Assembly: GCA_025356715.1 (NCBI GenBank)
Contig: JANXRU010000146.1
Span: forward strand, 53,558-117,557
Direction: 5' to 3'
Source of the DNA: Bacteroidota bacterium
GTDB taxonomy: Bacteria > Bacteroidota > Bacteroidia > B-17B0 > B-17BO
Length of the DNA: 64,000 nt
Shown: positions 1 to 64,000 of the stretch, piece after piece
Position numbering within the stretch: the stretch's first letter is position 1
Layout of the letters: each line of letters starts with the position of its first letter
Translations under genes and position numbers: made by a program
Notes under the pieces: generated by a model
Database searches by the model: none
The model's input: the letters and a program-made list of their open reading frames with translations, nothing else
What the model was told of the DNA's origin: nothing

Positions 1-1
1 T

Positions 2-73
2 ACTGGTATTTATTTTATGCAAGTGAGAACAGGAAATGAAATACAAACTATTAAACTGATGAAAACACAGTAA
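2..73 (+). CDS. C-terminal end of a T9SS-secreted protein (partial)
   Basis: Only the last 23 codons are inside the window, ending at a TAA at 71-73. The residues TGIYFMQV followed after a short turn by TIKLMK match the final strands of a type A T9SS sorting domain (pattern GxYxxxV...KxxK). Such domains direct export across the outer membrane by the type IX system and are cleaved at the cell surface. The rest of the protein lies to the left, so its function cannot be read. A strong hairpin follows within 20 bases. Confidence 0.6.
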   Translation, partial: TGIYFMQVRTGNEIQTIKLMKTQ

Positions 74-89
74 TAATTATTAATCTATC

Positions 90-124
90 AAAAAAATCCT
101 TCCAAGCTTTGGAGGGATTTTTTT
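90..124. terminator. Bidirectional intrinsic terminator
   Basis: An 11-bp stem (AATCCTTCCAA with TTGGAGGGATT, one G-T wobble) is flanked by A-runs on the left and T-runs on the right, so it can stop transcription in both directions. It lies between the convergent T9SS protein and the GT2 gene, as expected. Confidence 0.8.
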
Positions 125-126
125 GA

Positions 127-1155
127 TTAGAATTTAAGTTCGGAAAAAAATTTCTTTTGTTTAATAAAGTGCTCCTTAACAATGCTTCCTTTAAAAGTGC
201 CTTTAAATGAAGTATTTTTTTTGAGAGGTTTTACATCCTTACGTAATTTCCACCATTTACCAATCTTAAAAAAATAATCAACGTGTGCTCTATGTACAGC
301 CCCACTATATTTTGGAAATCCATTTAACAGAAAAAAAACAGAACTTAATAAATCTAAAAAGGCACGGAATGGGATAAGCCAGATTAGTTTACTTAACGGT
401 AAGTTTTTAGTAAGCATAATTAAACTGTTTCTAAAATTTAGATATGTTTTTTCCGGACTCATTTTGTTTAGCGTTCCACCCCCAACATGGTAAACAAAAC
501 TTTTAGGAATAACTTTTAAAGTATATCCTGCAAGCTGCATTCGCCAGCATAAATCAACCTCTTCCATGTGGGCAAAAAAATGTTCGTCAAACCCTCCAAC
601 CTCATAAAATACTTTTGCTCTCACAAATAAACAAGCTCCTGTTGCCCAAAAAATATATTCTTCGGTGTCATACTGGTGGGTATCTTCTTCCAACGATTCA
701 AAAATTCTTCCTCTGCAAAAAACATAACCTAAACTATCAATATAACCACCGCTCGCTCCTGCATATTCAAATTGATTTTTATTTTTATAATCCAACATTT
801 TGGGTTGGCAAGCGGCAAGTTGTTTGTCAAATTCCATCACTTCAATAACTGGTTCAATCCAATGGTTTGTAACTTCAATATCATTATTTAGCAAAACATA
901 GTAATCGGCACTAACATGTTTTAGTGCATGATTATAACCACCGGCATATCCATAATTAGCATCATTTTTAACAATCTTAATTTGAGGAAAATTTGTTCTA
1001 ACATATTCCAATGAATCATCTGTTGAATAATTATCGGCAATAACAATTTCAAGATTAGGATACGTTGAATTTACAACATTGGGTAAAAATTGCTCGAGCA
1101 AACTTTTTCTATTCCAGTGAACAATAACTACAGCAACTTTGGGAAATTGATTCAT
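127..1155 (-). CDS. GT2 family glycosyltransferase (WcaE/rhamnosyltransferase-like)
   Basis: 342 aa. The N-terminal GT-A fold shows VAVVIVHWNR at residues 7-16, the nucleotide-binding region IVIADNYSTDD near 37-47, a DxD-equivalent LLNNDIEV at 88-95 and the acceptor-side motif MEEVDLCWR at 197-205. A hydrophobic stretch near 255-285 suggests membrane association. Family members transfer sugars from nucleotide donors to surface polysaccharides or glycolipids; donor and acceptor cannot be deduced. It is last in a minus-strand group after the 119-aa protein, with a 21-base gap, and ends at the shared terminator. Family assignment is firm, substrate unknown. Confidence 0.88.
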   Translation of the reverse strand: MNQFPKVAVVIVHWNRKSLLEQFLPNVVNSTYPNLEIVIADNYSTDDSLEYVRTNFPQIKIVKNDANYGYAGGYNHALKHVSADYYVLLNNDIEVTNHWIEPVIEVMEFDKQLAACQPKMLDYKNKNQFEYAGASGGYIDSLGYVFCRGRIFESLEEDTHQYDTEEYIFWATGACLFVRAKVFYEVGGFDEHFFAHMEEVDLCWRMQLAGYTLKVIPKSFVYHVGGGTLNKMSPEKTYLNFRNSLIMLTKNLPLSKLIWLIPFRAFLDLLSSVFFLLNGFPKYSGAVHRAHVDYFFKIGKWWKLRKDVKPLKKNTSFKGTFKGSIVKEHFIKQKKFFSELKF

Positions 1156-1176
1156 GCTTAAATTTCTCTCTACGAA

Positions 1177-1536
1177 TTAACTCTTATATGGCACAAATAC
1201 AAAACTGGCAATGCTTGTGGTGATGAGCATTACACACATGAATTTTTTAGGGTCTTTATAAGCTTTAGTAAATGCGTTTTTCTTAGATTCAAGAATCAAA
1301 TTTTTTTCAACCATTTCTTCCATAGTAGTTGCATAAATATTAAATGTGCCTGCCTGATCATTTTTATCAATAATGAGTTCACCCAACTTCACATCTTGCT
1401 CGGTAGCAATAAAAATTGGATACTGGGTAAATCCTTCAGCCATCATATCAGCCGAAACTTCTTTAATCATCTCATCATAAATTTGGAGGTCAACTTTTAG
1501 ATTCTCTATTAATTTATTGAATTCTTCTTCTATCAT
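1177..1536 (-). CDS. Conserved small protein, function unknown
   Basis: 119 aa, starting at ATG. It is acidic and helical at the N-terminus (MIEEEFNKLIENLKVDL), has a central region of mixed strands and one hydrophobic segment at the C-terminus (FMCVMLITTSIASFVFVPY) that could be a membrane anchor or buried strand. There is no signal peptide and no motif I recognise. It sits between nadE (65 bases upstream) and the GT2 gene (21 bases downstream) on the same strand, so it is probably co-transcribed. I considered GldC because gldB is near, but the sequence does not resemble it. Confidence 0.7.
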   Translation of the reverse strand: MIEEEFNKLIENLKVDLQIYDEMIKEVSADMMAEGFTQYPIFIATEQDVKLGELIIDKNDQAGTFNIYATTMEEMVEKNLILESKKNAFTKAYKDPKKFMCVMLITTSIASFVFVPYKS

Positions 1537-1600
1537 AATTAGCTGTTAGCAATTTACTATACATTTTTTTCAACGGACTATGTCTTGCAACCACAAAAAA

Positions 1601-3259
1601 TCAACTTAAATACTTAGCCACAATGGGCATTCTTCTTCCAAATCCAAATGATTTTGAAGATACGCGCAAAATGGGTGGTGCTTGTAAACGCTTCCATTCA
1701 TTGATGTTTACTAACTTCAAAATACGTTTTACTAAATCCTCATCAAAACCATTGGCAATAATTTCATTGGGACTTTTTCTTTCTTCAATGTATTGAAATA
1801 AGATAGCGTCCAACAAATCATAATCGGGTAAGGAATCACTATCCTTTTGGTCGGGTCTTAGCTCTGCAGAAGGAGGTTTTGAAATAATTTGTTGCGGTAT
1901 TATTTCGTCTTCTGCATTCATCAAATTGGCTAATTCATACACTTCATTTTTATACAAATCACCAATTACCGAAAGCCCTCCACACATATCTCCATAAAGT
2001 GTTCCGTAGCCAACTGCCAGTTCACTTTTATTGGATGTGTTCAACAAAATATATCCAAACTTATTACACAACGCCATCAAAATAATTCCTCTACTTCGCG
2101 ATTGCATATTTTCTTCGGTGATATTAAAAACTGTTCCTTCAAATTGCGGAGCTAACGTTTTTTCGAGCGCATTAAATGTTTCTTCAATAGAAATAATTTC
2201 ATATTGCACACCTAATTTTTTTGCCATTTGCAATGCATCATCTACTGAATGTTGTGATGAAAATCTTGAAGGCATTAATACTACTCTCACATTTTCTTTA
2301 CCTAATGCTTCAATAGCTAAAACCAATACCACAGCCGAATCGATACCTCCTGAAAGACCAAGAATCGTTTTTTGAAAACCTTGCTTCCTAAAATATTCTT
2401 TGATACCCAATACCAATGCACTTCTCACATTTTGCATATTGGTGGCAGCAGTTTTTATTTTTTTTTGTTGAAGAGATTGAACACGTTTTTCGGCAATATT
2501 TAATTCATATAAACCTGCATCTTCTTCAAAAGAATTAAGCGTATCAATTACGTTAGCATCTTTATCCAACACCATCGAACCGCCATCAAAAATAAGATGA
2601 GTTTGTGCACCAATATGATTTACATAAAATAATGGAATAGGGTATTTTTTTACATTATCAATCATCACTTGCTTTCTATTTTCAATTTGTGTTTTTGAAA
2701 AAGGTGAAGCTGCAATATTAATCATCACATCAGGTTGTTGTTTCATCAACTCATCCATCGGATTAATAATATACATTGGATTTTCATTAATATTCCATAG
2801 GTCTTCGCAAATGGTTAATGCAATTTTGCATCCTTTAAATTCAATAATTTCAAAGTGTTTATTGGGTTCAAAATACCTATACTCATCAAAAATATCATAG
2901 TTGGGTAAAAGGGTTTTATGCCTCACCGCATTTACTTTTCCATCACACAAAAAATAGGCCGTGTTGAATAAATCTTTTCCTTCGATTTTTGGGTTGATAG
3001 TTGGTGATCCAATAATAGCAGCAATGCCAATACAGGCTTTTGCAATTTGATGTACGCTATCGTTACATTGATTAATGAAATCTCTAAACTCTAAAAAATC
3101 ACGAGGTGGATACCCACAAATGGAAAGTTCGGAGAATACAATTAAATCAGCACCATCTAATTTTGCTTGATGGATGCGTTGAATAATTTTTGTTTTATTA
3201 AACTCAAAATTACCTGTGTGATAATTGAGTTGGGCAAGTGCTATTTTTAGTGGTTGCAA
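1601..3259 (-). CDS. nadE: Glutamine-dependent NAD+ synthetase
   Basis: 552 aa, full length for the two-domain enzyme that makes NAD+ from deamido-NAD+, ATP and glutamine in the cytoplasm. The N-terminal nitrilase-like amidase domain carries the Glu-Lys-Cys triad as E44 (FSELSICGY), K115 (RHKTLLPNY) and C151 (LTICEDLW). The synthetase domain starts near residue 275 with the pyrophosphate loop SGGIDS at 303-308 and TSNKSELAVGYGTLYGD downstream. The start codon is TTG at 3257-3259: the homologous start KIALAQLNYH lies four residues in and no nearby ATG is in frame. The upstream PorT-like gene ends 17 bases away, so the two are likely one transcript. Confidence 0.96.
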   Translation of the reverse strand: MQPLKIALAQLNYHTGNFEFNKTKIIQRIHQAKLDGADLIVFSELSICGYPPRDFLEFRDFINQCNDSVHQIAKACIGIAAIIGSPTINPKIEGKDLFNTAYFLCDGKVNAVRHKTLLPNYDIFDEYRYFEPNKHFEIIEFKGCKIALTICEDLWNINENPMYIINPMDELMKQQPDVMINIAASPFSKTQIENRKQVMIDNVKKYPIPLFYVNHIGAQTHLIFDGGSMVLDKDANVIDTLNSFEEDAGLYELNIAEKRVQSLQQKKIKTAATNMQNVRSALVLGIKEYFRKQGFQKTILGLSGGIDSAVVLVLAIEALGKENVRVVLMPSRFSSQHSVDDALQMAKKLGVQYEIISIEETFNALEKTLAPQFEGTVFNITEENMQSRSRGIILMALCNKFGYILLNTSNKSELAVGYGTLYGDMCGGLSVIGDLYKNEVYELANLMNAEDEIIPQQIISKPPSAELRPDQKDSDSLPDYDLLDAILFQYIEERKSPNEIIANGFDEDLVKRILKLVNINEWKRLQAPPILRVSSKSFGFGRRMPIVAKYLS

Positions 3260-3276
3260 ATCGTGTACAAAGATAT

Positions 3277-3972
3277 TTAAAACATAACTCCCAAATGTAG
3301 GGCTACAAAATTCATATTGGCTTTCCAGCGAGATTCGTCAGTAAAGTTATTCAATGCGTTATCATACCTAAAACCAGCGACTAATAACGTATTTCCGAAT
3401 GCGTTATACTGAATACCTCCACCAAAAATAATGGATGAGCGAAAAAAATTAACGCTTTGACTTAAGTCGCCATTGTTTTGTAAAGTATATTTATCAACTG
3501 GATCAGGATTATTTACATCTACATTTGATGCATTAAGAACAGATGAAGTAATATCTGCTTTAGCTCTTATATTATAACTCATTCCTAAACCGAACTCTGC
3601 ATAATATCGCAAATATCCAATCTCTTTTGTTCGCATTTTTATGATAAATGGAACATTGATATATTGCATTTTGTATTGGTATTCCATGTTTGTTGTTCCC
3701 GCATTTTTTTCCTTCACATATACCGAATCGGGTTTAATACTTCCTCCATAAGTTCCGATACTAAATTCAGTTCCGAAAGAATAATTTTCACTTACAAAAT
3801 AATCTAAAACCAGTCCATAAGATAGATTTACTTTTGGGCTTCCGGTGCTTATAGACTTACTATCTGTGCTTGTCCAGGTATATTGTGGAGAGAATTTAAC
3901 GCCCATTTTTATTTGAGAGAAAACAGGGTTTATCATTAACCAAAAAATTATTAAGATGAATATTTTTCGCAT
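3277..3972 (-). CDS. PorT-like outer-membrane beta-barrel protein
   Basis: 231 aa with a clear signal peptide (MRKIFILIIFWLMINPVFSQ) followed by alternating amphipathic strands ending in a terminal aromatic-type strand (FVALHLGVMF). This is the PorT/outer-membrane beta-barrel domain architecture. PorT itself is needed for T9SS in other Bacteroidota, but the family is large, so specific PorT identity is only possible. Its start is 17 bases from the divergent gldB start, and it leads the minus-strand group with nadE. The gldB neighbourhood favours a T9SS or gliding link; this is inference. Confidence 0.72.
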   Translation of the reverse strand: MRKIFILIIFWLMINPVFSQIKMGVKFSPQYTWTSTDSKSISTGSPKVNLSYGLVLDYFVSENYSFGTEFSIGTYGGSIKPDSVYVKEKNAGTTNMEYQYKMQYINVPFIIKMRTKEIGYLRYYAEFGLGMSYNIRAKADITSSVLNASNVDVNNPDPVDKYTLQNNGDLSQSVNFFRSSIIFGGGIQYNAFGNTLLVAGFRYDNALNNFTDESRWKANMNFVALHLGVMF

Positions 3973-3977
3973 AAAAC

Positions 3978-3985
3978 TATTTTTG
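3978..3985 (+). promoter_or_regulatory. -7 element of gldB
   Basis: TATTTTTG is an exact match to the Bacteroidota -7 consensus TAnnTTTG. It ends only 4 bases before the gldB ATG at 3990, so initiation at the usual distance would fall at or next to the start codon. I see no clear TTTG -33 element at the right spacing. Confidence 0.45.
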
Positions 3986-3989
3986 TTAC

Positions 3990-5036
3990 ATGTTCAAAAA
4001 TAAGAGAAACAATTTATCGGTTATAGTAGTATTGTGCACACTTATGTTAGTGAGTGCTTGCAATGGTTGTAAAAAACATACAGTTAATATTAAAATTCCT
4101 AACCATTATGAATCTGCAAAAATAATGCGTTTTGAAAAAGAATTATTTTCTATTGATACCAATCAAACAGAAATCGGTCTTAAAAAATTGTATCAAAAGT
4201 ATGGTATTTTTTATCTTTCGTATGCACGAGATTTAATGGCATTAAAAGATGATAAAACGGATTCGTTATTTATCAGACCAATGAGTATGGTGGTAAAATA
4301 TAAACCTTTCAGGTTGCTTGAAAAAACGGTTGATTCAGCCTTTTCGGATATAAAAAATATAGAAGATGAATTGGGGTTGGCAACAGCTATTTACAAACAA
4401 GAATTTCCTAAAAAAACTACTCCACATTATGTAACTTTTATTTCGGAATACGCCTACGCAAATGTTACTTATGATAGCGTGATGTGCATTGGTTTGGATA
4501 TGTATATGAATGAAACACTCGGAAAATTTTATCGTGCATTAGAGTTTCCTGAATTTATGATTCGGAAATTACGAAGAGAATATGTGGTTCCAAATACCAT
4601 AAAAGCTCTTGGTATTAGCCAGTTTGAAGAACAAACCATAAAAGATAAACGCTTTATTGCAACCATGATTTTTGAGGGCAAAGTAAGATATTTTATGAAT
4701 GCACTTTTACCTTATACTGTTGATACAATTATTATGGGTTACACTGCCGAACAATTAAAATGGTGTTATGAAAATGAAGGAGAAGTTTGGGCACATTTTA
4801 TTGAAAAAGATTTGTTGTATAAAGATGAACAATCTACTTTTATGCGCTACTTCAATGATGGCCCATTTACCTCTGCTGATGGCGTTCCACCCGAATCAGC
4901 TCCTGCTATTGGCGTGTTTGAAGGTTGGCAAATTGTAAAAAAATATATGAAAGAAAATCCATCCATTACTTTAGAAGAGTTGATGAATGAAACTGATTTT
5001 GAAAAAATTTTAAAGCAAAGTAAATACAGACCGTAA
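3990..5036 (+). CDS. gldB: Gliding motility lipoprotein GldB
   Basis: 348 aa. The N-terminus is a lipoprotein signal with lipobox LVSAC near residues 20-24, so the mature protein is lipid-anchored. The body matches the GldB family in length and sequence character, including the C-terminal block with PAIGVFEGWQIVKKYMKE. In gliding Bacteroidota GldB is required for motility and is linked to the gliding/T9SS machinery; its biochemical role is unknown. The usual partner gldC is not next to it here: the next gene is a convergent WG-repeat protein. The start is fixed by the lipobox and by the close divergent neighbour. Confidence 0.85.
   Translation: MFKNKRNNLSVIVVLCTLMLVSACNGCKKHTVNIKIPNHYESAKIMRFEKELFSIDTNQTEIGLKKLYQKYGIFYLSYARDLMALKDDKTDSLFIRPMSMVVKYKPFRLLEKTVDSAFSDIKNIEDELGLATAIYKQEFPKKTTPHYVTFISEYAYANVTYDSVMCIGLDMYMNETLGKFYRALEFPEFMIRKLRREYVVPNTIKALGISQFEEQTIKDKRFIATMIFEGKVRYFMNALLPYTVDTIIMGYTAEQLKWCYENEGEVWAHFIEKDLLYKDEQSTFMRYFNDGPFTSADGVPPESAPAIGVFEGWQIVKKYMKENPSITLEELMNETDFEKILKQSKYRP
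3995..4002 (-). promoter_or_regulatory. -7 element of the porT-like/nadE group
   Basis: On the minus strand this reads TATTTTTG, an exact TAnnTTTG. It lies inside the first codons of gldB and would give a leader of roughly 17 bases for the PorT-like gene. Together with the element at 3978-3985 it forms an overlapping divergent promoter pair. No convincing -33 partner is visible. Confidence 0.4.
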
Positions 5037-5090
5037 GAATAATGTATTGATATGTTGATGTGAAAATGTAAGTGGAATTATACTTCCTTA

Positions 5091-6218
5091 TTATTTTTCA
5101 TTTAGCTTTGGCAATAGGCTTCCTTGTTTATTTATATACAATGCAACTCCATTATAAATAATATCAGCAACACCATTATCAAACGACCCTACTGCATCAA
5201 AATCGGCAGGAATAATTAAGCTTCCTGCTGCATCAATAAACCCCCATTTCCTTTTAATTAATACTGCACACATTCCTTCGCGATACACGCTTGCATTATC
5301 AAAAACATGACGTAAAACCAATGTTCCATTTTTATCAATAAATCCCCATTTTCCATCTTTTAAAACAGCGGCTTTGCCTTCACTAAATGGTTTCACATTA
5401 TCATATATAAGCGGGATTTTTATTTCTCCCTCACCATTTATAAAGCCATATTTATTATTTGCTGCATTCCAAATAGCAGCCATTCCTTCGGTAAAATCAT
5501 AAGCCATATCAAATTTTGGTTTGATAACCACATTTCCTTTTGTATCTACATATCCATATTTTCCCAATCCATCAATCACAGCTTTATTTTCAAAAAAATG
5601 ATCGATGTTTCCATATTCGGCTTTTAAAATCATTTCGCCTTTGGTATTAATAAGACCATATTTTTTTTTCAGTTGAACTCTTGCCAAATCTTCATCAAAA
5701 TCATCAGCATCTTCATATAAAAAATTAATCATCAGATTTCCTTTGGTATCAATATATCCAAACTTATAACCAAGCGTAATGATATCATGATTGAACTTTA
5801 AAACATGATCGTCAACTTGCTTTGAAACAACAGCTAAACCATTTTTAAATTTTCTGGCTTCATAAATCGTATCACCTAAATTAATTACACGTTGTCCTTT
5901 TGTATTGATATAATATTTTTTGTGGTTGAAATCATTAACAGCGGCAAGTCCTTCAGAAAATGGACTGATGAATTGATACAAAGACGTATCAACTATACGC
6001 ACATTTTTTTCGTTAATAATACAAGGTAAATTTTTGAGTGCAACTACGGCAAACCCATCTTTAAAATCATCGGCATAATCATACATTGCCGGAATAACCA
6101 TTCTTCCAATCTGATCCATATATCCCCATTTTCCTTTTACCTCCATTGGGAATAATTTTGTTTGAGCTGATGCTGCAATTGTGATAAAAGTTAATACAAT
6201 CAATACTGCCTTTTTCAT
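5091..6218 (-). CDS. Secreted WG-repeat protein
   Basis: 375 aa from the ATG at 6216-6218, which gives a clean signal peptide (MKKAVLIVLTFITIAASAQ); a start 16 codons upstream would add non-signal sequence. The mature part is about nine copies of the WG repeat, each like KWGYMDQIGRMVIPAMYDYA with a following F.eG.A.V block. The family forms repetitive beta structures and is common in Bacteroidota envelopes; no enzymatic role is established. A near-consensus -7 (TATTTTAG) lies 4 bases before this ATG. It is convergent with gldB. Confidence 0.85.
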   Translation of the reverse strand: MKKAVLIVLTFITIAASAQTKLFPMEVKGKWGYMDQIGRMVIPAMYDYADDFKDGFAVVALKNLPCIINEKNVRIVDTSLYQFISPFSEGLAAVNDFNHKKYYINTKGQRVINLGDTIYEARKFKNGLAVVSKQVDDHVLKFNHDIITLGYKFGYIDTKGNLMINFLYEDADDFDEDLARVQLKKKYGLINTKGEMILKAEYGNIDHFFENKAVIDGLGKYGYVDTKGNVVIKPKFDMAYDFTEGMAAIWNAANNKYGFINGEGEIKIPLIYDNVKPFSEGKAAVLKDGKWGFIDKNGTLVLRHVFDNASVYREGMCAVLIKRKWGFIDAAGSLIIPADFDAVGSFDNGVADIIYNGVALYINKQGSLLPKLNEK

Positions 6219-6330
6219 GTTGCTAAAATAGTAAAGAGGTTTTAAGTGCGAAGTAAATAATATCAACAGTTAGTCCATCATAGTTCTTAGTTTAAAATAT
6301 TACCCATTAACCCAAAACAATCAACTAAAA

Positions 6331-6368
6331 ACTGTGAACCATGAACTATCGACTATTAACCATCGACC
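6331..6368. repeat. Heptamer tandem repeat upstream of recG
   Basis: Five consecutive 7-base units plus a partial sixth follow the consensus ACYRTNN with no spacing error from 6331 to 6368. They lie in the divergent gap between the WG-repeat gene and recG, just before the recG promoter region. The units differ mostly at positions 6 and 7, so this is an old or degenerate array rather than a fresh slippage product. Confidence 0.7.
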
Positions 6369-6390
6369 AAAAAAACTATACTTGCAATAC

Positions 6391-8487
6391 ATGTCGTTTT
6401 TAAAAACACCGATAGAATATTTAAAAGGAGTAGGCACTGCAAGAGCCGAAATGCTCAAAAAAGAGATGGGAATTTTTGTGTTCTCAGATTTGCTTTTTCA
6501 TTTTCCTTATCGTCATGTTGATCGTTCAAATGTGTATACTATTTCTGAAATTAGTGGAGAGATGCCGTACATTCAATTGAAGGGTAAAATTATGAATTTT
6601 AGAACCATTGGAAAAAGTAAAGCCGAACGCTTGGTGGCTGATTTAATAGATGCAAGCGGACAAATAGAATTGGTGTGGTTTCAGGGAGCAAAATGGGTGC
6701 GCGAAGCTGTAAAAGAAAACAAAGAATACATGGTGTTTGGCAAGCCAACGGAGTTTAATGGAAACATTAATATTGCCCATCCAATTATTGATGAACCTGA
6801 TGCGGCCGGACAAAAAAAATATCTCCGCATTATGCCATTTTATACTGCTACAGAGCGGATGAAAACTAAAGGGCTTGATACAAAAGCACTGATGAAATTG
6901 ACCAATAATTTATTGAATGATGCTAAGTTTTCTATCGAAGAAAATTTGCCTCAGTCGGTTATATCATCACAACAATTAATATCACGCAAAGAAGCCCTCA
7001 TACAAATACATTTTCCTGAAAGTGCTGATAAATTAAAACAAGCCGAGCAACGATTAAAATTTGAAGAACTATTTTTTATTCAACTGCGATTACTTCGATT
7101 TAAATTAAAACGCACACAATTATTTAATGGCATCAAACTCGAAAAAATTGGAGATTATTTTAATACTTTCTACAAAGAAAAACTTCCGTTTGAATTAACG
7201 GATGCTCAAAAACGTGTTATCAAAGAAATAAGAAGTGATGTAAAAAGTAACAAGCAAATGAACCGTTTATTGCAAGGAGATGTGGGCAGCGGAAAAACAG
7301 TTGTGGCTTTAATGTGTATGCTCATAGCACTTGATAATAATTATCAGGCGGCAATGATGGCACCAACGGAAATCCTTGCGCAGCAACACTTCCAAACTGT
7401 TACCACCTTACTTGGCGATATGCCGGTGAAAGTAAAATTACTCACGGGTTCTACTTCAACCAAAGAAAGAAAATTGATTCATGAAGGCATTTTAAATGGA
7501 GAAATTAATATTTTAATTGGGACTCATGCACTTATTGAACAAATCGTTCAGTTTAAAAATTTAGGATTGGTTATCATTGATGAGCAACATCGTTTTGGTG
7601 TGGAGCAACGATCAAAACTATGGAAGAAAAATCAATACCCTCCGCACGTATTGGTTATGACTGCAACGCCTATTCCGCGCACATTGGCCATGACTTTATA
7701 TGGTGATTTAGATACCTCGATTATAAATGAATTACCTGCCGGAAGAAAACCCATCAGAACAGAACATCGCTTTGATGCAAACCGCTTACGAGTGATTGGT
7801 TTTATGAAAGAAGAAATTGCCAAAGGCAGGCAAGTATATGTAGTGTACCCACTTATTGCTGAAAGTGAAAAATTAGATTACATGAATTTGATGGATGGAT
7901 ATGAAAACTTTTGCAGAGATTTTCCTCAACCACAATATCAAATTTGTATGGTGCATGGCAAAATGAAACCTGTTGATAAAGACAGAGAGATGCAACGTTT
8001 TATAAAAGGACAAGCACATATTATGGTGGCTACAACAGTGATTGAAGTGGGGGTAAATGTTCCTAATGCAAGTGTAATGATTATTGAAAGTGCCGAGCGT
8101 TTTGGGTTATCACAGTTGCATCAATTACGAGGAAGAGTTGGGCGTGGTTCTGACCAATCTTTTTGTATTTTAATGACGAGTTTTAAACTTAGTGCTGATG
8201 CTAAATTACGCATTAAAACAATGTGTGAAACCAATGACGGATTTAAAATTTCGGAAGTGGATTTAAAACTTCGAGGGCCAGGAGAATTAGAAGGAACACA
8301 ACAAAGCGGAGTGCTTGATTTACGTATTGCTGATATTGCCAAAGATCAATTTATTTTACAACAAGCACGACAAGAAGCGCAACATATTTTAGATAACGAC
8401 CCCACATTAAGCACACCTGAAAACATACAACTGCTCAACTATTTTACGGAGTATTCAAAACACAATAAATGGGGAAGGATTTCTTAA
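6391..8487 (+). CDS. recG: ATP-dependent DNA helicase RecG
   Basis: 698 aa from the ATG at 6391, where the homologous N-terminus FLKTPIEYLKGVG begins; an upstream ATG at 6334 would translate the heptamer repeat and is unlikely. RecG regresses stalled replication forks and processes branched DNA. The wedge/OB domain occupies the first ~250 residues. The helicase core follows with Walker A GDVGSGKT, the DEQH box in IIDEQHRFGVEQR, motif III VMTATPIPRT and motif VI QLRGRVGRG. The TRG-type C-terminus is present. A near-consensus -7, TATACTTG, ends 6 bases before the ATG. Confidence 0.96.
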   Translation: MSFLKTPIEYLKGVGTARAEMLKKEMGIFVFSDLLFHFPYRHVDRSNVYTISEISGEMPYIQLKGKIMNFRTIGKSKAERLVADLIDASGQIELVWFQGAKWVREAVKENKEYMVFGKPTEFNGNINIAHPIIDEPDAAGQKKYLRIMPFYTATERMKTKGLDTKALMKLTNNLLNDAKFSIEENLPQSVISSQQLISRKEALIQIHFPESADKLKQAEQRLKFEELFFIQLRLLRFKLKRTQLFNGIKLEKIGDYFNTFYKEKLPFELTDAQKRVIKEIRSDVKSNKQMNRLLQGDVGSGKTVVALMCMLIALDNNYQAAMMAPTEILAQQHFQTVTTLLGDMPVKVKLLTGSTSTKERKLIHEGILNGEINILIGTHALIEQIVQFKNLGLVIIDEQHRFGVEQRSKLWKKNQYPPHVLVMTATPIPRTLAMTLYGDLDTSIINELPAGRKPIRTEHRFDANRLRVIGFMKEEIAKGRQVYVVYPLIAESEKLDYMNLMDGYENFCRDFPQPQYQICMVHGKMKPVDKDREMQRFIKGQAHIMVATTVIEVGVNVPNASVMIIESAERFGLSQLHQLRGRVGRGSDQSFCILMTSFKLSADAKLRIKTMCETNDGFKISEVDLKLRGPGELEGTQQSGVLDLRIADIAKDQFILQQARQEAQHILDNDPTLSTPENIQLLNYFTEYSKHNKWGRIS

Positions 8488-8490
8488 CAA

Positions 8491-8655
8491 TCCTTCTTTG
8501 AGGAAGGTGGCTCACGAAGTGAGACGGAAGGTGCAATTTTTGTTAGTCGAAAGTCGTATTGCTTCGCAAGACTTTACCCCCAGTTACGCAAGAGCGCGCC
8601 ACCCCTCTTGAGGGCATTGAAAAGAAAGTGTGAAAAAATCTGTGAAATCTGTGGC
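8491..8655. repeat. REP/REPIN-like palindromic intergenic element
   Basis: This non-coding gap between convergent recG and the SDR gene holds several hairpins: CTCAC-gaa-GTGAG near 8510-8520, AAAGTC...TTGC-ttc-GCAA-GACTTT near 8550-8575, and CCCTC-tt-GAGGG near 8602-8613. The outer parts, CCTTCTTTGAGGAAGGTGGC on the left and GCCACCCCTCTTGAGGG on the right, are imperfect inverted copies. It ends with AATCTGTGAAATCTGTGGC (8637-8655), which recurs at 28972. The arrangement resembles REP doublets; it may also act as a terminator. Confidence 0.55.
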
Positions 8656-8675
8656 TATTATTTGCGCTATAAAAT

Positions 8676-9440
8676 TTATAAAAACACTCCACCTGATGCT
8701 TCAATGCGTTGTGCATTTATCCATCGAGCTTCATCAGTGCATAAAAATGCAATAATGCCACCAATATCTTCTGCTTCACCAACTCTACCTAATGCAGTTT
8801 GAGAAGCAATGAATCCTTTTATCTGAGGATTATTTCTAATAGCAGCTCCGTTAAAATCGGTTTCAATAGCACCCGGAGCAACTACATTTACAGCAATTCC
8901 TCTTGGGCCTAATTCTTTTGCCAAATATCGAGTAAAAGTTTCAATAGCGCTTTTCATAGATGCGTAAATGGAATAACCCGGATTGCAAAAACGTGTAGTG
9001 CCACTTGAAATATTTATAATTCTTCCACCATCATTTATTAGTTGCAATGATTTTTGAGTAAGAAAATAAACACCTTTAAAATGTACGTTTAGTAATTTAT
9101 CAAAATCTTCTTCAGTAGCTTGTGCAAAAGGAATGGTTGCTCCAGTTCCGGCATTGTTCACTAAAAAGTCAAATTTATCCGTGTTCCATTTTTGTTTTAA
9201 GGTTGATGAAACCTGATGAATAAAATGATCAAATGATTTTAAATCTGATACATCCAATTGCAACGCTAAAGCTTTTTGTCCTAATGATTCAATATCAGAA
9301 ACTACAACTTGTGCTTCCTCTTTCTTACTGTGGTAAGTGATGATTACATCAATACCTTTTTTAGCCAAACTCATTGCCATGTTTTTTCCTAACCCACGAC
9401 TTCCTCCTGTAACTAACGCTATTTTATTTTTGATTTCCAT
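8676..9440 (-). CDS. SDR family oxidoreductase (3-oxoacyl-ACP reductase-like)
   Basis: 254 aa, the usual length for a classical short-chain dehydrogenase. The NAD(P)-binding motif GGSRGLGKNMA is at residues 12-22, the NNAG motif near 94, the catalytic Ser in INISSGTT and the YxxxK pair in YSIYASMKSA. The C-terminus ends RIEASGGVFL as in FabG-like enzymes. It reduces or oxidises a keto/hydroxy group with NAD(P)H; the substrate is not readable. It is a single gene, convergent with recG and separated from the WbqC-like gene by 92 bases. Confidence 0.9.
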   Translation of the reverse strand: MEIKNKIALVTGGSRGLGKNMAMSLAKKGIDVIITYHSKKEEAQVVVSDIESLGQKALALQLDVSDLKSFDHFIHQVSSTLKQKWNTDKFDFLVNNAGTGATIPFAQATEEDFDKLLNVHFKGVYFLTQKSLQLINDGGRIINISSGTTRFCNPGYSIYASMKSAIETFTRYLAKELGPRGIAVNVVAPGAIETDFNGAAIRNNPQIKGFIASQTALGRVGEAEDIGGIIAFLCTDEARWINAQRIEASGGVFL

Positions 9441-9532
9441 TTTGGTTTATGATTATTTTGTAATCAACAACATTACAAATAATGTTCTGTTTTAATAGTT
9501 CAAAAATATAATTGATGATTATATAACAGGAA

Positions 9533-10129
9533 TTATATTTTTGAACTATTAACACCTTGATTAAAAATAAAATCGATGATGCTTAGATTTGGTGCAAAAG
9601 AAAATTTCTCTGAAAACACTTGTAAATAGGGCTTAAATACTTGCTCTGATTTTTTTTTAGGATGAATTTTATTTCTTAAGTCGATAAAATTATCAGTAGC
9701 ATTTATGTACTCATTGCTCAATAATAATTCTTTTTTTTGTTTCATAATTTGCAAACAGACTTGTATCAACTCTAAATTAAATTGTTGTAGAAATTGAAAT
9801 TTATGAGTATAAAATTTTTCAAAATGATGTTCGTAATGTTCGTAAAATGGTGATGAACGATAAGCCGATTTGATGGCTTCCAAATGTTGTTTTTGCCAGT
9901 TGAAATCATTTTCAATTTCAACTTCAAGCATAACCATTTTATGTTTCGTTTTTTTTATAGGAATGGTTAAGGCTAATGGTCCGTTTGCCGAAAGTATCAC
10001 ACATCGGTTTCGATAAGTTTGTTTTACAAAATGTTCATGCTGCTCGAGTATTACATGCTCATCATTCAAAAAATGTTTGAACCATTCCACACAAGGCAAA
10101 TAATGAATACTTAAAACAGTTGTTGTCAT
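9533..10129 (-). CDS. WbqC family protein
   Basis: 198 aa. The N-terminal HYLPCVEWF, the central NRCVILSANGPLALTIPI and the IKSAYRSSPFYEHY block are characteristic of WbqC-like proteins. The family is found in polysaccharide loci and elsewhere and has no firmly assigned reaction. The ATG overlaps the stop of the upstream deoxynucleoside kinase gene by one base, so the two are translationally coupled in a minus-strand group with folK and lysC. Family assignment is good, function open. Confidence 0.82.
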   Translation of the reverse strand: MTTTVLSIHYLPCVEWFKHFLNDEHVILEQHEHFVKQTYRNRCVILSANGPLALTIPIKKTKHKMVMLEVEIENDFNWQKQHLEAIKSAYRSSPFYEHYEHHFEKFYTHKFQFLQQFNLELIQVCLQIMKQKKELLLSNEYINATDNFIDLRNKIHPKKKSEQVFKPYLQVFSEKFSFAPNLSIIDFIFNQGVNSSKI

Positions 10130-10782
10130 TATTCAAACAACCAATTAATATGATGAATACCGGGAGTATATTCTTTACAAATTAGTGCTTTTATGTTATT
10201 GTAATGATCCACATCATTTACAAAATCAATGCTGGCACAATCAATTATTAATATCCGTAAATGTTGGTTTGCCTGAATATATTGTAGGTAAGCATCACTC
10301 AAATTTTGCAGGTATTCATTGGTAATATGTTGCTCATAACTTCTGCCTCTGTTTACAATATTCCACTGCAATTTTTCAATAGGATTATGCAAGTAAACCA
10401 ACAAATCAGGTTGTTTCATTTGGGCATTAATAATATCAAATAATTTTAAGTATAAATTGTACTCATCATCATCCAAAGTAACTCTCGAAAACAGCATACA
10501 CTTGGCAAAAATATAATCACTAACAGTATGTGTTTGAAAAATATCTGGTTCTAAAATTTGTTTTTTTAATTGATTGAAACGAGAGGCTAAAAAACTCATT
10601 TCAAGCGGAAAAGCATATCGTTTTTGTTCTTCATAAAACTTGGGTAAAAAAGAATTGTCTTCAAACTCTTCCAATACCAGCTTAGCATTAAAATCTGCAC
10701 TAATCCTTTGTGCAAGCGAAGTTTTTCCAGCTCCAATATTTCCTTCAATAGCAATAAATGAATAGGCGGGTTGTGTTTGCAT
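10129..10782 (-). CDS. Deoxynucleoside kinase (dGK/dCK family)
   Basis: 217 aa from the ATG at 10780-10782; one codon upstream is TTG. The P-loop FIAIEGNIGAGKTSLAQRI is near residues 9-27, followed by VLEEFEDNSFLPKFY and the YIFAKCMLFSRVTL region with the family's conserved Arg. The LID-like stretch is NRGRSYEQHI. These enzymes phosphorylate deoxynucleosides in salvage, using ATP. Which base it prefers is not visible. It overlaps the WbqC-like gene by one base and follows folK by about 36 bases. Confidence 0.9.
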   Translation of the reverse strand: MQTQPAYSFIAIEGNIGAGKTSLAQRISADFNAKLVLEEFEDNSFLPKFYEEQKRYAFPLEMSFLASRFNQLKKQILEPDIFQTHTVSDYIFAKCMLFSRVTLDDDEYNLYLKLFDIINAQMKQPDLLVYLHNPIEKLQWNIVNRGRSYEQHITNEYLQNLSDAYLQYIQANQHLRILIIDCASIDFVNDVDHYNNIKALICKEYTPGIHHINWLFE

Positions 10783-10818
10783 CAATTACAAATGTGCGTT
10801 ACCATGATGAAAGGATAC

Positions 10819-11298
10819 CTACAACTTTTCCACGATTCCTAAATCAGTGCAAGCTGATAGGAGTTGTGAAATACTTTTATGCAATTTTGGATGAATAAGT
10901 TGAGGGGCAATTTCATGAAGAGGAACTAAGGTAAATCTTCTTTGGTGCAAAAGCGGATGTGGAATTTGCAAATCTGTTTCGTCAATTATCAAATCATCAT
11001 AAAACAAAATATCAATATCAATAATTCGTGGCTCCCATTTTACTTGACGGTTTCGCCCCATATTGTTTTCAATTTTAAGAATTGTTTTTATTAATTGATG
11101 AGGGTTAAGTTGTGTTTGAACTTGCAATACCTGATTTAAAAATGCTTGTTGATTTTTATTTCCCCAAGGTTCGGTTTTATAAACGGATGATGAACGTTCA
11201 ACCTTTCCTATTTGTTGATGAATGTGATTGGAAGCTGTTTGCAAATTTGATTTGCTATCACCAATATTTGAACCCGTAAGAAGATAAATGGTATGCAT
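10819..11298 (-). CDS. folK: HPPK, folate biosynthesis
   Basis: 159 aa, standard length for 6-hydroxymethyl-7,8-dihydropterin pyrophosphokinase, which transfers pyrophosphate from ATP to the pterin before dihydropteroate synthase. Visible signatures are LLTGSNIGD at the N-terminus, SSVYKTEPWG, the ENNMGRNRQVKWEPRIIDIDILFYDD block with the catalytic Asp pair, and IPHPLLHQRRFTLVPL. The ATG starts one base after the end of lysC, so both are in one transcript with the kinase gene downstream. Confidence 0.96.
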   Translation of the reverse strand: MHTIYLLTGSNIGDSKSNLQTASNHIHQQIGKVERSSSVYKTEPWGNKNQQAFLNQVLQVQTQLNPHQLIKTILKIENNMGRNRQVKWEPRIIDIDILFYDDLIIDETDLQIPHPLLHQRRFTLVPLHEIAPQLIHPKLHKSISQLLSACTDLGIVEKL

Positions 11299-11299
11299 T

Positions 11300-12556
11300 T
11301 TACTTCAACACAAATTGAACCGTGGCACGTGTACGTTGTTCCAATAAAACTGTTTTCCCTTTAGTAAGTTTTGTAATGGATTTATCATCATAATGTGTTA
11401 CCGTTAATAATTCCATTCCATTATTGGTAAGCACATTGTAATTGATGGCAAGTTCGGATTTTAATCGTTCTAGCATTTCGCCACTATTATCAACACATAC
11501 ACTAAAGCTAATGGCTGAGTTTTGCATCAAATTTATTTTCACTTTGTGTGATGCAAATACTTCAAATATTTTACTCAAATTATCTTCTATAATAAAAGAA
11601 AAATCTTTACTAGAAATGGATAATAAAACCTGATCTGATTTTGAAATAAATGTTGGAATATTTTTTTCTTTCGATTTGTTTGAAACAATTGTTCCCGTAC
11701 CTTTTGGGTTGATAAACGATTTTACATACAAAGGAATATTTTTACTTTGCAGTGGTTGAATAGTTTTTGGATGAATAACTGTTGCACCATAATAAGCCAA
11801 CTCAATGGTATGAGAATAATTAAGGGCATCTAATTTTATGGCATCTTTAAATTTCTTTGGATCGGCATTCATCACGCCATCCACATCTTTCCAAATGGTT
11901 ACATCTTTTGCATCCAATCCATAAGCAAAAATAGCTGCACTATAATCCGAACCTTCACGCCCTAAAGTTGTTGTTTTCATATCTTGGCTTCTGCCCACAA
12001 ACCCTTGTGTTACCACCATTTGCTTTTTAACAATAGGTTTTAATTTTTTAGCAATCATTTCGGATGTTACTTGCCAATCCACTTTTCCTTCTTGGTAATT
12101 ATTATCGGTAACAATAAAATTTTGCGCATCCATCCAACGGTTTTTTATTCCCGCTTCATTCAAATAAGTGCTTACAATTCTACTCGAAAATATTTCACCG
12201 TAAGAAACAATTTGATCATACACACAATCAAAAGTGCTTTCGGGTTTTGTTTCCAACATACACTCTAATTCAATAAATATGTTCTCAATATCATCATACG
12301 CATTACTATCCTTATTTTTTAGTAGTCCCGCAATTACTTCATCATGAAATGCCTTTATTTCTTTATAAATTTTATTCTTCTGCTTATCCTTCGTAAAATA
12401 TGCTTTTGCCAAATTCTCTAAGCCATTGGTGGTTTTTCCCATTGCCGATAGCACAATAAGCAGCTCCTCATTTTGAAATTGCTTTAAAACATTTGCTACA
12501 TTTTTTACGGCTTCAGCATTTTTTACTGATGCACCTCCAAATTTAAAAACTTTCAC
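11300..12556 (-). CDS. lysC: Aspartate kinase (monofunctional)
   Basis: 418 aa. The kinase domain starts with VFKFGGASVK and contains TTTLGREGSDYSAAIFA and KDVDGVMNADPK. Two ACT-type regulatory segments occupy about residues 300-418 (LLSISSKDFSF; INLMQNSAISFSVCVD), suggesting feedback control by an amino acid. It catalyses the first step of the aspartate family (Lys, Thr, Met, diaminopimelate). There is no homoserine dehydrogenase domain. The start codon is GTG (12554-12556), giving the family start MKVFKFGG. It leads the minus-strand group lysC-folK-kinase-wbqC and is divergent from fbp. Confidence 0.94.
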   Translation of the reverse strand: MKVFKFGGASVKNAEAVKNVANVLKQFQNEELLIVLSAMGKTTNGLENLAKAYFTKDKQKNKIYKEIKAFHDEVIAGLLKNKDSNAYDDIENIFIELECMLETKPESTFDCVYDQIVSYGEIFSSRIVSTYLNEAGIKNRWMDAQNFIVTDNNYQEGKVDWQVTSEMIAKKLKPIVKKQMVVTQGFVGRSQDMKTTTLGREGSDYSAAIFAYGLDAKDVTIWKDVDGVMNADPKKFKDAIKLDALNYSHTIELAYYGATVIHPKTIQPLQSKNIPLYVKSFINPKGTGTIVSNKSKEKNIPTFISKSDQVLLSISSKDFSFIIEDNLSKIFEVFASHKVKINLMQNSAISFSVCVDNSGEMLERLKSELAINYNVLTNNGMELLTVTHYDDKSITKLTKGKTVLLEQRTRATVQFVLK

Positions 12557-12606
12557 TTGCTGTAAATTTAATTGGTGCGCAAATTACATATTTCGTTAAA
12601 TTATTG

Positions 12607-12641
12607 TTTGATGAAATTTTAACCAATGCTTCCTATATTCG
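12607..12641 (+). promoter_or_regulatory. Promoter of fbp
   Basis: A -33 TTTG at 12607-12610 and a -7 TATATTCG at 12634-12641 (one mismatch to TAnnTTTG) are 23 bases apart, matching the Bacteroidota vegetative promoter. The predicted start leaves a leader of roughly 15 bases before the fbp ATG. Confidence 0.5.
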
Positions 12642-12662
12642 CAACCTTTAACAATAAGGTAT

Positions 12663-13667
12663 ATGAGTAATTTTAATTTCACAACATTAGGTCAATTCAT
12701 CATCGAACGTCAACATGAATTTCAATTTGCAAAAGGCGAACTATCAAGATTATTGCGTGATATTGGTATTGCTGCAAAAGTAATTAGCCGTGAAGTAAAC
12801 AAAGCTGGCATTGCAGGAATTATTGGCGATACCGGAGAAATAAATGTACAAGGTGAAGATGTAAAAAAGTTAGATATTATAGGAAATGAAATGTTTACCG
12901 CCACTTTAACTCGCGGTGGCGAAGTGTGTGCATTTGCATCCGAAGAAGAAGAATTTATGATTCCTTTAAAAGGAACGTATTCTAAAAACGGAAATTATGT
13001 TGTGTGTATTGATCCCTTAGATGGTTCATCCAATATTGATGTAAATGTTTCTATCGGAACTATTTTTTCAATTTATAGAAGGGTAACTCCAGCAGGAACT
13101 GAACCTACATTGGCGGATGTTTTACAAGCAGGAAACAAATTAGTAGCAGCCGGTTATATTATTTATGGCTCATCAACTATGCTTGTTTACTCAACAGGAA
13201 AAGGTGTTAACGGGTTTACTTTAGATAATTCAATTGGCGAGTTTTGTTTATCACATCCCAATATTCAAGTGCCAAAAGACGGAAATATTTTTTCTTTAAA
13301 CGAAGGAAATAGTTTAGATTTTCCTGAGGGAGTTACTAATTACATTAACTGGTGCAAACAAAAAGATAAAGAAACAAATCGCCCATACAATGCCCGATAT
13401 ATTGGTTCGATGGTGGCTGATTTACATAGAAATTTATTAAAAGGCGGAATATTTATTTATCCTCCAACTGTTAAAGCTCCAAAAGGTAAATTACGTTTAT
13501 TGTTTGAATGTATTCCAATGGCATTTATTGTAGAACAAGCCGGAGGTATTGCAAATACTGGTAAGGAACGTGTTTTAGATATTGAACCTACAGAACTTCA
13601 TCAGCGTGTGCCTGTTTATATTGGTTCAGAAAATATGGTAAAAAAAGCGTTGGAGTTTAATAAATAA
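12663..13667 (+). CDS. fbp: Fructose-1,6-bisphosphatase, class I
   Basis: 334 aa, the normal size for class I FBPase, the gluconeogenic enzyme that hydrolyses fructose 1,6-bisphosphate in the cytoplasm. The metal-binding motif [20 protein letters not shown] is intact, and the family motifs [27 protein letters not shown] and AFIVEQAGG are present. The thioredoxin-like lipoprotein gene begins 2 bases after its stop, so they are co-transcribed, with surE next. A promoter is visible upstream at 12607-12641. Confidence 0.96.
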
Positions 13668-13669
13668 AA

Positions 13670-14167
13670 ATGTTGAATAAATTTTTGCGATTCGTATTTT
13701 GTTTAATTATTTGTTCGTGCTCCATTTCTAAATCATCAAAAAAAGTGCAAGAAGAATTTATGTTGAATGGAAAAATTTCAAGAGAAGAATTGAAAAAAAA
13801 CTTCACTTGGTTTGATGCCAACTATAAAAAATATATTCTGAATGATACCGCTATAAATGAGTTAAAATCTTTTTCAAAAAACTTAAAAGTAGTTGTTATA
13901 ATGGGCACTTGGTGTAGTGATAGTAGAGAACATGTTCCTGAATTTTTTAAAGTAGCAGATGCTATCAACCTCAATGAAAAACAAATTGAAATGATTGCTG
14001 TAGATAGAAAAAAACAGTGTTCAACAATTGATATTACTCCTTTTAAAATTGAATACGTTCCCACTTTTATTTTCTTTAAAGACGGAAAACAAATTGGAAG
14101 TATTATTGAAACACCACATGAAACCATCGAAAAAGATTGGATGAGAATTATTCGTGTGATGAAATAA
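13670..14167 (+). CDS. Thioredoxin-like lipoprotein with a single active-site Cys
   Basis: 165 aa. A short lipoprotein signal ends at CSCS (residues 16-19). The rest is a thioredoxin fold: VVVIMGTWCSDSREHVPEF takes the place of the WCxxC loop but has one Cys (WCSD), and the cis-Pro loop is IEYVPTFIFFKDGKQIG. With only one redox Cys it is unlikely to be a standard disulfide reductase; a monothiol or peroxide-handling role is possible. It follows fbp by 2 bases. The family is seen in other Bacteroidota; the function is unproven. Confidence 0.78.
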   Translation: MLNKFLRFVFCLIICSCSISKSSKKVQEEFMLNGKISREELKKNFTWFDANYKKYILNDTAINELKSFSKNLKVVVIMGTWCSDSREHVPEFFKVADAINLNEKQIEMIAVDRKKQCSTIDITPFKIEYVPTFIFFKDGKQIGSIIETPHETIEKDWMRIIRVMK

Positions 14168-14193
14168 AAAAAGTTATTTTGCTTGTTTAAAAA

Positions 14194-14970
14194 ATGAATC
14201 CAAACAGACCTTTAATACTTGTTTCAAATGATGATGGCATTACAGCTCCTGGTATTCGTGCATTAATAGATGCAGTGAGAGAACTAGGTGATGTGGTAAT
14301 TGTTGCACCTGATAGTCCGCAAAGTGGAATGGGACATGCCGTTACCATTAGCAAACCATTACGATTAGATAAAACGGATATTTATGGAGAATTAATTGCC
14401 TATCAATGTTCGGGAACTCCAGCAGATTGTGTGAAATTAGCTGTTGATAAAGTATTACATCGCAAACCGGATTTATTGGTATCAGGAATTAATCATGGTT
14501 CCAATTCATCCATTAATGTATTGTACTCGGGAACCATGAGTGCAGCTATGGAAGGTGCTATTGAAGGAATTCCTGCTGTTGGATTTTCATTATGTAATTA
14601 TGCGTATGATGCTGATTTTGCAACAGCAAAAAAAGTAGTGAAACGTATTGCAAAAAATATTATCGAAAATGGTTTGCCTGTTGGAACATTACTCAATGTA
14701 AATATTCCAAATGTGGCAGAAGAAGAATTAAAAGGGATAAAAATTTGCCGACAAGCACAAGCAAAATGGCAAGAAGAATTTGATGAACGAAAAGATCCAA
14801 ATGGAAGAAAATATTTTTGGCTTACCGGAAAATTTGTGAATTATGATAAAGGCGATGATACCGATGAATGGGCTTTGGCGCATCATTTTGTATCGGTTGT
14901 GCCTGTTCATTTTGACCTTACTGCACATCATGCCATTTCATTTTTAAATGCGTGGGAATTGGGAATTTAA
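14194..14970 (+). CDS. surE: 5'/3'-nucleotidase SurE
   Basis: 258 aa. The N-terminal metal-binding motif ILVSNDDGITAPGIRAL, then VVIVAPDSPQSGMGHAVTI, VSGINHGSNSSINVLYSGTMSAAMEG and the GTPADCVKLA block are the SurE signature. The enzyme removes phosphate from nucleoside monophosphates and is linked to stationary-phase survival in other bacteria. It lies 26 bases after the thioredoxin-like gene and 19 bases before a small membrane protein gene, so all four genes from fbp on may be one operon. Confidence 0.95.
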   Translation: MNPNRPLILVSNDDGITAPGIRALIDAVRELGDVVIVAPDSPQSGMGHAVTISKPLRLDKTDIYGELIAYQCSGTPADCVKLAVDKVLHRKPDLLVSGINHGSNSSINVLYSGTMSAAMEGAIEGIPAVGFSLCNYAYDADFATAKKVVKRIAKNIIENGLPVGTLLNVNIPNVAEEELKGIKICRQAQAKWQEEFDERKDPNGRKYFWLTGKFVNYDKGDDTDEWALAHHFVSVVPVHFDLTAHHAISFLNAWELGI

Positions 14971-14989
14971 TAAGTGTTATTTTTAAAGT

Positions 14990-15280
14990 ATGAAGTTAAA
15001 AGATTCGATGATTATTGGTGTTATTGCTGGCTTGTTGGGACCAACACTTGGCATACTTATATTTTATTTTTCAAATTTTTCGGATCAGGCATTTGGAGAT
15101 TTTTTGCATGTTTCTGTTTCGCAAAAATTGTTATCACCATTGCTAAGTTTGTGTGCGATAATTAACTTGGGAATTTTTTATTTGTTTCTTCAGTTTGATT
15201 ATTTGTACACGGCAAGAGGCATTATTCTTTCAACACTTATTTACGGACTCACAATTGTGGTTTTGAAATTTGTGCTGTAA
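14990..15280 (+). CDS. Small membrane protein of unknown function
   Basis: 96 aa with three predicted membrane segments: MIIGVIAGLLGPTLGILIFYF, LLSPLLSLCAIINLGIFYLFL and GIILSTLIYGLTIVVLKFVL. There is no signal peptide or recognised motif. It begins 19 bases after surE on the same strand. Small proteins of this kind next to surE occur in other Bacteroidota as I recall, but I cannot assign a function. An overlapping ORF at 14974 in another frame is a shadow. Confidence 0.7.
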   Translation: MKLKDSMIIGVIAGLLGPTLGILIFYFSNFSDQAFGDFLHVSVSQKLLSPLLSLCAIINLGIFYLFLQFDYLYTARGIILSTLIYGLTIVVLKFVL

Positions 15281-15299
15281 TCATAACTGTATATATTTG
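15269..15299 (+). promoter_or_regulatory. Promoter of tRNA-Ala
   Basis: TTTG at 15269-15272 and TATATTTG at 15292-15299 are separated by 19 bases, an exact match to the Bacteroidota -33/-7 consensus. The -7 box ends 11 bases before the mature tRNA 5' end, so initiation would be just upstream of the tRNA. Confidence 0.65.
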
Positions 15300-15310
15300 C
15301 CAACTTTATT

Positions 15311-15384
15311 GGGGGATTAGCTCATTTGGCTAGAGCGCTTCGCTGGCAGTGAAGAGGTGATCGGTTCGAATCCGATATCCTCCA
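15311..15384 (+). tRNA. tRNA-Ala (anticodon GGC)
   Basis: 74 bases fold into a full cloverleaf: acceptor GGGGGAT/ATCCTCC, D-arm GCTC/GAGC, anticodon stem CTTCG/TGAAG with loop CTGGCAG, and T-arm ATCGG/CCGAT with TTCGAAT loop. The anticodon GGC is at 15345-15347. The acceptor stem has a G3-U70 wobble, the main identity element for alanyl-tRNA synthetase. CCA is not encoded. It is a single gene with its own promoter and terminator. Confidence 0.97.
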
Positions 15385-15385
15385 C

Positions 15386-15424
15386 AAAAAAAGACTTTCA
15401 GCATACACTGGAAGTCTTTTTTTA
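15386..15424. terminator. Intrinsic terminator after tRNA-Ala
   Basis: AAAAAAGACTTTCAG pairs with CTGGAAGTCTTTTTT around a 6-base loop, with one wobble, followed by further T residues. The A-run on the 5' side lets it also serve the convergent protease gene, which ends at 15508. Confidence 0.85.
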
Positions 15425-15507
15425 TTTTAGTTGACTACTTAACCGCCACAACTTTTTAAAATTAGTTTATAAAGTATAAGACAGAAAAGACTTCATTTTA
15501 CAATAGT

Positions 15508-18500
15508 TTATTCCACAACTATTTTCAATTGTTTACTTCCTGTTTCACTTTTCACTTCCACCAAATAAATTCCTTTTGCAAACTCAGAGGTATTAATATT
15601 TTGTTTGTAATGCCCAATGTATGAATTCACTTTTTCATTAAACAATTTTTGCCCAATACTGTTCATCACACACACTTCAATATTTTGTTTTGATGAACTT
15701 TCAAATTCAATATTGATAAAATTATTGGCAGGGTTAGGATATACTTTAAAATTATTTAACGACTCAATATTGGAAATGCCGGTTGCTGGTGTAAGTGTAA
15801 TATTCAATGTTACTGTATTTCCGCTACAACCTATTCCAGAAGTTTCTTTTACTTGCACCAATCCCGTTGCTGCTACATTCCATTTTACTTGAATGCTATT
15901 TGTGTTAGTGCCTGTTGTTTGCGTACCATTTGTAATAGTCCATTGATAGGTTGAACCACCTGTATTAACCACACTATACGTTTCTGTTTTATTATAATTT
16001 GAATTTGCATTTCCTGTAATATTTGTTGTTGCAGGCAATGGAATTAAAGCATACATTTTTGCATCAGATAATAAACTACTACAACCTGTAGAAGGAATAA
16101 TTTTTACATTGTATGAACCTGAATCCGTTGTTGAAAAACTATTATTTGTTGAACCACTTATTGCCAATCCATTTTTATACCATTGGTTATTGGTTGATGA
16201 ACTTGAAGTGAGTGTAGCAGTTCCTCCCGTGCAAAATGCACTACCTGTAATTGTTGACGAAATAGTGGGCTTTGCCGGTCCTGAATTTACTATAACGGTT
16301 GATGGGGCTGATTGAATTTTACAACCCGAAGCATTTTGTATTTCTACTTTATACACCCCCGAATTTTTTGCTGTAAATGATTTATTAACCGCACCAACAA
16401 TTGCAATGCTATCTTTTAACCATTGATAAGCGTTGGAAATATCACTCGTAAATATTACACTATCTCCATAACAAAAAGTGGATGATCCAGATGCTGTGAT
16501 ATTAGGAACTACCATTGCGGGAAGCACAGTAATATAATTTGTTTTAGTAATGCTATCACTGCCCGTAGCATTTGTTGCTTTTAATTTTACTGAATACGTT
16601 CCGGGAGTTGTATAAACAATTCCTGTAGGATTTTGAACTGTTGATGATGAAGTGGTAGTACCTGTAAATGTCCATTGCCAGTTGCTCACGGGGTTTTGTG
16701 TTGAATCATAAAAATTGATAAGCTCACCTGCACAAACTGTTGTTCTGTTTGTACCAAAATTGGCAACCGGTTTTATCGGAACACCACTAATATTTATATT
16801 ATCAATATATAAATCGTTACCAAAACCATTATAGGATTCAAACTTTATTTTGATATTATCAAACCCAACATACGAAGAAAGATTAATGGTATTACAAGCA
16901 GCATTTGAACCACCACCTGCACCACACCAATTGGATGATGAGGAAGGTGTAAATTCTGAAGTTTTGGGAGTTGATGTTGCAAAATTATAAGTTCCATTTT
17001 CTGCTTTTGCTAAAAGACGAGTCCATGTTGTTCCGCAATTAAGAGAAATATAAACGATAAGAGAATCATTAGTGGATGTGGTATATTGGTATCGTGCGTA
17101 AGCATGTTTGAATGTAAGATTTAATGTAGAGAATCCTTTAAAACTAAACGTTGGAGAAATTAAACCACTTCTTGAATCAGTAACTGTACTATTAAAAATA
17201 TTAACATACATAGCTGTATTTCCTGGTGTTGTTCCTCCTATAGTTTTTAATGCCCATGTTGAATCATTATTTGGATTGGTAATTTTCCATAAACCAAGAG
17301 TGGCAGAATTGCTTTCAAATGTTTCCGAAAATGGAACAGTTAAACTTCCTATATTAATACAATTGGGTGTGTAAATAGAATCAGTTCCAATTGTATTTGT
17401 AACACTTAAAGCTACTGCATATTTTCCTGGAGAATTATATACTACTGTTGGATTTTGTAAGGTAGATGTAGATGGTGTTCCTCCAGGAAAATACCATTTA
17501 CGTGATGTTGGAGATCCTAAAGAAATATCACTAAATGTAATAGTTTGACCAGAGCATGCACTAACAATATCTGAGCTAAATGCAGCATGTGGCCTACCTG
17601 CATCTCCAGAAATTAATAATGAATAGGACTGTGCCCCAAGTAATGTTCCCTTGTGAGAAACAATAAGAGTATATGAACCTGATTGTGGTGCAGCAACATA
17701 AATTTGCTCTACATTATCTCTAACATTATTTCCTGTTGTGGCATTTGCTGATGGATTTGCTGGATTTAAAACGTAGGGATAGAAATAAGTGGAGTCAGAA
17801 TTTCTTTTTAATACAATATCCAAATCATTTACAAGCATACTTGTAGGGTCATTTAATGATGGAGTCCTTGGTGTTGCATAAGGATCGTTCCAACAAATGG
17901 TAACTCGCAAAGGTTTGGTTCCATCACAGGTAAGAGTTTTTGAATAGGAAGTTCCATTGGTAAGCGTTTTTTCTAAAACAGGAATTGAATCACTGATATA
18001 TTTAACCGCTTTACTAATATTAATTAATCCCCAACCAAAGGTATAATCAGGACCAATATTTCCAGCTTCATCTGCAGTATGAATCATTAATCCTTTTAGT
18101 GAAGAGGATAGCATAAATCTTCCATACGCATTATTAAAATGTTGCTGAACTAACAATAACGAACCACTTGCTGCGGGCGTTGCCATTGATGTTCCGCTTA
18201 AAGTTGTGTACTGTGTATTTCCAGCATCTGATGTTGAATATAAACTTACTCCGGGTGATACTACATCGGGTTTTATACGACCATCATCTGTTGGTCCCCA
18301 ACCACTAAAACTACTCATTACCACATCCGAAATTTGTGTCCATCCGTTATTTGTATTGGTGCTTCCAATTTTATTTACGGCACCAACAGTTAAAATATTT
18401 TTAGCAGATCCTGTCGTTTCCACACAATCATAAGGTCCAACCGTATTTCTAGTTGCAGTACTTGTTACCCAATTATTACTTGCATCTCTTACTTGGTGAG

Positions 18501-19320
18501 AACCTGTGTGCGAAGCTCCTCTATCATTTCCTGCGGCTTTACAAATTAAGTAGTATGGATAATTATTGGCTATTTGATCCCAGTTGGAAGCTTCACTTCC
18601 ATAATATCCATATTTATAATCTATAGTTGAACTGATACTTGCATCACCATACCAATACCATGTAGTTTGATCTGGAGAATACCAACCAGAAATAGTTCCG
18701 TATGAATGATTTGAAATTAACATTCCATTTGATGCGGCACTCGACATTTCACTTGCATCGTTGGTCCAATCATAAGCACTTAAAGTTGCTTGGTACGACA
18801 TTCCTTTTGCGCTTGCCGAAACACCTGCAGCAATCATTGTTCCTGCCACATGTGTAGCATGTGTAATGGTGGGCGATGAAGCATCTACTTGTGTTACTCG
18901 TGATGTAGTTGACCCAAATTCTTGATGTGTGGTAAGCACACCTCCACCATCCCATTCACCAAGTTTTCCTGTTAATCCAGCTCCTGTTAATGAAGTTCCA
19001 TTTGTTCCACCCGGCCAAACTTTATTTGTTGAGATGCTACGTCCGGCTCCAATATTATCTGTTTTTTTAAATAGCATTTGCCCATTTAATGCAAACCCCG
19101 AAAACTCAATAACTTCACCATTGAAATTTATGCTTCGTAAGGGCTCATTTGTAGTTTTTACAATGGCTTCTGCCTTCAGTTTATTTGTTTCGAAAATGGA
19201 TTTAAATTTTTGCTCAAGTGGATTTACTTGAACGGATTTATCGCCAGTATTTGTTGGTATTTGCGCAAAAGCAATATTTAAAATTGATGAGGCAATGGCA
19301 AGTGTTTTTAAAAATTTCAT
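15508..19320 (-). CDS. Secreted S8 (subtilisin-like) protease with PKD domains and T9SS signal
   Basis: 1270 aa with a signal peptide ending at AFAQ (about residue 20). The S8 catalytic residues are readable: Asp124 in GEWDGGGVL, His157 in HATHVAGT, the oxyanion Asn265 in AAGNDRG and Ser378 in SGTSMATPAASG. A beta-sandwich region follows, then a PKD domain (about 590-665), a jelly-roll/MAM-like part, a second PKD domain (about 875-960), two Ig-like repeats with Cys pairs, and a C-terminal type A T9SS sorting domain starting at KVYPNPANNFINIEF. It is predicted to be a cell-surface or released protease. It lies 2 bases after the 171-aa gene upstream. Confidence 0.93.
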   Translation of the reverse strand: MKFLKTLAIASSILNIAFAQIPTNTGDKSVQVNPLEQKFKSIFETNKLKAEAIVKTTNEPLRSINFNGEVIEFSGFALNGQMLFKKTDNIGAGRSISTNKVWPGGTNGTSLTGAGLTGKLGEWDGGGVLTTHQEFGSTTSRVTQVDASSPTITHATHVAGTMIAAGVSASAKGMSYQATLSAYDWTNDASEMSSAASNGMLISNHSYGTISGWYSPDQTTWYWYGDASISSTIDYKYGYYGSEASNWDQIANNYPYYLICKAAGNDRGASHTGSHQVRDASNNWVTSTATRNTVGPYDCVETTGSAKNILTVGAVNKIGSTNTNNGWTQISDVVMSSFSGWGPTDDGRIKPDVVSPGVSLYSTSDAGNTQYTTLSGTSMATPAASGSLLLVQQHFNNAYGRFMLSSSLKGLMIHTADEAGNIGPDYTFGWGLINISKAVKYISDSIPVLEKTLTNGTSYSKTLTCDGTKPLRVTICWNDPYATPRTPSLNDPTSMLVNDLDIVLKRNSDSTYFYPYVLNPANPSANATTGNNVRDNVEQIYVAAPQSGSYTLIVSHKGTLLGAQSYSLLISGDAGRPHAAFSSDIVSACSGQTITFSDISLGSPTSRKWYFPGGTPSTSTLQNPTVVYNSPGKYAVALSVTNTIGTDSIYTPNCINIGSLTVPFSETFESNSATLGLWKITNPNNDSTWALKTIGGTTPGNTAMYVNIFNSTVTDSRSGLISPTFSFKGFSTLNLTFKHAYARYQYTTSTNDSLIVYISLNCGTTWTRLLAKAENGTYNFATSTPKTSEFTPSSSSNWCGAGGGSNAACNTINLSSYVGFDNIKIKFESYNGFGNDLYIDNINISGVPIKPVANFGTNRTTVCAGELINFYDSTQNPVSNWQWTFTGTTTSSSTVQNPTGIVYTTPGTYSVKLKATNATGSDSITKTNYITVLPAMVVPNITASGSSTFCYGDSVIFTSDISNAYQWLKDSIAIVGAVNKSFTAKNSGVYKVEIQNASGCKIQSAPSTVIVNSGPAKPTISSTITGSAFCTGGTATLTSSSSTNNQWYKNGLAISGSTNNSFSTTDSGSYNVKIIPSTGCSSLLSDAKMYALIPLPATTNITGNANSNYNKTETYSVVNTGGSTYQWTITNGTQTTGTNTNSIQVKWNVAATGLVQVKETSGIGCSGNTVTLNITLTPATGISNIESLNNFKVYPNPANNFINIEFESSSKQNIEVCVMNSIGQKLFNEKVNSYIGHYKQNINTSEFAKGIYLVEVKSETGSKQLKIVVE

Positions 19321-19322
19321 AT

Positions 19323-19838
19323 TTAGTTTTTGATGTCGGTTTTAGTAAATTTTTGTTCAGGAATTTTCCCTGTAAATCGTCCTTCTATATTATAATACTT
19401 TCGTTCGTTAAAAATTTTTCCTTTAATAATGATAGCTATTGGACTACCTGGTTTGGTTGATTTACATTTAACAGTAAGGATACTTTTTGAATTTGTTTCG
19501 TTGCTTATAAAAGGTTTTTCAGTTTGAGAAATAATATACACAACCCTAAATACATTGTCTTTTAAAACGGTGTCTTTTATATATTTTTCTCTAATTCCAT
19601 TAATTTGAAGCAAGGTGTTTTTGTGTGATGTTAGTGAAATACTTAATACCCCATTACGCATTTCAAACTTTGGATTGCCCTTTATTTTAAATGCTGAGTA
19701 ATAATTATTTTCATCAAACATTTTTATCACTCCAGAATCTTGGGTGCTTACCATTATTCCATCTTGAGAATGACCAAAGAAAGGGAATGAAAAAATAACT
19801 GCAAAAACGATAATGAATTGTTTTATATGTTTGTTCAT
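19323..19838 (-). CDS. Secreted protein of unknown function
   Basis: 171 aa from the ATG at 19836-19838, which begins a good signal peptide (MNKHIKQFIIVFAVIFSFPF) cut near GHSQ. An ATG three codons upstream also exists, but an exact -7 box lies 6 bases before the chosen ATG, which argues for the shorter form. The mature part is beta-rich with no motif I recognise. It is directly followed (2 bases) by the S8 protease gene, so it may be a partner, propeptide-like inhibitor or chaperone; that is inference only. Confidence 0.72.
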   Translation of the reverse strand: MNKHIKQFIIVFAVIFSFPFFGHSQDGIMVSTQDSGVIKMFDENNYYSAFKIKGNPKFEMRNGVLSISLTSHKNTLLQINGIREKYIKDTVLKDNVFRVVYIISQTEKPFISNETNSKSILTVKCKSTKPGSPIAIIIKGKIFNERKYYNIEGRFTGKIPEQKFTKTDIKN

Positions 19839-19844
19839 CAATGT

Positions 19845-19852
19845 CAAAAGTA
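19845..19852 (-). promoter_or_regulatory. -7 element of the S8 protease operon
   Basis: Minus-strand TACTTTTG matches TAnnTTTG exactly and ends 6 bases before the ATG at 19838. Initiation at the usual distance would give a leaderless or nearly leaderless transcript. Confidence 0.45.
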
Positions 19853-19927
19853 AGAAATTGCATTAATTTTTTACATCCTTTTTTGATGCTGATTGATAAG
19901 ATACTATTTTGCGTAAAAATATCTACA

Positions 19928-20629
19928 TTGAAAAAACATATTCCTAATGCGCTAACTTCATTTAATTTGGTGTTTGGATGCCTTTCCATTATTGCTGCTT
20001 TGGATGGACGACTAACCGATGCGTCAATATTTATAGGTGCTGCCGCTATTCTTGATTTTTTTGATGGCTTTGTTGCACGTGCATTGGATGCGCATTCCGA
20101 AATGGGAAAACAACTCGATTCATTAGCAGATGTGGTAAGTTTTGGTGTGGCTCCAGGTATGATTTTTTACATGCTTTCAACACAATGTTTTGGAATAACT
20201 GGTTTTTGTATCAATAGATATATTCCATTTCTCATCCCTGTTTTTTCTGCAATTCGCTTAGCTAATTTTAATATTGATACCCGTCAAAGTGACTCCTTTA
20301 TTGGCTTGCCGGTTCCTGCTAATGCCATATTTATTGCAAGCATTCCGTTTATTATTTTGTATGATAAATTTGGTGTGGCAGCATTTTTTCAACACCCATA
20401 TTTTTTAACATTATTCCCTTTTGCATCAGCTTATATTTTAGTTGCCGAATTGCCACTCATCGCACTAAAATTTAAAAACTTTACTTGGGCCGATAATAAA
20501 ATCAGATATATATTTTTGGCACTAAGTTTAGGTAGTATTATTGCCTTTCAATTTTTGGGAATGGCCATTGCTATTTTATTATACATTATCGTTTCAATCA
20601 TCAATAATATACAACATAAAACAGTATGA
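19928..20629 (+). CDS. pssA: CDP-diacylglycerol-serine O-phosphatidyltransferase
   Basis: The CDP-alcohol phosphatidyltransferase motif is read as DGFVARALDAHSEMGKQLDS, with the spaced Asp residues that bind CDP-DAG and metal. The rest is about seven membrane segments. The enzyme makes phosphatidylserine, the precursor of phosphatidylethanolamine, at the inner membrane. The family N-terminus KKHIPNALTSFNLVFG begins at a TTG at 19928, which I prefer; ATG at 19886 or 19841 would add a non-conserved extension overlapping the divergent gene's promoter. Its stop overlaps the purS start (ATGA). Confidence 0.9.
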   Translation: MKKHIPNALTSFNLVFGCLSIIAALDGRLTDASIFIGAAAILDFFDGFVARALDAHSEMGKQLDSLADVVSFGVAPGMIFYMLSTQCFGITGFCINRYIPFLIPVFSAIRLANFNIDTRQSDSFIGLPVPANAIFIASIPFIILYDKFGVAAFFQHPYFLTLFPFASAYILVAELPLIALKFKNFTWADNKIRYIFLALSLGSIIAFQFLGMAIAILLYIIVSIINNIQHKTV

Positions 20630-20880
20630 AATTTTTAGCAGAAATAAATGTAATGCCTCACAAAGCACTTTTGGATCCTCAAGGAAAGGCAGTTGGAAAT
20701 AGCATGCCCAATATTGGTTTAACAACAGTTAGCAATGTGCGTATCGGAAAACATATTACTTTAGAATTAGATGCTCCCAACGAAACAGATGCAAAAGAAA
20801 AAGTAGAAATTGCTTGCAAAAAAATGTTGGCTAACCTCATTATGGAATCGTATGATTTTGTAGTAAGCGAAGTGAAATAA
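20626..20880 (+). CDS. purS: FGAM synthase subunit PurS
   Basis: 84 aa, the size of the small PurS subunit of the three-part formylglycinamidine synthase (PurL-PurQ-PurS) of purine synthesis. MKFLAEINVMPHKALLDPQGKAV and VSNVRIGKHITLEL are typical of the family. It overlaps pssA by 4 bases, giving translational coupling. purL and purQ are not in the window. The C-terminal part VEIACKKMLANLIMESYDF fits the usual PurS ending. Confidence 0.92.
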   Translation: MKFLAEINVMPHKALLDPQGKAVGNSMPNIGLTTVSNVRIGKHITLELDAPNETDAKEKVEIACKKMLANLIMESYDFVVSEVK

Positions 20881-20913
20881 TTTTCATACAAAAAATAATT
20901 CTTCAAGAAAAAT

Positions 20914-22185
20914 ATGCGCACCTGTATTGTTGCTTATGTTGTGTTTTTGTGTTGCATACAAAACTTGTGCGCACAAAATATTGAGTATGCAAGACGTGTG
21001 ATAAAAGATTTGGGATCAGAGCAGCTCTTTGGAAGAGGATATGTAAAAGAGGGTGATAAAAAAGCAGCCGAATACATAAGAAAAGAATATCAAGAAGCGG
21101 GATTGCTTTTTTTTGATAAGGATTTTTATCAAGAGTATGGATTTCAAATAAATTCCTTTCCATATAATGTTTCTTTAAAGGTTGAAGATCGTGAGTTGGT
21201 ACCAGGTGAAGAATTTATTGTAGATGCCACTTGTCCAAATGTAAATGGCAATTATGAGTTGTTCTTTGTCGATTCATCAACCATTGATAATAGTTCAGAA
21301 TTTGAAGCTTTTCAAAAGAAAGTTTGGCGCAATACTTTTTTAGTGGTTGATGGTATTAAAGGTAAAAAATTAATCCATCAGGATATTGCCGATAAAGTAT
21401 TGAAAAATGGATTTAAAGCACGTGGATTAATTTATTCCAATCAAGAAAAACTTACTTGGAGTGCTGCAACAGAATGGGCTGCTTTTCCAATTGTATATTT
21501 ACTAAAAGGAAGTTTGCTTCGCCACCAATTAAAAATAAATATTGTGGTAGAGGCAGAGCTAAAACCACATAGCACACAAAATGTAATTGGCTATTTTAAA
21601 GGCACACAATTTCCTGATTCTTTCATTGTTTTTTCTGCTCATTATGATCACTTAGGAATGATGGGGAGATGGGCATTATTTCCAGGGGCAAATGATAATG
21701 CAAGTGGTGTGGCAATGATATTAGATATTATGAATTATTATAAAAAGCATCCTCCAAAATATTCCATTGCATTTATGGCATTTTCTGGCGAAGAAGCAGG
21801 ATTATTTGGCTCCTATTATTATACACAGCATCCATTATTCGAACTCAATAAAATTTCATTACTCATGAATTTAGATTTAATGGCAACAGGTGATAAAGGA
21901 ATGACTGTTGTTAATGCAACATTATTTCCTAATGAGTTTAGACTATTACAAAACATAAATATTGCCAATGATTATTTGCCCACAGTTAATTCGAGAGGCA
22001 AAGCGCAAAATAGTGATCATTATTATTTTAGTGAAAACGGTGTAAAAGCTTTTTTCTTTTACCTCATGGGCGATTATCATTTTTATCATGATGTATATGA
22101 TACACCAGAAGCAGTTTCGTTAAGCAAATACAATGAGGCCTTTAAACTTATTGTTGATTTTACCAATGAGTATTGTGGACAATAA
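20914..22185 (+). CDS. M28 family zinc peptidase
   Basis: 423 aa with a signal peptide (cut near LCAQ). The bizinc aminopeptidase centre is visible in the C-terminal half: SAHYDHLG (His ligand), GANDNASG (bridging Asp), SGEEAGLFGS (catalytic and ligand Glu), LMNLDLM (Asp) and FYHDVYDT (His). The N-terminal half includes a PA-like region (about 90-200). It is predicted to be a periplasmic or surface exopeptidase. It begins 33 bases after purS, on the same strand. Confidence 0.9.
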   Translation: MRTCIVAYVVFLCCIQNLCAQNIEYARRVIKDLGSEQLFGRGYVKEGDKKAAEYIRKEYQEAGLLFFDKDFYQEYGFQINSFPYNVSLKVEDRELVPGEEFIVDATCPNVNGNYELFFVDSSTIDNSSEFEAFQKKVWRNTFLVVDGIKGKKLIHQDIADKVLKNGFKARGLIYSNQEKLTWSAATEWAAFPIVYLLKGSLLRHQLKINIVVEAELKPHSTQNVIGYFKGTQFPDSFIVFSAHYDHLGMMGRWALFPGANDNASGVAMILDIMNYYKKHPPKYSIAFMAFSGEEAGLFGSYYYTQHPLFELNKISLLMNLDLMATGDKGMTVVNATLFPNEFRLLQNINIANDYLPTVNSRGKAQNSDHYYFSENGVKAFFFYLMGDYHFYHDVYDTPEAVSLSKYNEAFKLIVDFTNEYCGQ

Positions 22186-22252
22186 TTAACCACTACTTGA
22201 ATTTTTGCCATTAATCACTTAAACTTACACCATTAAAGTATAAGCCGCACAT

Positions 22253-23776
22253 ATGGCCCTATTCAACTCGTTGCTTAGTTGGTACCTTAAAAAACGTGAA
22301 CCGTTCATCGAGTTTTTCATGCAAAATCCGCATGATGTTCAAGAAGATTTATTAACCAATTTATTAATTAGTGCCGAGAATTCTGAGTGGGGAAAAAAAT
22401 ATGATTATAGAAGTATTCGCACTGTAAAAGAATTTAAAGAACGTGTTCCGGTTGGCAATTATGAAACCCACAAACCTTATATAGATAGGATGATGCAGGG
22501 CGAACAAAATATTTTATGGAGCAGTGATGTAAGGTGGTTTGCAAAATCATCGGGCACTACTGGAGCAAAAAGTAAGTTCATTCCTGTTACTTATGAGAGC
22601 TTGGATGATTGCCATTTTCAAGGAGGAAAAGATGCCTTATTACTTTACTTGATGAACAATCCTGATACTACCATTTTTGATGGCAAAGGATTAATTATGG
22701 GAGGGAGCCATCAGGTAAATAAATTTAATGCAGCGCAAAGTTTTTATGGCGATTTATCGGCTGTGATGATGCAGAATATGCCTTTTTGGGCACACTTTTT
22801 TCGTACACCCGATTTAAGTATTGCCATCATGGATAATTGGGACGAAAAAATTGAACGCATGGCTAAAGCTACCATCAATGAAGACGTTACAAGTATATCA
22901 GGAGTTCCCACTTGGACGCTCGTTCTTATCGAAAAATTATTTGAGATAACAGGCAAAAACGACCTCTCAGAAATTTGGCCAAACTTAGAGTTATACATTC
23001 ATGGTGGTGTAAGTTTTACTCCCTATCGCGATAGATTTAAAAAACTAATTCGCTCTTCAAAAATGAATTTTTTGGAAACTTATAATGCCTCCGAAGGATT
23101 TTTGGGAATGCAAGATCAAAATAATTCTGATGATATGTTGCTGATGCTCGATTATGGAATTTATTTTGAATTTATGCCCATGGAAGAATATGGAAATGAA
23201 CAACCCAAAACGCTTTCCTTAGATGAAGTTGAAATAGGCGTAAATTATGCAGTAGTAATTTCTACCAATGCCGGTTTATGGAGATATATTATTGGCGATA
23301 CGATAAAATTTTCGGAACTCAATCCGTTTCGTTTTAAAATTACGGGGCGTACCAAGCATTTTATAAATGCATTTGGCGAAGAATTAGTTATTGAAAATGC
23401 TGATTATGCCATTTCAACTGCGTGCAAAAAAATGAATGCGCATATCATTGATTACACTGCTGCTCCAATATTTTTTAATGACAATAATATTGGCGGACAT
23501 GAATGGTTAATTGAGTTTGATAAAGAACCCATTAGCATGGATCATTTTACAATGGAGTTGGATGATTTGCTCAAATCCGTTAATTCAGATTATGAAGCCA
23601 AACGCTATAAAGATATAGCAATGAGCAAACCAATTGTGCGTGCTGTGCCCAAAGGAACATTCAATTATTGGTTAAAGAATTTAGGAAAATTAGGTGGTCA
23701 ACATAAAGTACCACGATTATCAAATAACAGGCAATATGTTGATGAAATTTTAAACACACAAGTTGCCTCAATGTAA
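22253..23776 (+). CDS. GH3 family acyl-adenylating enzyme
   Basis: 507 aa covering the whole GH3 auxin-responsive-promoter family. The adenylate-forming signature is read in WFAKSSGTTGAKSKFIPVT, with later blocks TYNASEGFLGMQD and FINAFGEELVIENAD. Plant members conjugate amino acids to acyl acids through acyl-AMP; bacterial substrates are largely unknown. There is no signal peptide, so it is cytoplasmic. The OmpA-family gene follows after 8 bases, so they may be co-transcribed. Confidence 0.9.
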   Translation: MALFNSLLSWYLKKREPFIEFFMQNPHDVQEDLLTNLLISAENSEWGKKYDYRSIRTVKEFKERVPVGNYETHKPYIDRMMQGEQNILWSSDVRWFAKSSGTTGAKSKFIPVTYESLDDCHFQGGKDALLLYLMNNPDTTIFDGKGLIMGGSHQVNKFNAAQSFYGDLSAVMMQNMPFWAHFFRTPDLSIAIMDNWDEKIERMAKATINEDVTSISGVPTWTLVLIEKLFEITGKNDLSEIWPNLELYIHGGVSFTPYRDRFKKLIRSSKMNFLETYNASEGFLGMQDQNNSDDMLLMLDYGIYFEFMPMEEYGNEQPKTLSLDEVEIGVNYAVVISTNAGLWRYIIGDTIKFSELNPFRFKITGRTKHFINAFGEELVIENADYAISTACKKMNAHIIDYTAAPIFFNDNNIGGHEWLIEFDKEPISMDHFTMELDDLLKSVNSDYEAKRYKDIAMSKPIVRAVPKGTFNYWLKNLGKLGGQHKVPRLSNNRQYVDEILNTQVASM

Positions 23777-23784
23777 AAAAAAAT

Positions 23785-25545
23785 ATGAAAAAAACGTTAC
23801 TGATTTGTTGTTTATTTTTTGTTTCTAGATTTGTTTTTGCTCAAGGTAATGAGATTGAAAAAGGTGATATACACTATGAATTTTTTCAATTTAAAGAAGC
23901 CATTGACGATTATGAAATCGCCCTCAAAAAAGGAAATCCAAAAGTAGAAGCCTACCTCCTTGATAGATTAGCACAATGTTATAAATATTCATTTCAATAC
24001 AAAAAAGCGGAAGAATATTTTTCGAAATTAGTGAGATTGGGTGATGGAAAAGCCGCACCAGATGTGTATTTAGATTATGGAGCTATTTTAAAAATTAATG
24101 GCGATTATGCTCGTGCCAAAGATCAATTTAATTTTTACCTCACATTTTTTCCAGAAGATCCTTATGCAACTGCACAACTAAAAAGTTTATCGTGGGCAGT
24201 AAAAAATAAAGACTCAATCAGAAATTTTACGATTACACCAACCAATTTAAATATTGGAGGACTAAGTTTAGGATATTGTTTTTTTGATGATGGATTAATG
24301 TATTCAACCACTAGAAATAAATCAAACGGAAATAATACTACCCAACTTTATGATTTAGATTTTGCTGTAATGAAAGACTCCATTACTTTTATTGAGGGGG
24401 ATAAAATGATGGATGAAATTTTATTTGAACTGAATGAAGGTTCGCCATCTTTAAGTGAAGATGGGCAGTTGGTATATTTTAGTGCCAATGCAACAAAAAT
24501 AAAAAATGGGGTAGTGAAGAAAAAAGTTGGAGCTATTGAAATTAGTTCGGATGGTGTTTCAAACATAAAAATATATGTAGCCAAATTGGTGAATGGAAAA
24601 TTTGTGAGCCCACAGGAATTATCTTTTAATAATAAAGAATATAACTGCACACATCCTTGGATTACCGATAATGGAAACACATTATATTTTGCTTCTGATA
24701 TGCCTAAAGGATTTGGAGGTTTAGATATTTATAAAGTTACTAAAGGGCAAGATGGAAAATGGAGTACACCACAAAATCTTGGAGATAAAATTAATACCAC
24801 CGAAAATGAAATGTACCCATTTGTAAATAGTGGAAACTTTTTTTATGCCTCAAAAGGAATGAGTGGTTTTGGTGGATATGATTTGTTTCAATCTAAAATA
24901 AAATCAGGAGTTTTAAGCACTCCCGTTAACATGGGGCAACCCTTTAATTCTTCTCATGATGATGTTGCATTTATTTGTAAACCAAACGGACGCACAGGAT
25001 ATTTTTCGTCAAACAGAGATAATGGAGAAGGAAATGATAAAGTGTATTTCTTTATTGATAATAAAATGTTAGCCGAAACTAAACCAATTGTTGTTGCTGC
25101 TGCCGAAACGAAAAAAACGAAACCAACTTTTGAAATCGCTGTAAAAAAAACAACACCAAAAATTATTTCACGAGTTAGTAATGATGAGTTATTACAGTTA
25201 ATTTTTGATAAGGTGTATTTTAACTTTAATGATGCTTCAGTTCACGCATCAAGTTACATAACATTAGATTCGGCAATACAAGCTATTCATCAAAATAAAA
25301 CCCTTAAAATAGCTGTAAATGCTTACACTGATAGCCGAGGTTCGGCTGAATATAATAAAGCACTTTCAAATAAAAGAGCCGATGCAGTAAAACAATATTT
25401 ATTAAAAAATGGAGTTCCAGCATCAAGAATTATTACTCACGGTTTGGGCGAAACACAATTGCTAAATTCATGTACTGATGGAGTAGAATGTAACGATGAA
25501 CAACATCAACAAAACCGTAGAGTGGAAATTAAGATTGTGAAATAA
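23785..25545 (+). CDS. OmpA-family protein with TPR and PD40 propeller (PorE-like)
   Basis: 586 aa. A signal peptide (to FAQ, residue 20) is followed by TPR-like helices (about 25-140), a PD40/WD40-like beta-propeller (about 150-430, with repeats such as SLSEDGQLVYFSAN and TDNGNTLYFASDMPKGFGG), a linker and a C-terminal OmpA peptidoglycan-binding domain with the TDSRGSAEYNKALSNKRA signature. The layout is close to the T9SS protein PorE, but the carboxypeptidase-regulatory domain of PorE is not evident. It probably links the outer membrane to peptidoglycan. Confidence 0.85.
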   Translation: MKKTLLICCLFFVSRFVFAQGNEIEKGDIHYEFFQFKEAIDDYEIALKKGNPKVEAYLLDRLAQCYKYSFQYKKAEEYFSKLVRLGDGKAAPDVYLDYGAILKINGDYARAKDQFNFYLTFFPEDPYATAQLKSLSWAVKNKDSIRNFTITPTNLNIGGLSLGYCFFDDGLMYSTTRNKSNGNNTTQLYDLDFAVMKDSITFIEGDKMMDEILFELNEGSPSLSEDGQLVYFSANATKIKNGVVKKKVGAIEISSDGVSNIKIYVAKLVNGKFVSPQELSFNNKEYNCTHPWITDNGNTLYFASDMPKGFGGLDIYKVTKGQDGKWSTPQNLGDKINTTENEMYPFVNSGNFFYASKGMSGFGGYDLFQSKIKSGVLSTPVNMGQPFNSSHDDVAFICKPNGRTGYFSSNRDNGEGNDKVYFFIDNKMLAETKPIVVAAAETKKTKPTFEIAVKKTTPKIISRVSNDELLQLIFDKVYFNFNDASVHASSYITLDSAIQAIHQNKTLKIAVNAYTDSRGSAEYNKALSNKRADAVKQYLLKNGVPASRIITHGLGETQLLNSCTDGVECNDEQHQQNRRVEIKIVK

Positions 25546-25577
25546 GTTTTAGGGATGAGGGGATTAAGGTTTGTTAG

Positions 25578-25732
25578 CTCGAGCGAAGTCGAGAACCCCG
25601 TTCACGCTAACATTTGTGCTGCTTTAGCAGTATCAGAGGGCGGTTTTGTGACGTAGCGTGTTAGTTAATTAGAATCTCTGATACAACAAACATACTGCAA
25701 TGGCTATACGAGATGTTAACGTTAACAACGGG
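25578..25732. repeat. Nested palindromic element (MITE- or REP-like)
   Basis: The 362-base gap after the OmpA gene holds no ORF but strong symmetry. CTCGA-gcgaag-TCGAG forms a hairpin at 25578-25593. CCCGTTCACGCTAACAT (25597-25613) is an imperfect inverted copy of the stretch at 25713-25732. Inside these arms GTATCAGAG (25630-25638) pairs exactly with CTCTGATAC (25676-25684), and CTGC-ttta-GCAG forms a small hairpin beside the first arm. The outer right arm ends 1 base before the duplicated polyprenyl-synthase fragment. Confidence 0.55.
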
Positions 25733-25733
25733 T

Positions 25734-25807
25734 ACTAATTAATTCTTTCTATCAATAACATGCTCCACCAATAATGTTAGTTTTTGTGCGTTATAATTTT
25801 TTGAAAT
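25734..25807. repeat. Left copy of duplicated polyprenyl-synthase 3' end
   Basis: These 74 bases align to 26457-26530 without gaps at about 89% identity by eye (66 of 74), the first 25 bases being identical. The right copy is the true 3' end of the polyprenyl synthase gene plus 5 bases beyond its stop. The copies lie 723 bases apart and bracket the ORF6N gene, as attachment-site-like repeats would. Confidence 0.75.
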
Positions 25808-25907
25808 TTGTGCAAGAAATGGGGTTTAGTATAACAACAAAAAAATAATAAATCTGATAAAAATAGCTGTTGTAATTAGCGACAATTTATTATTAAAGCC
25901 GAAAGAA

Positions 25908-26461
25908 ATGAAAACAGAAAAAACTCAAATTGCAATACTTGATGCTGCAGTAATCAATAAAATTTATCATATACGAGGAAAAAAAGTAATGCTCGACAGA
26001 GATTTAGCTGAGATGTATGGAGTAGAAACAAGGCGGTTAAATGAGCAAGTTAAACGAAATGAAAAACGTTTCCCTGCTGATTTTATGTTTCAGCTAACAG
26101 AACTAGAGTTAGAAGATTGGAAGTCGCAAATTGCGTCATCCAATAAAGAGAAGATGGGCCTAAGAAAATTGCCCAATGCTTTTACAGAACAAGGAGTAGC
26201 TATGTTATCAAGCGTGTTGCACAGTGAAACAGCTATAGAAGTAAACATACAAATTATAAGAATTTTACACATATATGTGAAGTACTTCTATCCCATAAAG
26301 ATGTGTTGTTAAAGATGGAGCAGTTAGAGAAAACGATGCTTAAACAAAATGAAAAAACCAATAAACATGAAGAAGAAATAGAGGTTATTTTTAAAGCCTT
26401 AAAACAACTGCTTGAAGAGACAAACCCTCCAAGAAAACGGATAGGATTTAAAGCAGACTAA
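25908..26461 (+). pseudogene. ORF6N-domain protein, frameshifted
   Basis: The first 119 codons encode an ORF6N domain (KVMLDRDLAEMYGVETRRLN, then NEKRFPADFMFQL and LRKLPNAFTEQGVAMLSSVL), a DNA-binding domain related to phage antirepressors. The reading frame is lost at the T-run 26263-26266; as read, translation stops at 26312. One extra T would join it to EVLLSHKDVLLKMEQLEK and the family C-terminus PPRKRIGFKAD, ending at TAA 26459-26461, which touches the polyprenyl synthase stop. A one-base deletion (or sequence error) is the simplest reading. The gene sits between two copies of that neighbour's 3' end. Confidence 0.85.
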
Positions 26462-26530
26462 TTAATTCTTTCTATCAATAATATACTCCACCAATAATGT
26501 AAGTTTTTGTGCTGCATCATTGTTTGAAAT
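26457..26530. repeat. Right copy of duplicated 3' end (native polyprenyl synthase end)
   Basis: This copy is part of the intact polyprenyl synthase reading frame and also contains the stop codon of the ORF6N gene. It pairs with 25734-25807. See the ORF6N and left-copy entries for the likely insertion event. Confidence 0.75.
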
Positions 26531-27442
26531 GGAATTGATAATTTCTAAAGCTTCGTTTTTGTATTGTTCCATTTTTTTTCTGGTATAAGCAATTCCATCA
26601 TGCTCGTTCACATATTTAATTACTTCAGCAACACGTTTTTTGTCGGTGTTATGGTTTTTAATAGCATTAATAATATAGCTGCGTGTTTTTCTATCGGCAT
26701 TATTAATAGTATAAATAATGGGGAGTGTTAATTTTTTTTCCTTCAAATCAATGCCTGTGGGTTTTCCAATATCATCATCGCCATAATCCAGTAAGTCATC
26801 TTTAATTTGAAATGCAATTCCAATCTTTTCGCCAAATAAACGCATGTGCTCAATGTCGGTTTCAGATGCTCCGCTCGAAGCAGCACCAATGGCACAACAC
26901 GAGGCAATTAATGATGCCGTTTTTTTTCTGATGATATCAAAATAAATATCTTCCGATAAATTAAGGTTGCGTGTTTTTTCTATTTGCAATAATTCTCCCT
27001 CACTCATTGCCTTAACCGATTCACTAATGATTTCCAATAAATGATAATCCTTATTTTTTACAGAAAGCAATAATCCTCTCGACAATAAATAATCACCAAC
27101 CAATACCGCAATTTTATTTTTCCATAAGGCATTAATCGAAAAAAAACCTCTGCGTTCATCACTGTCATCCACCACATCATCATGCACTAAAGTTGCAGTA
27201 TGAAGCAGCTCCACCATGCTTGCTCCACGATAAGTTGACTCATTAATTCCATTAAATAATTTTGCACTATAAAACACAAACATCGGTCTCACTTGTTTGC
27301 CTTTACGTTTCACAATATAGGTCATGATGGTATCCAATAAAGGCACAGAACTTTTCATATCCGCTCTGAATTTTTTTTCAAATAGGTCGAGTTCTGCAGC
27401 AATCGGAGATTTAATTTGATCTATTGGGCTCACCGTATGCAA
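26462..27442 (-). CDS. Polyprenyl diphosphate synthase
   Basis: 326 aa. The two aspartate-rich motifs are present: LVHDDVVDDSDERRG (first DDxxD) and IAFQIKDDLLDYGDDD (second), with FYSAKLFNG and SGASETDIEHM in between as in trans-isoprenyl synthases. It condenses IPP units to make the long chain for menaquinone or a related lipid (IspB/octaprenyl-type). The start codon is TTG (27440-27442). Its 3' end has been copied beside the ORF6N gene. It is divergent from radA with a 55-base gap. Confidence 0.92.
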   Translation of the reverse strand: MHTVSPIDQIKSPIAAELDLFEKKFRADMKSSVPLLDTIMTYIVKRKGKQVRPMFVFYSAKLFNGINESTYRGASMVELLHTATLVHDDVVDDSDERRGFFSINALWKNKIAVLVGDYLLSRGLLLSVKNKDYHLLEIISESVKAMSEGELLQIEKTRNLNLSEDIYFDIIRKKTASLIASCCAIGAASSGASETDIEHMRLFGEKIGIAFQIKDDLLDYGDDDIGKPTGIDLKEKKLTLPIIYTINNADRKTRSYIINAIKNHNTDKKRVAEVIKYVNEHDGIAYTRKKMEQYKNEALEIINSISNNDAAQKLTLLVEYIIDRKN

Positions 27443-27463
27443 ATAAAAGGAATTTGAATGAAA

Positions 27464-27493
27464 TTGGTTTTATAATAGATAAAAGTAATTTTG
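27464..27493 (+). promoter_or_regulatory. Promoter of radA
   Basis: The -7 TAATTTTG (27486-27493) matches TAnnTTTG exactly, with a TTG at 27464-27466 19 bases upstream. The -7 box ends 4 bases before the radA ATG, so a leaderless transcript is predicted. Confidence 0.45.
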
Positions 27494-27497
27494 AGCG

Positions 27498-28865
27498 ATG
27501 GCAAAAACGCAAACAACATTCTTTTGCAAAAACTGTGGTGCATCGGCACCTAAATGGATTGGCAAGTGCCCAAGTTGCGGGGAATGGAATACTTATGTTG
27601 AAGAAGTGATTCATAAAGAAAAAACAGAGTTCAAAAAAACATGGAAAAAGGAATCAAATGGAAAAACTTTAAAACCTGTTTTGATAGATGCTGTTGAGAG
27701 AGGAAATGAACAACGTTATCCAGTAAAAGATATTGAACTTTCACGTGTATTGGGTGGAGGAATTGTTCCAGGAAGTGTGGTACTAATTGGTGGAGAGCCA
27801 GGTATTGGTAAATCTACATTGATGTTACAAATTGCATTACAATTTACTGATAAAAAAGTATTGTACATCAGTGGCGAAGAAAGTGATGCCCAAATAAAAA
27901 TGCGTGCCGAGCGATTGCCTTTTAATAATCCCAACTGTTATTTATTTACAGAAGTTTCTACACAAAAAATTGGTAAAGCATTACAAGAATTAGAACCCGA
28001 TATTGTTATAATTGATTCGATACAAACATTACAAAGTGAATTGATAGACTCAACACCCGGAAGCATTTCACAAATAAAAGAAACAGCCGGAGATATGATT
28101 CGGTTTGCCAAAGAAACAGGAACGCCTGTTTTTTTAATTGGGCATATTACCAAAGATGGAACCCTTGCCGGACCAAAATTATTGGAACACATGGTAGATA
28201 CCGTGTTGCAATTTGAAGGTGATCGTCATCATGTGTATCGTATTCTTCGCACCACAAAAAACAGGTTTGGTTCCACTTCCGAAATTGGAATTTATGAAAT
28301 GCAAAGTGGGGGTTTACGCGAAGTTTCTAACCCATCTGAAATATTAATTTCGCAACGCGATGAAGCTTTAAGTGGTGTGGCTATTAGTGCAACTATTGAA
28401 GGCATGCGACCCTTGTTAATAGAAACACAAGCGCTCGTTAGTACTGCTGTTTATGGCACTCCGCAACGAAACTCAAATGGATATGATACCAAACGATTGA
28501 ATATGTTATTGGCCATTCTCGAAAAAAAATGTGGCTTAAAAATGGGCATGCAAGATGTGTTTGTAAACATTGCAGGAGGCTTGCGGGTTGAAGATCCTGG
28601 AATTGATTTAGGAGTGATAGCCGCCATTGTTTCGAGTTATGAAAATGTGGCTATTGATAGTAAGATTGCTTTTGTGGGAGAGGTTGGTTTAAGTGGAGAA
28701 ATTCGTGCAGTGAGTAGAATTGAACAACGAATAAGTGAAGCCGAAAAATTAGGATTTAAAACAGTTTATCTTTCCAAATTCAATAAATTGTCTTCAATAA
28801 GCAGTAAGATGAAAATTGTACAAATTGGAAAATTAGAAGAATTGTTGAGCAATTTATTTGGATAA
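27498..28865 (+). CDS. radA: DNA repair protein RadA
   Basis: 455 aa, full length. It has the N-terminal four-Cys zinc finger (CKNCGASAPKWIGKCPSC), the RecA-like ATPase with Walker A GGEPGIGKSTLMLQ, the RadA-specific KNRFG motif (TTKNRFGSTSEIG) and a C-terminal Lon-protease-like domain. RadA is a hexameric helicase that extends strand exchange at recombination intermediates. The ATG is preceded by an exact -7 box. Confidence 0.96.
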   Translation: MAKTQTTFFCKNCGASAPKWIGKCPSCGEWNTYVEEVIHKEKTEFKKTWKKESNGKTLKPVLIDAVERGNEQRYPVKDIELSRVLGGGIVPGSVVLIGGEPGIGKSTLMLQIALQFTDKKVLYISGEESDAQIKMRAERLPFNNPNCYLFTEVSTQKIGKALQELEPDIVIIDSIQTLQSELIDSTPGSISQIKETAGDMIRFAKETGTPVFLIGHITKDGTLAGPKLLEHMVDTVLQFEGDRHHVYRILRTTKNRFGSTSEIGIYEMQSGGLREVSNPSEILISQRDEALSGVAISATIEGMRPLLIETQALVSTAVYGTPQRNSNGYDTKRLNMLLAILEKKCGLKMGMQDVFVNIAGGLRVEDPGIDLGVIAAIVSSYENVAIDSKIAFVGEVGLSGEIRAVSRIEQRISEAEKLGFKTVYLSKFNKLSSISSKMKIVQIGKLEELLSNLFG

Positions 28866-28871
28866 AAAGTT

Positions 28872-28990
28872 GCTACAGATTTTGCAGATTTTTTGACAAT
28901 AAAAGAATCTATGACTAAGGCATCAAGGGAAAAAATATCGCCATTATATTTTAAAGATTTAAAATAAAAATAATCTGTGAAATCTGAGGC
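28872..28990. repeat. MITE-like element with AATCTGTGAAATCTG termini
   Basis: The left end, GCTACAGATTTTGCAGATT (28872-28890), and the right end, AATCTGTGAAATCTGAGGC (28972-28990), are imperfect 19-bp inverted repeats (about 15 of 19 matching). The right end differs by one base from the sequence at 8637-8655. The 81-base middle has no ORF. The element fills the gap between radA and the SPASM gene. Confidence 0.55.
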
Positions 28991-29004
28991 AAATAAAAAA
29001 TTAC

Positions 29005-30024
29005 ATGAACAGAAATATTACAGATGGTATAAATTTTTTATCTAAATTAAATGGCAAGCGCATATTAAATGCAGCTAAATTATTTTCGAGCTATTATGTT
29101 TCAAAGGCAATCAAAAAGCCTGTGCATTGGGGCATGCCAACCATTGTTGAGATTGAACCCACAACGAGTTGCAATTTGCGTTGCCCTCAATGTCCGAGTG
29201 GATTAAGAGAGTTTTCACGCAATACAGGTATGTTGGATTTACCTCTTTATAAAAAAATTATTGATGAACTTTCTCCGGAGTTGGTATATGTAATTTTATA
29301 TTTTCAAGGCGAACCGTTTTTGAATAAAAGCTTTTTGGAATTTGTAAAATATGCAGCGCAAAAAAAATTATATACAGCTACGTCAAGCAATGCACATTAT
29401 TTTACAGATGAAATGGCAAAGGCAACTGTTGAAAGTGGTTTGGATAGATTAATTATTTCTATTGACGGAACTTCGCAAGATACCTACTCAAAATACCGAG
29501 TTGGAGGTAGTTTGGATAAAGTAATTGAGGGTACAAAAAATTTATTGAAGTGGAAAAAAGAGCTGGGTAAAAGCACTCCACATATTATTTGGCAGTTCAT
29601 CGCTTTTAAACATAACGAACATCAAATTCCAGAAATAAAAAAATTAGCAAAAGAAATTGGTGTGAATGAGCTCGGCATAAAAACGGCTCAAATTTATGAT
29701 TACCAGCATACCGATGAATTAATTCCTGATGATGATAAATTGAGCCGTTATAAAAAAACGGATGAAGGATATGTGATTAAAAATAAACTCTTAAATCAAT
29801 GTTGGAGAATGTGGCGAGGAAGTGTAATTACTTGGGATGGATTGGTGGTGCCTTGTTGTTTTGATAAAGATGCTACACATCGTTTTGGAGATGTGAGCCA
29901 ACAAACATTTACTGATGTTTGGCGAAGTGAGCAATACAATAATTTTAGAACCGCTATTCTTAAATCCAGAAAAGAAATTGACATCTGCACCAATTGCACC
30001 GAAGGGACTAAAGTGTGGAATTAA
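29005..30024 (+). CDS. Radical SAM/SPASM protein
   Basis: 339 aa. The radical SAM cluster motif is CNLRCPQC in EPTTSCNLRCPQCPSG. The C-terminal SPASM region binds an extra Fe-S cluster through Cys residues in NQCWRMW, VVPCCFDKD and ICTNCTEG. Such proteins modify peptides or activate other enzymes; some act in cofactor or lipid pathways. No precursor peptide gene is evident nearby and there is no signal peptide. It is followed by barrel proteins on the same strand, which are unlikely to be substrates. Confidence 0.88.
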   Translation: MNRNITDGINFLSKLNGKRILNAAKLFSSYYVSKAIKKPVHWGMPTIVEIEPTTSCNLRCPQCPSGLREFSRNTGMLDLPLYKKIIDELSPELVYVILYFQGEPFLNKSFLEFVKYAAQKKLYTATSSNAHYFTDEMAKATVESGLDRLIISIDGTSQDTYSKYRVGGSLDKVIEGTKNLLKWKKELGKSTPHIIWQFIAFKHNEHQIPEIKKLAKEIGVNELGIKTAQIYDYQHTDELIPDDDKLSRYKKTDEGYVIKNKLLNQCWRMWRGSVITWDGLVVPCCFDKDATHRFGDVSQQTFTDVWRSEQYNNFRTAILKSRKEIDICTNCTEGTKVWN

Positions 30025-30086
30025 AATTATTTTGGATATTGCGAATTATTTTATTTATTGCATTCGAAATAGAAGTTCATTTACCT

Positions 30087-30890
30087 ATGAAACGTTTGAT
30101 GTGTGTTAATCTGTTATTTATATTCGGTATTAATCTGTATGCCCAAAATCAAAGTAATATAAAAGATAAAATTTTTCAAAGTATTGGCGTGTCAGTCTTC
30201 ACGGATATTGATATAATGCCTTTACGCGATATTAGTTACTCAAAAATTAAACATAATATTCCTACCAGTTCAGGAGGAACATCTGATGTGCAAATAAATT
30301 TCTCAGGAAAATATTTTGGTACATCTGTATCCTATTTCACATTCGTATACGGCTTACGATATAATATTTATGAACCAACAAAAGATTTTTCGGTTTCACT
30401 TTATGCTCCTTTGGCATTAGGCCTAAATATGTTTTTGGGTTCGTCCATTGCTGATCCAACCAATTATACTGCTGTAAATAAAGATTACTTGTTTTATAAT
30501 GATGAATCAGATTTTGCTTATTTGGGATTTTTAAAACTAGCTATACCATTATACTTACAGGTTAATTACGGAAATATATCTACAATGGCAACAGAGAAAG
30601 AAAAAGGGATTACCGGTGGAATTGGTTTTGAATACCAAATTAATCCAATTTTTGCTTTTACAATGAATGGTGAAAGCAATAAAAATGATAACTTTACTAA
30701 ATCATCTTTTCTTATACCAAGTATGAATATTGGTTATAGGTATTGGGGTAAAAATAGCGACCCTAAAGAAGTGAATCTCAAAGTTGGATTAGGAGCTGTA
30801 AGTACTTATTCCGGAACCGATGGAACTACAAAAACATCTGCAGCTCCTTTTAGTGTTATGCTATCGTTTCATAAATATTTAGGCTATTAA
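30087..30890 (+). CDS. Predicted outer-membrane beta-barrel protein, paralogue A
   Basis: 267 aa from the ATG at 30087, which gives a signal peptide (MKRLMCVNLLFIFGINLYAQ); an upstream ATG at 30015 would overlap the radical SAM gene and precede the signal. The mature part has alternating strands and resembles the next gene across its length: DKIFQSIGVSVFTDIDIMPLRD versus DKFFQSLGFAYFTDFDKTPLRD, GIGFEYQINPI and SFLIPSMNIGYRYW versus STFLMPSMNIGYRYW. Function unknown; probably a porin-like or structural barrel. Confidence 0.78.
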   Translation: MKRLMCVNLLFIFGINLYAQNQSNIKDKIFQSIGVSVFTDIDIMPLRDISYSKIKHNIPTSSGGTSDVQINFSGKYFGTSVSYFTFVYGLRYNIYEPTKDFSVSLYAPLALGLNMFLGSSIADPTNYTAVNKDYLFYNDESDFAYLGFLKLAIPLYLQVNYGNISTMATEKEKGITGGIGFEYQINPIFAFTMNGESNKNDNFTKSSFLIPSMNIGYRYWGKNSDPKEVNLKVGLGAVSTYSGTDGTTKTSAAPFSVMLSFHKYLGY

Positions 30891-30965
30891 TAATTATTCT
30901 ATTTTCCCAATATATTTAATACATATATTTTAAATCCATTTTTAAATATTACTAATCAACTTTAC

Positions 30966-31688
30966 ATGAAAAAAATTACTCTAACATTTGTATTATTACT
31001 TGTTTTTTTATCTTTCGCTAATGCACAAAATCAAGGAGGGGGTTTAAAAGATAAATTTTTCCAAAGTTTAGGCTTTGCTTATTTTACCGATTTTGATAAA
31101 ACACCTTTAAGAGATTGGACTGCAGCAAATGAAAGTGGTAAGTACTATGGTTATTCATGGACAATTGTTACAGCCGTTTATGCTCCCAGAATAAACTTAT
31201 ATGAACCAACTCAAAATTTATCGTTTTCAATATATGCACCAATTGCATTAGGATTTAATGCCTTTTCAATAAGTAGTAGTGCTACCACAACGAAACCTAA
31301 TCCACAATCTAGTAGTTCATCATTTGGAATAGATAATAGTTATGGCTATTTTAAATTTGCACTTCCTGTTTACCTTCAAATGAATTTTGGCAATATTGCA
31401 ACAATGGCTACTGATATGGAAAAAGGATTTACAGCAGGAATTGGATTTGAGTATCAAATTAATCCAATATATATGAGTACTGATTCAAGAACAATTAGTA
31501 AAAGTACTTTTCTTATGCCCAGTATGAATATTGGATATAGGTATTGGAATAAAAATAATAATGCATCTGAGGTTAATTTAAAAGTGGGCATGGGTTCATC
31601 AAGCTCAGCGGTTGATATATATGGAAAAACTATTACAGGTACACCATTAAGTATTATGCTATCTTTTCATAAATTTTTGAATTATTAA
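30966..31688 (+). CDS. Predicted outer-membrane beta-barrel protein, paralogue B
   Basis: 240 aa with signal peptide MKKITLTFVLLLVFLSFANAQ. It is a tandem duplicate of the gene at 30087, sharing YAPRINLYEPTQNLSFSIYAP, GNIATMATDMEKGFTAGIGF and a final LSIMLSFHKFLNY. The gap of 75 bases contains no feature I can name. It is followed by the DUF3857/transglutaminase gene after 29 bases. No specific function can be given. Confidence 0.78.
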   Translation: MKKITLTFVLLLVFLSFANAQNQGGGLKDKFFQSLGFAYFTDFDKTPLRDWTAANESGKYYGYSWTIVTAVYAPRINLYEPTQNLSFSIYAPIALGFNAFSISSSATTTKPNPQSSSSSFGIDNSYGYFKFALPVYLQMNFGNIATMATDMEKGFTAGIGFEYQINPIYMSTDSRTISKSTFLMPSMNIGYRYWNKNNNASEVNLKVGMGSSSSAVDIYGKTITGTPLSIMLSFHKFLNY

Positions 31689-31717
31689 TTGCATAATTCA
31701 CTCTTACTTCTATTTAT

Positions 31718-33649
31718 ATGAAACAATTTATAAATACACTATTCTTTATACTTTTATATCAAACTGTGTTCAGTCAAATATATACTGATAAAGAAAATGT
31801 TGAATTGGCTAAAAAAATAAAAGCAAAAAATCCAACTGATGATTTTGCTTCATTATCATTTGAAGAAACCTATTCTTTTATTTATAATAAATATAACCAA
31901 GGTACTTCAAAGATTGGAGCCTCCGTATTAACAAAATTTGAAATCATTGCATTAAAATCAAATATTAGTTTTTTGAATACTGAGTTTTATAATAGCCAGT
32001 CGGCCATTAGTTATGTAAAAGCATTTGATAAAAATGATAAAGAAGAATATATTAATTTAAGGGTTAGTGATTATGAATCAAACGGCATTTTTCATTCCGA
32101 CCAAAAAGTTTGCTATTTCAATTATTATTTTGATGGTTCAGGATTAAGAAAAAAATTTGAAACTAAAAAAACATATTTTGATATCAAATATCTTACTTCA
32201 GCCTATTTTCACGAGGCCTTTCCAATAAAAGAAAAAACAATAGTATTTTATATTCCTAAATGGCTTAATGTAGAATTGATAGAGAAAAACTTTGAAGGAT
32301 ATACTATAACAAAAGAAATTACTGAAGACACTAAATTAAAGGCTACAAAAATAAAGTACACATTAAAAGATTTAGTAGGTAAAACCAGTCAATCGCACTC
32401 ACGAGGTCCATCCCACATATTACCTCATATAGTTATTTTGGCAAAAACCTATTATGATCCTAAAACCCAAAAGGACGAAAAATTATTAACAACAACTGCT
32501 GATTTGTATGCTTGGTATCATTCACTTACTAGTGAAGTAAAAAATGATCCTGAAGTATTAAAATCAACTGTTGAGAAACTTATTGCTGATAAGAAAACAG
32601 ATGATGAAAAAATAAAAGCAATTTTCTACTGGATACAGGATAATATCAGATACATAGCTTTTGAACAAGGAATAGCCGCGTTTAAACCTGAGGCAGCAAA
32701 CCTTGTATTTAAAAACCGATACGGTGATTGTAAAGGAATGGCTAATCTTGCAAAACAAATGTATTTACTGGCAGGTTATGATGCACATTTAACTTGGATT
32801 GGGACAAATTATTTAGCCTACGATTACTCCTTACCATCACTAATGGTTGATAACCACATGATATGCACCATTTTTTTAAATGGCAAAAAAATATACATAG
32901 ATGGAACCGAAACATTTGCACCCTTAGGTGAATATGCATACCGTATTCAAAACAGACCTACTATGATTGAAAACGGGGAAAACTTTATTTTAGATAAAGT
33001 TGATTCCAATACAAAAGAGGAAAATTTAATTGTAACCACTAAAAATGTAAAAGTTGATAATATGTCTTTAAGCGGGAAGGCATTATTTGAATTTAATGGA
33101 AATGCACGCTCAACAATGTTATATCGATATCATTATTTCAAAGCAGATAAAAAATTAACAGAACTTGAAAATTATTTAACAAATAGTGATGCAAATGTTC
33201 ATCTGGATAATATAAAAATGAGTAATGTAGATGACCGAAAATCAAAATTAACTTTTGAAGGGGATTTTTTTGTTAATAATGCAGTTACCGAATCGGACGG
33301 AAATTTATTTATTAACCTTGATGATGAAAGGTCTTTCTCAAATTTTCAATTTGATTCAACAAGGCAATTTGATTATGAGTTTTATTATAAAATATACGAC
33401 AAAACAAATATTACTCTTGAAATTCCTAAAGGATATAAAATAGAATACTTGCCCGAAAATGTATCAAAAAAATTCGATCACTTTTCATTTGAACTTATCT
33501 ATAAACAAGTGGGCAATACAATACAATACCACAAAGTAATAAGTGTTAATAATGCCATCATTATGAAGCAGGAATTTGATTCATGGAATGAGTGCATAAA
33601 GGCCATTAAAAAATTTTATAAGGATCAAATTATTTTAACTAATAAATAA
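31718..33649 (+). CDS. Secreted DUF3857/transglutaminase-like protein
   Basis: 643 aa with a signal peptide (to VFSQ, residue 20). A DUF3857-like N-terminal region is followed by a transglutaminase-like domain whose triad is readable: Cys338 in NRYGDCKGMAN, His380 in VDNHMICT and Asp395 in KIYIDGTE. The C-terminal part is beta-rich (DUF3858-type). In other Bacteroidota such proteins are periplasmic or surface; most have no proven substrate, and the triad implies a protease- or transamidase-type reaction. The next gene is a relative without the Cys. Confidence 0.85.
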   Translation: MKQFINTLFFILLYQTVFSQIYTDKENVELAKKIKAKNPTDDFASLSFEETYSFIYNKYNQGTSKIGASVLTKFEIIALKSNISFLNTEFYNSQSAISYVKAFDKNDKEEYINLRVSDYESNGIFHSDQKVCYFNYYFDGSGLRKKFETKKTYFDIKYLTSAYFHEAFPIKEKTIVFYIPKWLNVELIEKNFEGYTITKEITEDTKLKATKIKYTLKDLVGKTSQSHSRGPSHILPHIVILAKTYYDPKTQKDEKLLTTTADLYAWYHSLTSEVKNDPEVLKSTVEKLIADKKTDDEKIKAIFYWIQDNIRYIAFEQGIAAFKPEAANLVFKNRYGDCKGMANLAKQMYLLAGYDAHLTWIGTNYLAYDYSLPSLMVDNHMICTIFLNGKKIYIDGTETFAPLGEYAYRIQNRPTMIENGENFILDKVDSNTKEENLIVTTKNVKVDNMSLSGKALFEFNGNARSTMLYRYHYFKADKKLTELENYLTNSDANVHLDNIKMSNVDDRKSKLTFEGDFFVNNAVTESDGNLFINLDDERSFSNFQFDSTRQFDYEFYYKIYDKTNITLEIPKGYKIEYLPENVSKKFDHFSFELIYKQVGNTIQYHKVISVNNAIIMKQEFDSWNECIKAIKKFYKDQIILTNK

Positions 33650-33659
33650 AACTACACTA

Positions 33660-35921
33660 ATGAAAACTAAAATTTTATTATCAATGCTATTTGGTTTTAT
33701 TGTAATCCATTTGGGTTATGCACAAACACCATCTCAACGAAGAGCTAGAAACGATAAACCAGTAGAAGAAAATGAAACCAATAAGCCATTAACAGTATCC
33801 GAGACACGTAAAAGCAGATTAGAAAAGCAAAAAAAAGAGGCCATATTTAGTGATAATGCTGAAGATTTTCAATTAAATAAAGAACCTGAACAATGGAAAA
33901 ATGAATCGGCAGTAATTCTTGGTCAACATGTTAAATATTCATATGATAGTAAAAGCTTTGAATGTATTGAAAAGACAGTTATCAGACGGAAGATAAAAAT
34001 TTTAGACAAAATCGCTCTTGAAAAATTTTCACAATTTTATTTTGCTTCAAATGAAAATACTGATTTAGCTATTAAAATTATTAAACCAAACAATCAAGAG
34101 GTGGATATTGAAATGCAAAAAGCAATAAAAGTAGATAATTCATCTGATGTACCTACTTTTTATAAAAACTTTGTGTTTTCCATTGACTCTTATAAAAAAC
34201 TGGCTGTTCCGGGATTAGAAGTGGGTGATATAATAGATTTTTATTATTTGTTTAAACGTACCTATATTACAGCTAAAGCTAAACAGTTTGATTTCCCACC
34301 TGTTATTTTTCAATTGGCCAATGAGTACCCCACAGTAAATCAAATTATTGAATTTGAAGTTGAGAGAAATTTTTATATAAATTTTATTTCACTTAATGGA
34401 GCGCAAAAAATTGTTTCATCAAAAGTAGATAGAAAAAATTATAACTATCAATTAACTGATAAAATGCGCGAAAAAAAACTTGATGAAAGATGGAGTTATC
34501 CTTTTCGCTCTTTACCCTCTATTAAGTTTCAAGTTATCTATTCTTCAATTAAGCCTGAAAAATCGAATTACTTATTAGGTGAATTAGGTACCCCTAAATC
34601 AAAAGTTACTCCCGATGAAGTAGTTGACAAAGCGCATAATATTTTGATTGATTACTCATCACACAAAATGGCAAAAGGAATAGCTTCAGATGCCATAGCA
34701 AGTTTAAGGAAACAAAAAATTGATTATAAACGAGATAAAAGTAAAGCTTTGCAAGAAGCATATTATTTTTTTAGAAACTACTTTTTTATAAACAATCCAA
34801 AAAATAGTTATTCAATTGCTGGTACATGGTATCAATCTGATGATGAAATTTTATGGTACCCTGTAATGTCAAAAATTTTAGAAGAACTTGAAATACCATA
34901 CGAAGTTGGCATTACTGTACCTAGGAATGTAGGATCACTGGATCAACTGATATTAATTGCCGAACTTGAAATGTTTTATATCGTAAAAATCCCTGAAGGT
35001 GATGTATATCTTTTCCCATTTTCTAAATGGATGACTTATGGACAAATACCAGGTAAATATGAAAGTAATGATGCATACTCATTTAAGCCATATAGGGGTG
35101 ATAAAAATGCAAATTATAAGAAAATAAAAATTCCTGTTACATCTCATGAAAACAATACCCGTACTGAAAAATTCAATATTACCATTAATGATAATTTAGA
35201 AGATATAGATGTTAAATCAGAAGCCATAGCAAAAGGATTATTTAAATATGATTTCTATTCTGATGTTATCTATGAAAATGATAACAAAGAAATGGAAGAT
35301 AAATACTATAAAAAAGAGGAGGAAAAAGTTAGAGGAAATAAAAATAGGATAGCAGAAGAAAAAAGAAAAGAGGAGGAAGTAAAGCTACAAAATCAGGAAA
35401 AGAAAATAGAGACGTTGCAAAAAGATTTAAAAAGCAGAGGCTTCAATATTAAAAATACAGCCGATTTTGAACTCATTAGTAATGGCCGAATGCCTAATAG
35501 TAATGAGCTATCATTTAAGTTAAATTTTACTCTTTCTAATACCGTTAATAAAGCGGGTAAAAATATTATTGTTCAAATTGGAAAGCTAATTGGTGAACAA
35601 GCCACATTAAGTAAAGAAGAGCAAAATAGACAAATAGATATATATCATCCATTTGAAAGATCAATGATAAATACGATTACATTAACTATACCAGAGGGTT
35701 ATAAAATAGATGATGTTTCGTCATTAAACTCAAAATATGAAAATGCATCTATTGATTTTATTACTTACGCAAAAATAGAAGGCAAAACGTTAACTGTAAA
35801 TGTTACTAAATCATATAAAAAACTTGTAGATTCAAAACAAGATTGGAATTTATATATTGAAGGACTAAAGAAAGCTACAGACTTTTACGATAAGAAAGTT
35901 ATTTTGAAACCACTCAAATAA
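33660..35921 (+). CDS. Cys-less DUF3857/transglutaminase-related protein
   Basis: 753 aa with a signal peptide (to GYAQ). A DUF3857 region (about 75-290) is followed by a transglutaminase-like fold in which the expected GDC is absent: the stretch SIAGTWYQSDDEILWYPVMS takes its place. A charged coiled coil (about 540-590, KKEEEKVRGNKNRIAEEKRK) precedes the C-terminal DUF3858-like part. It lies 10 bases after its active-looking relative, so the pair may work as enzyme and non-catalytic partner. Function unknown. Confidence 0.78.
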   Translation: MKTKILLSMLFGFIVIHLGYAQTPSQRRARNDKPVEENETNKPLTVSETRKSRLEKQKKEAIFSDNAEDFQLNKEPEQWKNESAVILGQHVKYSYDSKSFECIEKTVIRRKIKILDKIALEKFSQFYFASNENTDLAIKIIKPNNQEVDIEMQKAIKVDNSSDVPTFYKNFVFSIDSYKKLAVPGLEVGDIIDFYYLFKRTYITAKAKQFDFPPVIFQLANEYPTVNQIIEFEVERNFYINFISLNGAQKIVSSKVDRKNYNYQLTDKMREKKLDERWSYPFRSLPSIKFQVIYSSIKPEKSNYLLGELGTPKSKVTPDEVVDKAHNILIDYSSHKMAKGIASDAIASLRKQKIDYKRDKSKALQEAYYFFRNYFFINNPKNSYSIAGTWYQSDDEILWYPVMSKILEELEIPYEVGITVPRNVGSLDQLILIAELEMFYIVKIPEGDVYLFPFSKWMTYGQIPGKYESNDAYSFKPYRGDKNANYKKIKIPVTSHENNTRTEKFNITINDNLEDIDVKSEAIAKGLFKYDFYSDVIYENDNKEMEDKYYKKEEEKVRGNKNRIAEEKRKEEEVKLQNQEKKIETLQKDLKSRGFNIKNTADFELISNGRMPNSNELSFKLNFTLSNTVNKAGKNIIVQIGKLIGEQATLSKEEQNRQIDIYHPFERSMINTITLTIPEGYKIDDVSSLNSKYENASIDFITYAKIEGKTLTVNVTKSYKKLVDSKQDWNLYIEGLKKATDFYDKKVILKPLK

Positions 35922-35931
35922 TTATCCAATT

Positions 35932-35965
35932 AAAAGCTATTAATTGATTTAGCTTTTTTATTTTT
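35932..35965 (+). terminator. Intrinsic terminator
   Basis: AAAAGCTA (35932-35939) pairs exactly with TAGCTTTT (35950-35957) around a 10-base loop, and T-rich sequence follows. It ends the transcript running from the barrel genes through the transglutaminase-related pair. Confidence 0.7.
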
Positions 35966-36055
35966 TCAGTCAAATGATTTACTTCTTGTAAATCATTTTG
36001 CTTTACAATCATTATGCCTTTCATTTGTCAATCAAAAAAATCAATTACATTTATC

Positions 36056-38116
36056 ATGAAAATAAAAAACATAATTATGCTTTCAGCTATCGGTGCAACT
36101 AGTATGATGTACAGTTGTAAAAATGATCATAAAACACAAGGAGGTGAAACCAACACTTCAAATTTTGAAGTAGAGTGTGATCGCTTTGCCGATTTACAAG
36201 TATTGCGTTATGAGATTCCAGGATTTGAGGAATTATCAGCGCAACAAAAAGAACTCGCTTATTATTTATTTGAAGCGGCAAATTGCGGACGAGATATTAT
36301 TTACGACCAAAATAATAAAAATAATTTATTGGTGAGAAGAACGCTTGAAGCAATTTGTGATGCAAAACAGGATGCCAATGATGCGGATTGGAAAAAAATG
36401 GAAGATTATACCAAACGTTTTTTCTTTTCAAACGGAGTTCATCATCATTATTCAAACATCAAATTTGTACCTGAATGTAGTTATGAATATTTTGTTGGTT
36501 TGGTAAAGAAAACAGATGTCACAAAACTTCCATTAGAAGGTAAATCAGTAGGTGAATTTTTGACGATGATGAAGTCAATTATGTTTGATGCAAAATACGA
36601 AGCTAAGAAAGTTGATTTAGCTCCAGGTATTGATAATGTTGCAGCTTCGGCAAATAATTTTTATGAAGGAGTTACACAAAAAGAAGTAGAGTCATACTAT
36701 GATGCCCGTGCAAAAAAAGATGATGCAGAGCCTATTTCTTGGGGATTAAATTCTAAGTTATTAAAAGTAAATGGCAAAGTAGAAGAGAAAGTTTGGAAGG
36801 TAGGAGGCATGTATTCTGCGGCTATCGAGAAAATGGTGTATTGGTTAGAAAAAGCAGTAACCGTTGCCGAAAATGATAAGCAGAAAAAAGCATTACAACT
36901 TTTGGTTGAGTATTATAAAACAGGAGATTTAAAAAAATGGGATGAGTATAATATTGCTTGGGTGGCTGATGTGGACTCGAGATTAGATGTAGTAAATGGT
37001 TTTATTGAAGTGTATGATGATGCCATTGGCAAACGTGCTTCTTATGAATCTGTTGTTTCCTTAAAAGATATGGAAGCCACAAAAATGATTGCCAAAATTG
37101 CTAAAGAAGCGCAATGGTTTGAAGACAATTCTCCCATTGCTGCCGAACATAAAAAGAAAGAAGTAAAAGGCATTACGGCTAAGGTAATTACTGTTATTCA
37201 GGAAGCAGGAGCAAGTGCACAATCTACTCCTGTTGGAATTAATCTTCCAAATGCAAATTGGATTCGCCAAAAGCATGGTAGCAAATCTGTATCACTCGGA
37301 AACATTGTTCACTCTTATAATATTGTTGGTGCTAAAAGTCCGGTACTAAAAGAATTTGCAGTAAGCGAAGAACAAATTAATCGAGCTAAAGAATATGCAG
37401 CACTTGCTGGAGATTTACATACTGATATGCATGAAGTAATCGGACATGCATCTGGTCAAATAAATAAAGGTGTTGGAGATCCAGATCAAACATTAAAAAA
37501 TTATGCAAGTACATTAGAGGAAGCTCGTGCCGATTTAGTGGCGTTGTATTATATCCTCGATCCCAAGTTGGTAGAGATGGGTGTGATGCCTTCTTTAGAA
37601 GTTGGAAAAGCAGAATTTGATAGCTATATCATGAATGGATTAATCACTCAATTAACACGTTTACAGTTAGGTGAAAATTTAGAAGAGGCACACATGCGCA
37701 ACCGTCAATTAAATGCAAAATGGGCTTATGAGATGGGTAAAAAAGATAACGTGATTGAGTGGATAAAACGTGATGGAAAATCTTATGTAAAAGTAAATGA
37801 TTACGAAAAATTGCGTGCCCTATTCGGACAATTATTAAAGGAAATTCAACGCATCAAATCAGAAGGCGATTATAAAGCGGCAACTGCTTTGGTTGAAGGT
37901 TATGGAGTAAAAGTAGACCAAACATTATTGAAAGAAGTGAAAGAGCGTTTTGATAAATTAAATGTGGCTCCATACAAAGGATTTATTCAACCAAAATTAA
38001 CAGCAGTAATGGATGGTGATAAAGTAAAAGATGTGACCGTTGAATACCCAACTAACTTTTTGCAAAATCAATTAGAGTTGGGAAAAAAATATTCTTTCCT
38101 GCCTAATAAAAATTAA
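36056..38116 (+). CDS. Dipeptidyl-peptidase III family lipoprotein (M49)
   Basis: 686 aa from the ATG at 36056. This start gives a lipoprotein signal with lipobox SMMYSC; an ATG 14 codons upstream would not. The M49 zinc motif HEVIGH is at residues 459-464 and the third ligand lies in EEARAD at 488-493. Family members release dipeptides from the N-termini of short peptides. A lipid anchor implies an envelope location, unlike the classic cytosolic enzyme. A terminator follows at 38139-38172. Confidence 0.9.
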   Translation: MKIKNIIMLSAIGATSMMYSCKNDHKTQGGETNTSNFEVECDRFADLQVLRYEIPGFEELSAQQKELAYYLFEAANCGRDIIYDQNNKNNLLVRRTLEAICDAKQDANDADWKKMEDYTKRFFFSNGVHHHYSNIKFVPECSYEYFVGLVKKTDVTKLPLEGKSVGEFLTMMKSIMFDAKYEAKKVDLAPGIDNVAASANNFYEGVTQKEVESYYDARAKKDDAEPISWGLNSKLLKVNGKVEEKVWKVGGMYSAAIEKMVYWLEKAVTVAENDKQKKALQLLVEYYKTGDLKKWDEYNIAWVADVDSRLDVVNGFIEVYDDAIGKRASYESVVSLKDMEATKMIAKIAKEAQWFEDNSPIAAEHKKKEVKGITAKVITVIQEAGASAQSTPVGINLPNANWIRQKHGSKSVSLGNIVHSYNIVGAKSPVLKEFAVSEEQINRAKEYAALAGDLHTDMHEVIGHASGQINKGVGDPDQTLKNYASTLEEARADLVALYYILDPKLVEMGVMPSLEVGKAEFDSYIMNGLITQLTRLQLGENLEEAHMRNRQLNAKWAYEMGKKDNVIEWIKRDGKSYVKVNDYEKLRALFGQLLKEIQRIKSEGDYKAATALVEGYGVKVDQTLLKEVKERFDKLNVAPYKGFIQPKLTAVMDGDKVKDVTVEYPTNFLQNQLELGKKYSFLPNKN

Positions 38117-38138
38117 TCTAAATTGAAATAATAATTTG

Positions 38139-38172
38139 AAAGCGTTTGTATATTTTTACAAGCGCTTTTTTA
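38139..38172 (+). terminator. Intrinsic terminator after the M49 gene
   Basis: AAAGCGTTTGTA pairs with TACAAGCGCTTT (one wobble) around a short T-rich loop and is followed by a T-run ending in TATTTT. Confidence 0.8.
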
Positions 38173-38184
38173 TTTTAAATAATT

Positions 38185-38787
38185 ATGAAAAAAATAATCG
38201 GTTTGTTATTTGCAGTTATTTGCACTTCGAGTTTGTTTGCACAAAGTTTTAGTTTAGGAGTTAGAGCAGGAATCAATTCAAGTTCGCTTAGCACCAATAT
38301 TAATGGAGTAAAAGAAGGGAGTCAGCAAATTGGTTTTGTGGGTGGAGCTTTTTCACGGATTGGTGTTTTAGGTTTTTATATAGAACCAAGTGTTCTTTAT
38401 TCTCAACGTAAAGGCGATTTTGATGCCAGTGGTAAAACACTCACCACAACGTTACATTATGTAGATGTTCCTGTAATGATTGGGTATAGTTTTTTGGGAA
38501 TTGCCAGAGCATGTATCGGTCCGAATTTTCAATTTTTAACAAATGCTACACAAGCAGGTGATGCAACAGATCCAAATTTTAGTGCAGGTAATTTTAATAA
38601 TGCTGGGCTTGGTTTTCAGGCTGGAGTTGGAGTAGATATTTCTCGTGTTACAATTGATTTAAGATACGATGGTTGTATAACTAATTTGGGTAAAGAAGTG
38701 ATTGGCTCAAACAATCAAAAATATGATTATAGCACACGAGCAAGTATGTGGCAGCTTACCGTTGGATATAAATTCATTAAACTATAA
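38185..38787 (+). CDS. PorT-like outer-membrane beta-barrel protein
   Basis: 200 aa with signal peptide MKKIIGLLFAVICTSSLFAQ. The mature part FSLGVRAGINSSSLS, GFYIEPSVLYSQRKGDF and the final MWQLTVGYKFIKL are typical of PorT/OMP_b-brl proteins. It is shorter than the barrel at 3277. Its last Leu codon contains the stop of the convergent Wzz-like gene, an overlap of 6 bases. No specific role can be assigned. Confidence 0.8.
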   Translation: MKKIIGLLFAVICTSSLFAQSFSLGVRAGINSSSLSTNINGVKEGSQQIGFVGGAFSRIGVLGFYIEPSVLYSQRKGDFDASGKTLTTTLHYVDVPVMIGYSFLGIARACIGPNFQFLTNATQAGDATDPNFSAGNFNNAGLGFQAGVGVDISRVTIDLRYDGCITNLGKEVIGSNNQKYDYSTRASMWQLTVGYKFIKL

Positions 38788-39636
38788 TTTTCTGTATTGA
38801 TATATAAAACAACATACCAAAGAAAGACTTACGCATACCAATAGTAAAATAGATAACTTAGGCCAAAAAGGTTTATTAGTGGCCGTACAAGATTTTACTA
38901 ACTCAAAATTATTGGAGTACTGTTTTTGCCAATTAATTCCCATTTGCTGATGAAATAAATTCAGCCCCTCTTCGTAAATCTTAACAGGATCCATGGGTTC
39001 ACCATAAACAAATCCTCCATTACCACGAGGTTGAATATTTTGAGCCATAACTCTTTTTACACTATCAATCTCAAACATATCAAGCGCTAATTTTCTTTCC
39101 ATCTGTACCATCTCTTTTTGGTGAACATTCTTCATTTTTGAGTAATATGGGCTATTCTCCAAATAATTATAAATGCTGTTTTGAACAGTTTCAAAACTGG
39201 ATGGATCATTGGTATATATTTTTATTACAAGTAAATGAACGGTATCAATGTATCTATTTCTTTTGATTGGATCAAAGTCAAGCTTAACAAGATTGTTTAT
39301 TGTTTTTTCATCAAGATGCAATTCATACATCAATGCTTCTTTATCGTTTTCCTTTACCAAAATGGAAATGTCATAAATTAAGTTGATGAAAGTTAAATCT
39401 CCTGAATTTTGAGGTTTTAATATAAAAGAAGATTTATAAGTAGGAGGAAGAGAAAATTTTAGTAATAGTGCTAACCCAACTCCTAAAGCTAAAAATAAAC
39501 CCAACGAAATTGGTTTAGAAAAAACCACCCTAAAAGGAAATCCCAATTTTTTAAAACCTCTAATAATAATATGATATATTTTTTGAGTAAATACCTCTAC
39601 ATCAAATTCATCATTTTGTAATTGATTATTGCTCAT
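38782..39636 (-). CDS. Wzz-like chain-length determinant
   Basis: 284 aa. A cytoplasmic N-terminus of about 45 residues is followed by a membrane segment (LGLFLALGVGLALLLKFSL), a periplasmic helical region of about 180 residues and a second membrane segment near the C-terminus (LSILLLVCVSLSLVCCFIY). This is the two-helix layout of polysaccharide co-polymerases. There is no fused kinase domain (no Walker motifs). It probably sets the length of the polymer made by the neighbouring locus. It is divergent from the first Wzy-like gene by 41 bases. Confidence 0.72.
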   Translation of the reverse strand: MSNNQLQNDEFDVEVFTQKIYHIIIRGFKKLGFPFRVVFSKPISLGLFLALGVGLALLLKFSLPPTYKSSFILKPQNSGDLTFINLIYDISILVKENDKEALMYELHLDEKTINNLVKLDFDPIKRNRYIDTVHLLVIKIYTNDPSSFETVQNSIYNYLENSPYYSKMKNVHQKEMVQMERKLALDMFEIDSVKRVMAQNIQPRGNGGFVYGEPMDPVKIYEEGLNLFHQQMGINWQKQYSNNFELVKSCTATNKPFWPKLSILLLVCVSLSLVCCFIYQYRKL

Positions 39637-39677
39637 ACTTCAAATTAGTTTTCACGAATCTATTAAAATTCATAAGA

Positions 39678-40988
39678 TTGTTAAATGAGCAGCAGAAGAA
39701 TTTATTTTTTATAAATTGCCAAACATTGGAGGATAAACTAACAGATACTATTAAAGTAAGCAGTATAAAAATTAATTTTTATGCACTGTTAAGTTACGTT
39801 TATTTTTTTTTCAATTCTGTGGGATTACCTTTTGGTTTGTTGTATACCAATCTGCTAACTCCTGTTTTTTATATTTGGCTTTGGAAACACCACCAACGAT
39901 TTATTTTAATCGGATTATTCGTGTTTCTTATTCCTTACGATATTATACATGTTATTTTGGGGGTGGAGTGGAAATCGTTTTTAAAATCCAATCTACTATT
40001 TATAAGTACCTATATTTTTGTTTTTTCTTTTGTACACTTCATAAACCATTATCAATACTTAGGAAAATTATTTAAACATATTCTTATTGCTAATTTCATA
40101 TTTTCATTAATAGCATGCGTTGTTTTTTTTACTCCATACAGAGAAGTTTTATGGTATATAAAAAAATTTACATCCTCTGTAGATAGCCTTCCAAGATTAG
40201 CTTTATTAACTTATGAAGCCTCATATTACTCGTTACTTTTTATTCCAATTGCATTTTATTACATACTAAAAGTTTTATTAAACCAAAATCGAACAAATGG
40301 TTTCTATATCATGATTATGGTATTTGTTCCCATCATTTTATCTCTTTCAATTGGAGTTATTACAGCTTCATTCTTTGCATTTTCTTTGTTATTCTACATA
40401 AATCGAAATTCATTGCTTAAGAAGAAGAAATTTTTTTATACAATATTAGGTGGGGGTATATTATGCATTTTGGTATTATTCATTTTGTTGATTTTTTTTC
40501 CTGAAAATCCTGTTTTTGTTCGCATTGCGAATATCGTAACAGGGCAAGATACTTCGGCTAATGGGCGTACTATTGATTCATTTACGATGGCATTTAGAAT
40601 AGCCCATTTAAAAAGTCTGTTATTTGGAGCTGGTCTAGGGCAAATAAAAATTTTAGCACCAGATATAGTTAGTAAATATTATTATTATTGGGGGGAATTA
40701 GATGTAGTTAGAATACCTAACACTATTGCAGAAACACTTGTCATTTTTGGGTTCACAGGCTTGTTTCTTAGATTATTTATTATTTATTATTTATTTCTAA
40801 AAACAAAAGTGTTGACTAATTATTACCGTACTGCATTATTCATTTTTATTTTTTTATATCAATTTACGGGAAGTTATATTACCAATATTGTTGAATATGT
40901 TATTTGGGCTTTGGCATTTTCAAATGTATTTGAAGAATTCGATGTAAAAAAAGCAGCCAATTCTTTTTCTATCGGAATTGGTTTATGA
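39678..40988 (+). CDS. Wzy/O-antigen-ligase-like membrane protein
   Basis: 436 aa with about ten to eleven membrane segments and a large loop around residues 290-330 (FVRIANIVTGQDTSANGRT; LLFGAGLGQIKIL), the pattern of polysaccharide polymerases and O-antigen ligases. The start codon is TTG at 39678, as no in-frame ATG precedes the first membrane segment. It converges with the GT39-like gene, overlapping it by 20 bases. A second protein of this type is at 48670. Which is polymerase and which ligase cannot be told from sequence. Confidence 0.72.
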   Translation: MLNEQQKNLFFINCQTLEDKLTDTIKVSSIKINFYALLSYVYFFFNSVGLPFGLLYTNLLTPVFYIWLWKHHQRFILIGLFVFLIPYDIIHVILGVEWKSFLKSNLLFISTYIFVFSFVHFINHYQYLGKLFKHILIANFIFSLIACVVFFTPYREVLWYIKKFTSSVDSLPRLALLTYEASYYSLLFIPIAFYYILKVLLNQNRTNGFYIMIMVFVPIILSLSIGVITASFFAFSLLFYINRNSLLKKKKFFYTILGGGILCILVLFILLIFFPENPVFVRIANIVTGQDTSANGRTIDSFTMAFRIAHLKSLLFGAGLGQIKILAPDIVSKYYYYWGELDVVRIPNTIAETLVIFGFTGLFLRLFIIYYLFLKTKVLTNYYRTALFIFIFLYQFTGSYITNIVEYVIWALAFSNVFEEFDVKKAANSFSIGIGL

Positions 40989-42774
40989 TAATTTGATTGA
41001 TAAATAAATTTCGATCTTCTTTTGTTTTTGGGTTAGTATAATCATTCATCATTTCAATTTTAACAATATTGTTCATCGTATGCACATCAAAATGAAAATC
41101 AATTGAGGATGTTATATCTGTTGCTGTGTAATGCCCTATTATAGTATCATTAAGTAATACTTTAATTCTAGGAAACTCTTTTTCAGAAGATGTACCTCGT
41201 GAAATAATTTTCATGCTATACTTCCCTTTTTTGAGGTGAATGGGTAACGATTGGATTTGCCCTCCCCATAAAGTTATAACTTGTTCATTATTTACAGTAG
41301 ATAATAATGATTTGTCGAACTGAATATTTGTAAGTCCACTTCTGCGTTCATACAATTGAGCCCAAGCATCAAAAAAATTTAAGCTTTTTACAAGCACATA
41401 ATTAGCATAAATATTTTTTAATTCATCCTCTCTAACCTTTGGGGTACTGTGCGCTCCTACCAACCAAAATCCTTTTTTTGTTTTTATTTTATTTACTAAG
41501 TCAATTATGTTTTCTGAATCTTTTATTAACAAGTTTTTTGAAATCCCGTTTTCGTAAGCATAATATGAAAAATGCCATGAACTTTTAGGTGAAATAATGG
41601 CATAACCATCTTCATAATGTTTAGCTATGTATTCTGTTAATTCTCTGAACTGAGTTTTTCTAATTGTGGTGTAATATTTTTTGACAAATAGAATATCTGT
41701 TAACGATACAACTAAAAAAAGCACTAAAATTAAATTCCTTATTAAAGTGTTTTTTATAAATGAAACACCGGAAGACAACATTAACAATATTGCAGGAAGA
41801 ACAATGATAGTGTACCGACTTGCTAGCATTGGAACGACAAATACTGATCTTAAAAATGGAATAAAATATGAAATAAAAATCCATAAGGAAAGAATAACAA
41901 ATCCAAATATATCAGATGAAATTTTAACAATGTTTCTTTCATGTATGAGGTTAATAAAGTAAGAAATTAAGAACAGTAAAAGAAACGGTTTAAGTAAACC
42001 TGTGTCACCAAAATATTCAAAAAAATAATCAGAAGCAAAACTGGTAGATACAGAAGTAACCCAATAGGTATTGATATTGGCAACTTCTAATAAAAAGGGA
42101 ATCCAAATTGAATAAACAATACCAATAACTAAAAAACATATTGCGAATGTTTTAAAAAATTTAGGCTTATCATTTGTGTAGGCAAACCCCAAAATAAATA
42201 CAATAAAACACTGTGAAACTAAAATAAACAAACAAAAATAGTGTGTATATATCATGGCCAAAACGAAACCAGAATACCAAACGGCATTTGTTGTGCTTAA
42301 ATTTTTAATCAACTTAATTAGAAATAAAAATGAAAGGCAAACAAATAGAAATGCTAACATGTAGCTTCTAGCTTCTTGAGAATAATAAATACAGAAGTAA
42401 TTAATTGAAGTAAAAAAAGCGGCTATAATTCCAACTCTTTTGTTATATAGTTCTCGCCCCAATAAATACATTACCCATATACATAATGTTCCTGCTACTG
42501 CAGATAATGAACGTGCAACTATTGCACTTGTACCGAAAACACTAAAAAGAATTCTTTCTAAAAAGTAGAAAAGCGGTGGGTGTTGGTCATGGTATTTAAG
42601 ATAATCAAATAGTTTTCCAAGAGGCATTTGTGGTGCAGATTCAATCATTGTGTGAATTTCATCAACCCATAAACTTTGAAAATCTAAATTGTACACTCTT
42701 AATATAAAACCAAGTAAAACCAAGCCAAAAAGAATAAATTCAGCTTTCTTAAGTTCTAATATGTTCCAATTCAT
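40969..42774 (-). CDS. GT39-like membrane glycosyltransferase, copy 1
   Basis: 601 aa from the ATG at 42772-42774; four codons upstream is a TTG. The first periplasmic loop has the family acidic pair in SLWVDEIHTMIESAP and the DQHPPLFYFL motif. About ten membrane segments precede a C-terminal periplasmic domain (from about residue 400) that ends in a beta-sandwich. ArnT/PMT-type enzymes transfer a sugar from a polyprenyl-phosphate donor to lipid A, protein or polymer. It is a tandem paralogue of the gene at 42844. Confidence 0.85.
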   Translation of the reverse strand: MNWNILELKKAEFILFGLVLLGFILRVYNLDFQSLWVDEIHTMIESAPQMPLGKLFDYLKYHDQHPPLFYFLERILFSVFGTSAIVARSLSAVAGTLCIWVMYLLGRELYNKRVGIIAAFFTSINYFCIYYSQEARSYMLAFLFVCLSFLFLIKLIKNLSTTNAVWYSGFVLAMIYTHYFCLFILVSQCFIVFILGFAYTNDKPKFFKTFAICFLVIGIVYSIWIPFLLEVANINTYWVTSVSTSFASDYFFEYFGDTGLLKPFLLLFLISYFINLIHERNIVKISSDIFGFVILSLWIFISYFIPFLRSVFVVPMLASRYTIIVLPAILLMLSSGVSFIKNTLIRNLILVLFLVVSLTDILFVKKYYTTIRKTQFRELTEYIAKHYEDGYAIISPKSSWHFSYYAYENGISKNLLIKDSENIIDLVNKIKTKKGFWLVGAHSTPKVREDELKNIYANYVLVKSLNFFDAWAQLYERRSGLTNIQFDKSLLSTVNNEQVITLWGGQIQSLPIHLKKGKYSMKIISRGTSSEKEFPRIKVLLNDTIIGHYTATDITSSIDFHFDVHTMNNIVKIEMMNDYTNPKTKEDRNLFINQIIINQFR

Positions 42775-42843
42775 TTTATACTTCAATGGTCTAATCTATT
42801 TTTTTTCTTATACGATTACTTTAATGAAAAAAAATTAATCCTA

Positions 42844-44634
42844 TTATTTAATTTCTGAAACAAGTATCTTAGTGATAAAGACATTCCTATCTTGTTTACT
42901 ATTCTTGTCACTAAAATCGTTCATCATCTCAAGGCTTAAATTAGCTATTCCTTCATGTGATTCATAAAGGAAGTTAGTTTGAGACATATTTTCAAAAGCC
43001 GCATATTCACCAATAATATTTCCATTAATAGTGACTTTTACACGTGGTTGTTCCCCTGATGCTGGTGTGCCTCTTGAAATAATGGTTATGTTATATTTTC
43101 CTTTTTTTAAGCTAATTGGATGCGCATTTATTTTACCGTTCCACAATGCAAGTAAAGTATCCTTGTCTATTTTAAAATAAAGGGATTTATCGAAAGTAAT
43201 TTCTTTTGATTCTCTTGCTAAAGGTAGATATAGTTGAACCCATGCATCATAAAAATCTTTAGTTTCTGATAACGAATAATTAATTGAAAGCAATTTTACT
43301 CTATCATCAGTAATTTTAGGAGTATTATGAGTTCCAACAATCCAAAAACCAATTCCATTTTTAATTTGAGCAAGTGAGTCTAAAAGTTGATCTGTATCTT
43401 CTCCAAGTATATATTTTTCTATCCCATGTTTTTTAGCATAGTATTGAAAATGCCATGTGGTATTGGGATTCACAATTGGGTATTTGTTACTTCTGTGGTT
43501 AGCTATATATGAAGTTAATTCCCTGAATTGAGTTTTACTGATTTGAGAATAATACTTTTTTACAAAAACTAAATCAATTAAGGAAGTAAGAACAAACATT
43601 ATTAGTAAACCATTTTTTACATGATTGTTCGGAATAAGTGTTATGCCAAAAGAAAGCATTAGTATAATGGCAGGTAAAACAACTATCGTGTAACGAGGAG
43701 ATAGCATTGGTACCATCAAAATAGATCTGAGATATGGAATTAGGTAAGTGATAAATATCCATAAAGAGAAAACGATAAAGCCAAATATGATTGGAGAATT
43801 TTTAATTTCTCTTTTATCTCCAATTAAGAAAACGCAATAGATAATTAAGAACAACAATAAAAAAGGTTTTAATAATTCAGTATTCCCAAAGTAATCGAAG
43901 AAATAGGCTTCTGCAAAATTTGTTGGAATAGTTGTGATCCAAAATGATTTGATATTAGACATTTCAAAAATAAATGGGAGCCAAAGTGCATATACCAAAC
44001 CTATAACAATTGCGCTTATTGAATATATCTTCAAGAATTTCGGTTTATTATCCGATATGTATAACCAATAAAAAAGAGCAATAGAAGTTTGTGAAACAAA
44101 TACGAAAATTCCATAATAATGAGTATACATCATTAACAAAGTAAATAGGCAATAAACAACTGTGTTTTTAACAGATATATTTTTTTGTAGTTTAAGAAAA
44201 TAGAGAAATGAAAGGCTTGTGAAAAGAAACAAGACAATGTAGCCTCGAGCTTCCTGAGAATAGAGTATATTAAAATAGTTTACACAAGTTAACAAAGCCG
44301 CTATAATCCCTAATTTTTTATTATACAATTCTTTCCCCAACAAAAATAATACCCAAACACTTATTGTACCTGATAAAGCGGAAATTGAACGTGCAACAAA
44401 TTCAGAATAGCCAAATAGAATAAATGCCAATCTTACAATAAAAAAAAATATCGGAGGATGTTGATCGCAACATCTTAAATAATTAAATAATTCTGAAAAG
44501 GATAAACTTGGATCTGCTTCAATCATTGTATGCAATTCATCTACCCATAAGCTTTGAAAATTAAGTTGATAAAATCGCAGGAAAAATGAAACAACGAGGA
44601 CTAACGAAAGAAGTATTTTTTCTGATTTGCTCAT
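42844..44634 (-). CDS. GT39-like membrane glycosyltransferase, copy 2
   Basis: 596 aa. It matches copy 1 along the whole length: SLWVDELHTMIEADP, CDQHPPIFFFIV, YSQEARGYI, FWIVGTHNTPKI and a final MMNDFSDKNSKQDRN. It also has multiple membrane segments and a periplasmic C-terminus. The gene begins 5 bases after the GT2 gene at 44640, which looks like a polyprenyl-phosphate sugar synthase; together they could make and use a lipid-linked sugar donor. Confidence 0.85.
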   Translation of the reverse strand: MSKSEKILLSLVLVVSFFLRFYQLNFQSLWVDELHTMIEADPSLSFSELFNYLRCCDQHPPIFFFIVRLAFILFGYSEFVARSISALSGTISVWVLFLLGKELYNKKLGIIAALLTCVNYFNILYSQEARGYIVLFLFTSLSFLYFLKLQKNISVKNTVVYCLFTLLMMYTHYYGIFVFVSQTSIALFYWLYISDNKPKFLKIYSISAIVIGLVYALWLPFIFEMSNIKSFWITTIPTNFAEAYFFDYFGNTELLKPFLLLFLIIYCVFLIGDKREIKNSPIIFGFIVFSLWIFITYLIPYLRSILMVPMLSPRYTIVVLPAIILMLSFGITLIPNNHVKNGLLIMFVLTSLIDLVFVKKYYSQISKTQFRELTSYIANHRSNKYPIVNPNTTWHFQYYAKKHGIEKYILGEDTDQLLDSLAQIKNGIGFWIVGTHNTPKITDDRVKLLSINYSLSETKDFYDAWVQLYLPLARESKEITFDKSLYFKIDKDTLLALWNGKINAHPISLKKGKYNITIISRGTPASGEQPRVKVTINGNIIGEYAAFENMSQTNFLYESHEGIANLSLEMMNDFSDKNSKQDRNVFITKILVSEIK

Positions 44635-44639
44635 ATAAT

Positions 44640-45581
44640 TTATTTTGGCTTACGTACTATCGTAAATATGGTTTGTAAATCTTTACTTCGATTATGGATT
44701 AAATTTAGCAACAGTATTCCCATAATAAAAAAACCAATACAAATAATTGCTAGATTTAATAGTCCTAGAGAAAGTGTGCTAAACCATCCTAGAATTGCTG
44801 TATGAGCAATAAATTTTTGATAGACCAAATTTCCTGATGTAATCAAGAGCATAATAAAAACTAAAGAAAATAAGCGAAGAAACCAAAGTAGAAGATCATC
44901 TCCAAATTCTATAAATGATTTAAATGCATGAAGTAACAAATTTTTATAGCCCATTTTCGATTTACCTGTTATTCTTTTATGACGATCAAAAATTATGCTT
45001 GTACGATTTACTTTTTGTTTAAGCAAATAAGCGGGTAAATGAATAAATGAAGTGAGCTGAATTCTTTCAACTAAGGAATATTTTAACATACAATAATTTC
45101 CGAAGTCCATTTCTTTTCCAGTTATTACTTTAAATAAAACTCTGTACATATAATATAAAATTTTAAAGCGAATACTTTCATTCCGTTTTCCTCTTTTAAC
45201 TTCAACAAGTTCATATTCCATATGTCTTAATAAAAATTCAATAGCCTGAGCATCATCTTCCCCATCTGAATCCATAATAATTGCGTGAGTTTGATCCAAT
45301 GTTTTTAAATATTGCAAACCTTGAAATATAGCTTGCTGATGACCAACATTAAACTTCAATACAAGTAAATGAAAATGAATATTCTGAGAAAGTAGTTCAA
45401 CTTTTTTTAGTAAATCAATGGTATTATCATATGAACAATCATCAACAACAATAATATTAAATTGATAGGGAAGTTTACTCAATGTTACTTCTAATTGATA
45501 CAAAAAATCAATAATATTATTGTTTTCATTAAAACATGGAGTAACAATACTTATTTTGGGAATATTCGATGGGTCAATCAT
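44640..45581 (-). CDS. GT2 enzyme, polyprenyl-phosphate glycosyltransferase-like
   Basis: 313 aa. The GT2 domain has IVTPCFNENNNI, VVDDCSYDNT near residues 41-50 and the DxD region MDSDGEDDAQA, as in GtrB/DPM1-like enzymes. Two C-terminal membrane segments (SLVFIMLLITSGNLVYQKFI; LLNLAIICIGFFIMGILLL) fit the GtrB topology. It would form a polyprenyl-phosphate sugar for the GT39-like enzymes just downstream. It starts the minus-strand group, divergent from the GT4 gene at 45733. Confidence 0.83.
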   Translation of the reverse strand: MIDPSNIPKISIVTPCFNENNNIIDFLYQLEVTLSKLPYQFNIIVVDDCSYDNTIDLLKKVELLSQNIHFHLLVLKFNVGHQQAIFQGLQYLKTLDQTHAIIMDSDGEDDAQAIEFLLRHMEYELVEVKRGKRNESIRFKILYYMYRVLFKVITGKEMDFGNYCMLKYSLVERIQLTSFIHLPAYLLKQKVNRTSIIFDRHKRITGKSKMGYKNLLLHAFKSFIEFGDDLLLWFLRLFSLVFIMLLITSGNLVYQKFIAHTAILGWFSTLSLGLLNLAIICIGFFIMGILLLNLIHNRSKDLQTIFTIVRKPK

Positions 45582-45591
45582 ATTAAATAGT

Positions 45592-45668
45592 TATATCAAA
45601 TTTCATTAAACTAAAGTTTTACATAACTAAACAATTTCAATGAATTTCATTCAGAAAAATTTGATATA
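45592..45668. promoter_or_regulatory. Inverted repeat in divergent intergenic region
   Basis: TATATCAAATTT (45592-45603) is repeated in perfect inverted form as AAATTTGATATA (45657-45668), 53 bases apart. The region separates the minus-strand GT2/GT39 genes from the plus-strand operon starting at 45733, so it could hold an operator or cooperative binding sites. No protein can be named. Confidence 0.35.
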
Positions 45669-45732
45669 GTATAGCATTAAATTTTAAATTCTCTAATATA
45701 TATATTGCGATAGAATTAAGACATTACAATGA

Positions 45733-46821
45733 ATGAAAGTACTTTTTTTAGCTAGGACAACATTATACTCCGTATCAGGCGGAGATACTATTCAAATTGA
45801 ATCGACTGCAAAGTATTTAAGAAAATTAAATGTTACAGTTGATATTCGGTTAAGCAATGAAAAAATAGATTACTCGGCTTATGATTTGTTTCATTTTTTT
45901 AATGTAATTGATCCTGAAGATATTTTAGGTCATGCCATCAAATGTGGCAAGCCATACGTTGTTTCTACCATTTACGTTGATTATAGTGAATACGACAAGC
46001 ACCATAGAAAAGATATAATCGGGGTTCTGAGTAAATTCTTTTCATACAATAGTGTAGAATACTTTAAGACGTTGGGTAAGTTCTTATTCAAAAATGAGCA
46101 AGTGAGTTCGCCTTATTTTTTTATAAAAGGACACCGCAACTCCATTAAATATATATTAAGAAACGCAGCCTGTTTGTTACCTAATTCAAATAATGAATAT
46201 TTGAGATTAACACGTGATTTTGGAATTGCCTCAAAGCATATTGTTGTTCCTAATGCTGTTGATACAACTATTTTTAACAATACCCTTATTAAAGACAACA
46301 GAGATGATAATTTAATTCTTTGTGTTGGGAGGATTGAGGGCAATAAAAACCAATTAAGATTAATTGAGGCAGTTGCAAATACTAATTTTAGGTTGGTATT
46401 AATAGGAAGAGAATCAACTAATCAAAAGCAATATGTAAATGAATGTAAGCAGGCTGCAAATTCCAATGTAACCTTTATTTCTCATTTGGAGCAAGCTGAG
46501 TTATTAAAATATTATCTAAAAGCAAAAGTTCATGTTTTACCAAGCTGGTTTGAAACAACAGGACTAAGCAATTTGGAAGCAGGTGTGTTGGGATGCAATA
46601 TTGTGGCAGCTGATCGTGGAGATGTGCGAGAATATTTTGATGGATTTGTTGAGTTTTGTGAACCAGATAACATAGAGTCAATTAGAAATGCTATAATGCG
46701 AGCAAACAAAAAACCAATTAATGCTAAATTGCGTGAACATATAATCAAAAATTATACTTGGGAAATAGCTGCGCAAAAAACATTACAGGCCTATCAATGG
46801 GTTTTGAAGAATAACATATGA
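45733..46821 (+). CDS. GT4 family glycosyltransferase
   Basis: 362 aa, GT-B fold. The C-terminal domain has LILCVGRIEGNKNQLRLIEA and the GT4 signature SWFETTGLSNLEAGVLGC with the spaced Glu pair. The N-terminal domain starts KVLFLARTTLYSVSGGDT. It transfers a sugar from a nucleotide donor on the cytoplasmic side. It overlaps the 2OG oxygenase gene by 4 bases (ATGA) and opens the plus-strand biosynthesis operon. Sugar specificity is not readable. Confidence 0.9.
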   Translation: MKVLFLARTTLYSVSGGDTIQIESTAKYLRKLNVTVDIRLSNEKIDYSAYDLFHFFNVIDPEDILGHAIKCGKPYVVSTIYVDYSEYDKHHRKDIIGVLSKFFSYNSVEYFKTLGKFLFKNEQVSSPYFFIKGHRNSIKYILRNAACLLPNSNNEYLRLTRDFGIASKHIVVPNAVDTTIFNNTLIKDNRDDNLILCVGRIEGNKNQLRLIEAVANTNFRLVLIGRESTNQKQYVNECKQAANSNVTFISHLEQAELLKYYLKAKVHVLPSWFETTGLSNLEAGVLGCNIVAADRGDVREYFDGFVEFCEPDNIESIRNAIMRANKKPINAKLREHIIKNYTWEIAAQKTLQAYQWVLKNNI

Positions 46822-47588
46822 TAAATTTTGACAATTTAGAAAAGAATATAGAATCAATTAGAAACCATTTTTCTTCAGCTAAGCCATTCCAGTATGTGGC
46901 AATAGACAATTTTTGCGAAGATGGAAAAGCACTTAAATTATATAACGAAATTTCAGACATTCAAACAAAAAGTCGTGATTATATGTTTGCGGCAAACAAG
47001 TTTGAAAAATCTAAATTTAAAACTATTTCACCATTATTTGAAGAACTTTATAATGATATTACATCAGAGAGATTTGAAAAAATACTTAGAGAGATTTGCC
47101 AAGAAAATGTATTTGTAGATAATGCTTTTCATGGTGGAGGAATTCATCAAGGTAAGAAAGGAAGTTTTTTAGATATGCATGTTGATTTTAATTACCACCC
47201 ACTTCATAAAAACTGGTACCGAAGTTTAAACTTATTGCTTTATTTAAATAAGGATTGGAAATCTGAATATGGCGGACAATTAAAATTAGAAAATCTTATT
47301 ACAGGAGAAAAAACTTCTATTGAAGTTCCATTTAACAGAATGGTTATTCAACTTACAAGAAAACACACTTTACACGGATATAATATAACTCATTTTCCAG
47401 ATGGAAACTATCGAACATCAATTGCATCATATGCTTATACCATTCACGAAAAACATATTGAAAAACCGAGAACAACAGATTGGCACCCTAGAGATGATGA
47501 GCCCATTAAAAAATTGATCGCTTGGATTTATGATCCTGCTGTTAAATTAAAAAACAAATTATTTGGTAGCTCAACCGCAAAACACTGA
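46818..47588 (+). CDS. 2-oxoglutarate/Fe(II)-dependent oxygenase
   Basis: 256 aa. The iron ligands are His121 and Asp123 in FLDMHVDFNYHP and His186 in KHTLHGYNI; Arg199 in GNYRTSIASY binds 2-oxoglutarate. GGQLKLENL matches the prolyl-hydroxylase-like (2OG-FeII_Oxy_3) subfamily. It hydroxylates or otherwise oxidises an organic substrate, most likely a sugar or acyl group of the polymer or an intermediate, given that it overlaps a glycosyltransferase gene at both ends (4 and 1 bases). The substrate is inference. Confidence 0.87.
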   Translation: MINFDNLEKNIESIRNHFSSAKPFQYVAIDNFCEDGKALKLYNEISDIQTKSRDYMFAANKFEKSKFKTISPLFEELYNDITSERFEKILREICQENVFVDNAFHGGGIHQGKKGSFLDMHVDFNYHPLHKNWYRSLNLLLYLNKDWKSEYGGQLKLENLITGEKTSIEVPFNRMVIQLTRKHTLHGYNITHFPDGNYRTSIASYAYTIHEKHIEKPRTTDWHPRDDEPIKKLIAWIYDPAVKLKNKLFGSSTAKH

Positions 47589-48673
47589 TGAAAATTTGTA
47601 TACTTGGAACACGTGGAATACCAAATAATTATGGAGGCTTTGAACAATTGGCCGAATATCTTTCTATTGCATTAGTTGAGCGTGGGCATGAAGTATATGT
47701 GTACACTTCATCACTTCATAATTATCAAAAAAAAAAATATAAAGGAGTAACTATTATTCATTGTTTTGATGCAGAAAATAAAATTGGAACTGCCGGACAA
47801 TTTATATATGATTTGAACTGCATATTAGATTCACGTAAAAGAAATTTTGATGTTATTCTTCAGTTAGGTTACACAAGCAGTTCGGTATGGTCATTTTTAT
47901 TCCCTAAACAATCCAAAATAATAACCAATATGGATGGGTTGGAATGGAAAAGAGGTAAGTACTCCAGTTTGGTAAAATTGTTTTTAAAAAAGGCTGAAGG
48001 GTGGGCAGTAAATGTTAGTGATGGGCTAATTTCAGATTCTATTGGAATCCAACAATACATTCAAAAAAAGTATCAAAAAAATTCAACTTTTATTGCTTAC
48101 GGTGCCACGATTTTTAACCATGCAGATATTGGTATACTAAAAAAATATAACCTTGAGAAAGAACATTATCTTTTATCGATTGCACGCTTTGAGCCTGAAA
48201 ATAATATTGAAATGATTATTAAAGGATTTTTAAAAAGCAATACAAATGAAATATTAGTATTAATTGGGTCAACACAAAATAAATTCGGTAAGTATATTAG
48301 ATCAACTTATGAAAACCATCAAATAAGATTTCTTGAATCCATTTATGATATTAATGAATTAAATAATCTAAGATTTTTTTCGAAATTATATTTTCATGGG
48401 CATTCTGTTGGTGGTACCAATCCATCCTTATTGGAAGCCATGGCATCCCAAACATTAATTTGTGCTCATCGTAATGAATTTAATGAGTCGGTGCTAAAAA
48501 GCAATGCATTATATTTTTTAAACGATATTGATATTGCTGATATTTTAAAAAATAGATTGCCAAACATTGATCGGAATAAAATGATTGAAGAAAATGTTAT
48601 TCGAATTCATACTTCTTATACTTGGGAGAGTATTATTGATGCGTATGAAAAATTAATGATAGACGTAAAATGA
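47588..48673 (+). CDS. GT4 glycosyltransferase with DUF1972 domain
   Basis: 361 aa. The N-terminal DUF1972 segment reads CILGTRGIPNNYGGFEQLAEY and the C-terminal GT-B half has LLSIARFEPENNIEMIIKGF and FHGHSVGGTNPSLLEAMASQ. Proteins like this are rhamnosyl- or related transferases in capsule loci. It overlaps the preceding gene by 1 base and the following one by 4, so expression is tightly coupled. Confidence 0.9.
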   Translation: MKICILGTRGIPNNYGGFEQLAEYLSIALVERGHEVYVYTSSLHNYQKKKYKGVTIIHCFDAENKIGTAGQFIYDLNCILDSRKRNFDVILQLGYTSSSVWSFLFPKQSKIITNMDGLEWKRGKYSSLVKLFLKKAEGWAVNVSDGLISDSIGIQQYIQKKYQKNSTFIAYGATIFNHADIGILKKYNLEKEHYLLSIARFEPENNIEMIIKGFLKSNTNEILVLIGSTQNKFGKYIRSTYENHQIRFLESIYDINELNNLRFFSKLYFHGHSVGGTNPSLLEAMASQTLICAHRNEFNESVLKSNALYFLNDIDIADILKNRLPNIDRNKMIEENVIRIHTSYTWESIIDAYEKLMIDVK

Positions 48674-49944
48674 TGCAACTATCATTCGAACATATACATC
48701 AAAAAATACATCAATGGTTATTAATTGCAATTGCTTTTACATTGGCATTTCCAATAAAATATAATAGTTGGGCAATTGCACTTTGTACGTTGAATTGGAT
48801 AGTTTCAGGGAATTGGATAAACAAAATAAAGAATTGTTATAAAGACCGAATAAGCATTTTACTTTTGTTGCTTTTTTTATTTCACGTACTAGGCACCTTA
48901 TTAAGCAATAACACACATGAAGCATTAGCCATTTTGGAACGCAGGTCTTCCTTGATTTTACTACCACTTCTAATTATTGGAAATAAAAACTTAACAAATG
49001 CTATCATACAAAAAGTATCTTTTTCTTTTGTTATAGGAATTGTAATATCATTAATTTATTGCATATTTAGGGCATACATAAGATACCAATCACGACCCGT
49101 TATAGCTGAATTTTTTTATCATGATTTATCATCTGCCGTGAATATGAACGCTATTTATATGGCAGCTTATTGTATTTTAGGATTACATATAGTTATTCAT
49201 TATTCTAATAGTATAAATACATATTTAGCTATTTCATTATCATGTATTTTATTAGTGGGATGCATTATGCTCAATTCAAAAATGATGTTTGTTGTTTTGG
49301 CAATAGGTATTACTTATAAACTATTATCTGATAAAATTAATTTAAAATCAGTAATGACCTCAATAGTCATATTTGTTGTGTTAGGGTTGATGATTATGCT
49401 AATACCAGAAACCAGAAAAAGAGTATCGTATGAACTTACCTCTAATTTTGAAGTGCTACATCAAGATCAATTTAGGTATGATACACATTTTACAGGAACA
49501 TCTTTAAGGTTACTCATTTGGAAATATTGTTTTGCTATTCAAAATCGAGAAAAAGCATGGTTAACAGGTGTAGGCATAGGAGATTTTCAAGATCAATTAA
49601 ATTCACAATATTCAACTGTAGGGATGTATACTGGAAACCCTGCTCTTCATGATAAGGGATATTTGGAATACGGACCACATAATGAATATATTGAAGTACT
49701 GTTTTCCTTAGGTATATTTGCTCTGCTTGTGTTAGTCTATATTTTTTTTACACTTATAAAAGAGTCAATAGCATTAAACCAATATCTTCTAGTTCAGTTG
49801 ATGTTACTCATTTTATTTTTTTGTTTTACGGAGTCTGTTCTAAGCACAAATAAGGGAATTATTTTCTTCGTATTTTTTGTGGTTTTGTATAGGCATAAAA
49901 TCGATAAAAATAAACTAAGTTTGGATGTGCTTTATGTGAAATAA
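48670..49944 (+). CDS. O-antigen ligase (Wzy_C) family protein
   Basis: 424 aa with about ten membrane segments. The large loop has GTSLRLLIWKYCFAIQNREK and GVGIGDFQDQLNSQY, then YGPHNEYIEVLFSLGIFALL, whose H-N/E signature is typical of the Wzy_C domain. It joins a polymer to its acceptor or polymerises repeat units in the periplasm. It overlaps the GT4 gene by 4 bases. Confidence 0.87.
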   Translation: MMQLSFEHIHQKIHQWLLIAIAFTLAFPIKYNSWAIALCTLNWIVSGNWINKIKNCYKDRISILLLLLFLFHVLGTLLSNNTHEALAILERRSSLILLPLLIIGNKNLTNAIIQKVSFSFVIGIVISLIYCIFRAYIRYQSRPVIAEFFYHDLSSAVNMNAIYMAAYCILGLHIVIHYSNSINTYLAISLSCILLVGCIMLNSKMMFVVLAIGITYKLLSDKINLKSVMTSIVIFVVLGLMIMLIPETRKRVSYELTSNFEVLHQDQFRYDTHFTGTSLRLLIWKYCFAIQNREKAWLTGVGIGDFQDQLNSQYSTVGMYTGNPALHDKGYLEYGPHNEYIEVLFSLGIFALLVLVYIFFTLIKESIALNQYLLVQLMLLILFFCFTESVLSTNKGIIFFVFFVVLYRHKIDKNKLSLDVLYVK

Positions 49945-49948
49945 ATTA

Positions 49949-50656
49949 ATGCAAGCAAATATTAACAAAATAATTCCGCTCGAAAATAGGGTAAAAACAG
50001 AGTTGCCAAATTCATTTTATGGAATTATTAAACTCTCTTCTATAGAACCTTTGGATAAACTTGAAAATTTCATTCTAAAAAGACTCTTTGATATTGTGTT
50101 CTCAATTATCATTCTCATATTGTTTTTATCGTGGTTAATTCCACTGTTTGCTCTATTAATCAAGCTTACTTCAAAAGGTCCGATTTTTTTTATTCAAAAA
50201 AGAACTGGTATGCACAATAAAACTTTTTTATGTATTAAGCTTCGCTCTATGTATGTAAATGAATATTCGAACACCAGTCATGCTATAAAAAATGACTCCC
50301 GCGTAACAATGGTTGGATACTATTTACGGAAATTTAGTTTGGATGAATTACCTCAATTCGTAAATGTGCTTTTGGGACAAATGTCGGTTGTTGGTCCACG
50401 ACCATTAATGTTAAAACATACCGAGGAATATGCTCAACAGTTGGATAGTTTTATGCTTCGTCATAGAGTAAAACCTGGCATTACGGGATTATCGCAGGTG
50501 AAAGGATATAGAGGTGAAATGTTTGAAAAACGAATGCTTAAAAACAGGTTAAAGTTGGATTTATTCTATCTCAGTAATTGGAATATTTTTTTGGATATAG
50601 AAATTGTTTTTGAAAGCATAAAATTAATGTTGTTTGGTGATGACAACGCATATTAA
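49949..50656 (+). CDS. Initiating sugar-phosphate transferase
   Basis: 235 aa. The bacterial sugar transferase domain starts with KRLFDIVFSIIILILFL, which includes the single membrane helix, and carries KLRSMYVNEY, LRKFSLDELPQFVNVLLG, SVVGPRP and RHRVKPGITGLSQVKG. It transfers a sugar phosphate from UDP-sugar to undecaprenyl phosphate, the first step in making the repeat unit. The short form lacks the N-terminal membrane domain of WcaJ-type enzymes. It overlaps the next gene by 17 bases. Confidence 0.93.
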   Translation: MQANINKIIPLENRVKTELPNSFYGIIKLSSIEPLDKLENFILKRLFDIVFSIIILILFLSWLIPLFALLIKLTSKGPIFFIQKRTGMHNKTFLCIKLRSMYVNEYSNTSHAIKNDSRVTMVGYYLRKFSLDELPQFVNVLLGQMSVVGPRPLMLKHTEEYAQQLDSFMLRHRVKPGITGLSQVKGYRGEMFEKRMLKNRLKLDLFYLSNWNIFLDIEIVFESIKLMLFGDDNAY

Positions 50657-52190
50657 TCAACCAAAAATATTTCTGTATTTAATTCCAACCTGCCTATTAG
50701 GAATCTATTTTATAATGTTATCATCAACAAAACCAATTGGTGATTTTGGCAATTATTATTATGCGTCAAAATTTCTTTTAAACGGAAACTGGGGGCAATG
50801 GATTTATGAACCGTCAAAATTTAATTTAGCCGTGTATGAATTGGGGCAACGTGATTTTTTTCTTAACTATACTCCGGTTCCTCCTTTCAGTGCTATTCTC
50901 TATTTGCCTTTTAGTATTATGCAGGTGTCTATTTCAAAATTGATATGGGATATACTTACTTTTTCTTTTTTTATTTTTAGCGTTATAAAGCTACAAACTC
51001 ATCTAAAATTCAACCACCGTATTTTACTTTTTATACCATTAATAATTTATACTCCCTTACGAAATGGATTATACGAAGGGCAATCTTATTTACTATTATT
51101 TTCATTACTCTCATTAGGCTTTATTTTTTATCAAACGGATAAATTATTGCTAGCTGCGTTATTTTGGAGTTTATGTATTCATCTAAAAATAAGCCCTGCA
51201 TTTGTGTTATTTTTTTTACTTTTTCAAAAAGATATAAAAGCTATTATTTACTTAATAATATGCACCTTAAGTTTCATTATAATATCCATCCCTTTTATAG
51301 GATTTTCTGTTTGGCAACATTATCTATTAGATATTATTCCCCGGCTGTTTAATGGAGAAATTAATAATACCTACGCTATCAGCTATCAAAGTATGCAGGT
51401 ATTATTAAAAACTATGTTAGTGCCAGATTTAATGCATAATCATTTTGCTTGGTTTAATAACCCAACTATGTATAAAAAGCTATCTATTTTTTTTATCACA
51501 CTAATTTATGGAATTACTATTTTGTGTTCACTTACCAAATCAAGTAAGGAAAGTAAATTTAGTTTATGGTTAATAACCTCATTACTTGTGAGTGGATATG
51601 GCAATAGTTTTAGTATGCTATTATTATTAATTCCAAGCCTTTTATTGTATCATCAATTAATCTTAAAACCTACATTATCTATCTTGTTTCTATTTTGTTT
51701 AATCATCACCATAAATCTTCCTATTCATTTTTTTGCCAACGATAATATGTTGACTCATTTTCCAAGACTATATGGCTTAATCATTTTATTCATATTAAGC
51801 ATTAGTTTAATAGAAATCCGATTTAAGTATTATTATCTTATACCCTTATTAGTAATTTATTTTATACCATATAATAATACAGTTTATGCTCAAAATTATT
51901 TATTTGATAAGGAAGAAGCATTGCTCATTTACGATTTTAAAACAAATGAGCGCTCTATAACGATTCATTTCTTTGATAATAATGGACCTCAGTATAAAAC
52001 TATTTTTATTCCGCATAAATTTGAAGGAAGAAAAGTGACTTACGATACAACATATTTTCATCACAATGATGAAAATATTATAAAAAGTTGTTCAATAAAT
52101 GATAGTATTTATATTTACCTTTCTGATAAAAACAGAGGAGTGGGGTTTTATACAATTAGATTTAATCATTTAAAAAAATATTCCTATTAA
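50640..52190 (+). CDS. GT87-like membrane glycosyltransferase
   Basis: 516 aa from the ATG at 50640; the two preceding codons are TTG and GTG. It has at least ten membrane segments and a first-loop acidic pattern (PIGDFGNYYYASKFLLNGNW) typical of GT87/DUF2029 polyprenol-dependent enzymes, with LRNGLYEGQSYLLLFSLLSL further on. A soluble C-terminal beta-rich part of about 90 residues faces the periplasm. It would use a polyprenyl-phosphate donor in the periplasm. Fold assignment is good, role open. Confidence 0.75.
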   Translation: MTTHINQPKIFLYLIPTCLLGIYFIMLSSTKPIGDFGNYYYASKFLLNGNWGQWIYEPSKFNLAVYELGQRDFFLNYTPVPPFSAILYLPFSIMQVSISKLIWDILTFSFFIFSVIKLQTHLKFNHRILLFIPLIIYTPLRNGLYEGQSYLLLFSLLSLGFIFYQTDKLLLAALFWSLCIHLKISPAFVLFFLLFQKDIKAIIYLIICTLSFIIISIPFIGFSVWQHYLLDIIPRLFNGEINNTYAISYQSMQVLLKTMLVPDLMHNHFAWFNNPTMYKKLSIFFITLIYGITILCSLTKSSKESKFSLWLITSLLVSGYGNSFSMLLLLIPSLLLYHQLILKPTLSILFLFCLIITINLPIHFFANDNMLTHFPRLYGLIILFILSISLIEIRFKYYYLIPLLVIYFIPYNNTVYAQNYLFDKEEALLIYDFKTNERSITIHFFDNNGPQYKTIFIPHKFEGRKVTYDTTYFHHNDENIIKSCSINDSIYIYLSDKNRGVGFYTIRFNHLKKYSY

Positions 52191-52253
52191 ATGAACATAC
52201 AAACATTACCTCGCATTAATAATAAATTTATATTGCAATGCAAATACTAAATC

Positions 52254-53441
52254 TTGGCTCTGATTAAACCCAAAAATCTTGATCGATTATATATTATAGC
52301 ATCGCATTCGGCAAGCCAGTTTTTGCCAAGCGCAGCTAATATGCTTACCTCAGTAATTGTAATTAGAATGCTAATACCTGAGTGGTGGGGGCAGATAACA
52401 GTTTTACAATTATATATGTATTTGGCAACCCAATTTTGCGCATGGGGGAATAAAGATTTTTTAATGAAACGATTTAGTGAAAATCCATCACAAATTCCTA
52501 CGTTATGGATGGACTCTTTTAGTGCTCGTTTTTTTCTTCTTGTGCCTGCGATTATAGGTACTGTATTTATTACTCAGGATTTGACTTCTGTTTTCTATCT
52601 TATCATTTGGCTTCTTTTAAGATTCTTACTTCAATCATTTGATGCTCCAATTGTTTTTAATAGAAATTTTGTAATGGTAATTATTTCGGAAGCTATTGCA
52701 ATAATTATTACTGCCACAGGGCTCTTAATATATCGTAAATATATTTCTTATAATGATGTACTTCTAATTTTAACAATTGGATATTTTATAAAAACTTGTA
52801 TTCAAACTTATTATTACAAAGAATATTTTAAGTATCCATTTTCTTTTATCCCCAATATTAAAAAGCTCAAAATATTGCTTCCATTTATGATGTTAGGTTT
52901 TGCGGGAGTGATGCAACAAAAATCGGATATGATATGTGTGGTATGGTTATGTAATAAAATTGAAGTGGCACAATATCAAGTATTCAGCGGACTATTGATT
53001 TTTACGCAAATGATTCCAGGATTAGTGGCCGGACCATATATAAAAAACCTGTATCGTATTTCATCCACATCGTACAAAAAAATTCAGCTTCAGTTTTCCA
53101 TTTTGGGGATTCTTATATCCACTATATTATCAATACTCACATATTTCGTAATTACATATATTTACCATTTTAGTTTACCAATAACTATTTATTTGCTTGG
53201 TTTTTTATACGGATTGTTTACTTATTTTTATATGTTACAAATCTATTTACTTTTTAAAGATCAAAAGCAAAATCAGGTAATGATAATTAGTATCATATCC
53301 ATCGTTATCAATTTTATTTTATGCTTTATTTTTATACCTTTTTGGGGAATACAGGGCGCTGTAATAGCAAATGTAATTACACAAATTGTTTTATTTGCTG
53401 CATACAAATATTATTGGAAGCAAACGCAAGCGATTAAGTAA
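52254..53441 (+). CDS. Wzx-like oligosaccharide flippase
   Basis: 395 aa with about twelve membrane segments, as in the MOP/PST superfamily (SASQFLPSAANMLTSVIVIRM; MLGFAGVMQQKSDMICVVWL; GIQGAVIANVITQIVLFAAY). It would flip the lipid-linked repeat unit across the inner membrane. The start codon is TTG at 52254: a stop lies two codons upstream and the next in-frame ATG is within the first membrane segment. It ends just before the lipoprotein gene at 53443. Confidence 0.87.
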   Translation: MALIKPKNLDRLYIIASHSASQFLPSAANMLTSVIVIRMLIPEWWGQITVLQLYMYLATQFCAWGNKDFLMKRFSENPSQIPTLWMDSFSARFFLLVPAIIGTVFITQDLTSVFYLIIWLLLRFLLQSFDAPIVFNRNFVMVIISEAIAIIITATGLLIYRKYISYNDVLLILTIGYFIKTCIQTYYYKEYFKYPFSFIPNIKKLKILLPFMMLGFAGVMQQKSDMICVVWLCNKIEVAQYQVFSGLLIFTQMIPGLVAGPYIKNLYRISSTSYKKIQLQFSILGILISTILSILTYFVITYIYHFSLPITIYLLGFLYGLFTYFYMLQIYLLFKDQKQNQVMIISIISIVINFILCFIFIPFWGIQGAVIANVITQIVLFAAYKYYWKQTQAIK

Positions 53442-53442
53442 T

Positions 53443-54600
53443 ATGAAAATTGCCCGACTATTTTTCTCAATTATTATGCTCTTAATTGTGTTTGATTCAT
53501 GTAAACGTGATGCCGAAATTACTATTCCACAACATGACTATTCTATAAATCTTCGTTGGAATCAGGCTTATGAAAATGAAACAAAGGAAAATGTAGAAAC
53601 CGGACTTTTATGGGTATTTAGCTTTTTAGGTGCAGATATTCCTAAGGGCAGTTTTAATCAAGCGAAGACATGGGGAAATAATATTCTGAAAATTGATTTA
53701 AGTAAAGTTGGATTTAATCCGATTGCGCTGAACGCTTTTTCAAAATTATTACCACAACTCAAACAAAGCGAAGAGTATCAAAAAATTAATGCAATAGATA
53801 TAGGGCGTTTTATTATGCTCACTCTTAATTCATCAAATCATTATTATGCGATTACTGGTGCATCTAATAATTTCTTACCTGTTAAAGCGAACCATTTTTT
53901 TGATTCTGTAAGTGTGGCTATTACTCAATCGACAATTACACTTACGAATAGATTAATTGAAGTTCCAGATTCAAATGTGAAAGCTATTTTAAATTTAGTT
54001 TTTATTGCCAATGAATGTGATGGAAGTGTTGCCAATGGAACGCAAATAGTATACGAGCATGAAGTAGCGGAGTTAATGCCTAACGGACAATTTAGGTTTA
54101 GTATTTATGACGTGCAAAATAACTTATTGGAAGTTTCAAATACAGCTAAAACAAATTCAGGAAAACCGTCAAAATGTTTATGGTGCCATGAAATTAATAT
54201 CCAAACTTTTCATACTATTCAAACCGATGTTCCAGGATATTATGGAGCTGATATGTTTAAACATGTTGTTTCATCAAATACATTGACATTGAATAGTTAT
54301 AGAAATACATTAAAAAGTGATATTGATTTTAGCAAAACTCAAGATCATACATTTGCTGAGTTGTTATATATTTCATTTATGGAACCCTCCTCATTAAGAT
54401 TAGCCATTGAGTGGAATATGGGCGAAAGTGAGGTGAAGAATTTATTGATAGGAATTCCAACTCATATTAACGCAGAATTTAATTTTTTAGGAACTCTTTA
54501 CGATAGAAAAGATATTGATTCATTTGCACCATACAAAGGAATAAAAGTTCCAGATTCTGCAAGAGAATATTCTCCTTATGAACCTAATTTGATTAAATAA
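53443..54600 (+). CDS. Lipoprotein with CxxCH haem-type motif
   Basis: 385 aa from the ATG at 53443, which gives a lipoprotein signal with lipobox VFDSC (residues 15-19); an upstream ATG at 53386 falls within the flippase gene. The mature part is beta-rich. Around residue 245 is SKCLWCHEIN, a CxxCH motif able to bind one c-type haem. No other haem site or known domain is seen. It begins 1 base after the flippase stop. A single haem lipoprotein, or a Cys-Cys-His metal site, are both possible. Confidence 0.7.
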   Translation: MKIARLFFSIIMLLIVFDSCKRDAEITIPQHDYSINLRWNQAYENETKENVETGLLWVFSFLGADIPKGSFNQAKTWGNNILKIDLSKVGFNPIALNAFSKLLPQLKQSEEYQKINAIDIGRFIMLTLNSSNHYYAITGASNNFLPVKANHFFDSVSVAITQSTITLTNRLIEVPDSNVKAILNLVFIANECDGSVANGTQIVYEHEVAELMPNGQFRFSIYDVQNNLLEVSNTAKTNSGKPSKCLWCHEINIQTFHTIQTDVPGYYGADMFKHVVSSNTLTLNSYRNTLKSDIDFSKTQDHTFAELLYISFMEPSSLRLAIEWNMGESEVKNLLIGIPTHINAEFNFLGTLYDRKDIDSFAPYKGIKVPDSAREYSPYEPNLIK

Positions 54601-54809
54601 TAAAAGAGCTTAAAAGAAAAAATGAAATCGATTAATGTAAATGTTTATCCAACTCATTTTTTTATGCTTCTAACAAACTAAATTATCGAGTTTAAAACTT
54701 TATTTATTGTACGTATATATTTTTGAGCGTATAAATGAAGTGTTATCGTTTACCAATTTTACCATAATGTATTTAGAGATATTAATAGTAAATCGTATCC
54801 ATACTTTAT

Positions 54810-54817
54810 TAAATTTG
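54810..54817 (+). promoter_or_regulatory. -7 element of the radical SAM operon
   Basis: TAAATTTG matches TAnnTTTG exactly and ends 5 bases before the ATG at 54823. No TTG -33 box is obvious. The 222 bases between the lipoprotein gene and this operon have no ORF and no B12-riboswitch-like fold that I can see. Confidence 0.4.
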
Positions 54818-54822
54818 TTACT

Positions 54823-56319
54823 ATGAAGGTGCTTCTATTTAACCCGCGCAGTGCTTATAATAAATTTAGAATCCCAAATTCTGTTTTACAGATTGCCGCG
54901 TCAATTGAAGGTTTATGTGAGTGGGTGATTGTAGATGGAAATAGGGAAACAGACCCTTATGCTAAAATTAAAGAAAACTTAGATACAGGCGAATTTGGAT
55001 ACGTTGGATTTACAGTGATGCCAGGCCCACAGTTAAAACAAGCCATTCCTTTTGCAAAACTCATCAGACAAAATTATTCATCAATAAAAATAATTTGGGG
55101 TGGATATTTTGCCTCCAACCACCATAAATCTGTTTTAGAATCTGGGTATGTTGATTATGTAATTAACGGTCCGGGTGATTATGCATTTCCCGCATTAATA
55201 AATGCTATCAAAAATGATTTGCCAATATTAGGAATTGATAATTTGATTTACATTGTTGAAGGAAAAATAATAAAAACTAAAAAGGCTGACCTATTGGATT
55301 ATGACAGTCTTAAACCACTTCCTTATGATAAATTAAATCAATTTTATACTACCGGAAGCTATTTAGGGAAAACATATTTAGGTAATAAAACACTTGCCTA
55401 TCATAGTAGTTTTGGTTGTCCGTTTACATGTTCGTTTTGCGCTGTAGTTCCAATTTATGAAGCACGCTGGAAAGGAAAATCAGCTCAAGGGATTTATACT
55501 GATGTGAAATATATTAAAGATAAATGGGGGGCTGATTCAATAGAGTTTCATGATAATAATTTTTTTGTATCCGAAAAACGTGTCGTTGAATTTTCTCATT
55601 TGATAAAAAAGGAAAATATGATTTGGTGGGGAGAGGGAAGAATTGATACCATTGATAAATACAAAGATGAAACTCTTGCATTGATGAGAGAGGCAGGTTG
55701 TAAAATGATATTTTTTGGGGCTGAAACTGGCAATGATGAAGTACTGAAAAAAATGGATAAGGGTGGAACTCAAACTGGTGAACAAATAGCTGCATTTGCA
55801 GCACGAATGAAAAAATTTGATATTATTCCTGAATATTCTTTTGTGCTTGGACTACCAGGAGAATCACCCGAAAAAGTAATGCAACAAATTGATGAAGATA
55901 TTTCTTTCATAAAAAGAATAAAAGAAATTAATCCCGATACTGAAATTATCATTTACGTTTACAGCCCTGTTCCTACTGAAGGTTCGGAGATGTATAATGA
56001 TGTATTAAAAAGTGGCTTTAGGTTTCCAACATCTTTAGAAGATTGGTTACATACCGAATGGGAAAATTTTGATTTGAGAAAAAATCCTCTCACACCATGG
56101 TTAACTTCAGAAATGATTGATAAAATAAAAAATTTTGAAGTTGTTTTAAATGCCTTTTACCCTACAGTATCTGATATAAAAATGAAGCCCTACCAAAGAA
56201 AAATTATTCAACATATTTCTTCATTCAGATACCGAAACAGTTTTTATAAATCTCCGTTCGAACTAAAAATACTTCAAAAAATGTGGAGGTATAGACAACC
56301 CGAAATACAAGGGTTTTAA
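54823..56319 (+). CDS. B12-binding-type radical SAM protein 1
   Basis: 498 aa. A Rossmann-like cobalamin-binding region covers about 1-140 (FGYVGFTVMPGPQLKQAIPF; IWGGYFASNHHKSVLESG). The usual cobalamin-binding DxHxxG His is not evident. The radical SAM motif is CPFTCSFC in SSFGCPFTCSFCAVVP near residue 200, followed by WWGEGRIDTIDKY and FFGAETGNDEVLKKMDKGG. About 130 residues beyond the core form a helical tail. Such enzymes methylate unactivated carbons or do other radical chemistry. It is the first gene of the six-gene set. Confidence 0.88.
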   Translation: MKVLLFNPRSAYNKFRIPNSVLQIAASIEGLCEWVIVDGNRETDPYAKIKENLDTGEFGYVGFTVMPGPQLKQAIPFAKLIRQNYSSIKIIWGGYFASNHHKSVLESGYVDYVINGPGDYAFPALINAIKNDLPILGIDNLIYIVEGKIIKTKKADLLDYDSLKPLPYDKLNQFYTTGSYLGKTYLGNKTLAYHSSFGCPFTCSFCAVVPIYEARWKGKSAQGIYTDVKYIKDKWGADSIEFHDNNFFVSEKRVVEFSHLIKKENMIWWGEGRIDTIDKYKDETLALMREAGCKMIFFGAETGNDEVLKKMDKGGTQTGEQIAAFAARMKKFDIIPEYSFVLGLPGESPEKVMQQIDEDISFIKRIKEINPDTEIIIYVYSPVPTEGSEMYNDVLKSGFRFPTSLEDWLHTEWENFDLRKNPLTPWLTSEMIDKIKNFEVVLNAFYPTVSDIKMKPYQRKIIQHISSFRYRNSFYKSPFELKILQKMWRYRQPEIQGF

Positions 56320-56348
56320 TTTTATCTCTTTTTTAAAATAATAAATAA

Positions 56349-57020
56349 ATGAGTAAGGGTTTAAAATATATTGTAGAAAAAACGTGTCGACCAATTTTAA
56401 AATGGTATTTAAACTCAGACAGGCAATACAATTATAAGGACATAAAATTAACTGTTAAGAAAGGAGTTTTTCATCCGGCCTTTTTTTTTAGTACAAAATT
56501 TTTATTGAATGAACTTACTCAATATGATTTGGATGGTAAAACATTTTTAGAACTCGGTGCGGGAAGCGGATTGATTTCTATTTACGCTGCTAAACGAGGA
56601 GCGGTTGTGGCTGCAAGTGATATTAATGAATCAGCAATTACTGGACTCAATGAAAATTTTAAATTCAATATTCAGCATTCAACATTCGTTATTTTAAAAA
56701 GCGATTTGTTTGATTCAATTCCTCAACAAACGTTTGATTACATTATTATCAACCCTCCTTATTATCCCAAGCATCCTAAAAATGATATTGAAAGAGCGTG
56801 GTATTGCGGAGAAAATTTTGAGTATTTTGAAAAAATGTTTTCACAATTAAAAAATTACTTGCAACCAAACTCAATAGTTTTGATATCCTTATCTGAGGAT
56901 TGTAACTTAAATAGAATTAGTAAAATTGCGCTTAAAAATAACTATCGTTTTGAGGTGGTTAAAAAACAACGTATCATGTGGGAGTTAAATTTTATTTATC
57001 AAATAAAGCACAGCGATTAA
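56349..57020 (+). CDS. Class I methyltransferase with NPPY motif
   Basis: 223 aa. SAM-binding motif I is FLELGAGSGLISIYAAKRGA and motif II ASDINESAITGLNENF. The NPPY motif (DYIIINPPYYPKHPKND) is the catalytic loop of the PrmC/N5-glutamine and adenine-N6 methyltransferase group. The N-terminal KKGVFHPAFFFSTKFL resembles the substrate-recognition part of HemK-like enzymes. It lies 29 bases after radical SAM 1 and 2 bases before the nucleotidyltransferase gene. Its target is unknown, though a glutamine or nitrogen atom is suggested by the NPPY loop. Confidence 0.83.
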   Translation: MSKGLKYIVEKTCRPILKWYLNSDRQYNYKDIKLTVKKGVFHPAFFFSTKFLLNELTQYDLDGKTFLELGAGSGLISIYAAKRGAVVAASDINESAITGLNENFKFNIQHSTFVILKSDLFDSIPQQTFDYIIINPPYYPKHPKNDIERAWYCGENFEYFEKMFSQLKNYLQPNSIVLISLSEDCNLNRISKIALKNNYRFEVVKKQRIMWELNFIYQIKHSD

Positions 57021-57022
57021 TC

Positions 57023-57982
57023 ATGCAGAATAGTGAACGATATGATAATAGAAAAGTAGAGATAGATGAATTAAGTTCATCAATACTTAAAGTATTGCTT
57101 TATTTTAATATTTTTAGTCATCCACTTACTGCAAGTGAAATACAAGAGTTTAGTAAGGTTAATGCTAATGAAACAAATAAAATCAATGAAATATTAAACC
57201 AATTAGTTACCCAAAAATTGATTTATCAATTTGATTCGTTTTACTCTATAAGTAATAACAAAATACTTATCGAAAAGCGAATTCAAGGAAATAAATTAGC
57301 ACAAGTATATTTGAATAGAGCTATGTGGGTTTCTCGTTATATATCATGGTTTCCATTTGTTAAAAGCATCATGATTTCAGGATCCTTATCAAAAGGATAT
57401 ATGGATAAAGGATCGGATATTGATTATTTTATAATAACTCAAAATGGTCGTCTATGGATATGCAGAAGTATTTTGGCACTGCAACGAAAACTAATGATTA
57501 AACCACTTAAAAAATATTTTTGCATCAATTATTTCGTAAGCACTTCATCACTTGCTATTCCTGATCATAATTTATTTACTGCCACAGAAATAGCTTGTGT
57601 ATACCCCACATATGGTCAATCTTATTATACTCAATTACAAAATGAAAACACTTGGATAAAAGAGTTTTTACCAAATAAAAAAATGTATACCGAAAAAGTA
57701 AATAGCAGGACATACAGATTTAGTTTAAAAACTATTATAGAGAATGTTTTTAACGGTGATTGGGGTGAAAAACTAGATTCGATTTTATTTAAATTTATGT
57801 TAAAGAGGTGGAAAAAAAGATATGCAGATTTTGATGAAACCCAATTTGATTTAAATATTCGAACAAAAAAAAATGTATCAAAGCAACATGAAAAAGGACA
57901 TCAATTTGTTATTTTAGAAAAGTATACTCAACAGATAAATAATTATGAAGAAATGAATCAAGTGAAGTTAACTAATGATTGA
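57023..57982 (+). CDS. Winged-helix/nucleotidyltransferase-domain protein
   Basis: 319 aa from the ATG at 57023; an ATG at 56978 lies inside the previous gene. A winged-helix-like segment at residues 20-80 (KVLLYFNIFSHPLTASEIQE) precedes a nucleotidyltransferase core with GSLSKGYMDKGSDIDYFII at 120-138 (GS motif and the DxD metal pair). The C-terminal 150 residues are helical and basic. It overlaps the next gene by 8 bases. It could nucleotidylate a small molecule, lipid or protein; no substrate can be read. Confidence 0.78.
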   Translation: MQNSERYDNRKVEIDELSSSILKVLLYFNIFSHPLTASEIQEFSKVNANETNKINEILNQLVTQKLIYQFDSFYSISNNKILIEKRIQGNKLAQVYLNRAMWVSRYISWFPFVKSIMISGSLSKGYMDKGSDIDYFIITQNGRLWICRSILALQRKLMIKPLKKYFCINYFVSTSSLAIPDHNLFTATEIACVYPTYGQSYYTQLQNENTWIKEFLPNKKMYTEKVNSRTYRFSLKTIIENVFNGDWGEKLDSILFKFMLKRWKKRYADFDETQFDLNIRTKKNVSKQHEKGHQFVILEKYTQQINNYEEMNQVKLTND

Positions 57983-59402
57983 TATTTTACTTACACACTC
58001 CTATTTTCTTCGGTTTGACCCTAAACAATGGAAAGCTCAGCAACCCTTTCCACCGCTTGCTACTCTTTATGCTGCTGCGGTTTTACGTTCTGCTAATATC
58101 GATTTAGCTTTTCAAGATATGATGTTTGCTGAATCGGCAAGTGAAATAAAGAACGTTATTGAAAAATATCAACCAAAATATTTTATCATTTATGATGATG
58201 GGTTTAATTATCTCACAAAAATGTGCTTAACCAATATGCGTGAAGCAGCATTTGAGATGATTAATATTGCAAAAAAAAATGGATGTATAGTTATTATTTC
58301 AAGCTCTGATGCGACCGACAATAGTGAAGAATATCTGAAGAAAGGTGCAGATTTTATTATTGTGGGTGAAGGAGAGCATACATTATTACAACTCATTCAA
58401 TCACTAAAAAACAACTCTTCATTTCAAGCAATTGAAGGGTTAAGATTTATACAAAATAATCAACTCATTCAAACCAATAAAAGAGAAAATAGTAAAGAGT
58501 TGGATTCTATTCCATTTCCTGCTTGGGATTTGGTTGATATGAACGAGTATAAAAATAGATGGGTGAAAAGTTCTGGATATTTTTCGTTGAATATGAGCAC
58601 CACACGCGGTTGTCCGTTTAAATGCAATTGGTGTGCAAAACCTATTTATGGAAATAGATATCACTCACGTTCACCTGAAAATGTTGTTGCAGAAATAAAG
58701 ATGCTTAAAGAAAAATATAGCGTTAATTATATTTGGTTTTGTGATGATATTTTTGGATTAAAACCAAATTGGGTAAATCATTTTGCGGATTGTATTGAAC
58801 GGAACGAATTGTCTTTTAAATTTAAAATTCAATCACGTGTTGATTTACTTTTAGAAGAAGATAATATTGAAGCATTGGCTCGATCAGGATGTAATGAAAT
58901 TTGGGTAGGTGCTGAAAGTGGTTCACAAAAAATTTTAGATGCTATGGATAAAGGCACTAAAGTAGAACAGATATATAAGGCAACAAATTTGATGAAAGCG
59001 AAAGGAATTAAGCCTTGCTTTTTTTTACAATTTGGGTACTTAAATGAAACAAAAAATGACATTGATAAAACATTAAATATGGTATTTGAATTGATGCCTC
59101 ATGATATAGGAATTTCAGTTTCATACCCTTTGCCAGGCACGAAATTTTATGACACAGTAAAGTCACAATTAAGTGAAAAAACCAATTGGACAGATAGTGA
59201 TGAATTGGCTATGATGTTTAATGCAACCTATCCGGCTATGTTTTATAAAAAACTACAACGCTATGTTCATCATGAATTTAGAAAACGAAAAGCATTTGAG
59301 GCATTCAAAAAACTAAACGACCTAAAAAAAATATTCTCATTACTATATCGTATTCCACAAACATATTTGTCCAAAATAGCTATAAAAAAATATGTTGCAT
59401 AA
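57975..59402 (+). CDS. B12-binding-type radical SAM protein 2
   Basis: 475 aa. N-terminal B12-binding-like domain (ILLTHSYFLRFDPKQW; GADFIIVGEGEHTLLQLI) and radical SAM motif CPFKCNWC in TTRGCPFKCNWCAKPIYGNRY. Later blocks are VGAESGSQKILDAMDKG and VSYPLPGTKFYDTV. It is a paralogue of protein 3 at 60193 (shared THxYFL start, GAESGSQK and the YPxxGTxxY motif). It overlaps the NTase gene by 8 bases and the next methyltransferase by 11. Confidence 0.88.
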   Translation: MIDILLTHSYFLRFDPKQWKAQQPFPPLATLYAAAVLRSANIDLAFQDMMFAESASEIKNVIEKYQPKYFIIYDDGFNYLTKMCLTNMREAAFEMINIAKKNGCIVIISSSDATDNSEEYLKKGADFIIVGEGEHTLLQLIQSLKNNSSFQAIEGLRFIQNNQLIQTNKRENSKELDSIPFPAWDLVDMNEYKNRWVKSSGYFSLNMSTTRGCPFKCNWCAKPIYGNRYHSRSPENVVAEIKMLKEKYSVNYIWFCDDIFGLKPNWVNHFADCIERNELSFKFKIQSRVDLLLEEDNIEALARSGCNEIWVGAESGSQKILDAMDKGTKVEQIYKATNLMKAKGIKPCFFLQFGYLNETKNDIDKTLNMVFELMPHDIGISVSYPLPGTKFYDTVKSQLSEKTNWTDSDELAMMFNATYPAMFYKKLQRYVHHEFRKRKAFEAFKKLNDLKKIFSLLYRIPQTYLSKIAIKKYVA

Positions 59403-60192
59403 AACTCCTTTTGATTCTGTTGCTTCAACATACGATGAGGATTTTACACATACCCCAATTGGAAAGCTTCAACGAGAACGAACACATTATTTCACCCAAC
59501 TATATTTACCGAAAAATAATTCACTAAAAATACTTGAATTGAACTGTGGAACTGGTGAAGATGCAATATGGATAGCGCAACAAGGGCATCAAATTTTGGC
59601 CACAGATAGTGCTGAAAATATGGTAGATGTTGCACGTTCAAAAAACAATAAATTAAATCTTAATATACAATTTGAAGTTTCTTCTTTCAATGAGTTAAAC
59701 AACAAATTTTTAGGGCAACAATTTGATATTATCTTTTCTAATTTTGGAGGATTGAATTGTGTAGATGAAATTGAACTCGAAAAGTTAAATGCAGATTTAG
59801 CCAAGTTATTAAAACCTAATGGCAAACTAATAATGGTTTTGTTGGGTAAATATTGTTGGATAGAAAAACTTTATTTTTTATTGAAGGGCGATATTGAAAA
59901 CTCTAGGAGAAGGCTGGTTTCAACAAGTGCTAACTTAGGAAATGGAGCTATGCAAAAAACTTACTGCTACTCAGTAAAAAAAATTGAACACATTTTTACT
60001 TCATTCAAATTAGAAAACCATAAACCAATTGGAATTATTATTCCTCCATCTTATTTTAATGCTTTATTGGAAAGAGTAAAATTCACCATACCTTTAATCA
60101 AACTATTTGAAAAACTATTTTCTCGGTTTTCTATTTTATCAAATTATGGCGATCATACTTTTATTATCATGACGAATAGATCCAAAAAATAA
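59392..60192 (+). CDS. Class I SAM-dependent methyltransferase
   Basis: 266 aa. Motif I is KILELNCGTGEDAIWIAQQG, motif II ATDSAENMVDVAR and a later block NFGGLNCVDEIEL. The C-terminal half is hydrophobic and helical (YFNALLERVKFTIPLIKLFE), ending in SNYGDHTFIIM. It resembles methyltransferases found with radical SAM genes in lipid or secondary metabolite clusters; the acceptor is unknown. It overlaps the preceding gene by 11 bases and abuts the following one exactly. Confidence 0.83.
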   Translation: MLHKTPFDSVASTYDEDFTHTPIGKLQRERTHYFTQLYLPKNNSLKILELNCGTGEDAIWIAQQGHQILATDSAENMVDVARSKNNKLNLNIQFEVSSFNELNNKFLGQQFDIIFSNFGGLNCVDEIELEKLNADLAKLLKPNGKLIMVLLGKYCWIEKLYFLLKGDIENSRRRLVSTSANLGNGAMQKTYCYSVKKIEHIFTSFKLENHKPIGIIIPPSYFNALLERVKFTIPLIKLFEKLFSRFSILSNYGDHTFIIMTNRSKK

Positions 60193-61572
60193 ATGAAAAT
60201 AATTTTAACACATGGATATTTTTTAGAGGACGACCCGAAAGAAAAGGTAATCATGAGACCTTATGTACCTTTAGGTATTTTATATATTTCTGCTTGGCTC
60301 GAAAAATTTGGATATAACAACGATGTGTTTGATGCTACCTTCTCAACATTTGAAAAACAAAAAGAATTTATTCTTTCTCAAAAGCCTGATATAATAGCAA
60401 TTTACACCAATTTAATGACGAAGTTAAATGTGCTGAGAACCATTCAATTTATTAGAAGTAGCAGTGAACTAAAACAAACTAAAATAGTTTTGGGTGGTCC
60501 GGAAGTTAGAAATCATGTAGATAAATTTTTGGAATCTGGAGCAGACTTTATTGTGTTGGGTGAAGGGGAAGAAACTATGTTGGATTTGGTGAAGTATTTG
60601 GATAATCAATCAGAAAAAAAAATTGAAGAAATTGAAGGAATTGTATTTAAAAGTAATGAGCATAAAACACAGTATACTGCCGAAAGAGTTAAGTTGAAAA
60701 ACTTAGACGAATTGCCATTGCCAAATCGTACAAAAGTTAATTTACAATTGTATTTTGATGCTTGGAAAACCAAACATGGCACAAGTGCAATTTCTATTAA
60801 TACCATGCGAGGTTGCCCATATTCTTGCAAGTGGTGCAGTCGTGCTGTATACGGACAAAGTTATAGAAGGAGAAGTGCAAAACATGTTGTTGATGAAATA
60901 GAATGGATAACAAATAATTATCAAGTTGATACGGTTTGGTTTGTAGATGATGTATTTACAGTTAGTCATAAATGGTTAACAGAATTTAAAGAAGAGTTGA
61001 CAAGTAGAAATATTTCAATACCTTATGAATGTATAACCCGTGCGGATAGAATGAATGAAGATGTAATTAAGGATTTGAAGGAAAGTGGTTGTTTTAGAGT
61101 TTGGATTGGAGCAGAAAGTGGTTCTCAAAAAGTAATTGATTTGATGGAAAGACGTGTAGATGTGAATCAGGTTAGAGATATGATACAACTTTCTCAAAAA
61201 TATGGAGTACAAGCCGGAACCTTTATTATGGTTGGTTATCCGGGCGAAACAGAAAAAGATATTTTTGAAACAGTTAGGCATTTAAAAATTTCAAATCCAG
61301 ATTATTTTACCATTACAGTTGCTTATCCAATTAAAGGAACTCCATTGTATCAAGAAGTAGAAAATTTATTTGTTGAAGATTTGCCTTGGGAAAAATCAAC
61401 CGATAGAGATATAGATTTTAAAAGAACTTATTCAAGAAAATATTATGATTATGCGGTGCGAATGATTGTGAATGAAGTGAATGCATTTAAAGCCAATAAA
61501 AACTCTTTCAGTAAATATAAAATGAAAGCAAAATCCCTTTTTGCAAGGGGTGGAATGATAATATACAAATAA
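60193..61572 (+). CDS. B12-binding-type radical SAM protein 3
   Basis: 459 aa. The N-terminal B12-binding-like domain reads IILTHGYFLEDDPKE, IVLGGPEVRNHVDKFLESG and GADFIVLGEGEETMLDLV. The cluster motif is CPYSCKWC in MRGCPYSCKWCSRAVYGQSY. The core continues with IGAESGSQKVIDLMERR and VAYPIKGTPLYQEV. It starts right at the end of the methyltransferase gene with no spacer. It closes the six-gene set; an MmcQ/YjbR gene follows after 8 bases and may be on the same transcript. Confidence 0.88.
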   Translation: MKIILTHGYFLEDDPKEKVIMRPYVPLGILYISAWLEKFGYNNDVFDATFSTFEKQKEFILSQKPDIIAIYTNLMTKLNVLRTIQFIRSSSELKQTKIVLGGPEVRNHVDKFLESGADFIVLGEGEETMLDLVKYLDNQSEKKIEEIEGIVFKSNEHKTQYTAERVKLKNLDELPLPNRTKVNLQLYFDAWKTKHGTSAISINTMRGCPYSCKWCSRAVYGQSYRRRSAKHVVDEIEWITNNYQVDTVWFVDDVFTVSHKWLTEFKEELTSRNISIPYECITRADRMNEDVIKDLKESGCFRVWIGAESGSQKVIDLMERRVDVNQVRDMIQLSQKYGVQAGTFIMVGYPGETEKDIFETVRHLKISNPDYFTITVAYPIKGTPLYQEVENLFVEDLPWEKSTDRDIDFKRTYSRKYYDYAVRMIVNEVNAFKANKNSFSKYKMKAKSLFARGGMIIYK

Positions 61573-61580
61573 TTGAATTT

Positions 61581-61937
61581 ATGAATATCGAACTCATTCG
61601 TGAATATTGTTTAAGTAAAAAAGCAGTAGAAGAAACATTTCCTTTTGGAGAAGACACCTTGGTTTTTAAAGTAATGGGGAAAATGTTTGCGCTTACCTCA
61701 TTAAGCGATCCCGATCATTGTAATTTAAAATGCAACCCTGATAAAGCTATTGAACTTCGTAATGAATATGATGCTGTAAAACCGGGCTATCACATGAATA
61801 AGCAACATTGGAATACCATTCAATACAATGCTGACCTCCCCGATAAAGAAATAATAAAACTCATCGATCACTCTTATGAAATTGTGGTGCAGGGATTAAC
61901 TAAAAAAGCGCAGTTGGAGTTGAGTAAAATGAAATAA
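61581..61937 (+). CDS. MmcQ/YjbR family protein
   Basis: 118 aa, typical length. KAVEETFPFGEDTLVFKVMGKMFALT, LKCNPDKAIELRNEY and KPGYHMNKQHWNTI are the family blocks of this CyaY-like/double-wing fold. Members are annotated as DNA-binding but their role is not settled. It follows the radical SAM set by 8 bases but is a common stand-alone gene, so it may only be a neighbour. Confidence 0.9.
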   Translation: MNIELIREYCLSKKAVEETFPFGEDTLVFKVMGKMFALTSLSDPDHCNLKCNPDKAIELRNEYDAVKPGYHMNKQHWNTIQYNADLPDKEIIKLIDHSYEIVVQGLTKKAQLELSKMK

Positions 61938-62004
61938 TATTTTTAAAACTATCCAATTAAAATAATATTCCTATTTATAATAATAATTTAAACATCTAAA
62001 CGCT

Positions 62005-62247
62005 ATGAAAAAACGCTTATTTACATTCTGCTCCTTATGGTTTTGCCTATATTCAATTGCACAAACCCCGGTTTCTTTTACTGCTTCTATTCAATATAGT
62101 GGAAGCGCATCATCCGGTGATTATACTATTTTTAGCAATAGTGCCTCCACACCTGCTTTTGATGCTACACAGAGCGTGGGTGCAGGTTCCCTTTTCCTAT
62201 TCAGATCAATGGGAAAAGTTTACAAAAACTGCTGCGGATTATGTTAG
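62005..62247 (+). CDS. Short secreted-protein remnant
   Basis: 80 aa with a good signal peptide (MKKRLFTFCSLWFCLYSIAQ) and a serine/alanine-rich beta-type start (TASIQYSGSASSGDYTIF). The frame ends abruptly in KNCCGLC. An overlapping +1 frame ends nearby too, so this is probably the head of a longer exported protein broken by a frameshift or truncation. No function can be given. Confidence 0.4.
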   Translation: MKKRLFTFCSLWFCLYSIAQTPVSFTASIQYSGSASSGDYTIFSNSASTPAFDATQSVGAGSLFLFRSMGKVYKNCCGLC

Positions 62248-62382
62248 GTAAACTAAGTAATAAAGTCAATTCCTTTTCCAATAATAATAATAGACTTTTC
62301 CCAACTACTTTAATGCTCACGTACATATTTTGATAATGTCAATTTTCTATTTAAAATTGCTTGGCCGAAGCAAATTTAAACT

Positions 62383-62865
62383 ATGAAGATAATTCAATTG
62401 AGCTGTCTACTACTCTTAGCCATTATAGCTTCTTCTCAAAATCCACCTAAGAAAAGCAAACTACTGCAAGGTTTAGTGCAAGTTGGCTGTGAAATTCCTT
62501 CTGCTTTTAGGGATAGATTAGGAACAATAGCAAGTGTTGGATTTATTTTTGACGAACAAGTGGTTTACAAGTTTACTTATCTTAAGTCAAATGAAAACAC
62601 CTATAATCAGGAGCATTCAATTGATATATTACTAAGCAAGTATCAAAAAAGTAAGCAAGTTTCTATTGGTGGAGCATATTATATTTCTTCTAACTCGAAA
62701 GATATTATTCTACCTACTGTTTCATTCTACAATTTTCACTTCTATAATACTAATTTTGGTTATAATATTAAATTAGGTTTTTCTTTACAAGCCTTGGGAT
62801 ATGGCTTACCAATTGCCTCACCAATTTTACAGCTAAACGTTTCCTATATTATAAGCAAGCATTAA
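62383..62865 (+). CDS. Small secreted protein, barrel-like, unknown
   Basis: 160 aa with a signal peptide ending near IIASSQ. The mature part has amphipathic strands (RLGTIASVGFIFDEQVVYKF; VSIGGAYYISS; GYNIKLGFSLQALGYG) and ends in ILQLNVSYIISKH, like a small outer-membrane barrel or jelly-roll. No family is recognised. It is in the accessory tail of the window, between short ORFs. Confidence 0.6.
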   Translation: MKIIQLSCLLLLAIIASSQNPPKKSKLLQGLVQVGCEIPSAFRDRLGTIASVGFIFDEQVVYKFTYLKSNENTYNQEHSIDILLSKYQKSKQVSIGGAYYISSNSKDIILPTVSFYNFHFYNTNFGYNIKLGFSLQALGYGLPIASPILQLNVSYIISKH

Positions 62866-62919
62866 AACTATAATAATATCAACCATTAACTTACTTCCTA
62901 TGAAAAAACTCTACTTATT

Positions 62920-63177
62920 TTAAGATCTTTTTTTGACAGATTTTTCATTCATGTCAAAATTCAAGAGTTCTCTAGGATGTACATTTAATGCCTCCGCTAT
63001 TTTTTTAATTGTAAATATAGAAGTATTTATTTCCCCGCGTTCAATATTTCCAATTTGATTTTTACTTATATCGCTTTGCAATTCTAATTGTTCTTGTGTT
63101 ATTTTTTGTGACATACGTAGCTCTCTTAAGTGTTGTCCAAATTGCTTCAAGTACTTTTTATCACGTATGTTTATCAC
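62920..63177 (-). CDS. XRE-family helix-turn-helix regulator
   Basis: 85 aa, starting at GTG (63175-63177). The HTH_3 domain covers nearly the whole protein: FGQHLRELRMSQKITQEQLE, then SDISKNQIGNIERGEINTSI and ALNVHPRELLNFD. Such small proteins are repressors of phage, toxin-antitoxin or mobile-element genes. It is the only minus-strand gene in the last 18 kb and lies among degraded ORFs. Neither a partner toxin nor an operator is evident. Confidence 0.88.
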   Translation of the reverse strand: MINIRDKKYLKQFGQHLRELRMSQKITQEQLELQSDISKNQIGNIERGEINTSIFTIKKIAEALNVHPRELLNFDMNEKSVKKRS

Positions 63178-63198
63178 ACACCGAAAGTGAAAAACATT

Positions 63199-63315
63199 AT
63201 GTTACAAGACCACCAAATGTATTTGGTATTTTCAGTAATTGTATTACTTTTAATTTATGATCATCTCAAAACGCCTAACTTAGTTGAAACAAAATTTTAT
63301 ACTCATGAAAAATAA
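63199..63315 (+). CDS. Possible small single-span membrane protein
   Basis: 38 codons from the ATG at 63199: MLQDHQMYLVFSVIVLLLIYD then a charged tail. One hydrophobic helix and a start close to the divergent XRE gene make it a possible small gene. It overlaps the lipoprotein gene at 63305 by 11 bases. It could equally be chance. Confidence 0.25.
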   Translation: MLQDHQMYLVFSVIVLLLIYDHLKTPNLVETKFYTHEK

Positions 63316-63850
63316 AAGCCTATTTAAACCATTGTTTTTTTGTTGCTTAATGATAACTCTTCAATCAATATCATGCAAAAAGGAAAGTAAACCAATTGGT
63401 CCTGAACAACAAGAACCACCCTCTTCTATTACAGAATCTTATGTATTTACGGATAAGGATAGCAATTATTTGTACCGTTTTCCTGATTATATAAACTCCA
63501 AATATGATCCACGCAAAATTTATTGGGTAAATGATTCAGGTATAGTTTGTAAAAGTAATTATGCAAAATATTCGTATTACAATAACAAACTCATTTTTGT
63601 TTGGTGTTCTCAAATTGATAGCATAGATACCGGTCAATTGGTTTCATTTTATTTAAGCTCATTAATTCATGGAGGTAAAAACTATTTCTATATCCATTTA
63701 CCTGATGGAGATATAGACACTCTAATGTATGATGGTAGTAAAGATTATAATGAGGGTGGATATCGTGAATATAATGGCAAGCCTGTATATTGGTATAAAG
63801 GTGGTAGTAAGCTAAATGAATATGTTGCTCACTTTATAATTGTTAAATGA
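63305..63850 (+). CDS. Lipoprotein of unknown function
   Basis: 181 aa from the ATG at 63305, which puts the lipobox (LQSISC) near residues 19-24; a start at 63284 adds seven residues before the signal. The mature part begins with a Pro/Glu-rich linker and continues with aromatic-rich beta segments (KLIFVWCSQIDSIDTG; GGKNYFYIHLPDGDIDTLM). No domain is recognised. It is followed after 29 bases by the gene cut by the right edge. Confidence 0.65.
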   Translation: MKNKSLFKPLFFCCLMITLQSISCKKESKPIGPEQQEPPSSITESYVFTDKDSNYLYRFPDYINSKYDPRKIYWVNDSGIVCKSNYAKYSYYNNKLIFVWCSQIDSIDTGQLVSFYLSSLIHGGKNYFYIHLPDGDIDTLMYDGSKDYNEGGYREYNGKPVYWYKGGSKLNEYVAHFIIVK

Positions 63851-63879
63851 TAGAATAAAATTAAAACCTATATAAAACT

Positions 63880-64000
63880 ATGAAATCAATACTCAATTTA
63901 TTACTCATTATTGTGGTATTTCTGTTTACCATAAATGCTCATGGTCAAATTGAAATATGCGGTTCTCAAAAACCACTTATTACTGATACTCTTGTTCAAC
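63880..64000 (+). CDS. Secreted protein, partial (right edge)
   Basis: 40 codons are visible from the ATG at 63880. They encode a signal peptide (MKSILNLLLIIVVFLFTINA, cut near HGQ) and the start of a mature protein (IEICGSQKPLITDTLVQ). The reading frame is open to the window end. The protein is exported; its function cannot be known from this piece. Confidence 0.6.
   Translation, partial: MKSILNLLLIIVVFLFTINAHGQIEICGSQKPLITDTLVQ

Follow-up and report, generated by a model that had tools for sequence, protein, structure and literature searches.

A compact run of six genes in a Bacteroidota genome, encoding three radical SAM proteins, two methyltransferases and a winged-helix protein with a nucleotidyltransferase fold, raises the question of whether these genes belong together and which molecule they act on. 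The genes lie in a window of 64,000 nucleotides, which is the whole stretch of DNA analysed here. ORF calling re-derived six plus-strand frames at 54823-61572, with coordinates matching those of the original prediction to the base (Table 1), and confirmed the tight packing described there: 29 bases separate g1 from g2 and 2 bases g2 from g3, g3-g4 and g4-g5 overlap by 8 and 11 bases, and g6 starts directly after g5 (gap 0). For g3 the start is the ATG at 57023, and the ORF finder also gives an upstream GTG at 56978. No terminator-like site was found by consensus scan on the plus strand between 54500 and 62100, and the counts of promoter-like and terminator-like sites and the TANNTTTG matches equal chance expectation.

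Table 1. Genes of the cassette and of its upstream flank in the window.
Gene	Position	Strand	Description	Domain evidence
g1	54823..56319	+	B12-binding radical SAM protein, 498 aa, optional module	Pfam PF04055 + PF02310
g2	56349..57020	+	class I methyltransferase, NPPY motif, 223 aa; optional, with g1	Pfam MTS 55 bits
g3	57023..57982	+	winged-helix + nucleotidyltransferase-fold protein, 319 aa, core	
g4	57975..59402	+	BchE-like B12 radical SAM protein, 475 aa, core partner of g3	
g5	59392..60192	+	class I SAM methyltransferase, 266 aa, core	Pfam Methyltransf_25 65.5 bits
g6	60193..61572	+	second BchE-like B12 radical SAM protein, 459 aa, g4 paralogue, optional	
g0	53443..54600	+	lipoprotein-like, invariant CxxCH, 385 aa; in part of clusters	
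m1	52254..53441	+	polysaccharide flippase-like membrane protein; in part of clusters	Pfam Polysacc_synt 18.3 bits, below cut-off 28.2
m2	50634..52190	+	GT87 glycosyltransferase; in part of clusters	Pfam GT87 73.9 bits, cut-off 25

The association of the genes was followed through 80 g3 loci, 76 with sufficient downstream sequence and 44 with full flanks, and through 247 sampled genomes of the phylum. In 70 of the 76 loci g4 is the very next gene after g3; under stricter family clustering it follows directly in 69 loci, in 35 of which the two genes overlap by 8 or 4 bases. At E<=1e-60, g4 was found in 19 of the 247 genomes, the very ones that match g3 strongly, and the chance of such identical sets is 1/C(247,19) = 8.6e-29 with kinship ignored. 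g3 had matched 22 genomes, three of which were set aside before this comparison, namely one (G026) with three short g3 pieces, two of them with stops (best E 3e-18), and two (G120 and G131) with GT4 fusions (E 2e-16 and 8e-18); all three are without g4 at E<=1e-60. The pairing excludes a chance co-location of the cassette genes. Far from co-occurring rarely in other genomes, g3 and g4 pair almost perfectly; one unit is supported, and not a row of separate housekeeping families. The MmcQ/YjbR gene at 61581, 8 bases past g6, was left outside the cassette because it is unmatched in the 80 loci.

Loci were fetched for 18 of the 19 genomes, and g4 is present in all 18, on the same strand and adjacent to g3 in 14. 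The four loci in which g4 is not immediately beside g3 speak against the favoured reading of a conserved tailoring cassette, as does the genome of L025, which has g3 and g5 with g4 absent at E<=1e-60. g5 is found in 17 of the fetched loci, the 18th having a methyltransferase fused to g4, and the 19th genome, that of L028, carries g3-g4-g5-g6 in order. The fetched loci are not fully independent of the 80, because one of them (L081) and L016 come from one and the same region of a genome, with 100% matches. The trio g3, g4 and g5 is complete in 61 of the 80 loci. It turns up as a group across many members of the Bacteroidota and their relatives, frequently next to genes for sugar polymers, and is, with near certainty, a conserved core unit. 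All six genes lie within one fetched stretch in 11 of the 80 loci, in the order of the window in 8, and contig ends cut many loci. The g1 gene occurs in 11 of the 247 genomes, all among the 19 core carriers, and its family in 20 of the 44 full-flank loci by family clusters (23 by looser BLAST labels). For g6, the 20 genome matches at E<=1e-60 include cross-matches at g4 positions, and three (G001, G081 and G092) are read as true g6 by score and place; a match outside the 19 (G129, E 2.5e-65, 220 bits) is taken for another radical SAM protein. Clear g6 and g1 are thus seen in this sample only alongside the core. The original prediction of one six-gene unit stands for g3-g4-g5, and gives way elsewhere to a variable set in which g6 and g1-g2 are optional.

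The predicted trio of B12-type radical SAM proteins with an intact CxxxCxxC motif is borne out by a Radical_SAM domain above cut-off in all three (55.9, 83.7 and 89.4 bits; Pfam cut-off 29.5) and by motif cysteines that are invariant in the family alignments of g1 (23 sequences), g4 (24) and g6 (21). The B12-binding domain (Pfam cut-off 32.1) scores above cut-off in g1 (38.5) and g6 (51.4), whereas the g4 score of 22.8 falls short. By radical SAM domain and motif the three are probable members of the cobalamin-dependent radical SAM superfamily, with putative binding of cobalamin and a 4Fe-4S cluster. The two supposed paralogues prove to be g4 and g6, with 32% identity over 440 columns and a position as sister clades. 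In a tree with two BchE sequences from two photosynthetic bacteria and eight other references, several of them long-branched, g4 and g6 share one branch (support 100/99), the BchE sequences occupy another (100/100) and g1 forms a clade of its own. The best NCBIfam model is BchE for g4 and g6 and HpnJ for g1, with scores below cut-off for BchE (TIGR02026, cut-off 481.35; g4 153.3, g6 171.3, g1 97.3 bits), HpnJ (TIGR03471, 577.6; g1 110.1, g4 137.4, g6 142.6) and MiaB/RimO (TIGR00089, 251; g1 23.1, g4 39.1, g6 47.3). Among the best 25 NCBIfam families per protein all radical SAM scores are under half the cut-off, and membership of the BchE, HpnJ, PhpK or MiaB type, or of the other radical SAM families listed, was rejected, for g4 and g6 as BchE also by their separate branch.

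These scores bear on the idea that the radical SAM enzymes remodel a hopanoid-, ladderane- or polyprenol-like lipid which is glycosylated afterwards. The closest models for g6 include, besides BchE, HpnJ and a ladderane-type lipid B12 protein (144.3 bits), and GT87 members are polyprenyl-phosphate-sugar-dependent enzymes. However, every score is well under its family cut-off and lipid-synthesis families are absent from the 25 commonest neighbour families, and we regard a lipid substrate as quite improbable.

In both methyltransferases, g2 and g5, the predicted class I assignment is matched by Pfam methyltransferase domains. g2 scores 117.5 bits against the PRK14968-type NCBIfam model (cut-off 162), and the NPPY motif read in its sequence goes, as a rule, with methylation of planar nitrogen. 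The nucleotidyltransferase domain claimed for g3 was recovered barely above cut-off (Pfam NTP_transf_2 23.3, cut-off 21). Residues G120, D132 and D134 are invariant in 135 aligned sequences and S121 is near-invariant, as the GS and DxD motif of the fold, with GG in place of GS in two divergent relatives (L097 and L098). On the strand of residues 167-173, where the third catalytic carboxylate of the fold would be expected, C167 and N169 are invariant and a conserved acid is absent. We infer a kanamycin-nucleotidyltransferase-like fold joined to a winged helix, with putative nucleotidyl transfer, GS and DxD being kept but Asn standing on the expected carboxylate strand. A single-sequence query with g3 gave no PDB match at E<=10, and the plasmid collection returned none.

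The winged helix of g3 is MecI/MarR-like, and HalB and MNT proteins are among the first Foldseek matches of g3 (E 0.01-0.05), as might be expected if the set modified a macromolecule (RNA or protein) or served in immunity, g3 then being a wHTH regulator or an antitoxin of the MNT type. PADLOC, however, had no match for g1 and g3, only methyltransferase-type mad2 matches for g2 (68 bits) and g5 (55 bits) and weak PDC-M51A matches for g4 (37 bits) and g6 (48 bits), which lends a defence system little support; the HEPN family is absent from the 25 commonest neighbour families and the single fixed partner of g3 is g4. Such a role is very unlikely.

The link to polysaccharide genes was strengthened by the neighbourhood, where Glycos_transf_1 (GT4-type) is matched by 17 of 140 ORFs (g1-g6 excluded), compared with no more than 2 of the 142 control ORFs drawn from nine of the same genomes (Fisher p 2e-4); Wzy_C, GT9 and GT87 counts individually show no significant excess over control. 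Some clusters extend upstream to counterparts of m2 (GT87), m1 (flippase-like) and g0 (CxxCH lipoprotein). Among the 44 full-flank loci the m2 family is found in 14 and the m1 family in 8 by family clusters, and each in 12 by looser BLAST labels. g0 is present in 18 of the 80 loci and had no match in the 247-genome sample, where an empty result proves nothing. This protein is of no recognised kind; in a tentative comparison with cytochrome c'-beta/P460, defined by fold and a CxxCH haem site, its invariant CxxCH would be that site. Fusions join g4 to a methyltransferase domain of g5 type (L093), a methyltransferase to a weak GT29-like domain (L091) and a GT4-type to a g3-like domain (L099 and L100); the last two genomes are without g4, which counts against a glycan role. 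Dehydratases and epimerases of nucleotide sugars are absent from the 25 commonest of the 158 neighbour families, so no particular sugar is indicated, a further point against that role.

Glycosyltransferases occur in natural-product clusters as well, which also weighs against a glycan role, and several B12 radical SAM enzymes together with methyltransferases are typical of tailoring-rich clusters of that kind. The cassette could thus make a free small molecule that is glycosylated and exported, the glycan locus giving sugars or being merely nearby. The best plasmid-collection matches of g1 (26-27% identity) lie in compact Streptomyces and Calothrix cassettes that carry tRNA-synthetase-like and LD-carboxypeptidase genes. 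Against this, NRPS, PKS, terpene and RiPP cores are absent from the 25 commonest of the 158 families (ORFs >=120 aa), and mean column identities, which we judge high for a natural-product cluster, are 60% for g4, 60% for g6 and 69% for g1 (21-24 chosen sequences) and 52% for g3 (40% across the wider 135). A free product is rather unlikely, the glycosyltransferase enrichment and the fusions tilting the balance towards a glycan.

The chances of a glycan role are about even, and it is equally a toss-up whether, more specifically, the cassette modifies an envelope glycan or glycolipid, in one of its building blocks or at a chain end, on a predicted substrate and in a predicted order of steps. The chemistry, we infer, would be C-methylation or ring rearrangement. 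Under envelope tailoring, g3, g4 and g5 would act on one carbohydrate-containing substrate, which g3 may bind or nucleotidylate; g4 would generate a substrate radical leading to a methyl group on an unactivated carbon or to a rearranged ring, and g5 would methylate O or N. g6 could repeat the g4-type step at a second site, and g1-g2 could add a further radical step and a methylation, on planar nitrogen by the NPPY rule. Assembly and export of the product would fall to variable neighbouring glycosyltransferases, the flippase-like protein and an enzyme of O-antigen-ligase type. A precedent for the glycan reading is HpnJ, which acts on a sugar-bearing lipid once a glycosyltransferase and a deacetylase have done their work (PMC12583986). 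By analogy with OxsB acting on a nucleotide, g3 might mark a glycan precursor with a nucleotidyl tag, which g4 would read for B12 radical sugar chemistry; such a handle would explain the near-inseparability of g3 and g4, but is a speculative and improbable mechanism.

If the glycan reading is true, a cassette found in 19 of 247 genomes would represent a surface sugar chemistry without a description in the searched literature. B12 radical SAM enzymes are known chiefly from antibiotics, cofactors, hopanoids and RiPPs. In agreement with the original prediction, literature and family searches found no named pathway with this content, and the PMC literature held no paper on this cluster among the matches listed, most subscription papers lying outside that scope. 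The cassette matters because no matching described pathway was found in these searches, and it is testable since it is present in named strains, among them Kordia periserrulae DSM 25731 and Chryseolinea sp. H1M3-3. The exact g3-g4 pairing offers a direct handle on the partner of this B12 radical SAM subclass.

Among known systems, BchE, the anaerobic Mg-protoporphyrin IX monomethyl ester cyclase, resembles g4 and g6 in its B12-binding and radical SAM architecture, but in the window no neighbour of the cluster was recognised as a bacteriochlorophyll gene. HpnJ, the hopanoid cyclitol-ether enzyme, is a B12 radical SAM enzyme whose sugar substrate is carried by a lipid; among the cluster's neighbours in the window no hopanoid gene was recognised. 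The B12 radical SAM proteins of oligosaccharide regions (TIGR04295), a model name that presumably refers to carbohydrate loci, are approached by g4 and g6 with 99 and 93 bits, below the cut-off of 400. g3 differs from ANT(4')/kanamycin nucleotidyltransferase in its extra N-terminal winged helix and in the invariant Asn on the expected third-carboxylate strand. In oxetanocin biosynthesis the B12 radical SAM enzyme OxsB carries out a ring contraction on the sugar of a nucleotide, working with a partner protein (PMC13142503). The g4 profile has only remote similarity to OxsB (59.8 bits). The oxetanocin partner, OxsA, is an HD phosphohydrolase, whereas the partner of g4 is a nucleotidyltransferase-fold protein.

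The six genes g1–g6 form a widespread, unnamed tailoring cassette. The original prediction of six open reading frames (ORFs) on one strand was borne out by ORF calling, which reproduced its gaps and overlaps. Among the best 25 families per protein, no NCBIfam cut-off was reached by any of the six. The nearest models for g1, g4 and g6 were BchE, HpnJ, PhpK and the ladderane-type lipid protein, each at less than half its cut-off (g6 scored 171 against BchE, cut-off 481, and 144 against the ladderane-type model, cut-off 360), and for g2 generic methyltransferase models came nearer (117.5 vs cut-off 162; 70 vs cut-off 87).

Features of the window and of loci used for comparison (L-numbers)
Feature	Position	Strand	Description
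g1, g4, g6	within 54823-61572	+	B12-type radical SAM proteins
g2, g5	within 54823-61572	+	class I methyltransferases
g3	within 54823-61572	+	weak NTP_transf_2 match
g0	53443-54600		CxxCH lipoprotein-like
m1	52254-53441		flippase-like
m2	50634-52190		GT87
MmcQ/YjbR gene	61581-61937		8 bases past g6
Membrane protein pair	40969-44634	-	605 and 596 aa
L099 fusion	9919-11925		GT4-type glycosyltransferase with g3-like domain
L100 fusion	8654-10624		GT4-type glycosyltransferase with g3-like domain
L125 plasmid cassette	2886-8525		includes g1-like protein
L126 plasmid cassette	2913-8405		includes g1-like protein

A search with g3 gave 2304 relatives with E≤0.001 out of 3032 candidates. A scan of named genomes gave at least 588 pattern matches, at least 375 relatives were confirmed, and the top 80 of these were retained. 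These 80 loci, in which ORFs were called mechanically and then grouped by BLAST, belong, judging by record titles, to Bacteroidota (including Flavobacteriales, Chitinophagales, Saprospiraceae and Cyclobacteriaceae), Ignavibacteriales and a Kapaibacterium. With many loci cut by contig ends, the groups found around g3 were g4 (75), g5 (63), g6 (46), g2 (26), g1 (25), the GT87 family (19) and g0 (18), and g3, g4 and g5 occurred together in 61. Where at least 9 kb was available on each side (44 loci), the counts were g4 42, g5 39, g6 32, g1 20, g2 20, g0 14, m2 14 and m1 8. All six genes lay within 11 of the 80 fetched stretches, eight of which kept the order of the window, and the MmcQ/YjbR gene, despite its closeness to g6, was unmatched in the 80 loci.

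The next gene after g3 was g4 in 70 of the 76 loci with at least 1.5 kb downstream (69 by family grouping, 35 of these pairs overlapping by 8 or 4 bases). Among the six non-adjacent cases, g4 lay within the locus in two and was matched elsewhere in the genome in three, two of them partially; the genome of the remaining one (L025) lacked a g4 match at E≤1e-60.

Because the 80 loci had been picked by g3 similarity, the test was repeated on an even sample of 247 genomes from the phylum that includes Fulvivirga imtechensis (G001, source of locus L028). Matches to g3 were found in 22 genomes and were strong (E≤3e-29) in 19, and g4 (E≤1e-60) was present in exactly these 19; since the sampled genomes are related to each other, a probability for this co-occurrence is a rough guide only. 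All 11 genomes matching g1 were among the 19, as were the three with a true g6, judged by scores and places; one weaker g6 match fell outside them, in G129. No match to g0 was found in the 247 genomes. The distance from g3 to g4 was at most about 6 kb in all 18 loci fetched from the 19 genomes, and in 14 of them the two genes were neighbours in the same orientation. Seventeen contained g5, at only 28–30% identity in two, and in the eighteenth a methyltransferase was fused to g4.

The g0 family, which accompanies part of the clusters, has 518 relatives and no Pfam entry; the middle part of g0 weakly resembles cytochrome c'-beta/P460. In several Flavobacteriales-type loci the cluster is preceded by another set, encoding a YceI-family protein, a DUF5777 beta-barrel protein and a small protein (upstream of g3 in L039, L048, L060 and L072).

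The cassette is established as a gene unit, and a glycan role is its best interpretation. In the window it is preceded by genes for a GT4-type enzyme, an O-antigen-ligase-type enzyme and a sugar transferase, and by the GT87 and flippase-like genes (m2 and m1). For each of the 18 loci, as many as eight ORFs flanking g3 were taken (n=140; g1–g6 and ORFs above 900 or below 120 aa excluded); the comparison set was 142 ORFs in 18 control stretches, which came from nine of these genomes. Glycos_transf_1 (GT4-type) was found in 17 neighbour ORFs and in at most two control ORFs, as it was absent among the 25 control families listed out of 247, where the lowest count was 2. Wzy_C (4), GT9 (4) and GT87 (3) pointed in the same direction, individually without significance; GT2 numbered four of the 140. 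In L099 and L100, from genomes without g4, a GT4-type glycosyltransferase is fused to a g3-like winged-helix/nucleotidyltransferase domain, and in L091 a g5-type methyltransferase carries a fused domain with a weak GT29-like match (20.5 bits, cut-off 23). These fusions tie the families of the cassette to glycosyltransferases. Elsewhere in the window, two neighbouring, similar large membrane proteins resemble GT39-type glycosyltransferases by eye.

The CxxxCxxC cysteines were invariant in alignments of each of the g1, g4 and g6 families. In the radical SAM tree g4 and g6 (32% identity) were sister clades, and g1 formed a clade of its own, on the same side of the tree as uncharacterised Streptomyces, Nocardia and Calothrix plasmid proteins; with several long branches present, only the g1, g4 and g6 clades themselves were relied on. 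Streptomyces and Calothrix plasmids (L125 and L126) share a cassette in which a g1-like B12 radical SAM protein occurs with a MoaA-like radical SAM protein, a tRNA-synthetase-like protein, an LD-carboxypeptidase, an SDR and a hypothetical protein, and parts of it are also found on Nocardia and Streptomyces F12 plasmids. The models nearest to g4 and g6 include the P-methyltransferase PhpK as well as the BchE, HpnJ and ladderane types, which leaves both methylation and rearrangement as candidate chemistries. The cassette combines B12 radical SAM tailoring, a known kind of system, with a dedicated nucleotidyltransferase-fold partner in a probable envelope-glycan setting.
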